A DNA stretch of 64,000 nt, taken from contig MGTV01000037.1 in the NCBI GenBank assembly GCA_001799635.1, positions 62,001-126,000 of the forward strand. The letters run 5' to 3'. The position numbers were made by a program, and so were the translations under genes. The notes beneath the pieces were generated by a model. That model saw nothing but the letters and a program-made list of their open reading frames with translations, did no database searches and was not told where the DNA came from. Below, piece by piece: positions 1 to 64,000 of the stretch. The stretch comes from Elusimicrobia bacterium GWA2_62_23 (GTDB lineage: Bacteria; Elusimicrobiota; Elusimicrobia; Elusimicrobiales; UBA9959). The stretch's first letter is position 1, and every line of letters begins with the position of its first letter.

Positions 1-86
1 GTCCAGACCACCGCGTTATCCCACGGGATCTCCTCCGCGTTGGACGAGAACTTTATCTCCGGTATCTTCGCCGCCATCGAGTCCAT
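1..86 (-). CDS. N-terminal fragment of an unidentified protein, truncated by the window edge
   Basis: ATG at 84-86 (minus) preceded by AAGGAG; reads MDSMAAKIPEIKFSSNAEEIPWDNAVVW and stays open to the window edge. Confidence 0.5.
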   Translation of the reverse strand, partial: MDSMAAKIPEIKFSSNAEEIPWDNAVVW

Positions 87-123
87 AACAAGCTCCTTAA
101 ACCCTGCCGCATGGAGGGTTTGA

Positions 124-241
124 CGCCGGGACAGGGTTAGCAAAACCCCCTCGGAAGCCCGAGCTTGCGTAGCGCGAGGGCTGAGAGCGGGAGGCGCGGC
201 CACGGTGTGGCCGACGCCGTTTTTGCGTTCCTGTCCCGGCG
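124..241. repeat. 118-bp element with perfect 12-bp terminal inverted repeats and nested internal hairpins
   Basis: cgccgggacagg (124-135) is the exact reverse complement of cctgtcccggcg (230-241); inner gcaaaa/ttttgc and cggccac-ggt-gtggccg pairs. Confidence 0.6.
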
Positions 242-260
242 GCGAACCCGGAATAATTTT

Positions 261-640
261 AGACCGCGGACTGTACCCCGAATTCTGTCCGGCGCCTTGC
301 GGCGCCTGGAGGACCATTTATCTATTGCGGCCCACTCCGCGCTGTACCCCGAAGGGCCGGACGGGCGGTCCGTGGCGCGATTTTGGCCTTGCTTCAGGAG
401 GGGCTTGCCCTGCCGCGCCGGTCGCCCGGCGCGCGGTGCGCTCTTACCGCACCTTTTCACCCTTACCCTTGCGGGCGGTATGTTCTCTGTGGCGCTGTCC
501 GTCGGCGGGGGATCTGGCCCCCGCCGCCCGGCCTATGCCGCGCACATATTATGCTGCGCGGTTTGAACCGGCACCCTGCCCTTGAAGTTCGGAAGTTCCT
601 CCCCTCCCTCGCGGGAAGAGCGGCCCTCCGTCCGCGGTCT
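261..640 (-). ncRNA. rnpB: RNase P RNA, bacterial type A
   Basis: Minus strand contains ggaggaacttccg near the 5' end, acagagaacataccgcc, and ggtaagggtgaaaaggtgcggtaagagcgcacc (hallmark conserved RNase P core); ends agaccgcgga.../...tccgcggtct pair as helix P1. Confidence 0.93.
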
Positions 641-649
641 AAAGCTGTG

Positions 650-1393
650 TCAGCCGAATATGGTGCTCTCGAGGTAGAGCAGGCGCCGGCAATCGGCGCA
701 GACGGCGAAAGTGTCCGGCTTCTTCACGTCCATCATTTTCTGGGGCTTGAGGGTCATGTTGCAGCCCCCGCAGGAGAATTTGCCGGCGGAATCCTCGTGC
801 GCCGGGACCACCGCGAGGCCGGCCCGGCTTCCCCGGATGGCCTCGTATTTTTCCAGCAGGTCCGCGCCGATGGCGGCAGCGGCGGCGGCGCGCCCCGCCT
901 TCCCCTCTTCCAGGGCGGCGGCCAGTTTCCGGGCCTCGTCAGCGAGCGCGGCGGCCTCCGCGTTCTTGGAGACCTCTATCTTTTTGACCTCTTCCTGCAC
1001 GGCCTTATCCAGCACGGAGGCCTTGTCTATCTCCTCGAGCAGCATCAGTTCGGAGGTCTCCAGTTCGTCCTTGGCCTGCTTGTCGTGCTCTATCTCGGTC
1101 AGCAGCGCCTTGAAAGCGGCGTTGTCCTTCACCATGTTGAGCTCGCGCTGATGCTTGCGTATGCCCTCTTCGGCCTCGGCCAGCCGCAGCTCTATATCCT
1201 TCTTTTTGGACTGCAGGGCCATGAGCGCGTCCCGGGCCTCGCTCATGGAGCGCTTCTTGGCTTCGAAAGCGGCCTCCAGGGCCTTGAGTTTGGCGGGGAT
1301 GGCGGCCGCGGCGGCCGCCAGGGCGTCTATGGCCGTATCTTTGCGCTGCAGTTCTATCAAAGCTTTCGCGTCGGGCGTGTGCAATATTTCCAT
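650..1393 (-). CDS. C4-type zinc-ribbon protein (COG1579/DUF164 family)
   Basis: 247 aa; coiled-coil N-terminal region and C-terminal CGGCNMTLKPQ...CADCRRLLY zinc ribbon. Confidence 0.85.
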   Translation of the reverse strand: MEILHTPDAKALIELQRKDTAIDALAAAAAAIPAKLKALEAAFEAKKRSMSEARDALMALQSKKKDIELRLAEAEEGIRKHQRELNMVKDNAAFKALLTEIEHDKQAKDELETSELMLLEEIDKASVLDKAVQEEVKKIEVSKNAEAAALADEARKLAAALEEGKAGRAAAAAAIGADLLEKYEAIRGSRAGLAVVPAHEDSAGKFSCGGCNMTLKPQKMMDVKKPDTFAVCADCRRLLYLESTIFG

Positions 1394-1410
1394 GGTTCCC
1401 CCGGGCCCCC

Positions 1411-2271
1411 TCAGGCCCCTTTCACGTTCTGCAGGATGGCCATCGCGGCCCGGCTGCGGTTAAGCGTATAGAGATGCAGCCCGGGCGCGCCGCCCTTGAG
1501 CAGGTCCAGCGCCTGGCGGGAGGCGTAATCCACGCTGAACTTGAACAGCCCGTCCTTATCGCCTTCCCAGCGTTCGATGCCCCGGCGCAGCTCGTCGGGT
1601 ATGCCCACCTGCATCATCTTGGTGAAGTTCTGCATCTGCTTGTAGCCGGTCAGCGGCATCAGGCCGGGCAGTACCGGCACGTTTATTCCGGCGGCGGCTA
1701 TCTTCTCCAGGAACCGGAAGTAATGCGCATTGTCGAAGAAAAGCTGGGTGATCAGGTATTCCGCGCCGGCGTCCACCTTCTCCCTGAGCCGGGCGATGTC
1801 CGCCTCCAGGGTCCCGGCCTCGGGGTGCTTTTCCGGATAGCAGGCCCCGCCCAGGGAAAAGCCGCCGGCCCGCTTCAGGTCGGTGATGAGCTGGGCCGCG
1901 TGGCTGTAATCGCTGCGGCGCGCCCCTGCGTCCACGTTATGCGGGTCGCCGCGCAGGGCCAGGATATTGGTGATATCCATCTTCTTCAGTCCGTCGCAGA
2001 TCTCGGAGATCTCCTGCTTTGTGTGGGCCAGGCAGGTCAGGTGCGCCACTATCTCGAGGCCGAACTGGGCCTTCAGCACGCCGCAGAGCGCCACCGTGCG
2101 GTAGGGCGTGACGCCGCTGGAGGAATTGGTAACCGAGACGAAATCCGGCGAGAGGGCCTTCAGCTCCAGGGCCGTATTGAAAAGTTTGGCCGTATCCTCG
2201 GCCGTCTTGGGCGGATAGAACTCGAAAGAGTAGACCTTGCCGCCGGTCTTCAGGCGTTCGGGCAGCCTCAT
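1411..2271 (-). CDS. metF: Methylenetetrahydrofolate reductase
   Basis: 286 aa; SFEFYPPKT, LALRGDPH, QLFFDNAHYFRF and PGLMPL motifs. Confidence 0.93.
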   Translation of the reverse strand: MRLPERLKTGGKVYSFEFYPPKTAEDTAKLFNTALELKALSPDFVSVTNSSSGVTPYRTVALCGVLKAQFGLEIVAHLTCLAHTKQEISEICDGLKKMDITNILALRGDPHNVDAGARRSDYSHAAQLITDLKRAGGFSLGGACYPEKHPEAGTLEADIARLREKVDAGAEYLITQLFFDNAHYFRFLEKIAAAGINVPVLPGLMPLTGYKQMQNFTKMMQVGIPDELRRGIERWEGDKDGLFKFSVDYASRQALDLLKGGAPGLHLYTLNRSRAAMAILQNVKGA

Positions 2272-3269
2272 TACTCGGGGAACCCCACGCGCGAAGGCGG
2301 CCAGTAGGTGAACCAGGCCGTGCCTTTTATATTGGCTTCCGGCACCGGGCCCCAGTAGCGGGAATCGCAGGAGCGGTCGCGGTTGTCGCCCATCACCAGG
2401 TAGCTGCCCTCGGGCACCGTCACCGGGCCGAAATTATCGCGGATGTATTCCGAGAACATCTTGCCGAGCATCCGGTTCTGCCAGAAAGCCTGGTAATCGG
2501 CCGGCGCCAGCCGGCCGGTGCCGGCCGGGTAGCGGCCCGGGTCCAGGTACTGGGCGTAAGGCTCGTCCTTGACCGGCTCGTTGTTGACGAAAACCTTTCC
2601 GCCGCGCACCTCGAACTTATCGCCGGGCATGCCGATCACGCGCTTGATGAAATCCTTGCCGTACTGGCTGCCGCCGCACTGGAACTCGCGAGGATCTTCC
2701 GAAGGGAAACGGAACACCACGATGTCCCCGCGCTTCACCTTGCGGAACTTCAGGAACTTCTTCTGCGTGTAAGGCACGCGGAAGCCGTAAATGAACTTGT
2801 TCACGAACAGGTGGTCGCCTATCAGGAAAGTGCGCTCCATGGAACCGGAGGGGATCTTGAAGGCCTGGATGAACAGGTACATCACCACGGAGGCCAGCAG
2901 CACCGCCGAGAAGACGGTCTCGGACCATTCCATGTCCTTCTTGATCTCCTGGTTCTGGCCGTCCTTGATCACGGCCTTGCCGGCGCGGCCGCGCCAGTAC
3001 GCGTAGGCGGCGCCGCCCAGGCCGGCCAGCAGCCCATAGGCCAGCTGGCGCCAGCTGAAGAGCATGGTGGTCACCACGTCCCCGCGGCGGTTGTCCAGGC
3101 TCACCGAGAGCAGCAGCATCCCTATGAAGGCGACCAGCCCGGCGAACAGGGCGTGCCAGCCGCGGGTGAACTTGGTGTCGGCCTTGAACCTGCCCTTCTC
3201 GCTGAAATGATGCGAGAAGAACAAATGCACGCCCATCAGGATGCCTACCCAGAAAAGTTTTTCTTCCAT
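2271..3269 (-). CDS. lepB: Signal peptidase I
   Basis: 332 aa; IPSGSMERTFLIGDHLFVNKF, GDIVVFRFP, DFIKRVIGMPGD and MGDNRDRSCDSRYWGPV motifs. Confidence 0.93.
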   Translation of the reverse strand: MEEKLFWVGILMGVHLFFSHHFSEKGRFKADTKFTRGWHALFAGLVAFIGMLLLSVSLDNRRGDVVTTMLFSWRQLAYGLLAGLGGAAYAYWRGRAGKAVIKDGQNQEIKKDMEWSETVFSAVLLASVVMYLFIQAFKIPSGSMERTFLIGDHLFVNKFIYGFRVPYTQKKFLKFRKVKRGDIVVFRFPSEDPREFQCGGSQYGKDFIKRVIGMPGDKFEVRGGKVFVNNEPVKDEPYAQYLDPGRYPAGTGRLAPADYQAFWQNRMLGKMFSEYIRDNFGPVTVPEGSYLVMGDNRDRSCDSRYWGPVPEANIKGTAWFTYWPPSRVGFPE

Positions 3270-3282
3270 TGTTGCGGCTCCT

Positions 3283-5091
3283 CTATTTGTCCTGGCTGAT
3301 CTTTAAAAGCGACATGAAGGCTTCCTGCGGGATCTCCACGGAGCCCATCAGCTTCATCTTGCGCTTGCCTTCCTTCTGCGCTTCCAGCAGCTTGCGCTTG
3401 CGCGTGATGTCGCCGCCGTAGCACTTGGCCAGCACGTCCTTGCGCTGCGCGCCTATGGTCTCGCGCGCTATGATCTTGCCGTTCACCTGCGCCTGCACGG
3501 CGATCTCGAACATGTGGCGCGGGATGAGTTCCTTGAGCTTCTCGCAGAGCACCCTGGAATTGGCGAGCGCCTTGGTCTTGTGCGTGATGAAGGAGAGCGC
3601 GTCCACGGCCTCGGAATGCAGCAGGATCTCTATCTTCACCATGTCCGAGGAGCGGTACTCGTACGGCTCGTAGTCGAAAGAGGCGTAGCCGCGCGAAACG
3701 GACTTCAGCTTGTCGTAGAAGTCCAGGATGATCTCGGAGAGCGGCAGCAGGTATTCCACTATCACGCGCGTGGTGGAGATGTACTCGATCTTGCGGTGTT
3801 CGCCGCGCTTTTCCTTGAGGAGGTTCATGATGCCCTCCATGTAGGTCAGCGGCGCGATGATATTGGCGTGCACGTACGGCTCCTGGATGTCTATCACGTC
3901 GCCGTAATGCGGGAAGTCGGCCGGGTTGGTCACTTCCGTGTATTTGCCCTTGATGCCCTGCTTGTCCTTGGCCTGCACCCTGTAGATGACGTTGGGGTTG
4001 GTGGCGATGAGCGGGATGTCGAACTCGCGCTCGATGCGCTCCCTTATGATGTCGAGGTGCAGCAGGCCCATGAAGCCCAGGCGGAAGCCGAAGCCGAGGG
4101 CCTTGGAGGTCTCGCCCACGAAGTTGAAAGAGGAGTCCGTCAGGTTGATCTTCTCGAGGGCCGTTTTGAGGCCGGTATAATCGGTGGTGTTGACCGGGTA
4201 GAAGCCCGCGAACACCACCGGGTTCACGTCCTTGTAGCCGGGCAGCGGGGAATCTATCTTCTTCTCCTTGTCGGAGATGGTGTCGCCCATCTTGATCTCG
4301 TGGATGTCCCTGATGCCCGCCACGATGTAGCCGACCTCGCCGGTCTTTATGCTGTCGGATTTCTGCAGCTTGGGATTGAGGTAGCCCACCTCTTCCACTT
4401 TGTAATTGTTGCCGCTGGACCAGAAGGTGATGTGGCGGCCGGGCTTCAGCTCGCCGTCCACCACGCGGGTGTAGATGATGACGCCCTTGTAAACGTCGTA
4501 GAAAGAGTCGAAGACCAGCGCCTTGAGCGGCTTGTCGGGAGAGCCGGCCGGCGGCGGGATCTCCTTTATGACGCGTTCGAGCACTTCGCGGGCCCCGCGG
4601 CCGTCCTTGGCGCTGATGCGGGAGGCGTCCACGGGGTTGTGCAGCACTTCCCAGATCTGCTCCTCGGTGGCGTCGGGGTTGGCGTGTTCGAGGTCTATCT
4701 TATTGATAACGGGGATGATCTTGAGGCCCAGGGTCTGGGCCAGGTGAGCGTGCGCGAGCGTCTGGGCCTCCACGCCCTGGGACGCGTCCACCAGCAGGAT
4801 GGCGCCCTCGCAGGCGGCCATGGCGCGGCTCACCTCGTAGGAGAAGTCCACGTGGCCGGGGGTGTCGATGAGGTTCAGGATATATTCCTCGCCCGAGTCC
4901 GACTTGTAGAGCATGCGCACGGCCTTGGCCTTGATGGTAATGCCGCGCTCGCGCTCCAGCTCCATGCCGTCGAGGAACTGCTCGTGCATCTGCCGGTCCG
5001 GGACCGTGTTGGTGATGTTGATAAAGCGGTCGGCCAGCGTGGATTTGCCGTGGTCGATATGCGCGATGATGCAGAAATTACGTATCTTCAT
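3283..5091 (-). CDS. lepA: Elongation factor 4 (LepA) GTPase
   Basis: 602 aa; IAHIDHGKSTLADR, DTPGHVDFSYEVSR and characteristic LepA C-terminus. Confidence 0.97.
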   Translation of the reverse strand: MKIRNFCIIAHIDHGKSTLADRFINITNTVPDRQMHEQFLDGMELERERGITIKAKAVRMLYKSDSGEEYILNLIDTPGHVDFSYEVSRAMAACEGAILLVDASQGVEAQTLAHAHLAQTLGLKIIPVINKIDLEHANPDATEEQIWEVLHNPVDASRISAKDGRGAREVLERVIKEIPPPAGSPDKPLKALVFDSFYDVYKGVIIYTRVVDGELKPGRHITFWSSGNNYKVEEVGYLNPKLQKSDSIKTGEVGYIVAGIRDIHEIKMGDTISDKEKKIDSPLPGYKDVNPVVFAGFYPVNTTDYTGLKTALEKINLTDSSFNFVGETSKALGFGFRLGFMGLLHLDIIRERIEREFDIPLIATNPNVIYRVQAKDKQGIKGKYTEVTNPADFPHYGDVIDIQEPYVHANIIAPLTYMEGIMNLLKEKRGEHRKIEYISTTRVIVEYLLPLSEIILDFYDKLKSVSRGYASFDYEPYEYRSSDMVKIEILLHSEAVDALSFITHKTKALANSRVLCEKLKELIPRHMFEIAVQAQVNGKIIARETIGAQRKDVLAKCYGGDITRKRKLLEAQKEGKRKMKLMGSVEIPQEAFMSLLKISQDK

Positions 5092-5099
5092 GGTGTTTT

Positions 5100-5127
5100 G
5101 GGGACGTTGTTGACTATTTGACTATTT
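5100..5127. repeat. Half-site of a GGGGACG-headed repeat
   Basis: ggggacgttgttgactatttgactattt: same head as the palindromes at 11479 and 49144, followed by a tandem tgactatt repeat. Confidence 0.5.
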
Positions 5128-6849
5128 CACTTCCTCCTCCACCAGCCGGCGGATCTCGTCGGAAGTCGGGAGGCCGAGGGCCCGCTGGGAGAGAGCGGAG
5201 AATTTCTCGAAGTTCATGGAGCGCACCGAGGATTTGGCGCGCAGGTACATCTTGGCGGGGACGCTGAGGATGTCCACGCCCAGGCCCACCAGCAGCGGGA
5301 TGGCGTACGGGTCGCTGGCCATCTCGCCGCAGACGGAGACCGGCTTGCCCTTCTTATGGGCGGTCTGCACCACCAGGTTGATGAGGCGCAGCACCGCGGG
5401 GTGGAAGGGCTCGTACAGTTCCGACACATACTGGTTGATGCGGTCCACCGCCAGGGTGTACTGCACCAGGTCGTTGGTGCCTATGGAAACGAAGTCGATC
5501 TCGCCCAGCAGCGAGTCCAGGATGATGGCCGCGGCCGGGATCTCTACCATCACGCCGAACTCCGGGTCCTTCTTCACCGCGAAGCCCTCTTCCGCCAGCT
5601 CGGTCTTCACGTCGGCGGCTATCTTCTTCACGGTCAGCAGCTCGTCCACCGAGGAGAGCATGGGGATCATGATCTTGATGTTGCCCTCGGTATTGGCCTT
5701 GTAGATGGCGCGCAGCTGGGTCTTGAGCAGCTCGGGGTATTTTATGAAGAGCCGGATGCCGCGGAAGCCCATGAACGGGTTGCGCTCGTCCTTGAGGCCC
5801 TTGATGCCGAGCTCGGTGGCGCGGTCGCCGCCGATGTCGGCGGTGCGGATGGTCAGCGGGGTGTGCGGGGAGGCCTTCACCACCGCGGAGTAGGCCTTCA
5901 GCTGCTCTTCCTCGGACGGCACGGAGTCGCGGTTCATGTAGAGGAACTCGGTGCGGTACAGGCCCACGCCCTCGGCCTTCACGGCCGTCAGCTCGGGCGC
6001 GTCGGAGGCGGAGTCCAGGTTGCACATCAGGCTGATCTTGTGGCCGTCGCGCGTGGTGGCCGGCAGGCCCTTCAGGCGGTGGAAGAAATGCTCCTGCTTC
6101 TGCAGCTCTTCCTTGCGCGCTTTGTATTTCTCGATGATCTCCGGCGAGGGCGAGATGATGACCATGCCCTGCTCGCCGTCAACGATGAGCGTGTCGCCGC
6201 TCTGGATCTGCCGGCTGATGTCGGACAGGCCCACCACGGCGGGAATGCCCATGCTCTGGGCGAAGATGGCGGTATGGCTGGACTTGGAACCGAGGTCCAT
6301 GCAGAAGCCCAGCACCTTGTTGCTCTCGCGGATGTGCAGCGTATCGGACGGGTACAGGTTGTGCGCGACGATGATCACCGGCTCCTTGAGGTCCTTCAGG
6401 GAGGTCTTCTCGGAGTTCACCAGGTTGGAGATGATCTTTTTACCCACGTCGAAGATGTCGTGCTTGCGCTCGTGGAAGAACTCGTCGTCGATCTTTTCGA
6501 ACTGCTCCTCGGCCTTGTCCAGGATCTCGGACAGGGCGAATTCGGCGTTCATGCCCTTGGCGACGATCAGCTTGGGCACGTCCTTGGTGATCATCGGGTC
6601 CTGCAGGATGAGGTGGTGCGCGTCTATGAGTTTGGCGTGGTTCTTGCCCAGGACGTTGAGGATCTTGGCGCGGATGGCGTCCAGGTCCTCGCGCGTCTTG
6701 TCGAGCGCGTCCTTGAAGCGCTTGACCTCGGCTTTTATCTTCTCGGGCTCTATCTCCTTCTGCTCAATGAGGATGTTCTCCTCCTTGACGATATGAGCCT
6801 TGCCGATGGCGATGCCGAGGCTGGCAGCTACGCCTTTTTTTATAAGCAT
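5122..6849 (-). CDS. ptsI: Phosphoenolpyruvate-protein phosphotransferase (PTS enzyme I)
   Basis: 575 aa; active-site region LGSKSSHTAIFAQSMGIPAVVG; PEP-utilizer C-terminal TNDLVQYTLAVDR and PVSVCGEMASDP. Confidence 0.96.
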   Translation of the reverse strand: MLIKKGVAASLGIAIGKAHIVKEENILIEQKEIEPEKIKAEVKRFKDALDKTREDLDAIRAKILNVLGKNHAKLIDAHHLILQDPMITKDVPKLIVAKGMNAEFALSEILDKAEEQFEKIDDEFFHERKHDIFDVGKKIISNLVNSEKTSLKDLKEPVIIVAHNLYPSDTLHIRESNKVLGFCMDLGSKSSHTAIFAQSMGIPAVVGLSDISRQIQSGDTLIVDGEQGMVIISPSPEIIEKYKARKEELQKQEHFFHRLKGLPATTRDGHKISLMCNLDSASDAPELTAVKAEGVGLYRTEFLYMNRDSVPSEEEQLKAYSAVVKASPHTPLTIRTADIGGDRATELGIKGLKDERNPFMGFRGIRLFIKYPELLKTQLRAIYKANTEGNIKIMIPMLSSVDELLTVKKIAADVKTELAEEGFAVKKDPEFGVMVEIPAAAIILDSLLGEIDFVSIGTNDLVQYTLAVDRINQYVSELYEPFHPAVLRLINLVVQTAHKKGKPVSVCGEMASDPYAIPLLVGLGVDILSVPAKMYLRAKSSVRSMNFEKFSALSQRALGLPTSDEIRRLVEEEVK

Positions 6850-6871
6850 GATCCGCTCCGGGTAGAATTCA

Positions 6872-7138
6872 TTATTCCTCGTCGAACTTTCTCGCGAACA
6901 GTTCCTCGATGGCCTTCACGGCCTCGGCCTCGTCCTTGCCCTTGGCCGTCACCTCTATAACGCTGCCCTTGCCGGCCGCCAGCGTCATGATGCCCATGAT
7001 GCTCTTGGCGTTCACTTCCATGCCGTCCTTGACGAGCTTGATGTCGCAGACGAACCTGGACGCGGTATTGGCGACCATGCCCGCGGGCCGGGCGTGGATG
7101 CCGAGTTCGTTGATGATGGTTATCTCTCGTTTGATCAT
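6872..7138 (-). CDS. HPr phosphocarrier protein
   Basis: Start trimmed to MIKREITIINELGIHARPAG; His15 and Ser46 both present. Confidence 0.95.
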   Translation of the reverse strand: MIKREITIINELGIHARPAGMVANTASRFVCDIKLVKDGMEVNAKSIMGIMTLAAGKGSVIEVTAKGKDEAEAVKAIEELFARKFDEE

Positions 7139-7965
7139 AGGTATAGTTCGAAAGGCTGCAGACCGAGCAGGCTGAAGAGCAGCACCGAAGCCGCCAGTAT
7201 CAGTCCCGCGGAAAAGAAAACGGAGCGGCCCAGGGCGCGCATCACCCGGTGCAGGGCCAGCACGGCCAGGGGCAGGCCCAGCTTGAGCAGCAGGTCCGCC
7301 GGGCGGCACGAGCCGCAGTTAAAGCCGGCCAGCAGGCCGAAAGCGAGCAGGGCGATGGCCAGCGACATGGCGAACCCCGCCGCCGAGAGCAGCCGGATGA
7401 GCCGGGGCCAGTTGGCCGCGTCCAGCGCGCAGTTGGCCGAGCCGCCGCAGGCGTAGCCGGCCTTGAGGCCTTTCCACCTGATATAGACCGAGAAGACCGA
7501 ATAGGCCGCGATCCCGGCCAGGGGGCCGGCCAGCAGCACGCCGAAGGAAACGGCGCCGTCCATCCCGGTGAACAGCCAGCCGTAAAAACCGCAGGCGGAC
7601 CAGACCAGCAGGCAGATCTGTACGGTCATGGGTTTGAGCCGCCCCCAGAAAATGCGGTCGCCGATGGAGGCGAAGCTGGAGGCCAGCGCCTGCTTCACGC
7701 CGGGCATATGCTTGAGCTGGTCTTCCCCGGCTTCCGCGGCCCGCTCCTCCATCCGCGCTATGTTGCCGATGACGAAAGAGGCCATATAGGGCTGGGTGTT
7801 GAAGATCTGCAGGTGGCGCAGGAGCGCGGCCTTCAGCTTTTCCCGGTCGGGCCAGGCCTTCTCCAGCGCGGGCTGCAGGGCAAAGGCGAAGCCCAGGCTC
7901 TGGAACCTTTCGTAGTTCCAGCCCGCTTGGATGAAGAACGACCGCAGGAACATCTTGAACAGCAT
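7135..7965 (-). CDS. PTS mannose/fructose/sorbose family EIID component
   Basis: 276 aa; RSFFIQAGWNYERFQSLGFAFALQPAL and following IID-like sequence; 4-nt overlap with HPr. Confidence 0.88.
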   Translation of the reverse strand: MLFKMFLRSFFIQAGWNYERFQSLGFAFALQPALEKAWPDREKLKAALLRHLQIFNTQPYMASFVIGNIARMEERAAEAGEDQLKHMPGVKQALASSFASIGDRIFWGRLKPMTVQICLLVWSACGFYGWLFTGMDGAVSFGVLLAGPLAGIAAYSVFSVYIRWKGLKAGYACGGSANCALDAANWPRLIRLLSAAGFAMSLAIALLAFGLLAGFNCGSCRPADLLLKLGLPLAVLALHRVMRALGRSVFFSAGLILAASVLLFSLLGLQPFELYL

Positions 7966-7971
7966 TCGACC

Positions 7972-8586
7972 CTATCCTTTCTTGTAGATCTGAGTCCTGA
8001 ACCTGAAATACAGCCCGCTCAGGCCCAGCCAGGGCATGAGCGAGTAGGCGAAATCGGTGCCGGGATACAGCCTGGCCACGCCGGGCAGCAGGTTGACCAG
8101 CGCGGCGGCGCCGGCGACGGCCAGTACGTAGCCGCCCAGCGCCAGGTTCTCCACCAGCATGGCCCGGGCCAGCCAGCGGCGCAGCCGGAAATCCCCGGCG
8201 GAAACCTGCGCGTCTATGAACGCGTTCAGGCCGGACCGGGACGCCCGCAGGCGGTACTCCAGCGGCGCGTAGCCGACGCCGGCCGCCACGCCCGCGAAGA
8301 AAGCCAGCGAAGGCGCGAGGCCGCCGGCCGAATGGGCCAGCACCCCCGCCGCCGCCGCGGCGCAGCCGTTGGGCGGCACCACGCCTCCTACCGGGATGAA
8401 ATCTATGTAGAGCAGCTCCAGCAGGATGCCTATCTTGGCCCCTTCGAGCGGGCAGCCGTTGAGCCAGCCGAGCAGCGGGCCCACCAGTGCCGGGCGGGAC
8501 AGGAGGAACTGCCCGGCCTGCACCGCGTCCAGGCCCAGCAGGCCGGCGAGCGCCGCGGAGACCGCGGCCTTGAGGACGGCTGTCAT
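7972..8586 (-). CDS. PTS mannose/fructose/sorbose family EIIC component
   Basis: Trimmed to MTAVLKAAVSAALAGLLGLDAVQAGQFLLSRPALVGPLLGWLNGCPLEGAKIG; multiple TM segments. Confidence 0.85.
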   Translation of the reverse strand: MTAVLKAAVSAALAGLLGLDAVQAGQFLLSRPALVGPLLGWLNGCPLEGAKIGILLELLYIDFIPVGGVVPPNGCAAAAAGVLAHSAGGLAPSLAFFAGVAAGVGYAPLEYRLRASRSGLNAFIDAQVSAGDFRLRRWLARAMLVENLALGGYVLAVAGAAALVNLLPGVARLYPGTDFAYSLMPWLGLSGLYFRFRTQIYKKG

Positions 8587-10571
8587 AGCGGCCTCACCTC
8601 CACGGAGAATTCCAGCGCGGCACCGGGCTCCAGCTCGCGCTTCAGGTGGGGCAGCAGCACGGCGCCCTGGTAGGTCCGCTCGGCCCCTTCCTCGGAGCGG
8701 GAAATGGTCTCGAGCGGGAAGGACCAAAGGTCCAGCGGTTCCGAAAATTTAAGTTCGACTCCGCCGTAAACCGGGTCGCGGAAGGTTTTTCCCGTCACTT
8801 TGTGGAACTCGCCAGGTGGGCAGTGCTCCTTGCCGGAGAAGGCGAAAGCGAGCTCCGGCCCGAACCAGAGCTGGGCCTTGCGGCCGCCCTGGTTGGAAAC
8901 ACGGTACGCCGCCCGCCAGGAGCCGTCATGGCGCAGCAGCACGCTCTTCTCCACCCTGACCTGCGCGGCCTCGCCGCCGGCCCACACGGAGCCGTCCCGG
9001 CGGAACTTCAGCAGCAGGCCGTCGGCCTCTTCGGAATGCCTGAAGGAGTATTCGCCGGTGACGAAATCCCCCTGCTCGCCGTAGGACGCCTTCGTGAAGG
9101 CCTGGAGGGTGGTGTCGGCGTGCAGGAAATGGTCCAGCAGGCACATGCGCGGGTGCCAGTCGTAGGCCAGGTCCTTCTTCAGCTCCGCTTCGGCGGCCCT
9201 GCGGGCCCCGCTCGCGGCTATGCTCTTGGCGTCAGCTTCGTGGTAGGCCTCGGGATGGCGCCACACCAGCGAACCAAAATTAACGCCGCGCGGCTTGTAG
9301 TCCCATTCCCAGAGCCCGCCTCCCTTGGCGGGAGAGAAATAGAAATTGGCGTTCTCCCCTTCGGCGAGCAGTTCCGGCCGCCCGTCGGCGTCCCAGTCCT
9401 CGCGGTGCAGCTCGAAACCGTGAGCGCGGCCTGCGGGCAGCGCCCCCTCGGCCTCCAGGATGTTCTTATAGACGGCCATGCGGATATGCGGCAGGTAGAC
9501 GCCGCCGAAAACCCCGTGCCAGTAGCCGCAGTTGCACTGCGCCCGGTAAAGGGCGGCCCGGCCGTGGTTCGCCCCGGCGGCGCGCACCTTGGCGCTGGCC
9601 CGGAGCATACGGCGGTAGAGCCGGTTGGACTCGGGATACTTGGAGAAAAAATTGCGGAAGTAGCCGCCGCGCAGGAAACCGCGGAAATCCTCCCCGGACT
9701 CCTCCCAGAGGCCTGCCAGGCGCCGCGACCTGTCGTGCGGCAGCGCCCACTGCGCCAGCTCGTGGTAGGAAGTAGTAGGCAGGTAGGCCAACCCCTTTGA
9801 GGGCGAGGCCAGGCAGTCGGAGAAGCGCGCGGTCTCCAGCCAGGAGGAGTTAGCCTCCAGCAGGGTGAACAGCTTGTCCAGCCAGCCCTTCTTGTAGACC
9901 AGGTCGTGCGTGCCCGGCCAGAGGCCGAACTTCTCGCCGTCGTCGGCCATCACCAGCACCGCGTCCTGGCCTTCGAAACCTTTCAGGTAGTCGATGACCT
10001 TCCTGGGCTCCGCGAAAGGCATCAGGTAGCGCAGGCGGTGGTTGATGGGGAACACGTCGAGGTGGCGGCCGGCGTATTCCGTGGTGAAGCGCCCGGTCAG
10101 GGCCTTCTCTTCGAAGCCCGCGGAGAAAAAGTGGATGTCGTCCAGGGCGGTATAGCCCACGCCCATGGCGGAAAGGGACCCGGCCAGTTCCGGCTCCCAC
10201 ACCCGCTCGGCCAGCCACAGGCCGGCCGGGTCGGCGCCGAAGCGGCTGCGCACGTAGTCGCGCATCATGTTCACCTGGCCGCGGCGGTCCTCCTCGGGCA
10301 GCAGGGCGAGGATCGGCTCATAGTAGCCGCCCGAGAGCACCTCCAGGCGGCCGGCCTTCACCAGCCCCGCGATCCGGGCGAGATAATCGGGATGGGCTTT
10401 TTCGAGCCAGTCGTAGAGGATGCCGGAAAAGTGCACGCTCACGCGCACGGAGGGATGGCGCTCCAGCACGTCGAAGAACGGGGCATAGGCGAGGCGGAAG
10501 GCCTCCTCGAGAACGCTCTCGAAGTTGCCCACCGGCTGGTGGTTATGCAGCGCTATGACCAGTTTTACCAT
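8583..10571 (-). CDS. GH57 4-alpha-glucanotransferase/alpha-amylase with DUF1925/DUF1926-type C-terminus
   Basis: 662 aa; LHNHQPVGNF, GLWLAERVWEPEL (catalytic Glu region) and MADDGEKFGLWP (catalytic Asp region). Confidence 0.9.
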   Translation of the reverse strand: MVKLVIALHNHQPVGNFESVLEEAFRLAYAPFFDVLERHPSVRVSVHFSGILYDWLEKAHPDYLARIAGLVKAGRLEVLSGGYYEPILALLPEEDRRGQVNMMRDYVRSRFGADPAGLWLAERVWEPELAGSLSAMGVGYTALDDIHFFSAGFEEKALTGRFTTEYAGRHLDVFPINHRLRYLMPFAEPRKVIDYLKGFEGQDAVLVMADDGEKFGLWPGTHDLVYKKGWLDKLFTLLEANSSWLETARFSDCLASPSKGLAYLPTTSYHELAQWALPHDRSRRLAGLWEESGEDFRGFLRGGYFRNFFSKYPESNRLYRRMLRASAKVRAAGANHGRAALYRAQCNCGYWHGVFGGVYLPHIRMAVYKNILEAEGALPAGRAHGFELHREDWDADGRPELLAEGENANFYFSPAKGGGLWEWDYKPRGVNFGSLVWRHPEAYHEADAKSIAASGARRAAEAELKKDLAYDWHPRMCLLDHFLHADTTLQAFTKASYGEQGDFVTGEYSFRHSEEADGLLLKFRRDGSVWAGGEAAQVRVEKSVLLRHDGSWRAAYRVSNQGGRKAQLWFGPELAFAFSGKEHCPPGEFHKVTGKTFRDPVYGGVELKFSEPLDLWSFPLETISRSEEGAERTYQGAVLLPHLKRELEPGAALEFSVEVRPL

Positions 10572-10580
10572 TAAGATACG

Positions 10581-11057
10581 TCAGGCTATCGCTTCTATCA
10601 GGTCCACCGGCCTGTCGGTGGGCACGCCGCGGCCCTCTATGGTTATGCCCGCGGCGCTCAGGGCCTTCAGCGCGGCACAGTCCTCGTCGTTGAGGAAGAT
10701 GGCCTTGCCGATGGAAAGATTCTTGCCGGCGGAGTAATGCATGCCGCCTATGTTGAGCGACGGGATCCTGAGCCCCTTGCGCGCCAGCTCCAGCGCTTCC
10801 GCCAGGCCCGGCAGCAGCAGCAGCACCTTGCGCTCGGCCTTCTCGGCCTCGGGCAGGTAGGCGGCGGCCTCGGCCACCGTCATGATCTTCAGGTCCACGC
10901 CTTCGGGGGTGGCGAAACGCATGATGGTGCGGCGCATCTCGTCGCCGGCGATCTCGTCGGACACCACGGCCAGCTCCTCGGCCCGCAGGTGGGGCAGCCA
11001 GCCTTCCACTACCTGGCCGTGCACCAGCCTGTCGTCAACCCGGTAAAGTATTATCAT
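10581..11057 (-). CDS. PTS mannose/sorbose family EIIB component
   Basis: 158 aa; RVDDRLVHGQVVEGW with phospho-accepting His. Confidence 0.93.
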   Translation of the reverse strand: MIILYRVDDRLVHGQVVEGWLPHLRAEELAVVSDEIAGDEMRRTIMRFATPEGVDLKIMTVAEAAAYLPEAEKAERKVLLLLPGLAEALELARKGLRIPSLNIGGMHYSAGKNLSIGKAIFLNDEDCAALKALSAAGITIEGRGVPTDRPVDLIEAIA

Positions 11058-11064
11058 ACGCGCC

Positions 11065-11472
11065 TCATTTTTTGAGCAGCAGGCTTTTGACCTCGCAGAT
11101 GGCCTTGCGGCCGTCCTCCATGATCTTGGCCACGAGCCTGTCGAAATCCAGCGACTGCCTGTACGCGAAAGCTGACGTCATCATGTTGATGTTCACGCCG
11201 CAGATGACCGCGCACTTGTCTATATCCTTGGCGAGCGGCAGGAGCACGTTCATGGGCGTGCCCCCCGGCATGTCCAGCAGGCACACCACGCCGTCCTCCG
11301 AGCGCATTTCCTCCATGGCCCTGGCGGCCGCTTCCTTCACGCGCTCGAGCGTCATGCGCGCCGAAATGGAAACGTTCTTGAGGCCGCCGGCCTGGACGCC
11401 CACTATGCCCTCGGCGGCCTCGATAAGGTAGGCGCCGAACTCCCCGTGAGTGATGACAATGATATTGATCAT
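11065..11472 (-). CDS. PTS mannose/fructose family EIIA component
   Basis: 135 aa; MINIIVITHGEFGAYLIEAAEGIVG, VCLLDMPGGTPMN. Confidence 0.92.
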   Translation of the reverse strand: MINIIVITHGEFGAYLIEAAEGIVGVQAGGLKNVSISARMTLERVKEAAARAMEEMRSEDGVVCLLDMPGGTPMNVLLPLAKDIDKCAVICGVNINMMTSAFAYRQSLDFDRLVAKIMEDGRKAICEVKSLLLKK

Positions 11473-11478
11473 AATTTA

Positions 11479-11567
11479 GGGGACGTTCATTCCTAATTCC
11501 TAATTTTTCTAAATATCGCTCCGCGCTACCCCGGGACGGCAATTAGGAATTAGGAATGAACGTCCCC
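11479..11567. repeat. 89-bp palindromic REP/MITE-like element
   Basis: ggggacgttcattcctaattcctaatt (11479-11505) is the perfect 27-bp reverse complement of 11541-11567. Confidence 0.85.
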
Positions 11568-11574
11568 GCCTCCA

Positions 11575-12432
11575 TCATTTGCGGATATCCCGGTGGTACT
11601 CGGAAACTGAAAAGCCGCCCGCGGCGAGCTTCTTGGCGAGTTCGCCGGCGATGTAGACGCTGCGGTGGCGGCCGCCCGTGCAGCCAATGGCGATGGTGAG
11701 ATAGGATTTGCCTTCCTTGACGTAAAGCGGCAGCAGGGCCTTGATCTGCTCGGTGTAGCCCTTCATGAAGGAGCGGAACCCCGGCTTGGAGCGGAGGTAG
11801 CGGCCGATGGGGGCGTCGAGGCCCGTCCTGGCGCGCAGCGACGGCACGTAGTAGGGGTTCGGCAGAAAGCGCACGTCCATCACGATATCGGCGTCGAGCG
11901 GGATGCCGTACTTGTAGCCGAAGGAGATGACCGAGAGCTTCATTTCGGCGGTGCGCTTGAGCTCCAGCATGCCCGACAGGGTCTCTTTCAGTTCGCCCAG
12001 CGTCAGCTTGGAAGTGTCTATCACCTTGTTGGCCCGGGCCTTCAGCTCGCAGAGGATGCGGCGTTCTTCCTTGACGGCCGCGGCGATGTTCTTGCCGAGC
12101 GGGTGGCGGTGGCGCGTCTCGGAGAAGCGCTGCATCAGCACCGCGTCGGAGGCGTCCAGGAAGACCACGCGGTATTCCAGCCCCAGCTTGCCGAGGTTGT
12201 CCAGCGTGCGCACGAAGTCCTTGAAGAAGCGGCCTTCGCGGATGTCGATGCCGAGCGCCACGTTCTTGAGGTAGCGGCGGCTCTGCACCATGGCGGCGAA
12301 GGAGGGGATGAGGGCGATGGGCAGGTTGTCCACGCAGTAGAACCCCAGGTCCTCGAAGGATTTAAGGGCCTGGCTCTTGCCGGCGCCGGACATGCCGGTG
12401 ATGATGAAGATCCTGCCTTTGGCCTGTGGCAT
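11575..12432 (-). CDS. rapZ: RapZ-family nucleotide-binding protein
   Basis: 285 aa; GMSGAGKSQALKSFEDLGFYCVDNLP and AIGCTGGRHRSVYIAGELAKKL. Confidence 0.95.
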   Translation of the reverse strand: MPQAKGRIFIITGMSGAGKSQALKSFEDLGFYCVDNLPIALIPSFAAMVQSRRYLKNVALGIDIREGRFFKDFVRTLDNLGKLGLEYRVVFLDASDAVLMQRFSETRHRHPLGKNIAAAVKEERRILCELKARANKVIDTSKLTLGELKETLSGMLELKRTAEMKLSVISFGYKYGIPLDADIVMDVRFLPNPYYVPSLRARTGLDAPIGRYLRSKPGFRSFMKGYTEQIKALLPLYVKEGKSYLTIAIGCTGGRHRSVYIAGELAKKLAAGGFSVSEYHRDIRK

Positions 12433-12433
12433 A

Positions 12434-13399
12434 TTACTTTTTGTTCATCTCCCTGATGAGGCTCTCGTTGAATTTCTTGGCCACGAAGTAGCCCTGGTTC
12501 TTGAGGCGCTGGTTGAGCGAAGCGACCTCTATCAGCACGGCCAGGTTGCGGCCCGGGGTCACCGGCAGCCGCAGCGAGGGCACCGGGACTTCCAGGATGT
12601 TGACCTCCGCCTGGGCGAGCCCGGTGCGGTCGTAATTGCCGAGCGTGCCGGCCACCACGCTTTCCAGCTTCACGTGCATCTCTATGAGCGACTGGTCCAT
12701 GATGGAGCCGATGCCGAACAGGAGCTCCACGTCGATGATGCCGAGGCCCCGCACTTCCATGTAATGCTTGATGTTCTTGGGCGAGTTGCCCACCAGCATG
12801 TAACCGATGCGGCGCTTCACTTCCACCACGTCGTCGGCTATCAGGATGTGGCCGCGCTTCAAAAGCTCGAGCGCGCACTCCGACTTGCCCACGCCCGAGT
12901 CGCCCTGGATGAGCACCCCCAGGCCGTAGACGTTCACCAGCACGCCGTGCACATAAGTGGTGGCGGCAAGCTGGTCGTCGAGGTAAGTGGTGATCTCGCG
13001 GATGAAGGTTGACGTGTCCTCGCTCGTGACGAGCAGCGGGATGCCTGCCTTGGCGCAGGCCTGCTTGATGACCGGCAGCGGCTTCACGCCGCCGGTGACT
13101 ATCACGCAGGGGATGTCGGGCGCGGCGAACATCTTCTGCAGGTTCGCCGAGACCCGCCGGGGATCTTCCTTCTGGCAGTAGGCGTATTCGCCCTGGCCGA
13201 TGATCTGGATGCGCTCGGAGCGGAACTGCTCCATGTGGCCGGCTATGGCCAGACCCGGGCGGTTGATCTCGCTGACCGTGATCTGCCGGCCCAAATTCCT
13301 GGCCCCGGAAACGGGCTTAAGCCCGAGGATCTTGCCCCGGGACTTAAGCAGTTCCCTGACCAGGAGGGATTTCCCCTGTTTTTTAGGCTGCTGGGACAT
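12434..13399 (-). CDS. hprK: HPr kinase/phosphorylase
   Basis: 321 aa; VLVNVYGLGVLIQGDSGVGKSECALELLKRGHILIADDVVEV. Confidence 0.95.
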   Translation of the reverse strand: MSQQPKKQGKSLLVRELLKSRGKILGLKPVSGARNLGRQITVSEINRPGLAIAGHMEQFRSERIQIIGQGEYAYCQKEDPRRVSANLQKMFAAPDIPCVIVTGGVKPLPVIKQACAKAGIPLLVTSEDTSTFIREITTYLDDQLAATTYVHGVLVNVYGLGVLIQGDSGVGKSECALELLKRGHILIADDVVEVKRRIGYMLVGNSPKNIKHYMEVRGLGIIDVELLFGIGSIMDQSLIEMHVKLESVVAGTLGNYDRTGLAQAEVNILEVPVPSLRLPVTPGRNLAVLIEVASLNQRLKNQGYFVAKKFNESLIREMNKK

Positions 13400-13411
13400 G
13401 GAGCGGCGCGG

Positions 13412-13933
13412 TTACTTCTTCACCGGCTGCAGCAGCCCGTAGGTGCTGTCGATGCGCTTGAAGACGACCTGGAGCTGCTTGGAGCCCCTGTCCTGGAACA
13501 CCCAGAAGTTGTAGCCGATCTTCTCCATCTCCATCACGGCCTCTTCTTTGTTCATGGGCTTGAGGGGGACGTCCTTAACCACGGAGAAGCGGATCTCGGG
13601 GCCCACCAGCGTGGTGAACTCGCCCAGGTCGATGGTCTCGGTGGCGCGGTGGTCGGTGAAGCGCTCTTTGTACTTCTTGATCTGCGCTTCCATCTTGTCC
13701 ATGGCCTTGTCGATGGCGGAATACATCTCGTCGGACGAGGCGGCGGCCTTCATGGTCTGGTGGCCGGCGTGCACCACCACTTCGGCGGTGTGGATCTTCT
13801 TTTCCACGGAAACTATGGCCTGGGCCCAGACTATGTTATCGATGTACTCGTGAAGCTTGGAAAGCTTGGTCTCGATAAAGTCCTTTATCGGCTTGGTCAT
13901 CTTTATCTTGCGGGCCACTATATGTATCCTCAT
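13412..13933 (-). CDS. hpf: Ribosome hibernation promoting factor, long form
   Basis: 173 aa; S30AE N-terminal domain; C-terminal KPMNKEEAVMEMEKIGYNFWVFQDRGSKQLQVVFKR. Confidence 0.9.
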   Translation of the reverse strand: MRIHIVARKIKMTKPIKDFIETKLSKLHEYIDNIVWAQAIVSVEKKIHTAEVVVHAGHQTMKAAASSDEMYSAIDKAMDKMEAQIKKYKERFTDHRATETIDLGEFTTLVGPEIRFSVVKDVPLKPMNKEEAVMEMEKIGYNFWVFQDRGSKQLQVVFKRIDSTYGLLQPVKK

Positions 13934-14078
13934 TGTATCCTCCGTGCTGCGTAAGTAAAACAGGACCTGCCCGGCTCTCGGCGCCGGGGGCCTTATTATT
14001 TATATTTTAATTAATTTATACTCTCATTTCAATGAAAACCCCTACCCCCCGCGCCGCGCCGTGTGCTATTATTGTGGA

Positions 14079-14750
14079 ATGCGGCTGGAGGTCAAGGGCT
14101 TGGTGAAGGAGTTTCCCGCCCCGCTTTTCTCGGGCGGAACGCCCCTGCGCGCCCTGGACGGGGCGGACCTGGAGGCCGATACCGGGGTGACCGGGGTGGG
14201 CGGAGCCAACGGTTCCGGCAAAACCACCCTCTTCAAGACCCTGGCCGGTGTGCTGGAAAAGGACGCCGGCACCATCCTGGCAGGGGGCGCGGCCGCCTCC
14301 GCGGAGCGCCTGCGCCAACTGGCCGCCTATTGCCCCGCCAATCCCCGTTCTTTCTATTTCAGGCTTACCGCCGGGGAAAATTTGCGCTTTTTCGGCGCGC
14401 TGGCCGGGCTGTCCCCCGCGGAGGCCGAGGCGCGCGCGGCCAAGCTGGCCCCCCGCCTGGGCCTGGCCGCCGTCGACCTGGGGCGGCGCTTCGACCGGCT
14501 GTCCGAGGGCACCATGCAGAAGGTTTCGCTGATACGCGCGCTCTCCCGGCGCGCGCCGCTGCTGCTGCTCGACGAACCTTTCCGCGGCCTGGACGGCATC
14601 GCCTGCCGCGGCCTGCTGGAACTGATAGCCGAAGCCGGCAAAACCTCCACGGTGCTGGTCACCAGCCACAGCCGCGAACTGCTGGCGGCCGCGGCCGCCC
14701 GCACCCTGCGCATAGGCCAGGGCCGCATGCCGCCCGGAGGCCCGCAATGA
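14079..14750 (+). CDS. ABC transporter ATP-binding protein
   Basis: Walker A GANGSGKTT, signature LSEGTMQKVSLIRAL, Walker B LLLLDEP; start chosen at MRLEVKGLVKEF. Confidence 0.88.
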   Translation: MRLEVKGLVKEFPAPLFSGGTPLRALDGADLEADTGVTGVGGANGSGKTTLFKTLAGVLEKDAGTILAGGAAASAERLRQLAAYCPANPRSFYFRLTAGENLRFFGALAGLSPAEAEARAAKLAPRLGLAAVDLGRRFDRLSEGTMQKVSLIRALSRRAPLLLLDEPFRGLDGIACRGLLELIAEAGKTSTVLVTSHSRELLAAAAARTLRIGQGRMPPGGPQ

Positions 14751-15559
14751 ACGCGGCCGGCGTGATAGCCGCCTTCGTCCGGCGCGACTTCCTCGCCGAG
14801 AAAAGCTACCGCCTGTCTTTCGCGCTGGGAGCGCTGGCCACCCTGGCCAACCTCGCCGTCTTTTATTTCATAGGAAAACTCTTCGGGGGCGGCCTGGCGC
14901 CGCAGCTGGAACCTTTCGGGACGGGCTATTTCGCTTACGTTTTCACGGCCATGGCCTTCTTCGGCTACATAGGGACCGGGGCCGGCTCCTACGCCGGGCG
15001 GCTGCGGCTGGAGCAGACCCAGGGCACGCTGGAAGCCACCCTCTCCACCCCGCTGGGCGTGCCGGCGCTGCTGCTGTCCATGTCGGCCTGGAACTTCCTG
15101 TTCGCCACTTTCGAACTGCTTGTCTACGCGCTGGCGGGGGCCTTCATCTTCAAGCTGGACCTGGGCGCGGCCAACTGGTGGTCCGCCGGGCTGGTCTTTT
15201 TGCTCTCGGCGGGGTGCTTCGCGGCGCTGGGCATTCTCTCGTCGTGTTTCGTGATGCTGTTCAAGCGCGGCAACCCGCTGGCCTGGATACTGAACAACTT
15301 CGAAGGGCTGCTGGGCGGGGTCTATTTCCCGGTGGCCGTGCTGCCGGGCTGGCTCATAGCCGTCTCCAACCTGCTGCCCGTCACCTACGCCGTGCGGGCT
15401 TTCCAGCTGGCGGTCCATAAGGGCGCCGGGCCGGCAATGATAAAAGGCGACCTGCTCGCGCTGGCCGCCTTCGATCTCCTGCTTATCCCCGCCTCGGTCT
15501 GGCTGTTCGGCCGGGCCGTGCGCCGCGCCCGCCGGGCCGGCACGCTCGGCGAATATTAG
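14747..15559 (+). CDS. ABC-2 type transporter permease
   Basis: MNAAGVIAAFVRRDFLAEKSYRLSF...; about 6 TM segments; 4-nt ATGA overlap with the ATPase gene; part of ORF 14063..15559. Confidence 0.82.
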   Translation: MNAAGVIAAFVRRDFLAEKSYRLSFALGALATLANLAVFYFIGKLFGGGLAPQLEPFGTGYFAYVFTAMAFFGYIGTGAGSYAGRLRLEQTQGTLEATLSTPLGVPALLLSMSAWNFLFATFELLVYALAGAFIFKLDLGAANWWSAGLVFLLSAGCFAALGILSSCFVMLFKRGNPLAWILNNFEGLLGGVYFPVAVLPGWLIAVSNLLPVTYAVRAFQLAVHKGAGPAMIKGDLLALAAFDLLLIPASVWLFGRAVRRARRAGTLGEY

Positions 15560-17079
15560 GGCTCCGGTTTAATCTCAACGTCCAACCCGGCCGCGTAGTA
15601 AGCGGCGCACGGCGCCGCCGCGCTGAAGTACAGATACCCGTTCTCCTGGCGCAGCAGCGAATGCCGCGCTTTTTTCCACTCCCCGGAATTGCGGTAAAGG
15701 AAGACCACCTTCCCCGCGTCTATCCCCTCCGCCTTCAGCCTGAAGACCAGTGCGGCTTCGCCCTGCACCCGGCCGGGGAAAGGCGCCGGCTGCCAGGCCA
15801 GCAGCCCCACCAGGCCTTCCGGCAGCGGCGGGGCGGCCGGCACGGGTCCCTCCAGCACGGTAACAGCGCCGGGCGGCTCCTCACGCAGTTGCGTTTTGAA
15901 GACGAACGAAACGAGGCCCGCTCCGGCGGACTCGGCGCTAAGCTCATAGCGCACCCCGGTACGGGAAAGGGCCAGCGCCTTAGCGGTCACGCCGTAAACG
16001 AAAGGCGCGCCGCCAGGCAGCGGCTGCTCCGCCGGCCTGCGGGGCAAAAGCGGACGGCCGCCGAAACGCAGCGAGAGCGAAAAGCGGTGCGCGGTGCCCA
16101 GGTCCCCGAACGGGGTCAGGGCATAGTCGAAATCAAGTTTATCGAAGGCGACTCCCGCCCCGGCGGAAAAACCGGACCAGGCGCCAAGTTCGTTGCCGTA
16201 ATGCCTGGCGCGGTAACCGGCCCGCACGCAGAGCCTGGACGTCAACGGATGCTCCACGCCGCCGGCGATGGTAAGGTAATCGTCCACCGGCTTTTCGGCG
16301 TCCAGGGAAAGCAGCGTGCCGACTCCCGGCAGGCGGCCGCTGAGGCCCGCCCGCAGCGAAAGCGGCAGCCCGAAACGCTCTTTATCCAGCTTTATGCCAG
16401 GCCCGAGATTAAGCAGCGCGAGGCCCGCGCGCAGTTTGCGGCCGCGCCAGTTGAAGTCCCTCGCCGCGCCCAGGTCGGCCGCCAGCGTGGCCCCGGAATA
16501 ATCGTCTATGCTCTGCCTGATCACCTTAAGCGCCAGGCCGCCGGAATAGCCGCGCCCCAGACCGCCGCCGTACGCGGCAGACACGGCCGCGTCGGAAGCC
16601 CCGAACTTCCCCTCCACGGGCGAAATGGGCGCGACCGGGTCCGACTCGTACAGACCGCTGCGCCGTTCCAGGTCCTTCGGCACGTAAAAATAATTAAAAG
16701 AGAACCCCCAGGTCCCCGCCGCGGGCAGCGGCAGGCCGAAAAGGCCGCCGCCGGAGGCCGGGGCCGTGTAGAGCAGGTGCTCCTGCCCCAGCCCCTGGAA
16801 ATATTCGTTGTGAAAAAGTCCGAGCGTCTTCTCCTCCCCGAGGCAGGCCAGGCCGGCCGGGTTCCAGTAGGCGGCGTAGGGGTCGCAGACCGAAGTAAAG
16901 GCTCCTCCCATACCCAGGGCGCGCGCCCCGGCCCCGAGCTTGAGGAAGGTAGCCGAGGTGGAGCCCGCCGACGGATAGATCCTGGCCGCCCGCGCGGGGA
17001 CGGCAGGGAGGAGAACGGCCAATATCGCCGCCAGGCTTATCGCTGAGACTTTGAGTTTTCCGGTCATAATTCCCGCCAT
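15556..17079 (-). CDS. PorV/PorQ-family outer-membrane beta-barrel protein with a C-terminal beta domain
   Basis: 507 aa; signal peptide; FLKLGAGARALGMGGAFTSVCDPYAAYWNPAGLA is the classic PorV/UPF0164 N-terminus. Confidence 0.82.
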   Translation of the reverse strand: MAGIMTGKLKVSAISLAAILAVLLPAVPARAARIYPSAGSTSATFLKLGAGARALGMGGAFTSVCDPYAAYWNPAGLACLGEEKTLGLFHNEYFQGLGQEHLLYTAPASGGGLFGLPLPAAGTWGFSFNYFYVPKDLERRSGLYESDPVAPISPVEGKFGASDAAVSAAYGGGLGRGYSGGLALKVIRQSIDDYSGATLAADLGAARDFNWRGRKLRAGLALLNLGPGIKLDKERFGLPLSLRAGLSGRLPGVGTLLSLDAEKPVDDYLTIAGGVEHPLTSRLCVRAGYRARHYGNELGAWSGFSAGAGVAFDKLDFDYALTPFGDLGTAHRFSLSLRFGGRPLLPRRPAEQPLPGGAPFVYGVTAKALALSRTGVRYELSAESAGAGLVSFVFKTQLREEPPGAVTVLEGPVPAAPPLPEGLVGLLAWQPAPFPGRVQGEAALVFRLKAEGIDAGKVVFLYRNSGEWKKARHSLLRQENGYLYFSAAAPCAAYYAAGLDVEIKPEP

Positions 17080-17082
17080 CCG

Positions 17083-20000
17083 TCAGTGCACTATCGCCAG
17101 CCGCTTCACCACGAACTTTTTCCCCGAAGCCCCGGAGGCCTCGAACCTGAACTGGTAGACGCCGCTGGCGATCTTCCTTATGTTCCAGGGAAGTTCCGAC
17201 GTGACTCCGGCCGGACAGTCCGCCCGGGAAAGTTTAGCCACCCGCTGGCCGGCCACGTTATAGACTTCTATCTTCACCGAAACCTTCTCGGAGACCCTGA
17301 ATTTAAAAGTGAGCGTGTCGCCGCGCGCGGGGTTAGGGTAGGTATAAACTTCGTCCCTGGCAAAGAGCTCCCCGCTGGGCACATACTCCATCACCGCGAA
17401 GACGCCCAGTTGCAGCACTCCGGCCGTAACGCGCATGGAAGACGCGTCGGCACGGGAATTATCCACCATGACCCAGCCGGAGCCGGAGCGCATGTAGAGC
17501 CGGACGTTCTCCAGGTCCATGCCGGCCACGTCGGCCTCGGCATAGGGCACCGATAGCTGGGCTGGAGACGTCAGCCGGGTAGCGGCGCTCAGGAATTTGG
17601 CCTCGTAGACCACCCCGGTGGGATTGGCCGAGCCGGCGGCCGCCGCCTGGAACAGCGGCTGGTAGGTGGCGGGATCCAGGCGCGTAAAGATCACGCGGTC
17701 GTTCTGGGAAGCGGCCCCGGACGGGATCTCGAACCTGGCCCCGTCCGCGAGGCGCAGCGAAACGCCCGCCCCAGCGTCGAAGGAGCGCCAGTTGTTGGCG
17801 GAGACCGCGTCCGCCTCGGCGGACAGCGGGGAAGCGGAGGTGCTGTCGAAAGCGGAGACCGCGTAATAGTAGCGCACGTTCTCGGTGGCGGAAGCGTCGA
17901 TGTAGCCGGTAGCGCCGGCGCCCAGCAGCGCGTACGGCGAGGCGGCGCTATAGGAGCCGGCGGCCTGGCGGCGGTAAACCTTGTAACCGTATACGTCGCC
18001 GCCGGGACCGTCGTCAGGGGAAACCGACCAGGCCAGCGTCACGCTGCCGCCGGCGTCGGCCAACGTATCGGCCGCGGCCAGGCCGGAGGGAGGGGAAGGA
18101 GGCAGCGGATCCCTGGGCACGCAGGCCGAGGCCACGTTGGAAAGGCCGCTCTGGTTGGGAACGGCGTCGGCCGCTTTCAGCGCGAAATAGTAGGTCACCC
18201 CGCCGAAAAGCCCCCCCGTCTCCTCGCGTTCCGGAGTGCCGGCCACCCCGTCCACCGGCCGCGTGCCGCCCGCGAGCGAGGCGCCGTCGAAAGTCCCCCA
18301 GTCGAAAGCGGGCGCCGTGGTGCGCTTGATCGTATAATAGGCGGCCTCGCCGGAATCCCCGTCGTTACCGGGCGCGGTCCAGGTCAGGGTCAACATGCCG
18401 TAGGCCGGGCCGGAAGAGACGGCGAGGTCGGCCACGTCCGCCGGCGGAGTGAAGTCCCCCGTGTCGTTCACGGAGAAGGCCTCCGCCTCCTCCGAATTCC
18501 CGGATTCGGAGTAGCCGTCGAAAGAGCGCACGACATAGGCAAAAGTAGTGCCGGTCACTGCGGAAGAGTCCACGTAGGCCAGCGTGGTGGAACTGACCGA
18601 GCCCAGCAGCGCAGGCCCCTGCTCGCCATCCCGGTAAACGCGATAGGCGGTGACGGCGGAGCTGGGAGAAGCCGTCCAGGCCAGGGCTATACTGTTGCCG
18701 CCGTCGGCCGGCACGTCGGAGGCCGTCAGTCCCGAAGGAGGCTCGGGCAGGGCGTTCACCCGCACCCGCACGCTGGAGACATTGGGCGGGCCGCCGGCGC
18801 CGTTCTCCAGGACGGTAAGCCGCAGGGTGTAGAGCCCGTTCTCGAGAGCCGTGGTGTCCCATACCGCCAGGGGGAGGCCGTGCACGGGCACGGCCGTGGC
18901 GCTGGACGCCACCAGCGTCCACTGGGAGACTTCCCCGCCGGTGCTGTATTCCACCTGGTAGCCGGCCAGGTCGGGGTTGGAGATATAGCCGTTTATGTCC
19001 ACCCCGCCGGAAACTACCGCCCCGGCCGCCGGCTCCGAGATTGCGGTCACCTTCGCGGCCTGGTAAACCGACACCTTGCCGTCCATGCCGGCCGCGAAGA
19101 CCAGGCCGTTGGAAACGCCCGGGGATGCGTAGACCGGGCTGGAGAAACTAACGTCCGCCACCAGCGGCAGGGAAGCTCCGGAGGTGCTATAAGCCACCAG
19201 CGCCCCGCCGGCCGTGCCTATATAGATCACGCCGCCGGCCACCGCCGGCGAGGACAATAATCCCACCGGGGATACGGAACCGAGTGTCGGGGTGCTGGGC
19301 CAGACATAGAGCAGGGCCTGGTCGGAGGCGCCGGAGGTGAGAGCGTGCAGGAGATTGTCCGTGGAGCCGCCCGAGAAATATAGCCTGTCTCCGCTGACGG
19401 ACGGAGAACCGGCCTGGCGCCAGCCCAGGCTGCCGTCGGGCAGGGGAATGTCCTCCTCGAAAGGTCCGGTCTGGGCATTAAGCAGGGTCATGTCGTCAGC
19501 GGCCAGGGCCAGGGGCTTGTTCTCGTCGAAACCGGGCACGGCGTATACCACGCCGTCGGAGACGGCCGCGGCGTTGCGGCCATAACGCCCCCCCACCGCC
19601 GGATAGACCCAGGCCTGAGCCAGCGTGCCGGCGTCGGCCGCGTAGAGCTGGCCGTCGTTGACGCCGAAATACACCTTTTCCCCGTCGCAGGCCGGGGCCG
19701 AGTCCACAGGCTGCGAGGCCGCGAACTCGCCGGCCGGCGCTCCGCCCGCGGCGTTGAAAGCCTTAAGTTTATTCACCGGCGCCGAAACGCCCACATAGAC
19801 CTTGCCGGCGCACAATAGCGGAGCGGAGAAAGAGGGCGCACCCAGAGCCGCTTTCCACAGGAAAGAGCCGCTGCGGCGGTTCAGGGCGTAAAGGTAGCCG
19901 TCCGTGGAGGCGGCATAGACCGCCGCCGCGTCCACCGCGGGAGAGGCGTCTATCCAGCCGCCGGCCTGGAAACGCCAGGCCTCGGCACCGGTATCGGCGT

Positions 20001-20283
20001 GGAAAGCGTAGAGGCGGTTGTCCCTGGCTCCGAAATATACCATGCCGTCATAGGCCACCGGGCCGCCGGCCACCGGGCCGCCGGCCGTGAACTCCCAGAG
20101 CTTGGTCAGGGGCGGATAGGCCTGCTCGTCGGAGAAGCCGGTGCGCCCGGCATTGCCGCGGGCCATGGGCCAGTCGGCGGAGCGTAGCGGCGCAGGACCA
20201 GCCGCAAGGGCGATCAACAAAGCCAGGAAGGCGGCCAACGCCGCTCCCGCCGCGAACGATCTTTTATTCCTCTGCATACTCAT
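17083..20283 (-). CDS. Secreted PQQ-propeller (BamB-like) plus FN3 protein with a T9SS type-A-like C-terminal domain
   Basis: 1066 aa; signal peptide; repeated VYFGARDNRLYAFHADTGAEAWRF units; FN3 domains; C-terminus YPNPARGDTLTFKFRVSEKVSVKIEVYNVAGQRV...ASGVYQFRFEASG..KKFVVKRLAIVH. Confidence 0.82.
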   Translation of the reverse strand: MSMQRNKRSFAAGAALAAFLALLIALAAGPAPLRSADWPMARGNAGRTGFSDEQAYPPLTKLWEFTAGGPVAGGPVAYDGMVYFGARDNRLYAFHADTGAEAWRFQAGGWIDASPAVDAAAVYAASTDGYLYALNRRSGSFLWKAALGAPSFSAPLLCAGKVYVGVSAPVNKLKAFNAAGGAPAGEFAASQPVDSAPACDGEKVYFGVNDGQLYAADAGTLAQAWVYPAVGGRYGRNAAAVSDGVVYAVPGFDENKPLALAADDMTLLNAQTGPFEEDIPLPDGSLGWRQAGSPSVSGDRLYFSGGSTDNLLHALTSGASDQALLYVWPSTPTLGSVSPVGLLSSPAVAGGVIYIGTAGGALVAYSTSGASLPLVADVSFSSPVYASPGVSNGLVFAAGMDGKVSVYQAAKVTAISEPAAGAVVSGGVDINGYISNPDLAGYQVEYSTGGEVSQWTLVASSATAVPVHGLPLAVWDTTALENGLYTLRLTVLENGAGGPPNVSSVRVRVNALPEPPSGLTASDVPADGGNSIALAWTASPSSAVTAYRVYRDGEQGPALLGSVSSTTLAYVDSSAVTGTTFAYVVRSFDGYSESGNSEEAEAFSVNDTGDFTPPADVADLAVSSGPAYGMLTLTWTAPGNDGDSGEAAYYTIKRTTAPAFDWGTFDGASLAGGTRPVDGVAGTPEREETGGLFGGVTYYFALKAADAVPNQSGLSNVASACVPRDPLPPSPPSGLAAADTLADAGGSVTLAWSVSPDDGPGGDVYGYKVYRRQAAGSYSAASPYALLGAGATGYIDASATENVRYYYAVSAFDSTSASPLSAEADAVSANNWRSFDAGAGVSLRLADGARFEIPSGAASQNDRVIFTRLDPATYQPLFQAAAAGSANPTGVVYEAKFLSAATRLTSPAQLSVPYAEADVAGMDLENVRLYMRSGSGWVMVDNSRADASSMRVTAGVLQLGVFAVMEYVPSGELFARDEVYTYPNPARGDTLTFKFRVSEKVSVKIEVYNVAGQRVAKLSRADCPAGVTSELPWNIRKIASGVYQFRFEASGASGKKFVVKRLAIVH

Positions 20284-20314
20284 AGAACCGCCTTATGCCT
20301 CCGACCCGCGGGCC

Positions 20315-23300
20315 TCACGGACCTATGTACAGCGTATAGGTCTTGCCGTCGGTGGAACCCACCTTAATGGTCCTGTCGTCGAGATCCACTACCGGGTCAG
20401 CCCGCACCGGGCCGCCTGTGGCCACCGGCCAGCCGGCCCTGCGCGCACCGGTATCGGCGTCGAAAGCGTAGATATAGCCGTCATCGCAACCAAAGTAAAT
20501 ATAATTCTGCGCCACGCCGGAGCCAACTCCGGCCGGCACCCAAATTGGCCCAGATCTTATGGCGCCACCGGCCTGCAGCGGCCAGCCCGGAGCGCTGGCG
20601 CCAGTGGTGTCCACTTTGTGCAGGCGGCCGGCGTCGTCACCGAAGAAAATATACTTGGCGCCCGAGAAAGACACGGACGGGGAAGTATAAATGGGCGCGG
20701 CGCCAGAGGCCGGATAATCATCGATCCAGCCGCTGGGCAGGGCGCTCAGGTTGGACGAGACCCTGGCGTACAGTTTCCCGTCGGTGGAGGTAAAATAGAT
20801 CACGTTATTGGGGCTGGCGTCGCGCGCGTCCAGGTAAGGCGAGGACTTTATGGCCCCTCCGGTAATGAAGCTGGTCGGGGAAGCGCCGTCGGCGGTCTGC
20901 AGGGCCACCACCTTGCCGTCCTCCAACCCGATCCACCCGGTCTTGATGGTATCGCGGTCGTCTATCGAGATGGTTCCTGAAACCCCGGCCGTCACCGCGG
21001 CGGAGAAGGTCCAGCCGGAACAGGGCAGGCCGTCGGCTTTGGCCAGACAGCGCACGGTATTGTCGTTGACGCCGAAATAGATGTTGGGACCGGTGCACAA
21101 CAGGTCGGTACACATCACATTGGACCTGACCGGCGCCCCCACGGACCGTTTCCAGACCAGCCCGGCCGCGGTCTCGTCGTCGCGAACCTTGTAGACGTCG
21201 CCGTTGTCGTTGGCGAAGTAGATGACCACGTCCGTACCCTCCACCACGGCGTTGGGGCTGGTGCGGATGGGCGAAAGCGGGGAGGTGGCGTAGCTCCACT
21301 TGAACGTGCCGTCCTTCTTTATGGCGCGCAGATATCCGTCGGCCGAGGCCACGTAGACGGCGGAACTCACGGCGGTATCGCCCTCGTTGGTATAGTAGGA
21401 GACCGGCGACTCGGTGGCGGCGGCGGCCGGCAGAACGTAAGGCCACGCCGTCCCGGCCGGCGGCCGCGCCGGGGAGATCAGCGTGACCGCCTCGGTATTG
21501 GCGGCGGCGGCCGGCGCGAACTCCTGCGCCAAGGCCCCGGGGCCGTCCAGCACCGTAGCCCTCACCGGAGAGAAACCGGCGCGGAAAACATTGGGGCTGC
21601 GGTCCGAGGCGTCAGCGGTGGACTCCAGGACTATAAAGAACGTACCCGTAGAAGCGGCCGGTACCGCAGCCGCCGACAGCCAGCCCCCCCCCACCGTCAT
21701 GGTGGAAAGGCCGTTGCCGTCCACCAGGATGGAATTCATGGGCACATAGGCCAGCGTGCTGGCGTCGATACCGGGCTCATAAATGCCGGGCAGGCCGGAG
21801 GCGGAGTCGGCCACCAGCAGCACGGCCTCGAACAGGTCGCGCGCCTGCTGCTGCGTCAAAGGCGCGAGGCCGGAATCGTAGAGCGAGAAGGCCACGGTGG
21901 CCAGCTGCACGGGATTGAAGCCGGCCGGGTTATTGTTGGCCACCTGCAGCTTCAGCACGCCGGCGCGGGAGGCGTCGTTCATCCAGGCCGGAGCGGAGCT
22001 GCTCACGGAGACGCCGTGCACGCCGGCGTAATAGGTCACCGTGCCCAGCTCTATGCGCGGGGCCGAGGCCGCACCGGTGTCGGTGTTGAAAGTTACGCGG
22101 TAGACGGCGCTGGAAACCAGCGGGGCCCCGTCCTGGTCGTAGAAGGTCAGGCCGGTCTGCTGCGCGCTCTGCTGGGCCGTGGAGGCCGGGTCCAGGCCTA
22201 TGTCCTCCAGACGGTAGAGATGAGGGGACTCCGGGTCGGCCGAGCCGCCGGTGCGCTGGAACAGGATGTTATTTCCGGCTCCTCCGGAAGAGTCCCCCAG
22301 GTCCAGAGTGACCGGGAAGGTTTTGGCCAGGAACTGCGGGGCGCTGGTGTTGACCGGGTAGACCAGCGTGTTCGCGGCGGCCGTGCCGGCGTTGTTGTTC
22401 CTGGAGACCGGCGTGGCGTAGGCGGAAGCCGAGAAATCGGCCGAGTCGCTGCCGGTGTCGGCCCCTTCGGCGGGGCCGCGGGCTATGGAATATGCGGCGC
22501 CGCCCGGCGCGAAGTTGCCGGCGGACACCTGTTCCGCCCTGTAATTGTAAAGGGTGTAGGCAGTCCCCGACTGCCAGACCGCCCAGTCAACCACGGAACC
22601 GGTGGAATTCTCCAGCGCCAGGAAATCCCCCGCCGCGGCCAGGCCGCCCGGGCCGAAGACCCCGGCGAAGGTGTAGCCGTCGTCGCTGAGCGCGGAGAAG
22701 TCTATGACCGCGTAGTCCAGCGGGTAGATCTTGCGCGTGAACTTGAAAGCGAGGCCGTTGGCCGAGGAAACGGAATTCCTGAGCGCGTAGCCGGCGAGCG
22801 TGCGCGTGGAGACCGGCGAGGCGTTATAGAGCTCAATGAACTGCCGGTCGGCCGCGCCGTAGGCGATCTCGTTGAGTTTCAGCGCGTCGGTGGAGACCGA
22901 GTTGCCGTAGCCGGGCGTGGGGGACGGATCTATCCAGAAGAAGGAAGGGTCCCCGTCCGTAACGCGCGCCAGCGACTGGCCGGCCCCCAGCACCGGCCAC
23001 TGCGCCTGGTCCACGATGGCTCCCGTGTTGTTCATCAGTTTCAGGTGATAACTCTGCCCGCCCACCAGGTCGGTGGCCAGGCCGGTCAGCGTGAAGGTGG
23101 AGTAGGCGTTCACCACGTCGGAAGCCTGCGCGGTCCAGACGGTGATCGGGGTGCCGCCCAGGTCCAGCGTGTTCTCCACATAGTCGAGTTTCCAACCTAT
23201 CAGCGACACCGTGCTGGCCGAGTTGTTATAGAACTCGACCCAATCCTCTCCGACGGCGCCGGAAGCGTAGATCTCGTTGAGGTAGACCGCCGGCTGCAGC

Positions 23301-26300
23301 ATAGCCTCGGGATAGATATCGTAAGCGTTGAGGTCGGTGCCGTCGGCCCTGACCAGCTTGAAGCAGTAGGAGGTGCCGGCCGCCATACCGTTGTCCTTCA
23401 GCGCGAAGTCCCACATGGCGTCGCGGTTGCGCGCCGTCAGCGCCAGCGTAGCCGCCGGCGAGGACTCCGCGTAGGCCTGGGCCACGGTCACGTGGGCGCC
23501 GTGCTGCGGGTCGGCCGCGTTGGCCGTCAGCGCCGCCCCGTCGGCCGGCGTGTTGTTATTGAAAGCTATCACCGTGGCCGCGCCCACGTCGGTATATACG
23601 GCCGGGTTGCCGCCCGAAGGCGCCGCACAGGTGCCGTCGCCGCGGCCGGCGAACTGCAGCTTGAAGCTCTCGGCGCCGGCGGCCAGGTCCACCTGGTCTA
23701 TGTGCAGCAGCGGCCGCAGGCGGAAAGCCGCGCCCGAAGAGAGTATGACCCCGGGCGTGTCCTGCGCCGCCAGCGCCGTCCCCACGTCGGTGGAATCGGC
23801 GTTGGCGAAGAACTTGTAGGCGCTCTGCACATAGGTGGTCTCCGGCGGCGCCGGCCAGAAGAAGAAGGAATGGCCGCCCACGGTGACGGAGGAGAGCGAG
23901 GTCTCCAGCGCGGCGCCGCCGGCGGCGTCGCTCCAGGTGAAGGCCGGGACCGAGGTCATCACCAGGCGCTTCACTATCAGGTCGGAGTTATTGTCCGAAA
24001 CCGCCAGTATGGCGCGGTCCCTGTTCACCGGGTCCTGGTGCAGCTGGTAATGCTTCTGCGGGTTGGCGAAGAGCGGCGCCGGGCTGGCGTCCGCGCCGGC
24101 CGAGGGCGCGCCGGTGGTGCCGTAATACCAGCCTATGTTGGTGGCGGCGGCGTCGTTGTAGGCCACCGCCCAGCGCGTGGCCGCGCCGGAACTCAACCAC
24201 ACCGCCGACACCAGCCGCGTGCCGGCCAACGGCACCTGCGCCGTGGTGTCCACGTTGGCGGTATTGGTCCAGGCCGCGCCGCTCCAGTAACCTATCTGCA
24301 GGTCGGAACCGGCGTTGCCGATAGAGGCGAAGATCATGGCGTCGCTGGCGGGGTTGGCGGCCAGGTCCAGGTTGGTGGCGTCATCGAGGAAGGTGGGCGG
24401 CGTGGTCACCGCGCCCCAGGTATGCAGCGGGCTGCCTCCGGTCCATGTGGCGACAGCGTAACGCACGCCGTTGGTGCCGTCGGCGCCGGCCGCGTTGGCC
24501 CAGACCGCCATGAGGTCGCCCGAGAGCGACTCGAACTCCAGGTCGAAGTCCTCCACGTCCTGGGATACGGTCACTCTTTCCAGGTTGGTCTCCAGCGCCG
24601 CGGCCGGCTCGTTCTCCCAGGCGCTCCCGGTCCAGACCGCCGCCGACAGGTCGGAATTGGCGTCGGCCCAGAGGGCGGCCAGCGTGTCGTAAGTCGCCCG
24701 GCGGTCCGAAGCCAGCTTGACCCACTGCACTATGCCCGTGGTGCGGGCGGCGGTAAGCTGGGTTTCCGAGGTCCAGTTGGCGGCGCCGCAGGCCGCGCCG
24801 CCGGGCTTGGTGCGGTAGCCCAGCTCGCCCGAGGCCGAGACATTCCGCGAATACAGCACCATCACGTCGCCGCTATTGGTCTCATAGGCGATGTCGAAGC
24901 GGCGGGTGGCCTCGTTGCCGCCCACGGCCTGCGTCCATTCCTCGGTCCAGTTGGTGCCGTCGGTGCACAGCACGTGCAGCGTGCCGTCCTTCACGTAGCC
25001 GGCCACGGCTTCCTGCTTGGTGGTGAGCGGGTTGGTGCGGATGACGAACAGCGAGCCGTTGCCGCCCATCTCCAGGTCTCCGGTGGCGCCGAAACTGTTG
25101 GACGCGGCCGAATAATGGCGGAACTGCGGCATGGCCGTGCCGGCCTTACCGTACAGGATCACGCCGTCGCCGGCGGCGTGCACTATGGGCAGAGCCAGCG
25201 TCTTCTTGACGCCCAGGTTCACCCATTCGCTGAAGTTGCCGTTATGGTAGGCCGTGCGCACGCGGAAGTAATAATAAGCGTCGGTATTGAGGCCGCTGAA
25301 AGTGGCGGCCGGGCCTTCGGCCGGCGCGGTGGAGAAAGAAACCCTGTCTGTGACGCCGGCGTTGAAATCATAGGCGGTGGAGACCTCCACCTGGTAGCTC
25401 ACCGAACCCAGCGGATTGGAATTGGCGCCCCAGTTCACGGCAAAGCCGTCGAAACCCACCGCGCTGAAAGTGGAGGCCGCCGAGACCGGCGGGTTGGCCA
25501 GCGTGGCGGTGGCGGGATAAACCGCCCAGCCGCTGGCCTCGCCGGCGCCGTCGGCGCGCACAAAGAGGTAATAAGTGGAATTCAGCGCCAGCGGCGACAG
25601 CAGGGCGGAAAGCCCGGCCGTGGAACTGGACGCGTAAACAGGCGCGGGCTCGGAACCGGGATTCACCGACGCCGCCAGCGTATACCCGGTGGCCTGCGCC
25701 ACAAGGCTCCAGCCGGCCGTTATGGAATTGGCCGAGACCTGGGTTATCGGCGCCGCCACGGGGGCCTGCAGGCCGGCGGTCTTCACCGCGCCGAGGCCGG
25801 CGTAGGCGGTGTAAAGGCCGTTGCGGTTCACCGCCCTGGCCCGGAAATAGTAGGTGGTGGAGAAGACCAGGTCCGTGAAGGCGTAGGACGCGCCGTACTC
25901 CGGCGCGGTGGCGGCCGAAACCTGGTAAAGGACACCCGGGTTGAAGTCCTGAGCGCTGGAAACCTGCACCTCGTAGAGCGTGCCGACCGGATTGCCGTTC
26001 TGCTCCCAGGCCGCGGTAAAGCCGGCGTTGGTCACGGCGCTGAAGGTGGACACCGCGGTGAGCGGCAGATTGGCCAGCGTGGCGGTGCCGGCGGCCGCGG
26101 TATACGCCGTGGACACGCCGTTACGGTTGCGGCCGGCTACGGTGAAGTAGTAGGTGGTGTTAGCGTAAAGGCCGGCGGAACTCAGGTAGAGGTTATAAGT
26201 ATCCGAACTCACCGCCACCGCGCCTCCCGGGTTAAGCGGGTCCTGGGCGGTGGAAGAATAGACCCGGTACAGCGTACCGGCGGCGTTGCCGTTGGCGGAC

Positions 26301-29300
26301 CAGTTGAAGGTAGCCGAAGAGGGGCCTATGTAGGTGAAGCCCGCGGCCACCGGCGGATAGGCCAGCAGTGTTGCGGTGCCGGCCGCCGTGGTATAGGCGG
26401 TAGTGATCCCGTTATTGCCCACCGCCGCTACACGGAAGTAATAAGTGGCGTCGGGGTTCAGGCCCGAAGAGGAGAAGAACAGGTCATAGGTTTCGGAAAG
26501 CGTGGCGGCCGCGCCGCCGGGGGCCAACGGATCCGGCGCCGTGGAAACAGCCACGCTGTAGCGGGTGCGCGGGAAGGGATTGCCTTCCGCCGACCAGTTG
26601 AAGGCGGCCGCGTACGGTCCCACGCCGGTGAAGCCGGCCGCGGCCGGCGCCCGGGCCGGAGTGGTGGTGGAACGCGAAATGGTATAGGCCGTCAGCACGC
26701 CGTCCTTGTTCACGCCGGCCACGCGGAAGTAATAAGCGGTATTGGCGTCCAGGCCGGCGGAGCTCAGCCAGGTGTTGTAGGTGTCGGAACTGCTCACCAC
26801 GGCGCCCGCCGGGACCAGCGGGTTGTAGGCGGTGGAGACCAGCACGCGGTAGCGCGTACCCGGGTCGGCGTTGCCGTTGGCGGACCAGTTGAACCGCGCC
26901 GAGTTGTAGTCCACGTCGGCGAAGGAGAGATAAACCGGCGCCTTGGCCAGCAGCGTAGCCGCGGCCGGATACTGGAACCAGGGGCCGGAGACCTCGTCGC
27001 CATTGGCCCGGACGAACAGGTAATACACCGTGTCAGCCGCCAGCGCCGGGCTGAAGACCGCCGCGGCGGCCGCGCCGTTGCCCACGGTGACGCTGGAGGC
27101 GTAGATGGCCGTCGGCGGGTTGTCCGGGGCGAGCGAGGCCGCCAGGGTGTAGCCGGTGGCGCCGCCCACCAGCGACCAGGAAGCCGCTATGGAGGAAACG
27201 AACACCCCTGTTACGGCGCCCTCGGCCGGAGTGCCCAACTGGCCTATCGCCAGGGTAACACCGCTCAGCGCGGCGTAGGCCGTATAAATACCGTTATTGT
27301 TGACCGCCGCGGCCTTGAAGTAATGAGTCTTGTTCGATTCCAGGCCGGCGGTGGTCAGGAAGAGGTCGTAAACATAATGAGAGGTCACGGCCGCGCCGCC
27401 GGGCACCTGCGGGTCCGGCGCGGTGGAGACCAGCACGCGGTACAAGGTGCCGTCGCGGTTGCCGTCTGCGTACCAGTTGAGCTGCAGCGCGTGCGTGGCC
27501 TCGCCGGTGATGTAGAGGCCGGCCGGCTGGGCGGCCAGCGTGGAGGTGCCGGCGGCCGTGCTGTAAGCGGTGGGCACACCGTTGTTATTAAGACCGGCCA
27601 CGCGGAAATAATGGGTGGTATTGGCCGGCAGACTTGCCAGGTTCAGCGAGGAGCTGTAGGTATCGGACGAGGTGACCGCCGCCCCGGTGGGAGCGAGCGG
27701 GTCCGCGGCGGTGGAGGCCAGCACGCGGTAACGCGTGCCGGGGGGATTGCCGCCGGAAGTCCATGAGAACACCATGGAGCCGGTGGAAACCCCGGAGAAC
27801 CCGCCCGCCGCCGGTGCGTAACCCAGCAACGTGGAGGTACCGGCGGCGGCCGTGTAGGCGGTGAGCACCCCGCTCTTGCCCACGCCGGCCACGCGGAAAT
27901 AATGGGTGGTATTGGCCGCCAGGCCCGAAGAACTCAGGTAGGTATTGTAAGTGTCCGACGAGGTCACCGCCGCCCCGGCCGGCGCGCCAGGGTCTATAGC
28001 GGTGGAGACCAGCACGCGGTAGCGCGTGCCTGGGTCCGCGTTGCCGCCCGCCGTCCAATCAAAGGTCAGCGCGCCCGCTTCTACGGCGGCGAAGCCGGCG
28101 GCCAGCGGCGGGTAGGCCAGCGGCGTGGCGGTGGCGACGGCGGCCGTGTAGGCGCTGGCGGAGCCGTTATGGCCTATGGCCGCCGCGCGGAAATAATAAG
28201 TGGTATCGGCATCCAGGCCCGTAAAGACCGCCGGACCGGAGTAGGCGTCGGAATAGGTCGTAAAAAGGCCCTGCGGGTCCAGCGGGTCCGGCGCCAGCGA
28301 AGCGTAGACGCGGTACAGCGTGCCGGCAGGATTGCCGCCGGAGGTCCAGTTGAAACCGGCCTCCGACGCGATCACGCCCGAGAAGCCGGAGAAGGCCGGC
28401 GGCGCGGCATTGGTGGCCATACCCGAGGCCGCCGCGTAGGCGGTGGGCACGCCGCCCTTGTTGAGGCCGGCCACGCGGAAATAATAGGTGGTATTGGCCG
28501 CCAGGACCGCGGAACTCAGCCAGGTGTTATAGGTGTCCGAAGAGGTCACCACTGCGCCCGCGGGAGCCGCCGGGTCCGCCGCCGTGGAGGCCAGCACGCG
28601 GTAATGCGTGCCGGCCGGATTGCCTCCGGAAGTCCAGTTGAACTTAAGCGAAGCGGCGGAAACTTCGGTGAAAGCCGCGGGCTGCGGCACATAAGGCAGC
28701 AGCGTGGCTACTCCCATGGGCGCCGTGTAGGCGGTAAGCGCGCCGCCCTTGCCAAGGCCGGCCGCGCGGAAATAATAGGTAGTGTCCGGCGCCAGCCCGG
28801 CGGAAGAAAGGGAAAGGCTGTAGGTGTCGTGGGCCGAAACCGCGGCCACGCCCGGATTGGCAGGGTCCGGCGCGGTGGAGACCAGCACCCGGAACATGGT
28901 GCCCGGATAAGCGTTGCCGTTGGCAGACCAGGAGAAGGTAGCAGAATCGGTCTCCACGCCGGTTATGGCGGCTCCGGCCGGCGGATAGGCCAGCAGCGTA
29001 TAAGTGGCCGGGTAGGCCTCCCAGGAACTTGAAGCATCGGGCCCATTGGTGCGGACAAAGAGGTAGTAAAGCGTATCCGGCGCCAGGGCGGGCGTATTCA
29101 GGGTGGCGCCTGCCGTATTATGCACCGTGCTGGAAACATAAATATCGGCCGGAGGGTTCAGGGAACTGACGGACGCGGCCAGAGTATAACCGGTAGCGCC
29201 CTCCACCAGCGACCAGGAGCCCGAAGCCGCCGCAGCGGTAACGCCGCTCAGCGCGCCCAGGGCCGGCCGGGCCGGCGCCAGCGGCTCGGCCAGCTGCACC

Positions 29301-32300
29301 CAGGCGTCGCCGCTCACGCCGGGACTGGCGCCGCCGAGGGTGGCGGTGACGTTATAACCTGTCGCCAGCGTCGCGCCGTTTGCGTCGTCTATATGCCAGC
29401 GCACGGCCAGCCTGTCGCCGTTGGAGAGAGCTGTGGACGCCGGAGTTTTACCCCAGTTCTGCAATTGCAACAGGGAACTGGAAACCTCATTGCGGGCCAG
29501 GACCACTGAGGAGATGACGGACTGTATGGCCCCGGAACTATCGGCGCGCAGCAGTTCGGCCGTGATGGTGGCGTTGGCCCGGAAGCTGCTCTCCCTCGCC
29601 CAGAGGTTAAAGATGACGTTGCCGGCGATAGTGAGATCGTCGAGCGGCGGAGAATACCAGGTCACTGCGCTGCCGCCGGCCGCCTCGGTGAACTGGGTCG
29701 TGACCAGGGGCGGGGTAGTGGGACCGGCGAAGGTGTTTTTGGTATAGGTGACCACCGCGGAACCGGCGGCCCGGGTCAGGTACCTGGAATTGACCGCGTC
29801 CACCGGGGTGACAGAATCCTGGAAATACAGCTTGGTGGCGGCGGCGTACAGCGTGACGGTGGACTGCGCCGCCGTGTAAGCTGTGATCACGCCGTCGTTA
29901 TTGCGGGCCGCCACGCGGCAGTAATAGGTGGTCTGCGTAGCCAGCCCGGAGAGAAGCAGGTTCAACTCTTCCGTCTCGCCGGTGAGCACGTCCGCGCCGG
30001 AAGGGTTCAGCGGATCGGCCGCGGTGGAGGCCGCCACCAGGTAGACGGTGTCCGGGTAGACATTGTTTCCCGCCGTCCAGTTGAGGCGTATGGAACCGTA
30101 AGTGACGTCGCTGAAACCGGAGAAGACCGGCGCCGCGGCCAGCGTGGAGGTGGAAGCCGCCGCCGAATAGTCCCAGGCGGCGCCGTTGTTGTTGAGCCCG
30201 GCCGCGCGGAAATAATAGCGAGTGTTGCCGGACAGACCGGAGGTGGAGAGCGAGAGGTTGTAAGTGTCCGAGGAGGTGACCGCTGCCCCGTCGGGCGAGG
30301 CCGGGTCCGGCGCGGTAGAGACCAGCACCCGGTAGCGCAGGCCGCCGGGCAGGGAGCCGGCGGTCCAGCCGAAGGTTATGGCGCCGCTGCCCATACCCGA
30401 GAAACCGGAGAAGACCGGCGCGCCCGAGAGCAGCGTGGAGGTGCCTTGCGGCGCGCTGTAGGCGGAAGCCACCCCGTCATGGTTCACGGCGGCCACCCTG
30501 AAATAGTAGGTGGTGTTGGCGGAGAGCCCCGCGGAGGAGGCGCCGAGCTCATAAACATCGGAATATGTGACCGCGGCCCCGCCCGGGACCAGCGGGTTGG
30601 GGGCGGTGGAAACGGCCACCCGGTACCCGGACCCGGCCGGGTTGCCGTTGGCCGTCCAGCCGAAAGTGAGGTTCTCCGGGGTGAGACCGGAGAAGCCGGC
30701 CGCCAGCGGCGCATTAGCCAGCGTTGAGGTGGACTGCAGCGCCGAATAAGAAGTGAGCACCCCGTTATTATTCACGCCGGCTACGCGGAAATAATGGACG
30801 GTGTTGGCCGCCAGGCCCGCGGTAGCCAGGAACAGGTCGTAGGTGTCGTAAACGCCGGCGCCCGGCGCGTCGCGCGGGTCGCCGCCGGCCGCGGCTATCA
30901 CGCGGTAGCGGGTCCCGTCCGGATTACCGTTCCCCACCCAGTTAAACTTCATGCCGCCTTCGGTCACCTCGCTGAAACCGGCCGAGACCGGGTCGAAGGC
31001 CAGCAGCGTGGAAGTGCCGGCAGCGGCCGTGTAGGCTGTGAGCGCACCGGCCACCCCTACTCCGGCCACCCGGAAGTAGTAGGTTGTATTAACGCTGAGC
31101 CCGGCCGAGGTGAGGAACAGCTCGTAGGTGTCGGTAACGGTGGCCGCGGCGCCGGCCGGGGCGTTAGGGTCAGGCGCGGTGGAGACGGCCACCCGGTACA
31201 GCGTTCCGTCGGGGTTGCCGCCGTCCGTCCAGTTAAAGCGCAGGCTGTCGGCGGCCACACTGGTGAAACCGGAGAAGACCGGAGCCCCCGTCAGCGTGGT
31301 AGCCGTGCTCTGGGCCGAGATATAAGCCGAGACGGCCCCAACGGAGTTCACCGCCGCGGCCCTGAAGTAGTAGAAAGTATCCGTGGTCAGCCCGGCGGTG
31401 GTCAGGAACAGGTTATAGGTGTCGGCGACGGTGACGGCCGCGCCGGCCGGAGAGAGCGGGTCCGGCGCCGTTGAGACCGCCACACGGTACAGCGTGCCGG
31501 GGGCGTTGCCGTTGGCCGTCCAATCCAGACGCGCCGAAGCGGAACCCACCTCGCTGAAACCGGAGAAAGCCGGCGCCGCGGCCAGGGTCACCGCGTCGGC
31601 CGGTTCGGTGTAGTCGGTTTCCAGCCCGCCCTTGCCCAGCGCCCCCACGCGGGTAAAATAACGGGTGTCAGAGTTCAGCCCGGGGAAGTCGTGATAGAGG
31701 CCCGTCACTTCGGCCGAGAAGACCGGGTCCCCTTCCGGGTTGAGCGGGTCCGGCGACTCCGACAGCAGCACGCGGTAGACGGCGTCGGCGGCGTTGCCGT
31801 TGGCCGTCCAATTGACGCGCAGCCCGGCGGCGCCTATATCCGTGAAAGCGGAGAACAGCGGCATATTGGGCAGCGTGGCCGAACCTATGGCGGCGGTATA
31901 GGCCGTGGCCAGGCCGTCCTTGTTGAGGCCAGCCACCCTGTAATAGTAGGTGGTATCAGCCGCCAGCCCTGAGGCGTACAGCGACAGGTTATATGTGTCG
32001 GAGGATACCGCCACCGCTCCGCCCGGCGCCAGCGGGTCCGGCGCGGTGGACACCAGCACCCGGTACATGGTGCCGCCAGGGTTGCCGCCGCCGCTCCAGC
32101 CGAAGAGCATGGAATCGGTGGAAAGCCCCGACAGGGCCGGGACCGACGGCGCGAACTGCAGGCGCGTGGCCGCGCCCGGGTAAGCGTACCAGCCGCCGGC
32201 CACGTTGGCCGCGCCGGCGCGCACAAAGAGATAGTAGACCGTGTCAGGCGCCAGCGCCGGGTTGAGGACGGCCGCGCTCACGGTGCCGTTGCCCACGGTC

Positions 32301-33955
32301 TGGCTGGAGGCATAGACGGAGACAGGGGGGTTGGCCGGGGAAAGCGAAGCGGCCAGCACATACCCCGTGGCCCCGCTCACCAGCGACCAGGAAGCCGTAA
32401 CCGAGGTGACGAAGACGCCGGTAACCGAGCCGGAGGCCGGGGAACCTAGCTCGCCCAGGCTCAGGGTCTTCTCGGTGACGGCGGCGGCATAGGCCGTCGC
32501 TACGCCATTGTGGTTCACGGCCGCGGCGCGGAAATAATAATCGGTATACGGGTCCAGGCCGGCGGTACTAAGATAGAGGGAGTAGGTTTCGTGGTTAGTG
32601 ACCGTCGCGCCGGCGGGCGAGAGCGGGTTAGTCGCGGTGGAGACCGCCACCCGGTACAGCGTACCGTCGGAGTTGCCGGCAGCGTCCCAGTTAAGCTGGA
32701 GGACGTCCTCAGTGACTCCGGTGAAGTAGAAGCCGGACGGCTGCAGCGCCAGCGTGGCGGTGGAGGCCGCGGCGCTATAGGCCGTGTACTGGCCGCCCAG
32801 GCCCGCCGCGGCGGCCCTGAAATAATAGGTGGTATTGCCCGCAAGCCCCGCCGTGGCGAGCGAGAGGGCGTAGGTAGAGGAGGAGGTGACTACCGCGCCG
32901 TCTGGCGCGGCCGGGTCCGGCGCGGTGGAGACCAGCACCTGGTACAGGGTGCCGGCCGGGTTGCCGTTCTGGCCCCAGCTGAAAACCATGGACGCCGCGT
33001 CCACTGCGGAGAAACCGGCCGGGGCCGGGATCCTGGCCAGGGTAGCCGCGCCTTGCGGCGGGAAATAATAACTCACGGTATTGCCGACGGCGGCCAGCGC
33101 GGCCACGCGGAAATAGTAGGTGGTATTGGCGGCAAGGCCGGCGGTGCTCAGCGAGGCGTTATAGGTGTCGGAAGAGGACACCGCGGCGCCCGCCGGGGCC
33201 ATGGGGTCCGGCGCGGTGGAGACCAGCACCCGGTAACGGGAACCCGGCGCGTTGCCGGAAGCGGTCCAGGAAATATCCACAGCACTTTCCGTTATCCCGG
33301 AAAATGCCGTAAAAGACGGCGAGTACAAACGCGCCTGCGCCGTAGTACCGTTGGAGAGATAGCCCCAGCCGTCCCAGGCCGCCCGCGCCTTTATGGCGAA
33401 ATAATAGGTGCCCCCGCCCACAAGTCCGGAGAGAACGAGCTGCTCCTGCTGGCCGAAAGCTGACGGCGAAGGTACCGTGATAAAGTCGGTTGCGGAGCGC
33501 GCCAGCAGGAACTGCGCTTCGCCGATGGCCGGTGAACCTTCCGGGTAGGTGGAATAACGCAGCTCGTAGGCGGCCGCGGTGCCGGTGGAGCCGTCCGCTT
33601 TGGGGGCGGTCCAGGCCAGCGCCAGGCCGCCGTCGGAAGTCCCGCCGGAGGCGGCCAGGTTCAGAATGGTCTCCGGCCAGGCGGCCAGGTTGCCGAAGCC
33701 GGGCTGCAGCGTATAATTGTCGGAAGTGTAGGCCGCCGTCCCGGCTTCCCCCAGCACCGTCAGGCTGTTATGGCTGGCGGAAGCGGCCGAGGAACCGCCG
33801 GCGTCCACCGCGGCCGGGTGCAGGTCCTGGGTGGGCCCGGAGAAAGAGCCGGCCGCGGCGTGAGCGGGGAATAAAAGGGCAAGGCAGAGCCAGGCAGGCA
33901 GAATGCCGGCCGGCAGGCCGCGGCGCGCGGCGCTAAGCCCTGACCTTATGTTCAT
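20315..33955 (-). CDS. Giant (4546 aa) secreted multi-FN3 protein with lamin-tail-like domains and a C-terminal PQQ-like propeller
   Basis: Single uninterrupted ORF; signal peptide; about 27 FN3-like modules; LNEIYASGAVGEDWVEFYN and LNEIAYGAADRQFIELYN lamin-tail starts; C-terminal FGCDDGYIYAFDADTGARRAGWP. Confidence 0.88.
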   Translation of the reverse strand: MNIRSGLSAARRGLPAGILPAWLCLALLFPAHAAAGSFSGPTQDLHPAAVDAGGSSAASASHNSLTVLGEAGTAAYTSDNYTLQPGFGNLAAWPETILNLAASGGTSDGGLALAWTAPKADGSTGTAAAYELRYSTYPEGSPAIGEAQFLLARSATDFITVPSPSAFGQQEQLVLSGLVGGGTYYFAIKARAAWDGWGYLSNGTTAQARLYSPSFTAFSGITESAVDISWTASGNAPGSRYRVLVSTAPDPMAPAGAAVSSSDTYNASLSTAGLAANTTYYFRVAALAAVGNTVSYYFPPQGAATLARIPAPAGFSAVDAASMVFSWGQNGNPAGTLYQVLVSTAPDPAAPDGAVVTSSSTYALSLATAGLAGNTTYYFRAAAAGLGGQYTAYSAAASTATLALQPSGFYFTGVTEDVLQLNWDAAGNSDGTLYRVAVSTATNPLSPAGATVTNHETYSLYLSTAGLDPYTDYYFRAAAVNHNGVATAYAAAVTEKTLSLGELGSPASGSVTGVFVTSVTASWSLVSGATGYVLAASLSPANPPVSVYASSQTVGNGTVSAAVLNPALAPDTVYYLFVRAGAANVAGGWYAYPGAATRLQFAPSVPALSGLSTDSMLFGWSGGGNPGGTMYRVLVSTAPDPLAPGGAVAVSSDTYNLSLYASGLAADTTYYYRVAGLNKDGLATAYTAAIGSATLPNMPLFSAFTDIGAAGLRVNWTANGNAADAVYRVLLSESPDPLNPEGDPVFSAEVTGLYHDFPGLNSDTRYFTRVGALGKGGLETDYTEPADAVTLAAAPAFSGFSEVGSASARLDWTANGNAPGTLYRVAVSTAPDPLSPAGAAVTVADTYNLFLTTAGLTTDTFYYFRAAAVNSVGAVSAYISAQSTATTLTGAPVFSGFTSVAADSLRFNWTDGGNPDGTLYRVAVSTAPDPNAPAGAAATVTDTYELFLTSAGLSVNTTYYFRVAGVGVAGALTAYTAAAGTSTLLAFDPVSAGFSEVTEGGMKFNWVGNGNPDGTRYRVIAAAGGDPRDAPGAGVYDTYDLFLATAGLAANTVHYFRVAGVNNNGVLTSYSALQSTSTLANAPLAAGFSGLTPENLTFGWTANGNPAGSGYRVAVSTAPNPLVPGGAAVTYSDVYELGASSAGLSANTTYYFRVAAVNHDGVASAYSAPQGTSTLLSGAPVFSGFSGMGSGAITFGWTAGSLPGGLRYRVLVSTAPDPASPDGAAVTSSDTYNLSLSTSGLSGNTRYYFRAAGLNNNGAAWDYSAAASTSTLAAAPVFSGFSDVTYGSIRLNWTAGNNVYPDTVYLVAASTAADPLNPSGADVLTGETEELNLLLSGLATQTTYYCRVAARNNDGVITAYTAAQSTVTLYAAATKLYFQDSVTPVDAVNSRYLTRAAGSAVVTYTKNTFAGPTTPPLVTTQFTEAAGGSAVTWYSPPLDDLTIAGNVIFNLWARESSFRANATITAELLRADSSGAIQSVISSVVLARNEVSSSLLQLQNWGKTPASTALSNGDRLAVRWHIDDANGATLATGYNVTATLGGASPGVSGDAWVQLAEPLAPARPALGALSGVTAAAASGSWSLVEGATGYTLAASVSSLNPPADIYVSSTVHNTAGATLNTPALAPDTLYYLFVRTNGPDASSSWEAYPATYTLLAYPPAGAAITGVETDSATFSWSANGNAYPGTMFRVLVSTAPDPANPGVAAVSAHDTYSLSLSSAGLAPDTTYYFRAAGLGKGGALTAYTAPMGVATLLPYVPQPAAFTEVSAASLKFNWTSGGNPAGTHYRVLASTAADPAAPAGAVVTSSDTYNTWLSSAVLAANTTYYFRVAGLNKGGVPTAYAAASGMATNAAPPAFSGFSGVIASEAGFNWTSGGNPAGTLYRVYASLAPDPLDPQGLFTTYSDAYSGPAVFTGLDADTTYYFRAAAIGHNGSASAYTAAVATATPLAYPPLAAGFAAVEAGALTFDWTAGGNADPGTRYRVLVSTAIDPGAPAGAAVTSSDTYNTYLSSSGLAANTTHYFRVAGVGKSGVLTAYTAAAGTSTLLGYAPAAGGFSGVSTGSMVFSWTSGGNPPGTRYRVLASTAADPLAPTGAAVTSSDTYSSSLNLASLPANTTHYFRVAGLNNNGVPTAYSTAAGTSTLAAQPAGLYITGEATHALQLNWYADGNRDGTLYRVLVSTAPDPQVPGGAAVTSHYVYDLFLTTAGLESNKTHYFKAAAVNNNGIYTAYAALSGVTLAIGQLGTPAEGAVTGVFVSSIAASWSLVGGATGYTLAASLAPDNPPTAIYASSVTVGNGAAAAAVFSPALAADTVYYLFVRANGDEVSGPWFQYPAAATLLAKAPVYLSFADVDYNSARFNWSANGNADPGTRYRVLVSTAYNPLVPAGAVVSSSDTYNTWLSSAGLDANTAYYFRVAGVNKDGVLTAYTISRSTTTPARAPAAAGFTGVGPYAAAFNWSAEGNPFPRTRYSVAVSTAPDPLAPGGAAATLSETYDLFFSSSGLNPDATYYFRVAAVGNNGITTAYTTAAGTATLLAYPPVAAGFTYIGPSSATFNWSANGNAAGTLYRVYSSTAQDPLNPGGAVAVSSDTYNLYLSSAGLYANTTYYFTVAGRNRNGVSTAYTAAAGTATLANLPLTAVSTFSAVTNAGFTAAWEQNGNPVGTLYEVQVSSAQDFNPGVLYQVSAATAPEYGASYAFTDLVFSTTYYFRARAVNRNGLYTAYAGLGAVKTAGLQAPVAAPITQVSANSITAGWSLVAQATGYTLAASVNPGSEPAPVYASSSTAGLSALLSPLALNSTYYLFVRADGAGEASGWAVYPATATLANPPVSAASTFSAVGFDGFAVNWGANSNPLGSVSYQVEVSTAYDFNAGVTDRVSFSTAPAEGPAATFSGLNTDAYYYFRVRTAYHNGNFSEWVNLGVKKTLALPIVHAAGDGVILYGKAGTAMPQFRHYSAASNSFGATGDLEMGGNGSLFVIRTNPLTTKQEAVAGYVKDGTLHVLCTDGTNWTEEWTQAVGGNEATRRFDIAYETNSGDVMVLYSRNVSASGELGYRTKPGGAACGAANWTSETQLTAARTTGIVQWVKLASDRRATYDTLAALWADANSDLSAAVWTGSAWENEPAAALETNLERVTVSQDVEDFDLEFESLSGDLMAVWANAAGADGTNGVRYAVATWTGGSPLHTWGAVTTPPTFLDDATNLDLAANPASDAMIFASIGNAGSDLQIGYWSGAAWTNTANVDTTAQVPLAGTRLVSAVWLSSGAATRWAVAYNDAAATNIGWYYGTTGAPSAGADASPAPLFANPQKHYQLHQDPVNRDRAILAVSDNNSDLIVKRLVMTSVPAFTWSDAAGGAALETSLSSVTVGGHSFFFWPAPPETTYVQSAYKFFANADSTDVGTALAAQDTPGVILSSGAAFRLRPLLHIDQVDLAAGAESFKLQFAGRGDGTCAAPSGGNPAVYTDVGAATVIAFNNNTPADGAALTANAADPQHGAHVTVAQAYAESSPAATLALTARNRDAMWDFALKDNGMAAGTSYCFKLVRADGTDLNAYDIYPEAMLQPAVYLNEIYASGAVGEDWVEFYNNSASTVSLIGWKLDYVENTLDLGGTPITVWTAQASDVVNAYSTFTLTGLATDLVGGQSYHLKLMNNTGAIVDQAQWPVLGAGQSLARVTDGDPSFFWIDPSPTPGYGNSVSTDALKLNEIAYGAADRQFIELYNASPVSTRTLAGYALRNSVSSANGLAFKFTRKIYPLDYAVIDFSALSDDGYTFAGVFGPGGLAAAGDFLALENSTGSVVDWAVWQSGTAYTLYNYRAEQVSAGNFAPGGAAYSIARGPAEGADTGSDSADFSASAYATPVSRNNNAGTAAANTLVYPVNTSAPQFLAKTFPVTLDLGDSSGGAGNNILFQRTGGSADPESPHLYRLEDIGLDPASTAQQSAQQTGLTFYDQDGAPLVSSAVYRVTFNTDTGAASAPRIELGTVTYYAGVHGVSVSSSAPAWMNDASRAGVLKLQVANNNPAGFNPVQLATVAFSLYDSGLAPLTQQQARDLFEAVLLVADSASGLPGIYEPGIDASTLAYVPMNSILVDGNGLSTMTVGGGWLSAAAVPAASTGTFFIVLESTADASDRSPNVFRAGFSPVRATVLDGPGALAQEFAPAAAANTEAVTLISPARPPAGTAWPYVLPAAAATESPVSYYTNEGDTAVSSAVYVASADGYLRAIKKDGTFKWSYATSPLSPIRTSPNAVVEGTDVVIYFANDNGDVYKVRDDETAAGLVWKRSVGAPVRSNVMCTDLLCTGPNIYFGVNDNTVRCLAKADGLPCSGWTFSAAVTAGVSGTISIDDRDTIKTGWIGLEDGKVVALQTADGASPTSFITGGAIKSSPYLDARDASPNNVIYFTSTDGKLYARVSSNLSALPSGWIDDYPASGAAPIYTSPSVSFSGAKYIFFGDDAGRLHKVDTTGASAPGWPLQAGGAIRSGPIWVPAGVGSGVAQNYIYFGCDDGYIYAFDADTGARRAGWPVATGGPVRADPVVDLDDRTIKVGSTDGKTYTLYIGP
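25200..33660 (-). repeat. Tandem FN3-encoding repeat array (about 280-300 bp per unit, roughly 27 units by eye, interrupted near 29290-29850)
   Basis: Recurring ...FNWTANGNPAGTLYRVLVSTAPDPLAPAGAAVTSSDTYNLSLSTAGLAANTTYYFRVAGVNNNGV.TAYTAA.GTSTL in the translation. Confidence 0.85.
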
Positions 33956-33982
33956 AGAGACTTTAAAGCTCCGTTCCGCTCC

Positions 33983-35170
33983 TTATATACCGCCAGCCTT
34001 CTGCGCTATCACATAACTGCCTTTCTGCACGGTCAGGCTGCCGCTGGTATTGGGCGCCCATTGCAGCGTCACATTGCCGGCGGTGCTGGCCGTTATCCAG
34101 CCCTGAAGATAAACATTAAAAGGGATGGCGCTGCCGCTTATCACGGTATTGGTCATAGCCGTGGGAGCGGCGTCGCAGTCGGTGGCGTCGTCCTGCAGGA
34201 AAGCCGTGCCGGCCGGCTCCGAGCCGGACTGCAGCACCCGGCAGGTCCAGCCTATCGCGCCCAGTATGGCTGCCTTCCAGTCGGGCGTGGCGCTGTTATT
34301 ATTGTTGACCAGCAGCCGGAACTCGAATACCCAGGTCTCGCCGGCCGCCACGGCGAAGGAGAGATCGTCGTCGTTCTGCAGGGTAGTGCCACTGGGCACG
34401 TTCTCGTCCGCCTCTTTTATTACGAATTTCATGGTGGTGGCCGGCGCCCAGGAGGCGTCGCCGCGCAGGAACTGCGTGGCGGAGCCCGATGCTTTGGGGG
34501 TAAAACCGTGGCGCAGGGTGGAAACGTTGCCGGTGACCGTGTCGGAGAGGGACAGAACGTTCTCATAGGCGGAGGCTACGGCCAGCGAGGACACTATAAC
34601 ATTGGCTCCCAGCGTGCCGGTAACGGCCAGCTTGCTGATAGCTATGGCCGCGGCGGGGTTTATATCGGCGTTGCCTATTATACCGTCCACTATCTGGTTT
34701 TCATTGTTTATAGCCCCCACCGCCACCGAGGAGATCCGGAGCAGGGTCGAGCCGTCATTGTCCGTAATGGCGTCGGCTACCGAGGACTTGAAGCTGTAAG
34801 GCCCGGCGGTCAGGCGCTCACGCGGGCTCAGGGTTTCGCCGGCCACGGCTATCTCCAGGTAGCGCGCGTCCGAGGCGAAGACGGCGCCGTCTATTGCGGC
34901 CACCGCGCCAAGCTGCACGGCGAACACGCCGTTAGTCACGGTGACGGTCTGGTTCTCCGTCCACAGGCAGGGGTTGCCCACGGCGCAGGGCGCCGAGCAG
35001 GTGGCGGCCAGCGAGTTACAGATCTTGAAACTCATCAGGTAATCGCCGTTCCTGGGCAGTTTAGTGGAGTCCAGCAGCCGGCCCTGGAAATTCACCAGGC
35101 CCGGCACCGCGGCTTGCGCCGCGCCCCACCACAGGAGCGCGGTCATAATGGCGAGAGTGATCTTCTTCAT
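33983..35170 (-). CDS. Secreted protein with N-terminal 'VNFQGRL' domain, tail-fibre-like
   Basis: 395 aa; signal peptide MKKITLAIMTALLWWGAAQA; AVPGLVNFQGRLLDSTKLPRNGDYLMSFKIC; central STLRHGFTPKASGSATQFLRGDASW. Confidence 0.65.
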   Translation of the reverse strand: MKKITLAIMTALLWWGAAQAAVPGLVNFQGRLLDSTKLPRNGDYLMSFKICNSLAATCSAPCAVGNPCLWTENQTVTVTNGVFAVQLGAVAAIDGAVFASDARYLEIAVAGETLSPRERLTAGPYSFKSSVADAITDNDGSTLLRISSVAVGAINNENQIVDGIIGNADINPAAAIAISKLAVTGTLGANVIVSSLAVASAYENVLSLSDTVTGNVSTLRHGFTPKASGSATQFLRGDASWAPATTMKFVIKEADENVPSGTTLQNDDDLSFAVAAGETWVFEFRLLVNNNNSATPDWKAAILGAIGWTCRVLQSGSEPAGTAFLQDDATDCDAAPTAMTNTVISGSAIPFNVYLQGWITASTAGNVTLQWAPNTSGSLTVQKGSYVIAQKAGGI

Positions 35171-35229
35171 ACCTATTCCCCTTTATCCTTGAACCTTCAT
35201 AGCATCCGGAGCCGAAATTACCCGCGGCC

Positions 35230-35676
35230 TTATTCTTCGGCCGCTCCCGTCAACGGCGATTCGCCCTTGGCTTTCCGCGCCCGCTCTTCTTTCTGCCTGT
35301 CCTCTTCGCGCATCATTTCTATGATGTCCTGCACGGTGAGGCCCACCAGCCAGTTGTTCACCTCTTCGCGCAGTTTCTTGTAAAGCCGGCCCGGGATCTC
35401 CTCGCGCTCCGGCGCCGGGGCGCCATTGAAAGTAAAAGCCTCCATCAGCGCCCACACGCTGATATCGTCCAGGTCCTTGCGCAGGCGATAACCCTTTCCT
35501 TTCAGGGACTCTACGAAACCGGCGTGCACCAGCGCCTGCAGCACCTTGTTGCAGTAGGGCGCCGGCAGGCCCTGGAACCTGGCTATATCCGCCACCTGGT
35601 TCCAACTGCCGCCATTATTGGCCCCCAGGTACTGCAGGCAGGCCAGGCCGTAGGCTAAAGTGCGGTTCATTCTCAT
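35230..35676 (-). CDS. Rrf2-family transcriptional regulator
   Basis: 148 aa; MNRTLAYGLACLQYLGAN...VADIARFQGLPAPYCNKVLQALVHAGFVESLKGKGYRLRKDLDDISVWALMEAF. Confidence 0.82.
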   Translation of the reverse strand: MRMNRTLAYGLACLQYLGANNGGSWNQVADIARFQGLPAPYCNKVLQALVHAGFVESLKGKGYRLRKDLDDISVWALMEAFTFNGAPAPEREEIPGRLYKKLREEVNNWLVGLTVQDIIEMMREEDRQKEERARKAKGESPLTGAAEE

Positions 35677-35758
35677 ACATAGTCGCCTGAAAGATCCGCT
35701 CCGACTTTTTTATCCAGTGACCAACAGCCATCGGACACTTTCTATCCGATGGCCGGGC

Positions 35759-35792
35759 AAAAAATAAACGGCGACCAGCGGCTTGCCGTTTA
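35759..35792 (-). terminator. Terminator-like hairpin plus U-tract, in the Rrf2 leader downstream of the radical SAM gene
   Basis: Minus strand taaacggc-(12 nt)-gccgtttattttttg; perfect 8-bp arms followed by T6. Confidence 0.55.
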
Positions 35793-35801
35793 GATATCAA
35801 T

Positions 35802-35829
35802 AGTATAGCAGGCCTAATACCGTAGTCAA
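35802..35829 (-). promoter_or_regulatory. Sigma-70-like promoter for the Rrf2-led operon
   Basis: Minus strand TTGACT - 16 nt - TATACT. Confidence 0.6.
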
Positions 35830-35850
35830 GGGGTATTTTTTTGACTTAAG

Positions 35851-36888
35851 TTACAGGCCTGTAATTCTTCCCGGCCGGCGCGCCCGGGCCAGGTCACAGG
35901 CCGGGGTATTAGGGGCAAAAACATCCCCCTCCTCCACCAGGCTGACCCCCGGGCACCTGCTGCACCAGGCGGCGTCCGGGCAGCCGGCGCAGCCTTTTAA
36001 GTCTTTTTCGCCGGCCCGGCGCCATTTTTTAAGCCACCTCGAGCTTTTCCAGATGGCGGAGAAGGGACTGCGGGCCGGGTTGCCGAGTTTTACCGGCAGT
36101 TGCAGACAGGGGTAAAGTGCCCCGTCCGGGCCCAGCGCACACACATTGCGCCCCGCCCCGCAGAGGAGATCCATGGCCGGGGACGGTTCGGGCGGCGCCG
36201 CCTGGTCACGCCCGCCAAGCAGCTTTACGGCCAGTTTCATGTCCTTTTGCCCCAGGCGCAGCGGCAGCGCCGACTTGTCCCCGTCATTGGCGGCCGTAAT
36301 GACCGGGTCGAAAGCTATGCCGAATCCCTCGCGCCTGGCCAGGGCCCGAAGAAAAGCGGCCTGGGAGATGTTCGCCCGCGTTAAAGGCACTTTGATTTTC
36401 ACTTTTACCCCGGCCCGCTTCAACAGCCGCGCGGCCGCGAGACTCCCGCCATATGATCCCTTCAGCCCTGTCATCCCGTCGTGGCCCGCCGGCCGGCCGT
36501 AAAAACTTATTTCAAAAGCGGAGACCCCGGCTTTTTTCAGCGCCAGCGCCCGCCGCCGGTCCAGGCCGATGCCCGTGGAAAATATCCGCACGTCGAAATT
36601 ACGGTTTTTGGCAAAGGCGCAGAGCTCTTCCAGGTCAGGGCGCAGCAGCGGCTCGCCGCCGGTGAAGACCAGGTACAGGGCGCCGGCCGCGGCCAGTTGC
36701 GACAGCACCTTTTTCCACTGGGCCGAGGTCAATTCGTGCCCGGGCCTGGCGCGGCCGCGGGTCTCCGGCAGATAGCAATGCGCGCAGGCCAGCGGGCAGC
36801 GGCGCGTCAGCTCCACGGTAACGGAAACCGGGATATTTCGTTCGAGAGTGAGGAGGTTGAGCCTGGCAGAGGGCGAGGGTTCAGACAT
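35851..36888 (-). CDS. Radical SAM/SPASM peptide-maturase-like protein
   Basis: 345 aa; ELTRRCPLACAHCYLPETRGR (CxxxCxxC), YLVFTGGEPLLRPDLEEL; C-terminal CGAGRNVCALGPDGALYPCLQL...GCAGCPDAAWCSRCPG...PACD SPASM-like cysteines. Confidence 0.9.
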   Translation of the reverse strand: MSEPSPSARLNLLTLERNIPVSVTVELTRRCPLACAHCYLPETRGRARPGHELTSAQWKKVLSQLAAAGALYLVFTGGEPLLRPDLEELCAFAKNRNFDVRIFSTGIGLDRRRALALKKAGVSAFEISFYGRPAGHDGMTGLKGSYGGSLAAARLLKRAGVKVKIKVPLTRANISQAAFLRALARREGFGIAFDPVITAANDGDKSALPLRLGQKDMKLAVKLLGGRDQAAPPEPSPAMDLLCGAGRNVCALGPDGALYPCLQLPVKLGNPARSPFSAIWKSSRWLKKWRRAGEKDLKGCAGCPDAAWCSRCPGVSLVEEGDVFAPNTPACDLARARRPGRITGL

Positions 36889-37204
36889 TGAGCAGGCGGG
36901 AAAAAGTTCTGCGGCAGCGCGAGTAAACCAGGCCGGCCAGGCCGCGGGCGAGAAAATTATCGCCGGTCGCCCGGCCTCTCACGTTTTTCCAGGGCACCAG
37001 GTGCGGCTCAAGCCGGCCGGCATCGTCGGCCAGCCAGGCACCGCGGGAGGTGGTCCGCAGCACACGGTGCAGCAGCGTCCTGCCCTTGTAGGAATAGACG
37101 GCGCAATCTCCGGGGCTCGGCCGACCGTCGATCACGAAGGCCAGCCCCCCCGGCCTGAAGACCGGGAGCATGCTGGACCCTTCCAGGAGGAAAGCGCGGG
37201 CCAT
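36881..37204 (-). CDS. S26 signal-peptidase-like protein, ER/archaeal-type Ser-His
   Basis: 107 aa; FLLEGSSMLPVFRPGGLAFV (SxMxP) and GDCAVYSYKGRTLLHRVLRT (GD...HRVL). Confidence 0.75.
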   Translation of the reverse strand: MARAFLLEGSSMLPVFRPGGLAFVIDGRPSPGDCAVYSYKGRTLLHRVLRTTSRGAWLADDAGRLEPHLVPWKNVRGRATGDNFLARGLAGLVYSRCRRTFSRLLNV

Positions 37205-37206
37205 GA

Positions 37207-37344
37207 TCAGGAGAATTTCCTAAGCGTCTTGCAAGCCAGCTGGCTGATGGGGCCGGTAATACACTTGCCGCAGGCCAGGGCGGCGGTCTCAAAGACCTTC
37301 TCGGTCCTCATCTTCGGTTTTTCATACACTTTTTTCTTCTTCAT
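37207..37344 (-). CDS. Candidate 45-aa RiPP precursor peptide
   Basis: Translated by hand: MKKKKVYEKPKMRTEKVFETAALACGKCITGPISQLACKTLRKFS*. GGAGGG ribosome-binding site before ATG; 2-nt gap to the S26 gene. Below the apparent size cutoff of the supplied ORF track. Confidence 0.8.
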   Translation of the reverse strand: MKKKKVYEKPKMRTEKVFETAALACGKCITGPISQLACKTLRKFS

Positions 37345-37376
37345 TTTTCCCTCCATCGGGCGCGGGGCCGCGGCGG

Positions 37377-37625
37377 CTAGGCCAACAGGCCGGCGCCCTG
37401 CAGTTCACGCACAAAATCGCCGACGTCCGCCAGCGCGGCGGCCTCGCCAACCTCGAACTGCGCCGCCAGTTCCGCTGCTATCTCGGCCTGGCTCCTGTTC
37501 TTTGCCAGGCCCTCCCAGATCACGGCGGCCGGGCCGTTCAGTTCATGCAGGCGGGCTTTGCCCGCGTCCACCACGAATAATTCGCCCGCCACCCGGCGGT
37601 AAGCCAGCCCTTTCTTTATTTTCAT
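37377..37625 (-). CDS. PqqD-family peptide chaperone / RiPP recognition element
   Basis: 82 aa; AGELFVVDAGKARLHELNGPAAVIWEGLAKNRSQAEIAAELAAQFEVGEAAALADVGDFVRELQGAGLL. Confidence 0.88.
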   Translation of the reverse strand: MKIKKGLAYRRVAGELFVVDAGKARLHELNGPAAVIWEGLAKNRSQAEIAAELAAQFEVGEAAALADVGDFVRELQGAGLLA

Positions 37626-38419
37626 CCTATAAGCTCCAGAAAATCCGCGCTATCCTTGGAGAAACCCAGCCTGCGGGCGGGCACCGCCGCCAGCAGCCTG
37701 CCGGCCGCCAGCAGGGCGGCGGCCGAAACTTCCGCCGACCTCGAAAAATTGACCAGGCAGCGCATGACCGTCCTGAACGCTTCCCCCGGGGCACATGGCA
37801 GGACCGAAGTCGCCGCGGCTTTCTTCAGGAGAAAGATCCCTCCGAGGGGCCAGTTGGCCTGCCGGCCGCCCGCGCGCATCTCACCCCAGAAAGGCGAACC
37901 GTAGACCCGCCAGCCGCGCGGCCCGGGCCGCAGCAGGTTGATCTCGTCGCTTATCACCTCGGCTCCGGCCTTAAGGGCGAGCTTTGCCAGCGTGGATTTA
38001 CCCGCGCCGGACTTGCCGGGAAAAACGTAAGCCTTCCCCCCCAGCGCTATCCCGGAGGAATGGAGCATCAAGCCGCCGGACTCGAGCAGGTTCCAGCTTA
38101 TCAAAGAGCGCAAAAAGGCGTCCAGGCACTGCTCGTTGGGAGCCGCGGCGGCTTTTCCCCGCCCTGCCCCGCTGAAGATCTCCGCGTTAAAGTCGCCGCG
38201 CCTCAACTCCAGCCGCCCGGCCGCGCTTTCCACGTAGGGGCGGAACGGCTCGCGCCTGTTCGGCCCCTCCGAGACAGCCAGCTCCAGGCCCCGCCCAGGT
38301 CTCTCAATGAAGGGCGCGTAGCGGCGTCTCAAAATTGTAATGATACCAGCCGAATCTGATTTGAAATCAACTCCAAAGCCGGCAATGGCGACCCCCAGCG
38401 CGCCGCGGCTCACGGCCAT
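37622..38419 (-). CDS. HprK-like serine kinase of the RiPP/PqqD-associated type
   Basis: LMLHSSGIALGGKAYVFPGKSGAGKSTLAKLALKAGAEVISDEINLLRPGPRGWRVYGSPFWGE; ORF open to 38449, start at MAVSRG chosen. Confidence 0.85.
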   Translation of the reverse strand: MAVSRGALGVAIAGFGVDFKSDSAGIITILRRRYAPFIERPGRGLELAVSEGPNRREPFRPYVESAAGRLELRRGDFNAEIFSGAGRGKAAAAPNEQCLDAFLRSLISWNLLESGGLMLHSSGIALGGKAYVFPGKSGAGKSTLAKLALKAGAEVISDEINLLRPGPRGWRVYGSPFWGEMRAGGRQANWPLGGIFLLKKAAATSVLPCAPGEAFRTVMRCLVNFSRSAEVSAAALLAAGRLLAAVPARRLGFSKDSADFLELIG

Positions 38420-40173
38420 GCCGCCGCATTGGGAGCCTGCTCTTCCCATGACTCCTTGATCAATACCACGTTCAGCGTAGGCAGCTTCAGTTTGGCGTCA
38501 TAGAACACCATGGTGTTGCCTGCCCCGGAAACGTCCCCTTCCACCCACATGGCCCCGTAGACATCCGAGTCTCCGGTACGGTTAAAATCTCCCCCCACGT
38601 ACAGGAAGCCGTAAACTCCCAGGTCCGCCCCCAGCGGCCCGCCTTCGCAGGTCATGCCGCATGAGCCGAAAGTGTAGGTGGCGGCGTTACTGTGCAAACC
38701 CGTGTCCCCGGGATACTGATTAGTAGAAGAAGTATCTATTTTGCGGTATTCCTTCCAGGCGGCCGCCGGTACCGCCACGGGTCCGCCGGGGCTGAAATTG
38801 TCGCCGCCGGAGACACCCAGGTTGCCCCTGACTATAACAGTACCGCGCAGGCCGTTTTGGCCGGCCCAGTTAACATTATTGTCCCAATACCAGGTCAGGT
38901 CCTTATTGCGCAGCGTGGAATAATTGTAGATGTTATTAACGGAGCAATTGGTGCAGCCCGAGCCGCCGTAAGAGCAGGTGACCGGCCCGCCGTAATAGGC
39001 GGAGCTGCAGCAGTTCATGCCGCCAATGGTAGTGGTGGAAAGGCTGTTGGCGCAGACGCAGCTGCCGCCGCCGCCGTCGCTGTCGGAACAGCCGTTACCG
39101 GTAGTAATATAGGTAAAATCGCAGGGGCTGCCGGCGTCCGAACAACCGGAGCCGGTGCAGCGCTTGCTGCAAACGCAATTGGCGCCGGCGCCGTCGCTGT
39201 CCGTGCACCCGGCGCCGGTGCACAGTTTGCCGTAGCTGGTGCCGCTGCAGCTGCAGCTGGCGCCGGAATCCACGCAGGCGTAGCCGGCGCAGACATTATT
39301 GTCGCAGGAGCAGTTGGCCCCCGGGTCCGTGCAGGCGCTGCCCACCGCGTACTTGGTGCGGGTGCAGTCCGCGCCGGGGTCGGCGCAGGCGGAGCCTGCG
39401 CAGGGCGTATAGACCACGGTATAACTGTCCACCGCCACATCGTCGCAGTTCAGCGTGCCGGTGGCCGCGGCGGAGGCTTTCATGGTGGCAAAATCGAATT
39501 GCGGCAGCTCCGGCACGTCATAGTCGGACCACCACTCCACGCCGTCCGTATTGGACGGATTGAGGTCGCCGGTGGGGTCGAAAGGCCGGACTACCTGCTT
39601 GGAGAGCTTCCTGGGAAAACCGTTGGTGAGGCCGCCGCCCGACACGGTGATGTCCCCCATGGCCAGCACCGGCCCCCAATGCACCACCGAGGCCCCGGTG
39701 GCGCTCATGTTGGAACCGGTGATAATGGCCCCAAGCACGCTGGTATTGGTGTAAACGGCCTTGATAGAACGGGTCTCGGCGTTATTGGCGTTGCGCCCCT
39801 CGCCTATTATCGTGAGCTGGTCGGAGACGGGCCCGGAGCAGATATAGATCCGGTAGGAGCCGCCGGTCACATCGCGGTAGGTAACGTCAAAGTTGTAGCC
39901 CGGGATAGAACCGCCGGCCGCTATCAAGCCGTAGGTGGCGGTGGAACTTTTCACCTTCCAGTAGCCGCGGTCCACCGCGGTTTCCGCCAGGTTGAAGGCG
40001 GAACTGGAGGCCTGGTCCTTGGTAGAGATCTTGGTATCTTCCTGCACCCACTTGACCATTACCGGCACCACTATCATCAGGAACAGCATTATGACCAGGA
40101 CCGCGGGCAGGAGGAACCCCCGGCGTCGGCAGACCGGGAATATCCGGGCGGAAAAAATATTTTTAAAGTTCAT
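38410..40173 (-). CDS. PilX-like prepilin/pilus assembly protein with a Cys-rich insert
   Basis: 587 aa; RRRGFLLPAVLVIMLFLMIVVPVMVKWVQEDTK N-terminal helix; more than 20 Cys in the central region. Confidence 0.72.
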   Translation of the reverse strand: MNFKNIFSARIFPVCRRRGFLLPAVLVIMLFLMIVVPVMVKWVQEDTKISTKDQASSSAFNLAETAVDRGYWKVKSSTATYGLIAAGGSIPGYNFDVTYRDVTGGSYRIYICSGPVSDQLTIIGEGRNANNAETRSIKAVYTNTSVLGAIITGSNMSATGASVVHWGPVLAMGDITVSGGGLTNGFPRKLSKQVVRPFDPTGDLNPSNTDGVEWWSDYDVPELPQFDFATMKASAAATGTLNCDDVAVDSYTVVYTPCAGSACADPGADCTRTKYAVGSACTDPGANCSCDNNVCAGYACVDSGASCSCSGTSYGKLCTGAGCTDSDGAGANCVCSKRCTGSGCSDAGSPCDFTYITTGNGCSDSDGGGGSCVCANSLSTTTIGGMNCCSSAYYGGPVTCSYGGSGCTNCSVNNIYNYSTLRNKDLTWYWDNNVNWAGQNGLRGTVIVRGNLGVSGGDNFSPGGPVAVPAAAWKEYRKIDTSSTNQYPGDTGLHSNAATYTFGSCGMTCEGGPLGADLGVYGFLYVGGDFNRTGDSDVYGAMWVEGDVSGAGNTMVFYDAKLKLPTLNVVLIKESWEEQAPNAAAWP

Positions 40174-40189
40174 ATCTGTACCCGTTCGG

Positions 40190-40693
40190 CTACTCGTTCA
40201 TTATCCGGACCTTTTCGGAGGCCATGTGCAGGGCCTTCTTCCTGCCTTCGAAGATCTCTTTTTCCATGGTAAGCGACACCGAGATTATGCCCATGTCGTC
40301 GGACCGCGGGAACGTGAACGCCAGGTACTTAAGGTTCCGGGAAAGCGGCCGTTTGCTGGTACCGAAAACCTGGTAAAGCGTGGTGCCTTCCTGCTGGAAC
40401 ACCATGAGCGTTCCTTGCTGTTTGGTGAAAGAGATCTTGGAATAGAACGGCTGGCTGTTGCTGGCCCGGCTCAGAGTAACGCTTTCGGAAGTGGCCTGGC
40501 GGAGGTTGCGCGTTATGACGTACATTACCGAACGCGCCTCCTGCTGCAGCTCCACCCGGGTGCGGTTGAGGATGAACTGACGGTTAGCCTGCAGCATCAG
40601 GGGGGCCGCCACCGTGAACAGCGTGGAGACTATGCCCACCACCATGAGCATCTCCAGCAGGGTCACGCCCGGACGGAGGTTCCTGCCTACCAT
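40190..40693 (-). CDS. PilW/GspJ-like minor pseudopilin
   Basis: 167 aa; class III signal LRPGVTLLEMLMVVGIVSTLFTVAAPLML. Confidence 0.82.
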   Translation of the reverse strand: MVGRNLRPGVTLLEMLMVVGIVSTLFTVAAPLMLQANRQFILNRTRVELQQEARSVMYVITRNLRQATSESVTLSRASNSQPFYSKISFTKQQGTLMVFQQEGTTLYQVFGTSKRPLSRNLKYLAFTFPRSDDMGIISVSLTMEKEIFEGRKKALHMASEKVRIMNE

Positions 40694-43275
40694 AAGAAAT
40701 CCACCCCCGAAGTGGTCTGCCCCGGAGTGACCAGAACGTTAGCTGTAGTAGTGGAGACTATACTGACCGCCATCCCGGACGGGGTCGGATAGTACGCATA
40801 GACCTTGTACGGGGTAGTGGTGCTGCCGCGGACCTCGGCCAGGTAGGTGCCGTCCTCCAGGCTCGAGACCAGGTAGTATGGCGTGCCGGTCAGCGTGGCG
40901 ACGCTGAGATCGGGCGGAGCCGGCGGGGTGCCGGTCAGCGTGGCGGTGGTCACCACTATAAGGACCCCGGTCCTGATAGGCTGGCCGCCGGACCTCACTG
41001 CCCCGGTAACGTACCCCATGGCTCCGGAAATGGTAAAGGTATCCGAGAAAATAGTGACCCCGGAGGTATCCACCGTCTCCATCACGATGTCGGGAGTGGC
41101 CAGCTCATGGGAGCCGACCGCCGGCTGCACATAGTAGAGGCCGGTGCTGACGTTGACCGAGGTGAAGCGCCCGTCCAAGCCGCTTACCTGCTGGTCCCTC
41201 GCGATGCCGTTGCCGTCGATTATGGCAACCGCAATTCCCGGCAGAGGGTTGATGCCGTCACGCGTGATGAAACCGCTCAGGCGGCCGCCCTGGTACAGCG
41301 TAAAATCCACACCGGAATGTATCTCCCCGGCTTCTATCTGTATGGAGTTAGAGGATTGCGTAACGTACAGGGCCGTTCCCCCCACCGCCGGGTTGGCCGT
41401 TATGTCCACGATGCCCGGCATGACCCGCAGAGTATAACGGCCGTTGGAGGTGCTGGCCGTGGTGGGCGAACCCATGGCTCCCGGTGTTACCACAATAGCC
41501 GGGCTTATGGGAGAGTTCGCGGCGCTGAGTATGCGCCCGGTGATGAGCCCCTCGGTTATCGCCTCGTCCAGAAAAGTGTCCTGGCCCGGGAACGTGTGAA
41601 CGGACCCGGCCGACGCTATGACCACGCTGGATTGCTCCAGGCTGTAGGCGCCGCTGCTCAGCAGCACGCGCCAGGTCCCGGTGGCCACGTCCACCAAGCG
41701 GAAATAAGCCGAGGGAGTGGCGCCGGCCGCGACCGCCAGCGCCGAGCCCGAAAGCCCGTCATCGGCGGTAACCACGGCGCCCACCGCGGGAGTTGCCGCC
41801 AACACGGTCCGTGCCGGGGTGCCGGTGCAGCCGGGAGCGAAGGGGATGGGCTGGTAACCGACTATGTCGACATTGTTGTTGTTGGCGTCGTAACCGGGAC
41901 CGTAGGAAGCGTCCACCCCGGCGGTGCTGGCCTTGCGGACATACGCCTCGTTGCGCTGGAGGCCTACGCCCTGATCATAGCCGTCGGTCTCGAAGAACGG
42001 CGCGGACTTGCTCTCGCTGTTCCTGTCCCAACCCACCTGGTCCATGACCTTTCCGTCGTCGACGCGGTACAGCTCGACGGCGCCGGCGCCTTCCCCGCCG
42101 CCGTCCTCGAAGACCGGGACGATGTTCTGGTCGATGGCGAAATGCGGAAAACTTGCCACCGGGTTGCCGGCGCTCCAAACAGCGTCGGCCTCCACCTCGC
42201 CGCCGCCGGCACGTATAGTGCCGGTGTTGGCGAACACATAGAAGCCGCCCGGGGATATATCATCGTTGATATAGTCTATGGAGATGACGTTCTTGGAGGG
42301 ATCGCCGACCCGCTGGAATTTGAGCCCTATCTCTCCGTTGACCGTCCAGGTATAGGTGGTAGGATTGAACACCTCCACATATTCCTGATCATACCCGGAA
42401 GAACTCACGGTGCTGCCGACTATCTGGCTGATGACAAGGTGGTCCGCTATCCAGACATAGCCGTCTATGGTGCCGGTAGCCATGCGGACCAGGTCAAAGG
42501 TCTGCGTCTGGGTCTGATTGGCGCCTATATAGACCGACCGGGTCTGCGGGAAATAATTTTCCGCGGTGGCCGACAGGGTATAGCCCCCGGGAGAGGCGTA
42601 AAAATTATATTGGCCGGTGATGTCGGCCGTGTCCCGCCAGCCGGAATTCTCGACCACGCTCACCAGGGCGCCGTTTATCGGGGCCAGGCCGTTGGAATCG
42701 CGGACGTAGCCGTTGAAGGCGGAGTTGGACATGACCGTATCGGGATTGGACATGATATTGCGCAGGGAGAGTTTGCGCTTAACTCCGCCCTGCTCCCAGA
42801 CCACGTGCACGGTTATAAGCTTCATGCCGGTGTCGGGAATATTCGGAGCCAGCAGGGTTATGCCGCCGGAATCTTCCCGCGCCACCTGCACATAAGTGTA
42901 ACGGGTATAGACGACCCCGGCTTCCTTTACGCTTTCCGGGGGGAAATACCCGGTGTCGTAGTCCAGCGTCTCCGGCGTGAAGTCCACGGAGTTGTGGGCA
43001 GGGTCGGAAGTTACCAACACCTGGTAGTAGACCTTCTGCTTGAGGATCTGCATCTTCTCCTGCGCCAGGTTGGAGGCCAGGGTGCGGTTCTTAGAGGCCT
43101 GTATCGCCTTCTGGATATAACTGAAAGAACCGGCCAGACCGGCTATGGCTATGGTCAGGATGGACACCGCTATCATCAGCTCTATGAGCGTAACGCCGCG
43201 GCGCAAAAATCCGGCGGGACAGGGGGCCCGGCGTTCTTTGGGAGGCAGCTGGATTTTTTCCGGCGTCATACTCAT
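40687..43275 (-). CDS. Very large PilV-like prepilin with carboxypeptidase-regulatory-like and lamin-tail-like domains
   Basis: 862 aa; RRGVTLIELMIAVSILTIAIAGLAGSF prepilin signal; FNGYVRDSNGLAPINGALVSVVENSGWRDTADITGQYNFYASPGGYTLSA; LVISQIVGST..GYDQEYVEVFNPT. Confidence 0.82.
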   Translation of the reverse strand: MSMTPEKIQLPPKERRAPCPAGFLRRGVTLIELMIAVSILTIAIAGLAGSFSYIQKAIQASKNRTLASNLAQEKMQILKQKVYYQVLVTSDPAHNSVDFTPETLDYDTGYFPPESVKEAGVVYTRYTYVQVAREDSGGITLLAPNIPDTGMKLITVHVVWEQGGVKRKLSLRNIMSNPDTVMSNSAFNGYVRDSNGLAPINGALVSVVENSGWRDTADITGQYNFYASPGGYTLSATAENYFPQTRSVYIGANQTQTQTFDLVRMATGTIDGYVWIADHLVISQIVGSTVSSSGYDQEYVEVFNPTTYTWTVNGEIGLKFQRVGDPSKNVISIDYINDDISPGGFYVFANTGTIRAGGGEVEADAVWSAGNPVASFPHFAIDQNIVPVFEDGGGEGAGAVELYRVDDGKVMDQVGWDRNSESKSAPFFETDGYDQGVGLQRNEAYVRKASTAGVDASYGPGYDANNNNVDIVGYQPIPFAPGCTGTPARTVLAATPAVGAVVTADDGLSGSALAVAAGATPSAYFRLVDVATGTWRVLLSSGAYSLEQSSVVIASAGSVHTFPGQDTFLDEAITEGLITGRILSAANSPISPAIVVTPGAMGSPTTASTSNGRYTLRVMPGIVDITANPAVGGTALYVTQSSNSIQIEAGEIHSGVDFTLYQGGRLSGFITRDGINPLPGIAVAIIDGNGIARDQQVSGLDGRFTSVNVSTGLYYVQPAVGSHELATPDIVMETVDTSGVTIFSDTFTISGAMGYVTGAVRSGGQPIRTGVLIVVTTATLTGTPPAPPDLSVATLTGTPYYLVSSLEDGTYLAEVRGSTTTPYKVYAYYPTPSGMAVSIVSTTTANVLVTPGQTTSGVDFLW

Positions 43276-43375
43276 AGTATACAGGAACCGTGCGACAAAA
43301 ATGTCAAAAAAAGGTCAAATCTTGCGCAAACCGCGCGGCCGCGGAGGCTGGGCCTCCGCGACCTGGCGGTCCTGG

Positions 43376-44170
43376 TTACGGATAGGACCCGGCGTCCTCT
43401 TCGGCGGCGGCTTCTTTGCCCGTGGGCTTGGCACCGGCGGGTTCTTCGGCCGGGGCAGCGGGCGCTTCGGCCGCAGGGGGAGCCTTCCTTTTCAGGCGGC
43501 GCTTCTTGGGCATGGCCTGGGCGCCGGGCTCCTGGTCCACCATTACCTGCCCCGCTTCTTCCTCCGCGGGTACGGCGGCTTTATCGGCGGGAGCGGCGCC
43601 GGCCGGCACCCCGCGGACGGCGTTGGGGGCTTTCCTCTTCAGGCGGCGCTTCTTCTTAAGAACGGGCTTGGCCGCGCCCTCGTCCGCAGGCTGGGCCTCT
43701 TCCAGGGCGGGCGCTTCCGGCTTGGGCGCAGGCTTGCGGCTTTCCGCCACCATCGCGTCGAATTCCTGGCGCTGTTCGTCGTCGAGGTACTCGCGCACGG
43801 TGTCGGGCAGCTCGCGGTGGATCTTCTGCATGGCGTGGCGGGCGTCGTTCATCTTATAGCGCCACTTCCGCTCCTCCACGGAGCTTTTCTCATATTCCTT
43901 CATCAGCTTGTCGAACTCGGCGGTTTTCTTGTTCACGGCGGAGGTTATGCGCTCCTCCTGCTTGGAACTGAGCCGCAGCGCTGAAGAGGTCTCGGCTATT
44001 ACCCGGTTGGCATCGGGGCGCTGCACCGGCTCCAGGGACTCCGCGGCTTCCGCCTTGGCCTCCATTTTGGCGTCGCTCAGCCCCGGCAGGCTGTCCAGGT
44101 CGGGCCGGCCGCCCTGGGCCGCCGCCGGCGCGGCAGCCAGCGCGAGCGTAAGAATGAACAGTTTTTTCAT
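43376..44170 (-). CDS. Secreted protein with charged helical domain and two KKRRLKRKAP basic repeats
   Basis: Signal peptide MKKLFILTLALAAAPAAAQ; ALRLSSKQEERITSAVNKKTAEFDKLM...; Ala/Pro-rich tail. Confidence 0.6.
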   Translation of the reverse strand: MKKLFILTLALAAAPAAAQGGRPDLDSLPGLSDAKMEAKAEAAESLEPVQRPDANRVIAETSSALRLSSKQEERITSAVNKKTAEFDKLMKEYEKSSVEERKWRYKMNDARHAMQKIHRELPDTVREYLDDEQRQEFDAMVAESRKPAPKPEAPALEEAQPADEGAAKPVLKKKRRLKRKAPNAVRGVPAGAAPADKAAVPAEEEAGQVMVDQEPGAQAMPKKRRLKRKAPPAAEAPAAPAEEPAGAKPTGKEAAAEEDAGSYP

Positions 44171-44207
44171 CGGTTCCTCCAATAGACTAGGCTCTTTTCC
44201 ACTCCCT

Positions 44208-45440
44208 CTAATCGACTAAATCGGCTATGGCCACCCGGCTGGTATGCTCGGTGCGGCCCCAGAAATCCGTGCCGCGCAAAACGCCGGCCACGAAGACCGG
44301 CAGCCGCAGCACCCCGAGCGCCGGCTGCAGGAAATACGCCAGCAGCAGCGAAAGGGGGGCGCGCTCCAGCAACAGAGCTACCGCCGGGTAAAGCAGCAGC
44401 GGCAGCAGGGCCAGCAGTTTCATGGCGTGTTCGGCCCCGGGGAGGCTCGCGTACAGCCAGAGTATGATATTGAAAGAGTCCCGGGTGGCCCACACCAGAG
44501 CGGCTCCGGCGAGCACCGCGGCGAAGCGGTAGGTCTGCGCGCAGTAGATGCCGCCTTCCAGGGCCTTCAGGTCCGCCCTGCGCAGCGCCCTGGCGAACAG
44601 GCCCGGGAGGTGCCGGCGGGCGGTGTCCAGCGAGCCGCGGGTCCAGCGGATGGTGCGGCAGAGGTACTGGTTCAGCGTTTCCGGCTCCTCGTCGTAAACC
44701 ACCGCGTCCTCGGCCCAGGCTATGCGCACGCCGTGGCGGATCAGGCGCATCTGCATCTCCAGGTCTTCGGTCAGGCAGGTCTCGTCCCAGGGGAATTTGG
44801 CGGCCACCGCGGCCGAGAAGCACATGCCCTTGCCGTGCAGCGTGGCGGAAAGCCCCAGCGCCTGGCGGGGCAGCTGGGCGAAGCGGTTGGAAACGATGTG
44901 GCCTGAGGCAAGTATGCGGGCCAGCCACACCCCGGAGTTCTTGGCTAGCTGCCGCCCCTGCGCGGCCTCGGCCCCGGCCTCCAGGTGGTCGTTCATGACG
45001 GAGAGAAAACCGGGATGGGCCAGGGAATCGGCGTCGAAATAACACAACGCGTCGTAGCCCCCGGGCAGGATCAGGGCGGTAGCCCATTTCAGCGCGCGGC
45101 CTTTGCCGGCTTTAACTCCGGGGCCGGCGTGGTCCAGCACCTTGGCGCCGGCGGCCGCCGCGGCGGCGGCCGTACCGTCCGTGCAGTGGTCGGTTATCAC
45201 GAAAATGTCGAAAAGCCCGGCCGGGTAATCCAGGCGCCGCAGGCTCTCTACCGCCAGACCTATGACGCCCTCCTCGTTATGGGCGGGGACCAGCAGGGCG
45301 AAGCGCCGCTGCCGGGCCGCGCGGGCGGGCCTGGGAGCGGGGGCGAAACCCCGCAAACTTAGCAGCAAATAGAACAAGCCCGACAGGAAAACGAAAGCCT
45401 GTATCAGGTTGGAAAGCACCGCCGCCATGGTTTGCCCCAT
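44208..45440 (-). CDS. Family 2 glycosyltransferase, membrane-associated
   Basis: FALLVPAHNEEGVIG, DALCYFDADSLAHPGF, CLTEDLEMQMRLIRHG, RTIRWTRGSLDTARRH; start trimmed to MGQTMAAV. Confidence 0.88.
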   Translation of the reverse strand: MGQTMAAVLSNLIQAFVFLSGLFYLLLSLRGFAPAPRPARAARQRRFALLVPAHNEEGVIGLAVESLRRLDYPAGLFDIFVITDHCTDGTAAAAAAAGAKVLDHAGPGVKAGKGRALKWATALILPGGYDALCYFDADSLAHPGFLSVMNDHLEAGAEAAQGRQLAKNSGVWLARILASGHIVSNRFAQLPRQALGLSATLHGKGMCFSAAVAAKFPWDETCLTEDLEMQMRLIRHGVRIAWAEDAVVYDEEPETLNQYLCRTIRWTRGSLDTARRHLPGLFARALRRADLKALEGGIYCAQTYRFAAVLAGAALVWATRDSFNIILWLYASLPGAEHAMKLLALLPLLLYPAVALLLERAPLSLLLAYFLQPALGVLRLPVFVAGVLRGTDFWGRTEHTSRVAIADLVD

Positions 45441-45573
45441 AAGATACCAGCCGGGCGCCCGAGGGCTCCGGCTATGGATATCGATAATTATAACACAATT
45501 CCCTTGAAAGGCAAGAGCCGGCCCGGGCCGCGGCGTATTACGCATTGACTTAGGCCTTATTCGGTGTTATATT

Positions 45574-46473
45574 ATGGGTATGCAAGGGGAAGAAAGAAGA
45601 TCCGGCTGGCGCATCTGGCTTTACCTTACGCCGGTCTATATCCTGGTGGCCGTGCCGCTGGTCAAGTGGACCATGAAGCTTAACTCCGGGGACATGAACC
45701 TTTCCAAGGACGAATACGGCGCCTTCAATTCCCCCGACGGCGAGATAAAGCGGGAGAAAAAGAAGGAGTACGACCCCGGACTCAGCGATATCGGCTACAC
45801 CATCCGCTACCGCTCCGGCAAGGAAGGCGAAGAAGAAGGCGCTGTTACGCAGGCCGGTGAAGGCGCGAAGTCCGGCGCCGGTCAGGCCGGCACGGACAAG
45901 GCGGCCGGGCAGAAGCAGCAACCTAAGCCGGAGGCCGGCCAGTACCGCCAGCAGTCGGCCAACCAGGCCGCCCTGCAGGCCCAGGGCACTCCCGACAGGT
46001 CCTACATGAAGTTCGGCGCCCAAAAAGGCTACCTCACCGCCGCGGTGGGCAAGGCCATGAATAACCCCAAGGCCGTGGCCGCCCTGATGAACAATTCCTG
46101 GGTGGTAAAGGGCTTTTTGGCCAGGGACACCACCAAGAACGCGCTCGGCAGCGCGCAGGGCCTGCAGAACTATCTCGCCAATCCCAAGAACGTCAGCAAT
46201 TTCCTCGGCAACCCGGTGGTACAGGCGGCCATGCAGAACCCCGCCGTGGTCAACGCCTTCGCCTCCAGCGCCATGGCCACCGCAATGATCAACTCACCCG
46301 CGGTACAGAGCATGCTCCAGAACCCGCAGGCCGTCTCCCAAATGATGACGAACAATCCTGAAGTTATGCAAGCCCTGATGAACCCCAATGTTATGGGCGC
46401 CCTGATGAACAACCCGCAGACCGCGGGCCTGGCGGCCTCGCTCGGCGGCGGCATGGGCGGCGTAAAAAGGTAA
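45574..46473 (+). CDS. Membrane-anchored protein with STI1-like NP-repeat C-terminus, function unknown
   Basis: 299 aa; N-terminal TM segment; LQNPQAVSQMMTNNPEVMQALMNPNVMGALMNNPQ. Confidence 0.75.
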   Translation: MGMQGEERRSGWRIWLYLTPVYILVAVPLVKWTMKLNSGDMNLSKDEYGAFNSPDGEIKREKKKEYDPGLSDIGYTIRYRSGKEGEEEGAVTQAGEGAKSGAGQAGTDKAAGQKQQPKPEAGQYRQQSANQAALQAQGTPDRSYMKFGAQKGYLTAAVGKAMNNPKAVAALMNNSWVVKGFLARDTTKNALGSAQGLQNYLANPKNVSNFLGNPVVQAAMQNPAVVNAFASSAMATAMINSPAVQSMLQNPQAVSQMMTNNPEVMQALMNPNVMGALMNNPQTAGLAASLGGGMGGVKR

Positions 46474-46569
46474 CTGCCACCTCCCGCGCTTTTCCCGTTG
46501 ACATAAATCAACCAAAAGTCCTATATTGCCTTTAGGCCCAAAGGCCTACCCGTGTTTTTAGGAGGTTCC

Positions 46570-47778
<1,209 letters not shown>

Positions 47779-47796
47779 TCCCTGTCGGACCCGGAA

Positions 47797-47829
47797 AACC
47801 CCGCGGAAGAACTCCGCGGGGTTTTTTTA
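47797..47829 (+). terminator. Rho-independent terminator between the two S8 protease genes
   Basis: aaccccgcgg-aagaact-ccgcggggttttttt. Confidence 0.88.
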
Positions 47830-47849
47830 TTTGGTAAAATCATCTTTCA

Positions 47850-49118
47850 ATGAAAATAACCGCCGCCCTCTTCTGCCTGCTGGCCGCCGGCCCCGTTTTC
47901 GCCGCGCAGCAGATAATAACTTTCGGCCCCTCTTCCGACCCGGCCTCCCGCCGGCTGGCGGTGGAATCCCGCGACGGCGTGGTAATAAAAGACCTTGAAC
48001 TGATAGACGCGGTACTGGCCGAATTCCCGGCCAAGACGAAGCGCGCCGACCTCCTCAGGCTGCCCGGCGCGGCCGCCGTGGAGGACGACGAGGAATTATA
48101 CTGGCTGGGCGCCGAAGAAACCCCTGTCTCCCTGCAAACCGCGGCCGCCCTGGCCGCCGGCCTGCTGGAAGGCGCCCCGCCGCCGACCGCGCCCCCGGCC
48201 GTGCCGCCGGCCGTTTCCACCGCCCCCCTCGTGGCGCCCATCTACGTCAGCACGGTCAGCGTGGAGGGCAAGGCCGACCACATGTCCTGGGGTACCGCCA
48301 AGATGCGGGCCTACGACGTCTGGCCCGTCACCAAAGGCGCGGGCGCGCGCGTGGCGGTGCTGGACACCGGCGTGGACTGCGCGCACCCGGACCTGGCCCC
48401 CAACTGCGGCAAGGGACACAACGTCCTCAACCCGCGCCTGCCGCCCGACGACGACAAAGGCCACGGCACCCATGTCTCCGGCATCATCGCCGGGGCGCTC
48501 AACTGGAAAGGCGCGGTGGGCCTGGCCCCCGAGGCCACCATACTCCCCGTAAAAGTCCTTAACAGCAGCGGCAGCGGCAAGGTCTCCGAGATAATCGAAG
48601 GCATAACCTGGGCCGTAAAGAACAAGGCGGACATAATAAACATGAGCCTCGGCGCCCCCAAATTCTCCGAGGCGCAGGGTAAAGCGGTAAAGGCCGCGCG
48701 CGCGGCCGGCGTGCTGGTGATCTGCGCGGCCGGCAACGACAAGGGCGCGGTGAATTACCCGGCCGCTTACCCCGAGGCGCTGGCCGTCACCGCGCTGGCC
48801 TTTGACAACACCCTTGCTTCATTCTCGTGCAAAGGGCCGGAAACCGATTTCATCGCCCCCGGCGTCAGGATCTTCTCCGCCGCCCCCGGAGGGAGCTTCC
48901 TGGCGGCCAACGGCACCTCCCAGGCGGCGCCCCACGTATCGGGCCTGGCCGCGCTGGCCGTAGCGCTCGGCGTAAGGGGCCCCGACGCGCTGGAAAAGGC
49001 CCTGGCCAGGGCCTCGGTCAGCCTCGGGCTGCCGGCCTACTACGAAGGCTACGGCGTGCCGGTGGCCCCGCGGCTGCTCAAATACGTCCAGGCGGAACAG
49101 GCGGCGCAGCCGAAGTAA
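47850..49118 (+). CDS. Subtilisin-like S8 serine protease, second copy
   Basis: 422 aa; VAVLDTGVDCAHPDL, GHGTHVSGIIAG, NGTSQAAPHVSG; Pro/Ala-rich linker after the propeptide. Confidence 0.94.
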   Translation: MKITAALFCLLAAGPVFAAQQIITFGPSSDPASRRLAVESRDGVVIKDLELIDAVLAEFPAKTKRADLLRLPGAAAVEDDEELYWLGAEETPVSLQTAAALAAGLLEGAPPPTAPPAVPPAVSTAPLVAPIYVSTVSVEGKADHMSWGTAKMRAYDVWPVTKGAGARVAVLDTGVDCAHPDLAPNCGKGHNVLNPRLPPDDDKGHGTHVSGIIAGALNWKGAVGLAPEATILPVKVLNSSGSGKVSEIIEGITWAVKNKADIINMSLGAPKFSEAQGKAVKAARAAGVLVICAAGNDKGAVNYPAAYPEALAVTALAFDNTLASFSCKGPETDFIAPGVRIFSAAPGGSFLAANGTSQAAPHVSGLAALAVALGVRGPDALEKALARASVSLGLPAYYEGYGVPVAPRLLKYVQAEQAAQPK

Positions 49119-49143
49119 CCCCCTCCGCCCGACAATCGGGATA

Positions 49144-49214
49144 GGGGACGCTGATTCCTAATTCCTAATTTTTAAGGAACCTCCGCCAATTAGAAATTAG
49201 GGATCAACGTCCCC
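49144..49214. repeat. 71-bp palindromic REP/MITE-like element, same family as 11479..11567
   Basis: ggggacgctgattcctaattcctaatt (49144-49170) against aattagaaattagggatcaacgtcccc (49188-49214): imperfect 27-bp inverted repeat. Confidence 0.82.
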
Positions 49215-49221
49215 TAAAGAA

Positions 49222-49247
49222 AAAGGCCCGGGTCACCCCGGGCCTTT
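49222..49247 (-). terminator. Rho-independent terminator
   Basis: Minus strand aaaggcccggggtgacccgggcctttttcttt downstream of the 49266..49994 gene. Confidence 0.7.
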
Positions 49248-49265
49248 CTCATTACCCCTCCGGCT

Positions 49266-49994
49266 TTACCAGCCGAAGCCCTCACCGGTCATCTGTTCCA
49301 GGCGCTGGTCCACTATCTTGGCCTTGTTGGCCTTGCGGGTCTCAATGTTCTTCTTGAGCTTGCCGATCTCGCGCTCCATGTGCCTCACGCGCAGCTCCTG
49401 CCCCCTGGTCTTCAGGTCGAAGAGCTCGCCCAGCTTGGCCTTCAGGCTTTCCTTGATGGCCTTCTTCTCGGAGTCCGTGGCGTTGCCGTATTTCACCGAG
49501 AGTTCCTTGGTCTCGAACTCGAGCGCCAGGGCGCGCACGGCGTCCTTTTCAATGCTCTCGTCCTTCTCCATCTTACCCACGGCGAACAGCTTGCCGGACA
49601 TCTGCAGTATCATCCTGTACTTGGCGGGAGCCGTCTCGCGCAGCCCGGCCACTTTCGCCGCGAAGGCGGGGTCGTGCTTCTTTATCACGGCCAGGGTTTC
49701 CTCTTCCGAGAGGAACCCGGGGCCGCCGGCGCCCTTGCCGCCGCGCGCCATCATCTTCTTCTTGATCATCATCTGCTGCATGCCGGGGTTCATGCCGGGG
49801 CCGCCGCCGAATTTGCCCTGGCCCGCGCCGAAGCCGGCGCCAGGACCTCCGGGCATCATGCCGGGGCCGCCGCCCTCGTCCATCATTTCGGCCCCGGGTC
49901 CGTCGTCCTCGGGGCCCTCCTGCGCCAGCACCGACACGGCGGGCACGGCGGTCAGCGCCAGCACGCCCATCCATAACACGAGTTTCTTGTTCAT
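49266..49994 (-). CDS. Secreted Spy/CpxP-like protein with Gly/Met-rich N-terminal region
   Basis: 242 aa; signal peptide; GPGMMPGGPGAGFGAGQGKFGGGPGMNPGMQQMM; long charged helices at the C-terminus. Confidence 0.6.
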   Translation of the reverse strand: MNKKLVLWMGVLALTAVPAVSVLAQEGPEDDGPGAEMMDEGGGPGMMPGGPGAGFGAGQGKFGGGPGMNPGMQQMMIKKKMMARGGKGAGGPGFLSEEETLAVIKKHDPAFAAKVAGLRETAPAKYRMILQMSGKLFAVGKMEKDESIEKDAVRALALEFETKELSVKYGNATDSEKKAIKESLKAKLGELFDLKTRGQELRVRHMEREIGKLKKNIETRKANKAKIVDQRLEQMTGEGFGW

Positions 49995-50012
49995 ATAGCC
50001 TCCATTCTTCCT

Positions 50013-50483
50013 TTAAGCGTTCTCACTCACGGCCGCCGCGTCGTCTTCCAGTTCGCTGTAGCGGTAATCCCAGTCCCCGGCCGAAGCCGACAGGTCCGTC
50101 TGCTCCTGATACACCGAATATTCCACCGAATCCAGATTGGCGTCCAGGCCGCTGTTCCAGGCCAGCTCTTTGCCGGCGGGGCTGGTAAAGGCGAAGACGC
50201 CGCCCAGCACCGAGGCCAGGGCCCCGGACAGCAGCGCTTCCCGCCAGCCGAAAGAGAAGGCGCCGCGGCGGGCGTTCCTGGCGGCGCTCATGACCGCGGC
50301 CAGCACCGAGGGCCGGGGTTCAGCGCTGAAAGCGGCCAGGCGGCCGCCGGCCAGCCTGAGGGCCTCGAGCTCGCCCCGGCAGGCGGCGCACCCCGGCAGG
50401 TGGGCCTCTACCCCGGCCTTCAGGCCGGCGTCGGCTTCCCCGTAAAGGTAAAGTATTAGTTTCTCACCGTATTCGCAGCTCAT
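50013..50483 (-). CDS. Anti-sigma factor with zinc-finger (HxxxCxxC) domain
   Basis: 156 aa; MSCEYGEKLILYLYGEADAGLKAGVEAHLPGCAACRGELEAL; one TM segment. Confidence 0.82.
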   Translation of the reverse strand: MSCEYGEKLILYLYGEADAGLKAGVEAHLPGCAACRGELEALRLAGGRLAAFSAEPRPSVLAAVMSAARNARRGAFSFGWREALLSGALASVLGGVFAFTSPAGKELAWNSGLDANLDSVEYSVYQEQTDLSASAGDWDYRYSELEDDAAAVSENA

Positions 50484-50521
50484 AACCGTCTCCTATCCAT
50501 ATAACGCCCGGTCGCCCGGTT

Positions 50522-51088
50522 TTATTGCATTTCTTTTTCGAGTTTTTCGCGCAGCCTGGCGGCCGCCCGGCTCATGCGGGCCAGCACCGTGCCGATGGGC
50601 ACCTTCAGCGCTTCCGCTATTTCCTTGAACGAGAGTTCCGAGTAATGCCGCAGGTAGAAGACCTCGCGCTGGTCTTCCGACAGGGAGGCCAGGGCCGCGT
50701 CTATGCGCCGCCCCAGGTCCTTGCCGTAAAAGGCCTGCTCCGGCCCCGGCTCGGCCGAAGCCAGGAAGTCGGCGGGGCCTGCCTGGCCGTCCGGGCCTTC
50801 CAGCGCCACCTCGCCCCTGGCCGCCCGCCGGCGGAACTGGTCCATGGCCGCGTTACGCGCCACGGTGAACAGCCAGGCCTTGAATTTTTCCTTCTCCCCG
50901 TAAGCGCCCGGATTCTTTACCAGCTTCAGGAACACTTCCTGAAAAACGTCCTCGGCCGCGTCCTGCCGGCCGGTCAGGCGCAGCAGGTAGCCGTAGAGGG
51001 CCGCCTTGTGCCGCTCCATCAGCAGGCCGAGGGCCTCCGGGTCGCCGGCCTTGAAGGCCGCCGCGAGTTCGGCGTCGGTCAGTTCCAT
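50522..51088 (-). CDS. ECF-family RNA polymerase sigma factor
   Basis: 188 aa; LLRLTGRQDAAEDVFQEVFLKLVKN, AWLFTVARNAAMDQFRRR, LSEDQREVFYLRHYSELSFKEIAEALKVPIGTVLARMSRA. Confidence 0.94.
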   Translation of the reverse strand: MELTDAELAAAFKAGDPEALGLLMERHKAALYGYLLRLTGRQDAAEDVFQEVFLKLVKNPGAYGEKEKFKAWLFTVARNAAMDQFRRRAARGEVALEGPDGQAGPADFLASAEPGPEQAFYGKDLGRRIDAALASLSEDQREVFYLRHYSELSFKEIAEALKVPIGTVLARMSRAAARLREKLEKEMQ

Positions 51089-51145
51089 CCGCCGCCCCGC
51101 GCCGCTTTTGTGCCGCTGAAGGATAATTTCATAGGATATTCTATC

Positions 51146-53212
51146 TTGCGCCGTCTTAATATTATTCTTTTATTCCTCGTCTTTCAATCCCGGCCCTGCC
51201 TGGCCGGCGAGGCGCACGAATTTTACCTCAGGGGCGACCTGTCCAAAGCCGCCTCGGCCTATTTCCAGGACGCCGCCGGAGACCCCGCCTCCGCGCGCCC
51301 ACTGCTCAATGCCGCCATGTGCCTCAAGCAGGCGGGCCGCTACTACGACGCCGCCCTGGCCATGACGCGGGCCCTGGAACGCGAACCGCATAACCCGGAC
51401 ATCTACTCGGAACTGGGCTGGCTGCGCTTCCACCTGGCCGACTATACCGGCGCCAGCTCCGCTTTCGAGACCGCCATCCGCATCCAGGAGCTGCACCCGA
51501 GGGCGGAACTGGGCCTGGCCAGCGTTTACGCCAACCTGGAGCAGAAGGACCGGGCCCTGGCCCACCTCGACAAATTCCGCCAGCTGCGCCCGGATTTCGC
51601 CGGCGTGGACTATATCCTGGCCTGGAACTACATGAACTTCAAGATGTACGGCGAAGCCGAGGAGGCGCTGATAGAGGCCCTGCGCAAAGACCCGTCGTTC
51701 ACCGAGGCCCGCCTGCCGCTGGCCGGCATCTACGCCAGGCAAGGCAAGTTCAACGAGGCCTGGAACCAGTACTACCGCGTGCTGGACTACGCGCCAGGCC
51801 ACCCGGTAGCCTCCAAGATGATGAAGGTGCTGGAAGGCAAGCTCACCAAGCAGCCCGAAGAGATCCGCCCCCCTTTCCGCATCACCAGGCCCCTGGTGAT
51901 GGAGCCCCTGGAGGCCACGGAGAGCCTCTCCTCCTCGGTGAAGATCCGCGTGGGCATAGGGGCCACCGCCACCGGCAAGCAGGGGCGCAACAACCTGCTG
52001 CGGCTGAAGTCCTTCGAGGGCCTGACCGTGACCGGCAAACGCAGCGGCAAAATTTTCGCCCGCATCCCGCCCGACGTATCCTGGACCTTCCTCCACGAAA
52101 GCGGCCGCGTGGTGCTCAAGGACCCCGCCGGCAAGGTTTACGGGCGCTTCACCGGCGCGCTGCTGGTGAAACCGGCCGCGCCCGGCGGCACGGTCATCTT
52201 CGACGCCGACCGCAGGACCAATAACCCCTGGTTCCGCGGGGCGGACCGGCAGTACCGCGGTTACATAGAACTCTGGCCCGTGCCGGGCCGCGGCATAGGC
52301 ACGGTGAACGTGCTGGAGACCGAGCTGTACCTGCTCGGCGTGGTGCCGAGCGAAGTGGCCCCGCAGTGGCCCTACGAGTCGCTCAAGGCGCAGGCGGTGC
52401 TCGCCCGCACCCAGGTGCTCATCCGCCGCGCGCGCGGCGGCCAGCACCGCAAAGAAGGCTACCACCTCTGCGACGGCCAGCATTGCCAGGCCTATAAAGG
52501 CAAGTCCATAGAAGCCAACACCACCACGCGCGCGGTAGTGGAAACTGAAGGCGAGATCCTCACCTACCACGGCCGCCCCGCCTACACTTTCTACCATTCC
52601 AATTGCGGCGGCTGGATCCAGGCGTCGAAGGAAGTCAACGGCTGGGGCCATTCCCCCTACCTGGTGAGCAAGGCCGACGGCCACCCGGACCACCCCGAAG
52701 CGCCGCTGGACCCCTGGAGCTGGAACCTGTGGATCACCGGCAACCCGGGGGCCAACTGCAATTACCCGGGGCGCGTGCGCGCTTCGGAATACCGCTGGAT
52801 GAAGATCATCCGCCAGAAGGACATGACCTTCCGCGTCAACAAGGACTACGCCGTGGGCGAGGTGCTCAACATCATACCCCTGAAGCGCGCCCCTTCGGGC
52901 AACGTCAATTCGCTGCGCGTGGTGGGCTCGAAGAAGACCGTGGACGTGACGCGCGAGCACCTCATCCGCAACCTGCTGGGGTTCAGTTCGCTCAAAAGCA
53001 CGCTCTTCAAGATAGAGATAAACCGCCACAAGGACGGCAAGGTGCGCAACTACTGGATCTACGGCGGCGGCTGGGGTCACGCCATAGGTATGTGCCAGAG
53101 CGGCGCGGCGGGCCTCGCCGGCAAACACGGAAAGTCCTACCGGGAGATAATCGAGTTCTACTTCCCAGGCACCAGCCTGCGCCGCATCAAATACGTAAAA
53201 AAGAACAAATAA
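51146..53212 (+). CDS. TPR-repeat protein fused to a SpoIID/LytB domain
   Basis: Probable TTG start giving LRRLNIILLFLVFQSRPCLAGEAHEFYLRGDL; TPR repeats; ELYLLGVVPSEVAPQWPYESLKAQAVLARTQ; GWGHAIGMCQSGAAGLA; part of ORF 50525..53212. Confidence 0.85.
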   Translation: MRRLNIILLFLVFQSRPCLAGEAHEFYLRGDLSKAASAYFQDAAGDPASARPLLNAAMCLKQAGRYYDAALAMTRALEREPHNPDIYSELGWLRFHLADYTGASSAFETAIRIQELHPRAELGLASVYANLEQKDRALAHLDKFRQLRPDFAGVDYILAWNYMNFKMYGEAEEALIEALRKDPSFTEARLPLAGIYARQGKFNEAWNQYYRVLDYAPGHPVASKMMKVLEGKLTKQPEEIRPPFRITRPLVMEPLEATESLSSSVKIRVGIGATATGKQGRNNLLRLKSFEGLTVTGKRSGKIFARIPPDVSWTFLHESGRVVLKDPAGKVYGRFTGALLVKPAAPGGTVIFDADRRTNNPWFRGADRQYRGYIELWPVPGRGIGTVNVLETELYLLGVVPSEVAPQWPYESLKAQAVLARTQVLIRRARGGQHRKEGYHLCDGQHCQAYKGKSIEANTTTRAVVETEGEILTYHGRPAYTFYHSNCGGWIQASKEVNGWGHSPYLVSKADGHPDHPEAPLDPWSWNLWITGNPGANCNYPGRVRASEYRWMKIIRQKDMTFRVNKDYAVGEVLNIIPLKRAPSGNVNSLRVVGSKKTVDVTREHLIRNLLGFSSLKSTLFKIEINRHKDGKVRNYWIYGGGWGHAIGMCQSGAAGLAGKHGKSYREIIEFYFPGTSLRRIKYVKKNK

Positions 53213-53240
53213 AAAACCCCGCGGAGTCCGCGGGGTTTTT
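53213..53240. terminator. Bidirectional rho-independent terminator
   Basis: aaaaccccgcgga-gtccgcggggttttt between convergent genes. Confidence 0.85.
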
Positions 53241-53254
53241 CTTCTGACCCCCTC

Positions 53255-54262
53255 CTACTTTACTTCCCAGGCGTCGGGTCCGGCGAGCAGGGCTTCCAGC
53301 TCGTGCTCGCGGGTGTGCGCCACGTCCTTTACCTGGCCGTAGTACAGCTCCTCGAAAGAGGGCTTGGAGGTGGAGAGGAAGACGCCGAACGGCACCGGCA
53401 GCTCCGGCTGGGTGAAGCCGCTGAGGAGGTAAGCCATTTCGGCGTTGGTCTCGTCGTAAACGGCGACCTCGGCCGGGACCCGGCCGGGCTCGAAGGAGAC
53501 GACCGAAGGCTTGAAGCCCTTGAAGACTATGCCCTTGTCCCTGTTCTTGCCGAACACCAGAGGCTTGCCGTGCTCCACGCGCAGTATCACGTCCTCGCGG
53601 GTCTCCGGGTTCTTGAGCGGGTCGAATTCCTTGTCCGAGAACGGCACGCATTTCTGGAAGATCTCCACGAAAGTGGTGCCGTTGTGCTTGGCGGCGCGCT
53701 CGAGGATGGCGGTGGTGCCGGGCAGGTCATTGTCCAGGCCGCGCGCGACGAAGGTGCAGTCCAGGCCCACCGCGAAGCGGGCCGGGTTGAACGGGTAATC
53801 TATGGAGCCGGCCGGCGTGCTCTTGGTCTTGGTGCCGGGCTGGGTGGTAGGCGAGGCCTGGCCCTTGGTGAGCGCGTAGATGCGGTTATTGAACAGCACG
53901 ATCTTGAGACCTATGTTGCGGCGGATGGCGTGCATCATGTGGTTGCCGCCTATGGAGAGGCCGTCGCCGTCGCCGGTGATCACCCAGACCGCCAGGTCCG
54001 GGTTGGCCAGCTTCACGCCGGAAGCCACCGCGGCCGCGCGGCCGTGGATGGAGTGGAAGCCGTAGGTGTTGACGTAGTACGGGAAGCGGCTGGAGCAGCC
54101 GATGCCGGAGATGACGGCGTACTTCTCGTGCGGCAGGCCCATACCCGCGAACACCTTCTGCATCATGTTGAGAATGGCGAAATCGCCGCAGCCGGGGCAC
54201 CACTTGACCGGCAGCCCGGAGGCAAAATCCTTGGCGGTGAGCTTTACGGGTTCCATTTCCAT
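53255..54262 (-). CDS. korB: 2-oxoacid:ferredoxin oxidoreductase beta subunit
   Basis: 335 aa; KWCPGCGDFAIL, HGRAAAVASGVKLANPDLAVWVITGDGDGLSIGGNH, LFNNRIYALTKGQ (TPP binding). Confidence 0.9.
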   Translation of the reverse strand: MEMEPVKLTAKDFASGLPVKWCPGCGDFAILNMMQKVFAGMGLPHEKYAVISGIGCSSRFPYYVNTYGFHSIHGRAAAVASGVKLANPDLAVWVITGDGDGLSIGGNHMMHAIRRNIGLKIVLFNNRIYALTKGQASPTTQPGTKTKSTPAGSIDYPFNPARFAVGLDCTFVARGLDNDLPGTTAILERAAKHNGTTFVEIFQKCVPFSDKEFDPLKNPETREDVILRVEHGKPLVFGKNRDKGIVFKGFKPSVVSFEPGRVPAEVAVYDETNAEMAYLLSGFTQPELPVPFGVFLSTSKPSFEELYYGQVKDVAHTREHELEALLAGPDAWEVK

Positions 54263-54263
54263 G

Positions 54264-56135
54264 TTATCTGCCCCCCAGGACTTCTTTGATCTTGGCGAGC
54301 ACCTCGTCCGAATTCAGCGGCTGGCCTTGCACCTTGTTCAGGCCTATGGCCTCCAGCAGGTACTCCGAACGCAGGATCAGGCGCAGCTGGCCGGTGTTCT
54401 CTTCCGGCAGCAGCACCTTTTTAAAGCGTTTGAGCAGCGCTCCCAGGTCCGGCGGCAGCGGCCAGACATGGCGCAGGTGCACGGAGGAGACCTGCAGCCC
54501 GGCCTTGCGGGCCTCGAACACCGCGGAGGTGATGGCGCCGTAGGTAGACCCCCAGCCCAGCACCAGCAGCTCGCCTTCGGCCTGGCCGTTTATCCTGGTG
54601 GGCGGGATCTCCCTGGCCACGCCGGCTATCTTTTCGGCGCGGATGCGCGTCATCGTCTCGTGGTTCTCTGGGTCGTAACTGATGGCGCCGCTGCCGTCAG
54701 CCTTCTCCAGGCCGCCTATGCGGTGCTCGTAGCCCTTGAGCCCCGGCCAGGCCCAGGGGCGGGCCAGCGTCTTAGGGTCGCGGCTGTAAGGCTTGAAGTC
54801 CGCGGGCGCCGGCAGAGGGGCGACCTCGAACTTGGGCAGCTCTGAAAGCTTGGGGATGCGGAACGGCTCCGAGCCGTTGGACAGGTAGGAATTGGACAGC
54901 ACTATCACCGGGGTCATGTACTTGACCGCGATGCGGGCGGCCTCCAGCGTGGTATTGAAGCAGTCCGCGGGGCTCGCCGCGGCCATCACCACCAGCGGGC
55001 ATTCGCCGTGCCGGCCGAACACGGCCTGCAGCAGGTCGCTCTGCTCGGTCTTGGTGGGCAGGCCGGTGGAGGGTCCGCCGCGCTGCACGTCTATGATCAC
55101 CATGGGCAGTTCGGTGATGACGCCCAGGCCTATGGCCTCTATCTTTAGCGACAGGCCGGGGCCGGAAGTGCCGGTGGCGGCCAGTTCACCGCCGAAAGCC
55201 GCGCCCACGGTGGAGCACATGGCGGCTATCTCGTCTTCGGCCTGGAACACCACCACGTCCGACGAGCGGTGCTTGGAAAGGGTGTGAAGGATCTCCGAGG
55301 CCGGGGTGATGGGGTAGGAGCCGTAAAAAAGTTTTTTCTTCAGGAGCTTGGCCGCGGTGATGAGCGCGTAGGCGGCGGCCTCGTTGCCGGTAAGGTTGCG
55401 GTACTTGCCCGGGGCCACGGGCCCCTTCTTCAACTGGAAGCGCGCGTCGAAGATCTCTGTGGTTTCGGCGTAGTCGTAGCCGGCCTCCAGCGCTTTCATG
55501 TTGGCCTCGGCCAGTTCGGGGGCTTTTTTGAACTTGGTCTTTATCCACTCCTTGGTGGGCCCCAGCGGCAGCCCGTACATCCAGAACATGATGCCGAGCA
55601 TGTAAAAATTCTTGCACTTCTGCGCCTGCGCGGGCGGCAGGCCGGAATCCTTCAGGGTGTTCTCGGTCAGCTTGGTGGCCGGCACGCCTATGACGCGGTA
55701 GTTGGCCAGGGTGCCGTCCTCGAGAGGGTTGGAGGTGTAACCGGCCTTGGCGAGCGAGGCCTGGGCGAAAGCGTCCGAATTGGCGATGATGACCGAGCCC
55801 TTGTCGAGACTCTTGAGGTTGACGGCCAGGGCGGCGGGGTTCATTACCACCAGCACGTTGGGTTTATTGCCCGGGGTGAGCACCGAATCGTCGCCGAAAC
55901 TGATCTGGAAGCCGCTGACGCCGGCCAGGGTGCCGGCCGGGGCGCGGATCTCCGCGGGGTAGTCGGGGAGGGTGCTGAGGTCGTTGCCGGCCACGGCGGT
56001 GGCGTTGGCGAACTGGCTGCCCACCAGTTGTATGCCGTCGCCCGAGTCCCCGGCGAAACGGACGGTGACCGAGTTGAGTTCGCTTACGTTCACGTTCTTG
56101 CCTGGTTCAGCCATTTTCGGCACCTCTGTGAGCAC
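54264..56135 (-). CDS. korA: 2-oxoacid:acceptor oxidoreductase alpha subunit with N-terminal gamma domain
   Basis: 623 aa; VRFAGDSGDGIQLVGSQFA, YPITPASEILHTLSKH, GPSTGLPTKTEQSDLLQAVFGRHGECP. Confidence 0.9.
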   Translation of the reverse strand: MLTEVPKMAEPGKNVNVSELNSVTVRFAGDSGDGIQLVGSQFANATAVAGNDLSTLPDYPAEIRAPAGTLAGVSGFQISFGDDSVLTPGNKPNVLVVMNPAALAVNLKSLDKGSVIIANSDAFAQASLAKAGYTSNPLEDGTLANYRVIGVPATKLTENTLKDSGLPPAQAQKCKNFYMLGIMFWMYGLPLGPTKEWIKTKFKKAPELAEANMKALEAGYDYAETTEIFDARFQLKKGPVAPGKYRNLTGNEAAAYALITAAKLLKKKLFYGSYPITPASEILHTLSKHRSSDVVVFQAEDEIAAMCSTVGAAFGGELAATGTSGPGLSLKIEAIGLGVITELPMVIIDVQRGGPSTGLPTKTEQSDLLQAVFGRHGECPLVVMAAASPADCFNTTLEAARIAVKYMTPVIVLSNSYLSNGSEPFRIPKLSELPKFEVAPLPAPADFKPYSRDPKTLARPWAWPGLKGYEHRIGGLEKADGSGAISYDPENHETMTRIRAEKIAGVAREIPPTRINGQAEGELLVLGWGSTYGAITSAVFEARKAGLQVSSVHLRHVWPLPPDLGALLKRFKKVLLPEENTGQLRLILRSEYLLEAIGLNKVQGQPLNSDEVLAKIKEVLGGR

Positions 56136-56228
56136 GCTGGGCCGCTGGACTTGCGGCGCAGATTTATACTACAAATTATAATATAAATCTTCAAACCCGC
56201 CTCCGGGCGGCCAGGACAAGGATTTTAA

Positions 56229-57389
<1,161 letters not shown>

Positions 57390-57405
57390 TTTTCACGGAG
57401 AACCT

Positions 57406-58320
57406 ATGTCCATACTCTTGAACAAGAAGACCAAACTCATAGTGCACGGCTTCACCGGGGCGCAGGGGTCCTTCCACGCCCAGCAGTGCATAGATTACGG
57501 CTCCAACGTGGTGGGCGGTGTAACGCCCGGGAAAGGCGGCACCGAGCACCTGGGCCGCCCCGTGTTCAACACCGCCAAGGACGCCGTGAAGGCCACCGGG
57601 GCCAACGCCTCGCTCATCTTCGTCCCCCCGCCCTACGCGGCGGATTCCATCCTGGAAGCGGCCGACGCCGGCGTCGCCGTCATCATCTGCATCACCGAGG
57701 GCATCCCGGTGCTGGACATGGTGCGGGTGAAGAAGCGGCTGGCCGCCATCAACGCCTGCGGCCGCCAGGTCACCCTGGTGGGCCCCAACTGCCCCGGCGT
57801 CATCACCCCGGGCGAGTGCAAGGCCGGCATCATGCCGGGCTACATCCACAAGAAGGGCTCGGTGGGCGTGGTCTCGCGCTCGGGCACCCTCACCTACGAG
57901 GCCGTCTGGCAGGTGACCAGCCAGGGCCTGGGCCAGAGCTCCGTGGTGGGCATAGGCGGCGACCCGGTGCAGGGCATGAATTTCGTGGACGCGCTGCAGC
58001 TTTTCCAGGCGGACCCGCAGACCGAGGCCGTCATCATGATAGGCGAGATCGGCGGTTCCGCCGAGGAAGACGCCGCGAAGTACATAAAGAAGGAAATGAC
58101 CAAGCCGGTGTTCTGCTTCGTGGCCGGCAAGACCGCCCCCCCCGGCCGCCGCATGGGCCACGCGGGCGCCATAGTAGAAGGCAACGCCGGCACGCACGCC
58201 TCCAAGGTGGAGGCCCTGAAGAAGGCCGGGGCCACGGTAGTGGACAACCTCTCGGAGATCGGCGCGGCCGTGGCCGCCGGAATGAAAGGCAAGCCCAAAG
58301 CAAAAGCCGCCCGTAAATAG
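57406..58320 (+). CDS. sucD: Succinyl-CoA synthetase alpha subunit
   Basis: 304 aa; [53 protein letters not shown] (active-site His). Confidence 0.96.
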
Positions 58321-58361
58321 GTAGAATAGGCAGAGAGCGCGGGAATAGCGAAGCCGGCCGT

Positions 58362-59288
58362 ATGATAAAGAGATACAAGATCAAAGACCACCAGATAGCC
58401 CCCGTGGAAGCGGAGACCCCGGACATCTGGGTGGTGGTGAGCCCCACTGACGACGAGAAAAAGTGGCTGGTGGAGAATTTCCAGCTGGACGAGCACAACT
58501 TCAATTCCGCCTTCGACCCGGAAGAGCCCGCCCGCATGGAGTTCGAGCCGGACCACCTGGCCCTCATTTTCAAGCGCCCCAAGAACTACTCCTCCAAAGA
58601 CCATTTTATGTTCAAGGTGTCCTCCATGGGGCTGTTCCTGTTCAAGGACAAGCTCATCCTGGCCCTGTCCGAGGACATCAACATGTTCTCCGGCAAGTAC
58701 TTCAAGCACATCACCGGCATCCGCGAGATCTTCCTCAAGCTCATCTACAACTCCATCTTCCATTTCATGGAGCATCTCAAGGTCATTAACATGATCGCCG
58801 ACGAGATAGAGACCAAGATCACGCACTCCATGGAGAACCGCCACCTGCTCAACCTCTTCACGCTCGAGAAGAGCCTGGTATATTATCTCAACGCCATCAA
58901 CGCCAACTCGTACGTGATAGACCGCCTCAAACACAACACGGACAAGCTGGAGCTCACGCAGAAGAGCGTGGAGTTCCTCGACGACATCATCATCGAGAAC
59001 AACCAGTGCTACCGGCAGGCCGAGATCTATTCCAACATTTTCGCCTCGCTCGTGGGCGCGCGCGCCTCCATCGTGGCCAACAACCTCAATATCCTGATGA
59101 AGAACCTCAACGCCATCGTAATCGCGGTGGCGGTCCCCAGCTTCTTCGCCGGCGTGGGCGGCATGTCGGAACTCCACGCCATAACAGGCATCAGCAGCCC
59201 GCGCCTGGCCTACCCGCTCTTCCTGCTGGTCATGCTGGCGGTCGGCGCGGCCACCTTCGTCCTGATCAAGCGTTTAGAGAAGCATTAA
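58362..59288 (+). CDS. CorA-family divalent metal ion transporter
   Basis: 308 aa; long helical CorA N-domain, two C-terminal TM segments; NILMKNLNAIVIAVAVPSFFAGVGGMSEL. Confidence 0.85.
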   Translation: MIKRYKIKDHQIAPVEAETPDIWVVVSPTDDEKKWLVENFQLDEHNFNSAFDPEEPARMEFEPDHLALIFKRPKNYSSKDHFMFKVSSMGLFLFKDKLILALSEDINMFSGKYFKHITGIREIFLKLIYNSIFHFMEHLKVINMIADEIETKITHSMENRHLLNLFTLEKSLVYYLNAINANSYVIDRLKHNTDKLELTQKSVEFLDDIIIENNQCYRQAEIYSNIFASLVGARASIVANNLNILMKNLNAIVIAVAVPSFFAGVGGMSELHAITGISSPRLAYPLFLLVMLAVGAATFVLIKRLEKH

Positions 59289-59327
59289 GCCCCCACACCG
59301 CGCTCCTCCGGGCCGGCGGCCTTTTTT

Positions 59328-60638
59328 ATGCCCAAGCTATTCATAGTGTCCCTTGGCTGTCCAAAGAACCTCGCCGACGCGGAGGTGATGGCCGGCGAAC
59401 TGGCCGCGGCCGGCTGGGAGCTGACCGCCTCCGAGGAGGGCGCCGACGCGGCCCTGCTCAACACCTGCGCTTTCTTGAGTTCCGCCGTAAAGGAGTCGGA
59501 GGCCGAGCTGCGCCGCCTCCTGGCGCTCAAGGCCCGGGGCAAACTTTCCAAAGTCATGATCACCGGCTGCCTGGTGGAGCGTGAGAAGCAGAAACTCGCC
59601 CAACGCTTCCCCGGCCTGGACGCGGTGGTGGGCATCCACGCCCTGGCGCAGGCGGCCAAGGCGCTGGAAGAAGGCAAAACCTATATCCTGCCGGCGGAGG
59701 GACCGCTGGAATCGCCCCGGCTCAAGGCCCGCCTCACGGCCGCGCACAGCGCCTACCTCAAGGTCGCCGACGGCTGCGACAACCGCTGCGCCTACTGCCT
59801 TATCCCCTCTATCCGCGGCGGCTTCCGCTCCAAGCCCATGGAGTCGCTGATGGAAGAAGCCGGCCGCCTGGCCGGGTCGGGCGCCGTGGAGATCTCCCTG
59901 ATAGCCCAGGACACCACCTCTTACGGCGCCGACCTTTACGGCAAGCCCCGCCTGGCGGAACTCCTGGGCCGCCTCTCCCGGACGCCCGGAGTGAAGTGGT
60001 GGCGCCTGATGTACGTGTACCCGGAGCGCCTCAGCCGCGACCTGCTGCTGGCCATGCGCGACACCCGGGGCGTCTGCCGCTACCTGGACATGCCGCTGCA
60101 GCATATCGCCGACGGGGTGCTGAAGAAGATGCGCCGGGCCTCCACCGAGCGCTCCATAAAGGACAAGCTGGAAGAACTGCGCGCGCTCATGCCGGACATA
60201 GCCCTGCGCACCAATTTCATCACCGGCTTCCCCGGCGAGACCGAAGCCGATTTCGAGCGGCTGCTGGCTTTCGTGAAAGAAGCCAGGTTCGACAACGTGG
60301 CCGTCTTCCCCTACTCCAGGGAGCCCGGCACGCCCGCGGCCTCGCTGCCGGGCCAGGTACCTGAAAGGGTCAAGGCGGAACGGGTGGAAGCCCTGATCAA
60401 GGCGCAGAGCTCCGTTATAGACGGGATAAACGCGGGGCTGAAGGGAAAGCAGGCCCAGGTGCTGATGGATTCCCCCCTCTTCGGCCGCACCTACCGCGAC
60501 GCGCCCGAAATAGACGGCCGCGTGGAAATAGACCCGGGCACCGGCCCCAGGCCCAAACCGGGACAGCTGCTGAAGGTGAAGTTCACCGGCGCCTCCGGCT
60601 ACCTGCGCCGGGCCAAGCTGCTCCCCTTGCGCAGATAG
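59328..60638 (+). CDS. rimO: Ribosomal protein S12 methylthiotransferase RimO
   Basis: 436 aa; VSLGCPKNLADAEVM, NTCAFLSSAVKESE, CDNRCAYCLIPSIRGGFRSKP, C-terminal TRAM. Confidence 0.95.
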   Translation: MPKLFIVSLGCPKNLADAEVMAGELAAAGWELTASEEGADAALLNTCAFLSSAVKESEAELRRLLALKARGKLSKVMITGCLVEREKQKLAQRFPGLDAVVGIHALAQAAKALEEGKTYILPAEGPLESPRLKARLTAAHSAYLKVADGCDNRCAYCLIPSIRGGFRSKPMESLMEEAGRLAGSGAVEISLIAQDTTSYGADLYGKPRLAELLGRLSRTPGVKWWRLMYVYPERLSRDLLLAMRDTRGVCRYLDMPLQHIADGVLKKMRRASTERSIKDKLEELRALMPDIALRTNFITGFPGETEADFERLLAFVKEARFDNVAVFPYSREPGTPAASLPGQVPERVKAERVEALIKAQSSVIDGINAGLKGKQAQVLMDSPLFGRTYRDAPEIDGRVEIDPGTGPRPKPGQLLKVKFTGASGYLRRAKLLPLRR

Positions 60639-60740
60639 CGCTCAACCGCCGCAATATCTCCAACTCCCCAATGCGCTTGAATTTTCAATAAGCACGCACC
60701 CGAGGATGGCTATGTCCAGCAGTATGGCGTCCGGGAGAAA

Positions 60741-61253
60741 CTAGTCCAGTTCGACAGGGATAGAGTACCGGAATCCCCGGCCGGGGACGGACTGTATGCG
60801 AGCGGCCAGCCCAGGAGGCAGTTTACGGCGCAAGTTGCAGATATGTGTATCCACCAGGTTCTCTACTGCTACTGTTTTCCAAGCCCTGGAGATTATCTCC
60901 GCCCTGGAAAAGATCCTGGGACTTCCACTTACCAGAAAAGCCAGTAGGGCGAACTCCCGGCCTGTCAGGTTATCTATTACCTTTCCGCCGAAACTGATCA
61001 TACGGGATTCCGTGCATATACTCAATTCTTCTTCCGTATCACCAAGCGGAGCCTTCCCCCGCAGTATCTCGGAGAGCAGCGCAGACAGGTGCTCCCTACT
61101 CAGCGGACGTGCTGCGGCCTCCCCCCCGCAGGCCGGGAAGGGGCCTGCCCCGGTAAAGGCGTTTTCCGGCAGCACCAATTCCAACACAACCAGCCCGGGC
61201 CGGCTGCGCCGTAAGGACGCGGATAAAGGTCTGGCAGCGGCGGTCATGTTCAT
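60741..61253 (-). CDS. OmpR-type winged-helix protein with a truncated, degenerate receiver domain
   Basis: 170 aa; LTGREFALLAFLVSGSPRIFSRAEIISRAWKT...VDTHICNLRRKL...IQSVPGRGFRYSI; RPGLVVLELVLPEN remnant. Confidence 0.82.
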   Translation of the reverse strand: MNMTAAARPLSASLRRSRPGLVVLELVLPENAFTGAGPFPACGGEAAARPLSREHLSALLSEILRGKAPLGDTEEELSICTESRMISFGGKVIDNLTGREFALLAFLVSGSPRIFSRAEIISRAWKTVAVENLVDTHICNLRRKLPPGLAARIQSVPGRGFRYSIPVELD

Positions 61254-61262
61254 TTCAGCGGG

Positions 61263-61430
61263 CTATCCCTCTAGGGGTAAATTCTTCACGGACCCGGCGA
61301 CAGGCAGGGACAGGCCCAGTGGCCAACTATCCGCCCCAACCGCGGTCTTTTTACCTGTCCGCGCTATCACAAACGCGAGCACCGCCAGCGCAGCCAATGC
61401 TGCCGCCATCAATATCGTCTTCAGGCGCAT
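61263..61430 (-). CDS. Short (55 aa) predicted membrane or secreted peptide
   Basis: Hand translation MRLKTILMAAALAALAVLAFVIARTGKKTAVGADSWPLGLSLPVAGSVKNLPLEG*; 9-nt gap to the next gene. Confidence 0.5.
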   Translation of the reverse strand: MRLKTILMAAALAALAVLAFVIARTGKKTAVGADSWPLGLSLPVAGSVKNLPLEG

Positions 61431-61446
61431 AATTTAGTCACTTCTC

Positions 61447-61917
61447 CTAATTCTCAGCCTTTTTCTTATCTAGTTGGGGCTCCGCGCCAAGGCCAGGTTC
61501 CCGCACCGGGACTCCGGAATACAGCAGCTCTTTATACGCTTTTTCCGCTCCGGGATTTGACTCGATAAAAGAAGAGATCTCCGATTTGTGCGATTTGCGC
61601 AATTCCCGAACAGCCGCCTGCTGCCTTTTCCGCAGATCGGAAGAGATCTTTTCCTTACCAGTATGATGCGCTCCAGTCGCCAAGGAGCGAGCCTGTTTTC
61701 TTTCAGCGGCCTGGGCCCGCATGAGTTGAGAGATGGCGGCGGCCTGCCTCTTTTTAAGCTCCAGCAACGGCCGGGCCGCGGACCGCAATTCCTTTATTTC
61801 AGCGGGTGAGAAGGCCCGCGCGGCGGGAACGGGATGTTTTTTTTGAGCGGCATCCTTCGCCTGGGCGCCAATAACCATGAAGAACAACAGCGATCCTAAA
61901 AACATAAACCGGGCCAT
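61447..61917 (-). CDS. Secreted Lys/Arg-rich helical protein, unknown function
   Basis: Trimmed start MARFMFLGSLLFFMVIGAQA gives a signal peptide; helical FSPAEIKELRSAARPLLELKKRQAAAISQLMRAQ. Confidence 0.55.
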   Translation of the reverse strand: MARFMFLGSLLFFMVIGAQAKDAAQKKHPVPAARAFSPAEIKELRSAARPLLELKKRQAAAISQLMRAQAAERKQARSLATGAHHTGKEKISSDLRKRQQAAVRELRKSHKSEISSFIESNPGAEKAYKELLYSGVPVREPGLGAEPQLDKKKAEN

Positions 61918-61943
61918 GATCCCCTCCATTTTTCCTGCAAATA

Positions 61944-64000
61944 CTAGTATTTTTTCACGGCTTTTATGCCGGCCGGGGTCTGTATCCGCAACTTTGACAC
62001 TTCGCAAGGGCTATCAGCGTCAAAAAGGATCACCCCGTAAACATTTCCGCTCTTGTAGATCCTCAGTTGTGAATTAGCCGAGGGCGGAAATTCACAGGCC
62101 AGAGAAACCACGGCGTTCCCGTCGAAAATGCGAAGACCGCAATCAAGAGACCTTGAGTCCTTAACAGCGGCGATATTGGATGGCACAGGGAAATTGTAGG
62201 CACGGTCCCCAGCGTAGACGGAGAAATAATACGTAGAATACGGGCACAGACCTTCCGCGGAAAAGGCCTGCTGTTCCCCAATAACAGCCTGAGTGGAAAA
62301 CTCCAACTTATACACCTCCGGAGAAAACGCGTAACCCGGATAGGTGGCATAGTCTATGCGATACCACCCCGCGGTTACCGCGCCCACTCCCTGCCCGGTG
62401 TCCGCCGGTGCGGTCCAGGTAAGGGTAACGGAGGAATGATACACGGCGGAGGTGGAGAGGTCTGTTATTGCCGCCGTGGGCAGCGTATCTACAAGTATGG
62501 CGTAGGGGCCAGCCATTTTAAGATTCCAAAGCATATCCACGGCATAAAACTTTATCTGGTTCGTGGCGCCGCAGGGCGATGTCGCCGAGCATATCTCGGT
62601 GTTGGTGGAAACTGCCAGGTCGACGGGGAAGACCGACATGGTTTCAGGGGCCTGGGAACCGTTAGCCCCCGAAATAGAATACCGCGGAGCAGAAGCCGCG
62701 GCAGTAGACGAAACCGTGGTCCAGGACTGTCCTGCGTCCGTAGAATATTCCGCATAGGGTGAAACGGGAGGCATCGGCAGAAGGATGTCATCTACCCACG
62801 CGGCATCATTTCCCTCCGCGCAACAATCCGAATCTTTCGAATACTCCCATTTAAACGTATGGATTCCGGCCGCTACCGGGAAGGACACCTCCGCCCAGTC
62901 AAGCTCTCCGCTCCAAGCGGCTTTTTCTTCCCCGTCTATATAAAACCGGAGGTAGTCCCAATCCGCCTCCGAACTGACTTTGCGAAAGAACACTATATTC
63001 CCCGGCATACACTCCGCCTGCATCTGCAGCCAGGAGGCCGCCCCGTCCCCTATGGTCCCGGAGCGGACGGAATAGCTCCCTGTACGGCTTACCGCTCCGT
63101 CTATCGCCCAGACTGCGGCCCCCCCGGTGGAATAGCCCGCCGGCATAATTCCGGTCTCAAATCCCTGTAAATAGTCCGAGCTCGAAACAGCAATGGCGTA
63201 CAGGCCGCTGAAAATATCCTGGACCCCTATCTGCAGCGTTACCCCGGCAAGCAGGTTATTGAACGCCGTTTCAGCGAGGGCCCCACCGGTGGAATTTACA
63301 GAACGGAACGCCTCAAAGGCCGGGGAGGAAATGTCGCAGTAAAAAGGACCGATCTCCCGCGAGGTGCCGGAGCTGTCCAGCAGGTTGTAAGGCAGCAGAT
63401 GCAGGTACCAGTTATCACCTTCGGACAGTGTGTAAAGGTCCAAATCAGCTCCGGACCACTGCGGTTCAGTTTCGGTCCATGTATGCGCCGGGGATTGGTC
63501 CCAGATGTAGCGGTAATACATGGCGCTTACGCCCGGAGCGAAACTATAAGCTCCGGAACTATACCAGACAGCCGTAGAACGCGCCGGAACCACATCAGCG
63601 GCCGAAGGCGGCCCTATTGCTATGACGGCAAAGGGCCCCGCGGTCTTCACGTTCCCGGCCATGTCGGTAACGCTGAACCTCACCTGATTGGTGGCGCCGC
63701 ACGGCGCGGCGCCGCCGCAAGTTTCAGTATTCGTCGAGGCTGTCAGGTCAAGATAGGCTTGTAACGTTTGCGGAGCGGAGGTGCCGTCCGCGCCTGTCAT
63801 ACTGGATACCTCCACGGGAGCGAGCTTAAGAACGTTCCCCGTGACACTTTGAGCGGCATAAAGGCTGCCCTGATATGCGGCCAGAGCCACTATTGCCCCC
63901 TCCCCGGCGTACACGACCTTCCAATCGACTCCGTCGAAAGCGTATACGGATTTGCTTGTGGGCGCATACGCAGGCGCGGCGTACAATAGTCCCCTATAAA
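61944..64000 (-). CDS. Partial large secreted FN3-containing protein; N-terminus lies beyond the window
   Basis: ORF open to the window edge; FN3 WYRIDYATYPGYAFSP...YYFSVYAGDRAYN; two copies of a TNTE(T/I)C..A/S.PCGATNQ module. Confidence 0.8.
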   Translation of the reverse strand, partial: YRGLLYAAPAYAPTSKSVYAFDGVDWKVVYAGEGAIVALAAYQGSLYAAQSVTGNVLKLAPVEVSSMTGADGTSAPQTLQAYLDLTASTNTETCGGAAPCGATNQVRFSVTDMAGNVKTAGPFAVIAIGPPSAADVVPARSTAVWYSSGAYSFAPGVSAMYYRYIWDQSPAHTWTETEPQWSGADLDLYTLSEGDNWYLHLLPYNLLDSSGTSREIGPFYCDISSPAFEAFRSVNSTGGALAETAFNNLLAGVTLQIGVQDIFSGLYAIAVSSSDYLQGFETGIMPAGYSTGGAAVWAIDGAVSRTGSYSVRSGTIGDGAASWLQMQAECMPGNIVFFRKVSSEADWDYLRFYIDGEEKAAWSGELDWAEVSFPVAAGIHTFKWEYSKDSDCCAEGNDAAWVDDILLPMPPVSPYAEYSTDAGQSWTTVSSTAAASAPRYSISGANGSQAPETMSVFPVDLAVSTNTEICSATSPCGATNQIKFYAVDMLWNLKMAGPYAILVDTLPTAAITDLSTSAVYHSSVTLTWTAPADTGQGVGAVTAGWYRIDYATYPGYAFSPEVYKLEFSTQAVIGEQQAFSAEGLCPYSTYYFSVYAGDRAYNFPVPSNIAAVKDSRSLDCGLRIFDGNAVVSLACEFPPSANSQLRIYKSGNVYGVILFDADSPCEVSKLRIQTPAGIKAVKKY

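Follow-up and report, generated by a model that had tools for sequence, protein, structure and literature searches.

A gene for a 45-aa peptide was found to be conserved in Elusimicrobiota together with a set of putative maturation genes. We propose that its product is made ribosomally as a precursor, matured by the enzymes of this cassette and then used as the dedicated partner of a giant exported beta-propeller protein; the chances of this reading as a whole we consider about even. The DNA analysed (the window) is a stretch of 64 000 nucleotides from Elusimicrobia bacterium GWA2_62_23. As to the function of the product, a dedicated partner is most likely, in the form of a subunit, a prosthetic peptide or an assembly factor. 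Because almost every genome with the peptide also carries a giant protein, the modified peptide probably serves the latter rather than being a natural product in its own right.

A small gene in a maturation cassette

A first-pass annotation of this DNA had described five tightly packed minus-strand genes, one of them a 45-aa ORF with a good ribosome-binding site, and had taken this ORF as the substrate of the neighbouring enzymes. All five were found where it had placed them, with the overlaps and the gap as claimed (4-nt overlap between the HprK-like and PqqD genes, 2-nt gap between the peptide ORF and the S26-type gene, 8-nt overlap between the latter and the radical SAM/SPASM gene), and both the ORF and its ribosome-binding site are present in the sequence:

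37622..38449 (-), HprK-like kinase, true start probably ~38419; NCBIfam HprK_rel_A 6e-8 and ScmC 5e-7, both below cut-off; PEPCK/HPr kinase-like fold
37377..37625 (-), PqqD-fold leader-binding protein (RRE); Pfam PqqD 2e-14; among solved structures, the family profile is closest to the lasso RRE TbiB1, 4e-17
37349..37354 (-), ribosome-binding site GGAGGG of the peptide gene, 4 nt ahead of its ATG; from sequence
37207..37344 (-), gene of the 45-aa precursor peptide, with its stop codon; conserved in 54/341 genomes
37273..37344 (-), predicted leader, residues 1-24 (KKKK-x-YxKPx[ILM]..EKVFETAALA); alignments of 37 + 32 copies, boundary inferred
37210..37272 (-), predicted core, residues 25-45 (CGKCITGPISQLACKTLRKFS); three Cys and terminal Ser conserved
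36881..37204 (-), S26-type peptidase (Ser-His) without N-terminal TM segment; family profile against SEC11 1.7e-8; confident model with signal-peptidase/LexA-type fold
35851..36888 (-), radical SAM/SPASM enzyme; Pfam Radical_SAM 6e-20, SPASM 6e-8; nearest solved structures SkfB and PqqE

The mechanical ORF call adds four N-terminal residues to the peptide (MEGK, ATG at 37356); since the ATG at 37344 is where its homologues start, this codon was used. The kinase probably starts at an internal ATG near 38419, because the first residues of the 38449 version are of low confidence in the structure model.

A profile search for the peptide matched 55 of the 341 Elusimicrobiota genomes, 54 of them with E ≤ 8e-9. 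The remaining match (G134, E = 0.001) was taken as chance, cassette genes being absent nearby. Outside the phylum, the peptide was found on one Armatimonadota contig. No confirmed match was obtained in viral contigs, and a viral origin was therefore dropped; nor did any known NCBIfam or Pfam precursor family match the window peptide. Identity within the window's family is 59-93%, and at 27/27 loci the peptide is the most conserved product of the five cassette genes. The annotation had held that its proposal would fall if homologous cassettes lacked a conserved small ORF at this position, or if substitutions there did not behave as coding. Neither was the case: the ORF is present at the same position and its substitution pattern is that of a coding sequence (pooled pN/pS = 0.21). 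The 45-aa ORF is a real gene, and its recurrence is far above chance.

The cassette occurs in two gene orders, HprK-PqqD-peptide-S26-rSAM in the window's family and HprK-PqqD-rSAM-peptide-S26 elsewhere. In one genome (G239) it is split, HprK-PqqD-rSAM and peptide-S26-giant lying on different contigs, with both halves retained; in another (G031) rSAM-Rrf2 lies apart from the remaining system genes. Peptide and HprK subfamily occur together in 51 genomes, one without the other in 3 and 4, and 283 have neither. With this co-occurrence, linkage in two gene orders and a YxxPx[ILM] motif beside a lasso-type RRE, the role of the peptide as substrate of the cassette enzymes, as first annotated, is well supported by sequence comparison, the chemistry remaining inferred. 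The general description of a RiPP system (short precursor gene, conserved leader, adjoining maturation genes) is met. An HD-domain gene precedes the cassette in most families other than the window's. A functional tie to the upstream pseudopilin operon is unsupported, the pseudopilin also being present in peptide-less genomes (P = 0.13).

Each enzyme carries the residues expected of its type. The kinase has the PEPCK/HPr-kinase fold, and its His, Walker-A Lys and acidic Asp-Glu pair are invariant in the alignment of homologues; the second acidic residue is Glu, not Asp. The peptidase has an S24/S26 fold in which the nucleophile is followed by Met and a His is conserved, and in the radical SAM/SPASM enzyme CxxxCxxC and the SPASM Cys are conserved.

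The 56 copies of the peptide that were read all have the motif YxxP in the leader, a small-Leu-small|C junction, three Cys and Ser as the last residue, with variable residues in between. The motif extends to YxxPx[ILMV] in nearly all copies, its spacing being off by one residue from that of lasso leaders. Small residues at -3 and -1 constitute the signal-peptidase rule. They are kept here at a junction whose gene adjoins one for an S26-type peptidase, which supports the annotated leader/core split at 24/25, an inferred boundary. The CxxC-x9-C spacing annotated for the core holds within the window's family, but the last spacing varies outside it. A lipoprotein reading of ALAC was rejected (Leu occupies -2 instead of -3, and in the charged leader there is no hydrophobic stretch). 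The peptide, with three Cys only, does not meet the six-Cys SCIFF ranthipeptide model (3/32 members match, best E = 0.012).

The giant exported protein and its control region

The peptide system extends to the giant beta-propeller protein and to Rrf2 as its regulator, which the first-pass annotation did not include and whose genes lie beyond its coordinates. In the window, this part of the system comprises:

35802..35829 (-), extended -10 promoter of the Rrf2 unit (TTGACT-N16-TATACT); consensus scan, conserved across the family's loci
35759..35790 (-), GC-rich hairpin and T run right behind the promoter, terminator- or attenuator-like; no Rfam match
35729..35751 (strand unassigned), palindrome CATCGGATAGAAAGTGTCCGATG, candidate Rrf2 operator; 16/32 genus genomes with one site each, reversed control 0
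35230..35676 (-), Rrf2-family regulator; Pfam Rrf2 2e-17; co-occurs with the peptide in the window's family (counts 32/4/2/21)
33983..35170 (-), 395-aa exported protein between the Rrf2 and giant genes; in some relatives only, with close copies in few loci and no Pfam match
20315..33955 (-), giant exported protein, 4546 aa, Fn3/Ig-like repeats; Pfam fn3 1e-100
20318..21817 (-), C-terminal PQQ_2/BamB-like beta-propeller, common to every cassette-linked giant that was examined; present in 52/341 genomes, of which 47 also have the peptide

A giant protein occupies the corresponding slot in most loci with sufficient downstream sequence, and the giant proteins of peptide-bearing genomes reach 4.5-10.5 thousand aa. 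An N-terminal RIKTVE-type domain proved too narrow as a marker, the shared part being the C-terminal propeller. Matches to the latter are bimodal (E ≤ 1e-98 for all but one fragment). Peptide and propeller are distributed as 47/7/5/282 genomes (both, peptide only, propeller only, neither), and co-occur even where unlinked. These counts are not phylogenetically independent; the genus-level table (23/2/2/73) is nevertheless equally strong, and unlinked pairs exist. The seven peptide-only and five propeller-only genomes are mostly fragmented drafts or carry other parts of the system, G012 and G235 being discordant without obviously being either. Three genomes from two families have an in-frame fusion of the S26 gene with the giant gene.

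In the window's family, the Rrf2 gene lies between the cassette and the giant gene, which is downstream of it; in most other families Rrf2 does not adjoin the cassette. The palindrome sits only at the Rrf2 promoter, at a single site per genome. Of the 20 loci in which both a promoter match and a T run were found, 19 have a stable hairpin ahead of the T run; an Rfam search of the Rrf2 leader revealed no known structured RNA.

Proposed maturation route and comparison with known systems

That the gene is real, that its residues are conserved and that the modules travel together is established; chemistry, cleavage, export and contact with the giant protein are inferred. The PqqD-type protein would bind the leader at YxKPx[ILM], as judged from the lasso-like motif and the RRE. 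The radical SAM/SPASM enzyme would act on the core in the region of the conserved Cys, with thioether formation as the most likely chemistry, an inference that could go either way. Phosphorylation of the C-terminal Ser45 by the HprK-like kinase, assisted by the RRE, is slightly favoured, and cleavage by the S26-type peptidase behind Ala24 (ALA|C), which would free the 21-residue core, is reasonably likely. Finally, the product would act on or within the exported giant protein, the gene for which, in the window's family, belongs to the presumed Rrf2-controlled unit adjoining the cassette; inferred from co-occurrence, this step leans towards the probable. Among the points that count against the scheme are the Asp-Glu of the kinase, where lasso kinases have Asp-Asp, the nucleophile of the S26-type peptidase, which is Ser in the window but Cys in several lineages, the one-residue offset of the leader spacing and the lack of a dedicated exporter in the cassette.

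The closest parallels for leader and kinase are lasso clusters with an HprK-like kinase (paeninodin, ThcoK/SyanK, BsfK; PMC10368454), which share the YxxPx[ILM] motif, a separate PqqD-fold RRE (TbiB1 being the best solved relative), the catalytic His/Lys/Ser/Asp and a Ser at the extreme C-terminus. The cassette kinase has the residues that BsfK requires. Phosphorylation by BsfK is accelerated by its RRE, and earlier lasso kinases phosphorylate the C-terminal Ser (PMC10368454). The cassette differs by its radical SAM enzyme and S26-type peptidase, and lasso ring residues are absent from its core, which has three Cys; no lasso B2 transglutaminase-like protease or asparagine-synthetase-like cyclase matched among the five cassette proteins or in the gene lists of related loci, to which that comparison was limited. 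The quinohemoprotein amine dehydrogenase gamma subunit (QhpC/QhpD/QhpE system) is likewise a small leader-bearing peptide with a thioether-forming radical SAM enzyme, a dedicated cytoplasmic leader protease and a larger exported complex as destination (PMC7876137), but there the protease (QhpE) is subtilisin-like, the subunit is ~9 kDa, an ABC exporter is present and kinase and giant protein are lacking.

PQQ biosynthesis (PqqA, PqqD, PqqE) also combines PqqD, a PqqE-like radical SAM/SPASM enzyme and a short precursor, and the cassette-linked giant ends in a PQQ_2/BamB-like propeller. There is no evidence of cofactor binding by this propeller, and PQQ-like propellers are often structural only; moreover, the core lacks the conserved Glu/Tyr pair, the cassette adds a kinase and an S26-type peptidase, and the NCBIfam cut-offs were not met (PqqE 121 versus 381, PqqD 22.4 versus 46 bits). 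The SynChlorMet cassette consists of an HprK-like protein, a PqqD-like protein and radical SAM/SPASM proteins. Ours has the same three types, but one radical SAM enzyme only, an additional S26-type peptidase and the coupling to a giant protein, and it fell below the cut-offs for SynChlorMet (ScmC 29.4 versus 125, ScmD 15.6 versus 100, ScmE/F 78.6 and 53.4 versus 400 bits), HPr-rel-A (kinase 32 versus 200, PqqD 25.2 versus 35 bits) and GeoRSP (radical SAM 101 versus 400, PqqD 20.8 versus 100 bits). No RiPP system combining HprK, PqqD and radical SAM was found in the literature, most subscription journals being outside our coverage.

Alternative explanations and significance

The composition of the locus (RRE, radical SAM, kinase, peptidase and short precursor) is that of a RiPP cluster, and the product might be secreted, as an antimicrobial or a signal between cells, and the giant protein a mere neighbour. 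We consider this unlikely: the core is near-invariant across the phylum, unlike most defensive products, and this extreme conservation, as far as sequences can tell, speaks against a secreted natural product of the ordinary kind; neither a dedicated exporter nor an immunity gene is present in the five-gene set; co-occurrence with the giant protein is strong, unlinked cases included; and viral contigs yielded no copy. No more probable is control of the giant-protein operon by the modified peptide as an internal signal, e.g. via Rrf2 and its candidate operator, the single palindrome. The position of Rrf2 between cassette and giant gene, its co-occurrence with the peptide in the window's family and the confinement of the operator-like site to its promoter would fit such a signal, but most other families have the HD-domain gene ahead of the cassette and no Rrf2 beside it, and regulators do not usually need so elaborate a ligand.

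Linkage and co-occurrence could also reflect nothing but vertical inheritance, given that the data come from one phylum and one Armatimonadota contig and that close genomes are not independent. This is a shade less probable again, as presence and absence are both seen within the window's family, both modules are retained through changes of order and splits, and the neighbouring pseudopilin gene fails to track the peptide. Least probable is an unmodified Cys-rich accessory that binds metal or Fe-S while the enzymes act elsewhere, e.g. on the giant protein; the CxxC with its third Cys, and weak, non-significant matches of single members to ferredoxin-type families, are in its favour, but metal binding needs no YxxP motif beside a lasso-type RRE, no peptidase-like junction and no conserved terminal Ser.

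The dedicated partner of the giant protein thus remains our preferred reading. Its widest form, a new class of modified peptide across the phylum with a thioether, a C-terminal phospho-Ser, signal-peptidase-type release and a role as cofactor-like subunit of exported beta-propeller giants of 4.5-10.5 thousand residues, is tentative and rather doubtful. If the partner reading is true, this would be a RiPP-like maturation whose product is a part or assembly factor of one of the largest exported bacterial proteins and not a secreted natural product. S26-type peptidases would be added to the known leader peptidases, and the near-invariant core would be a substrate for testing kinase and radical SAM chemistry together. 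RiPP chemistry would be joined to cell-surface biology, in a phylum with few cultured members.

The small gene and its cassette

Five tightly packed minus-strand genes had been described in the first-pass annotation, the shortest, encoding 45 aa, being proposed as a gene; the layout is as described and the gene status of the small ORF was borne out by homologues in relatives, codon-level constraint and phylum-wide profile matches. Below, G numbers denote genomes from a set of 341 Elusimicrobiota genomes and L numbers the loci or contig stretches read.

35851-38449 (-), cassette: HprK-like kinase, PqqD, 45-aa peptide, S26-type peptidase, radical SAM/SPASM
37207-37344 (-), peptide; residues 1-24 predicted leader, 25-45 predicted core
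35729-35829, upstream of Rrf2: promoter, promoter-proximal hairpin/T run, single-copy palindrome
35230-35676 (-), Rrf2 regulator
20315-33955 (-), giant exported protein, 4546 aa

The peptide (identity 59-93%) is present in most relatives within the family of the source genome, with a pooled pN/pS of 0.21 (666 pairs); compared with its four closest relatives, roughly half of the synonymous sites differ and 4-6% of the nonsynonymous ones. In 27/27 loci none of the other four cassette genes is as well conserved, and a profile search found the peptide in 54/341 genomes of the phylum (one chance-level match left out). A scan across bacteria and archaea, with each species represented by one genome, placed the window in an Elusimicrobiota genome (nearest relatives, Elusimicrobia MAGs) and found the peptide outside this phylum on one Armatimonadota contig only; the peptide scan depends on short conserved motifs, so that distant relatives may escape. 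All inferences are based on comparative genomics of mostly draft genomes from uncultured organisms.

The family consensus is MKKKKxYxKPx[IML]KTEKVFETAALA|CGKCxTGPxxQLACKTLKKxS. In a 32-row alignment, Y7, P10, E19, L23, C25, K27, C28, P32 and the terminal Ser are invariant phylum-wide, and every copy has the third Cys (its column is displaced in one row). The residue preceding this Ser is highly variable, so that constraint on the final position is not merely local. The leader carries a YxxPx[L/I/M] motif, as in lasso leaders. At the predicted leader/core junction, aligned copies have Ala/Ser/Thr at -3 and Ala/Gly at -1; signal peptidases require small residues at both positions, and the junction thus appears suited to such an enzyme, no cleavage having been observed.

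PqqD and the radical SAM/SPASM protein were identified directly by Pfam and NCBIfam. Single-sequence matches were weak for the kinase and the peptidase, and became clearer with profiles and predicted folds: the kinase model (pLDDT 93) matched PEPCK and HPr kinase, the peptidase model (pLDDT 95) the signal-peptidase/LexA clan and its profile SEC11. The nearest solved relative of the PqqD protein is the lasso RRE TbiB1; SkfB and PqqE are those closest to the radical SAM enzyme. The kinase retains the His, Lys and first Asp of the lasso HprK-like kinase, with Glu at the second acidic position. In the peptidase alignment the nucleophile precedes Met and the His is invariant. Several lineages display a natural Ser/Cys swap within this signal-peptidase fold (GGCM for GSSM), the His being kept throughout; L119, L120, L122, L128, L129, L130 and L133, and also L126 and L127, share or vary this site.

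Gene order and the Rrf2 unit

The order is HprK-PqqD-peptide-S26-rSAM in the window's family and HprK-PqqD-rSAM-peptide-S26 in others, usually with an HD-domain gene before and a giant exported protein after. This HD-domain protein (HD_5, ~370 aa; for example L119 2662-3813) lies directly before the kinase gene, sometimes overlapping it, in most families outside the window's (L117-L134). The cassette is split over contigs in G239 (HprK-PqqD-rSAM versus peptide-S26-giant), and in G031 rSAM and Rrf2 are apart from the remaining four. The cassette radical SAM enzyme separates clearly from the other members of that superfamily (E <= 1e-121 versus >= 1e-58; 20 genomes checked); no copy was detected in G008 or G004, peptide-bearing draft assemblies.

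Other arrangements were seen. L136 (G026, 63% complete) has HprK and PqqD at 1574-2664 without adjoining peptide, S26 or rSAM, possibly a decaying or rearranged cassette. L130 has, upstream of the cassette and a few genes away from it, a 507-aa ORF (8850-10373) whose N-terminus is PqqD-like. In one family an AAA ATPase gene, ExeA-like as judged by eye, directly follows the peptidase gene (L128 6561-7397, L129 6520-7356); in L129, where the contig reaches that far, it precedes the giant gene.

Within the family, Rrf2 and the peptide occur together in 32 genomes, singly in 4 and 2, and are both absent from 21. Upstream of Rrf2, most family loci have an extended -10 promoter directly followed by a hairpin and T run, and a palindrome (CATYGGAYA-N5-TRTCCRATG) found once per genome in 16/32 genus genomes, the reversed control never. 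The palindrome is, on sequence grounds, the obvious candidate for the Rrf2 operator and the hairpin could be an attenuator; the conserved region 35729-35829, without a match in Rfam, is possibly an attenuator plus operator.

The giant propeller protein

Downstream of the cassette, most loci of the window's family that extend far enough carry Rrf2 and, after it, a very large exported protein. The giants examined reach 10481 aa (in G324), against 4546 aa in the window, and differ at their N-termini; a C-terminal domain of ~500 residues, matching PQQ_2/BamB-type beta-propellers, is common to 11/11 examined. Its profile detected 52/341 genomes, all at E <= 1e-98 bar one extra fragment, and 47 of these 52 have the peptide. 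Among the remaining five, G237 and G039 have the HprK-like gene; in G010 a contig opens with Rrf2, upstream of the giant gene; and the other two are incomplete assemblies, G057 (68%) and G330 (89%, 340 contigs). Conversely, the profile search gave no propeller match in 7 peptide genomes, of which G006 and G244 possess the N-terminal part of a giant-type protein. Co-occurrence is strong (Fisher's test, p ~3e-44 over genomes and 3e-18 over genera), neither value being fully corrected for shared ancestry. Peptide and propeller modules are on separate contigs in G040, G043 and G056.

In G323, G327 and G328 the peptidase gene continues in frame into the giant gene. Long single ORFs joining the peptidase to a large exported protein were seen at L117 -2..3540, L118 6165-12137, L123 -2..3369 and L131 6069-8783, the partner being the RIKTVE giant in the first three and a different protein in L131; such fusion puts a signal-peptide-like segment inside one long ORF.

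The Armatimonadota contig has a PQQ-like propeller gene directly upstream of the peptide; this is weak support because such proteins are probably common in that phylum. Pseudopilin, propeller and peptide genes lie in a row there (L100 5378-8135), the contig ending just past the peptide. Whether this copy reflects transfer, ancient presence or misbinning is not resolved.

A putative maturation route

One lasso system has an HprK-like kinase whose phosphorylation reaction is accelerated by the RRE, and all earlier lasso kinases target a C-terminal Ser (PMC10368454). Given this precedent, the TbiB1-like RRE, the lasso-type leader motif and the kept kinase residues, the kinase is inferred to phosphorylate Ser45. 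The three conserved Cys make thioether formation the likeliest reaction of the radical SAM enzyme, its acceptor being unidentified; neither modification has been observed. The S26-type peptidase would be the natural candidate for the ALA|C cut. Absence of a description among open-licence papers is no proof of novelty. The closest documented parallel is offered by quinohemoprotein amine dehydrogenase, whose gamma subunit is made as a small peptide with a leader; QhpD crosslinks it, trimming takes place in the cytoplasm, and after export it becomes part of a larger enzyme (PMC7876137); the likeness is one of analogy, not membership. Here, no export or contact having been observed, the mature product would then be expected to serve the giant exported protein.
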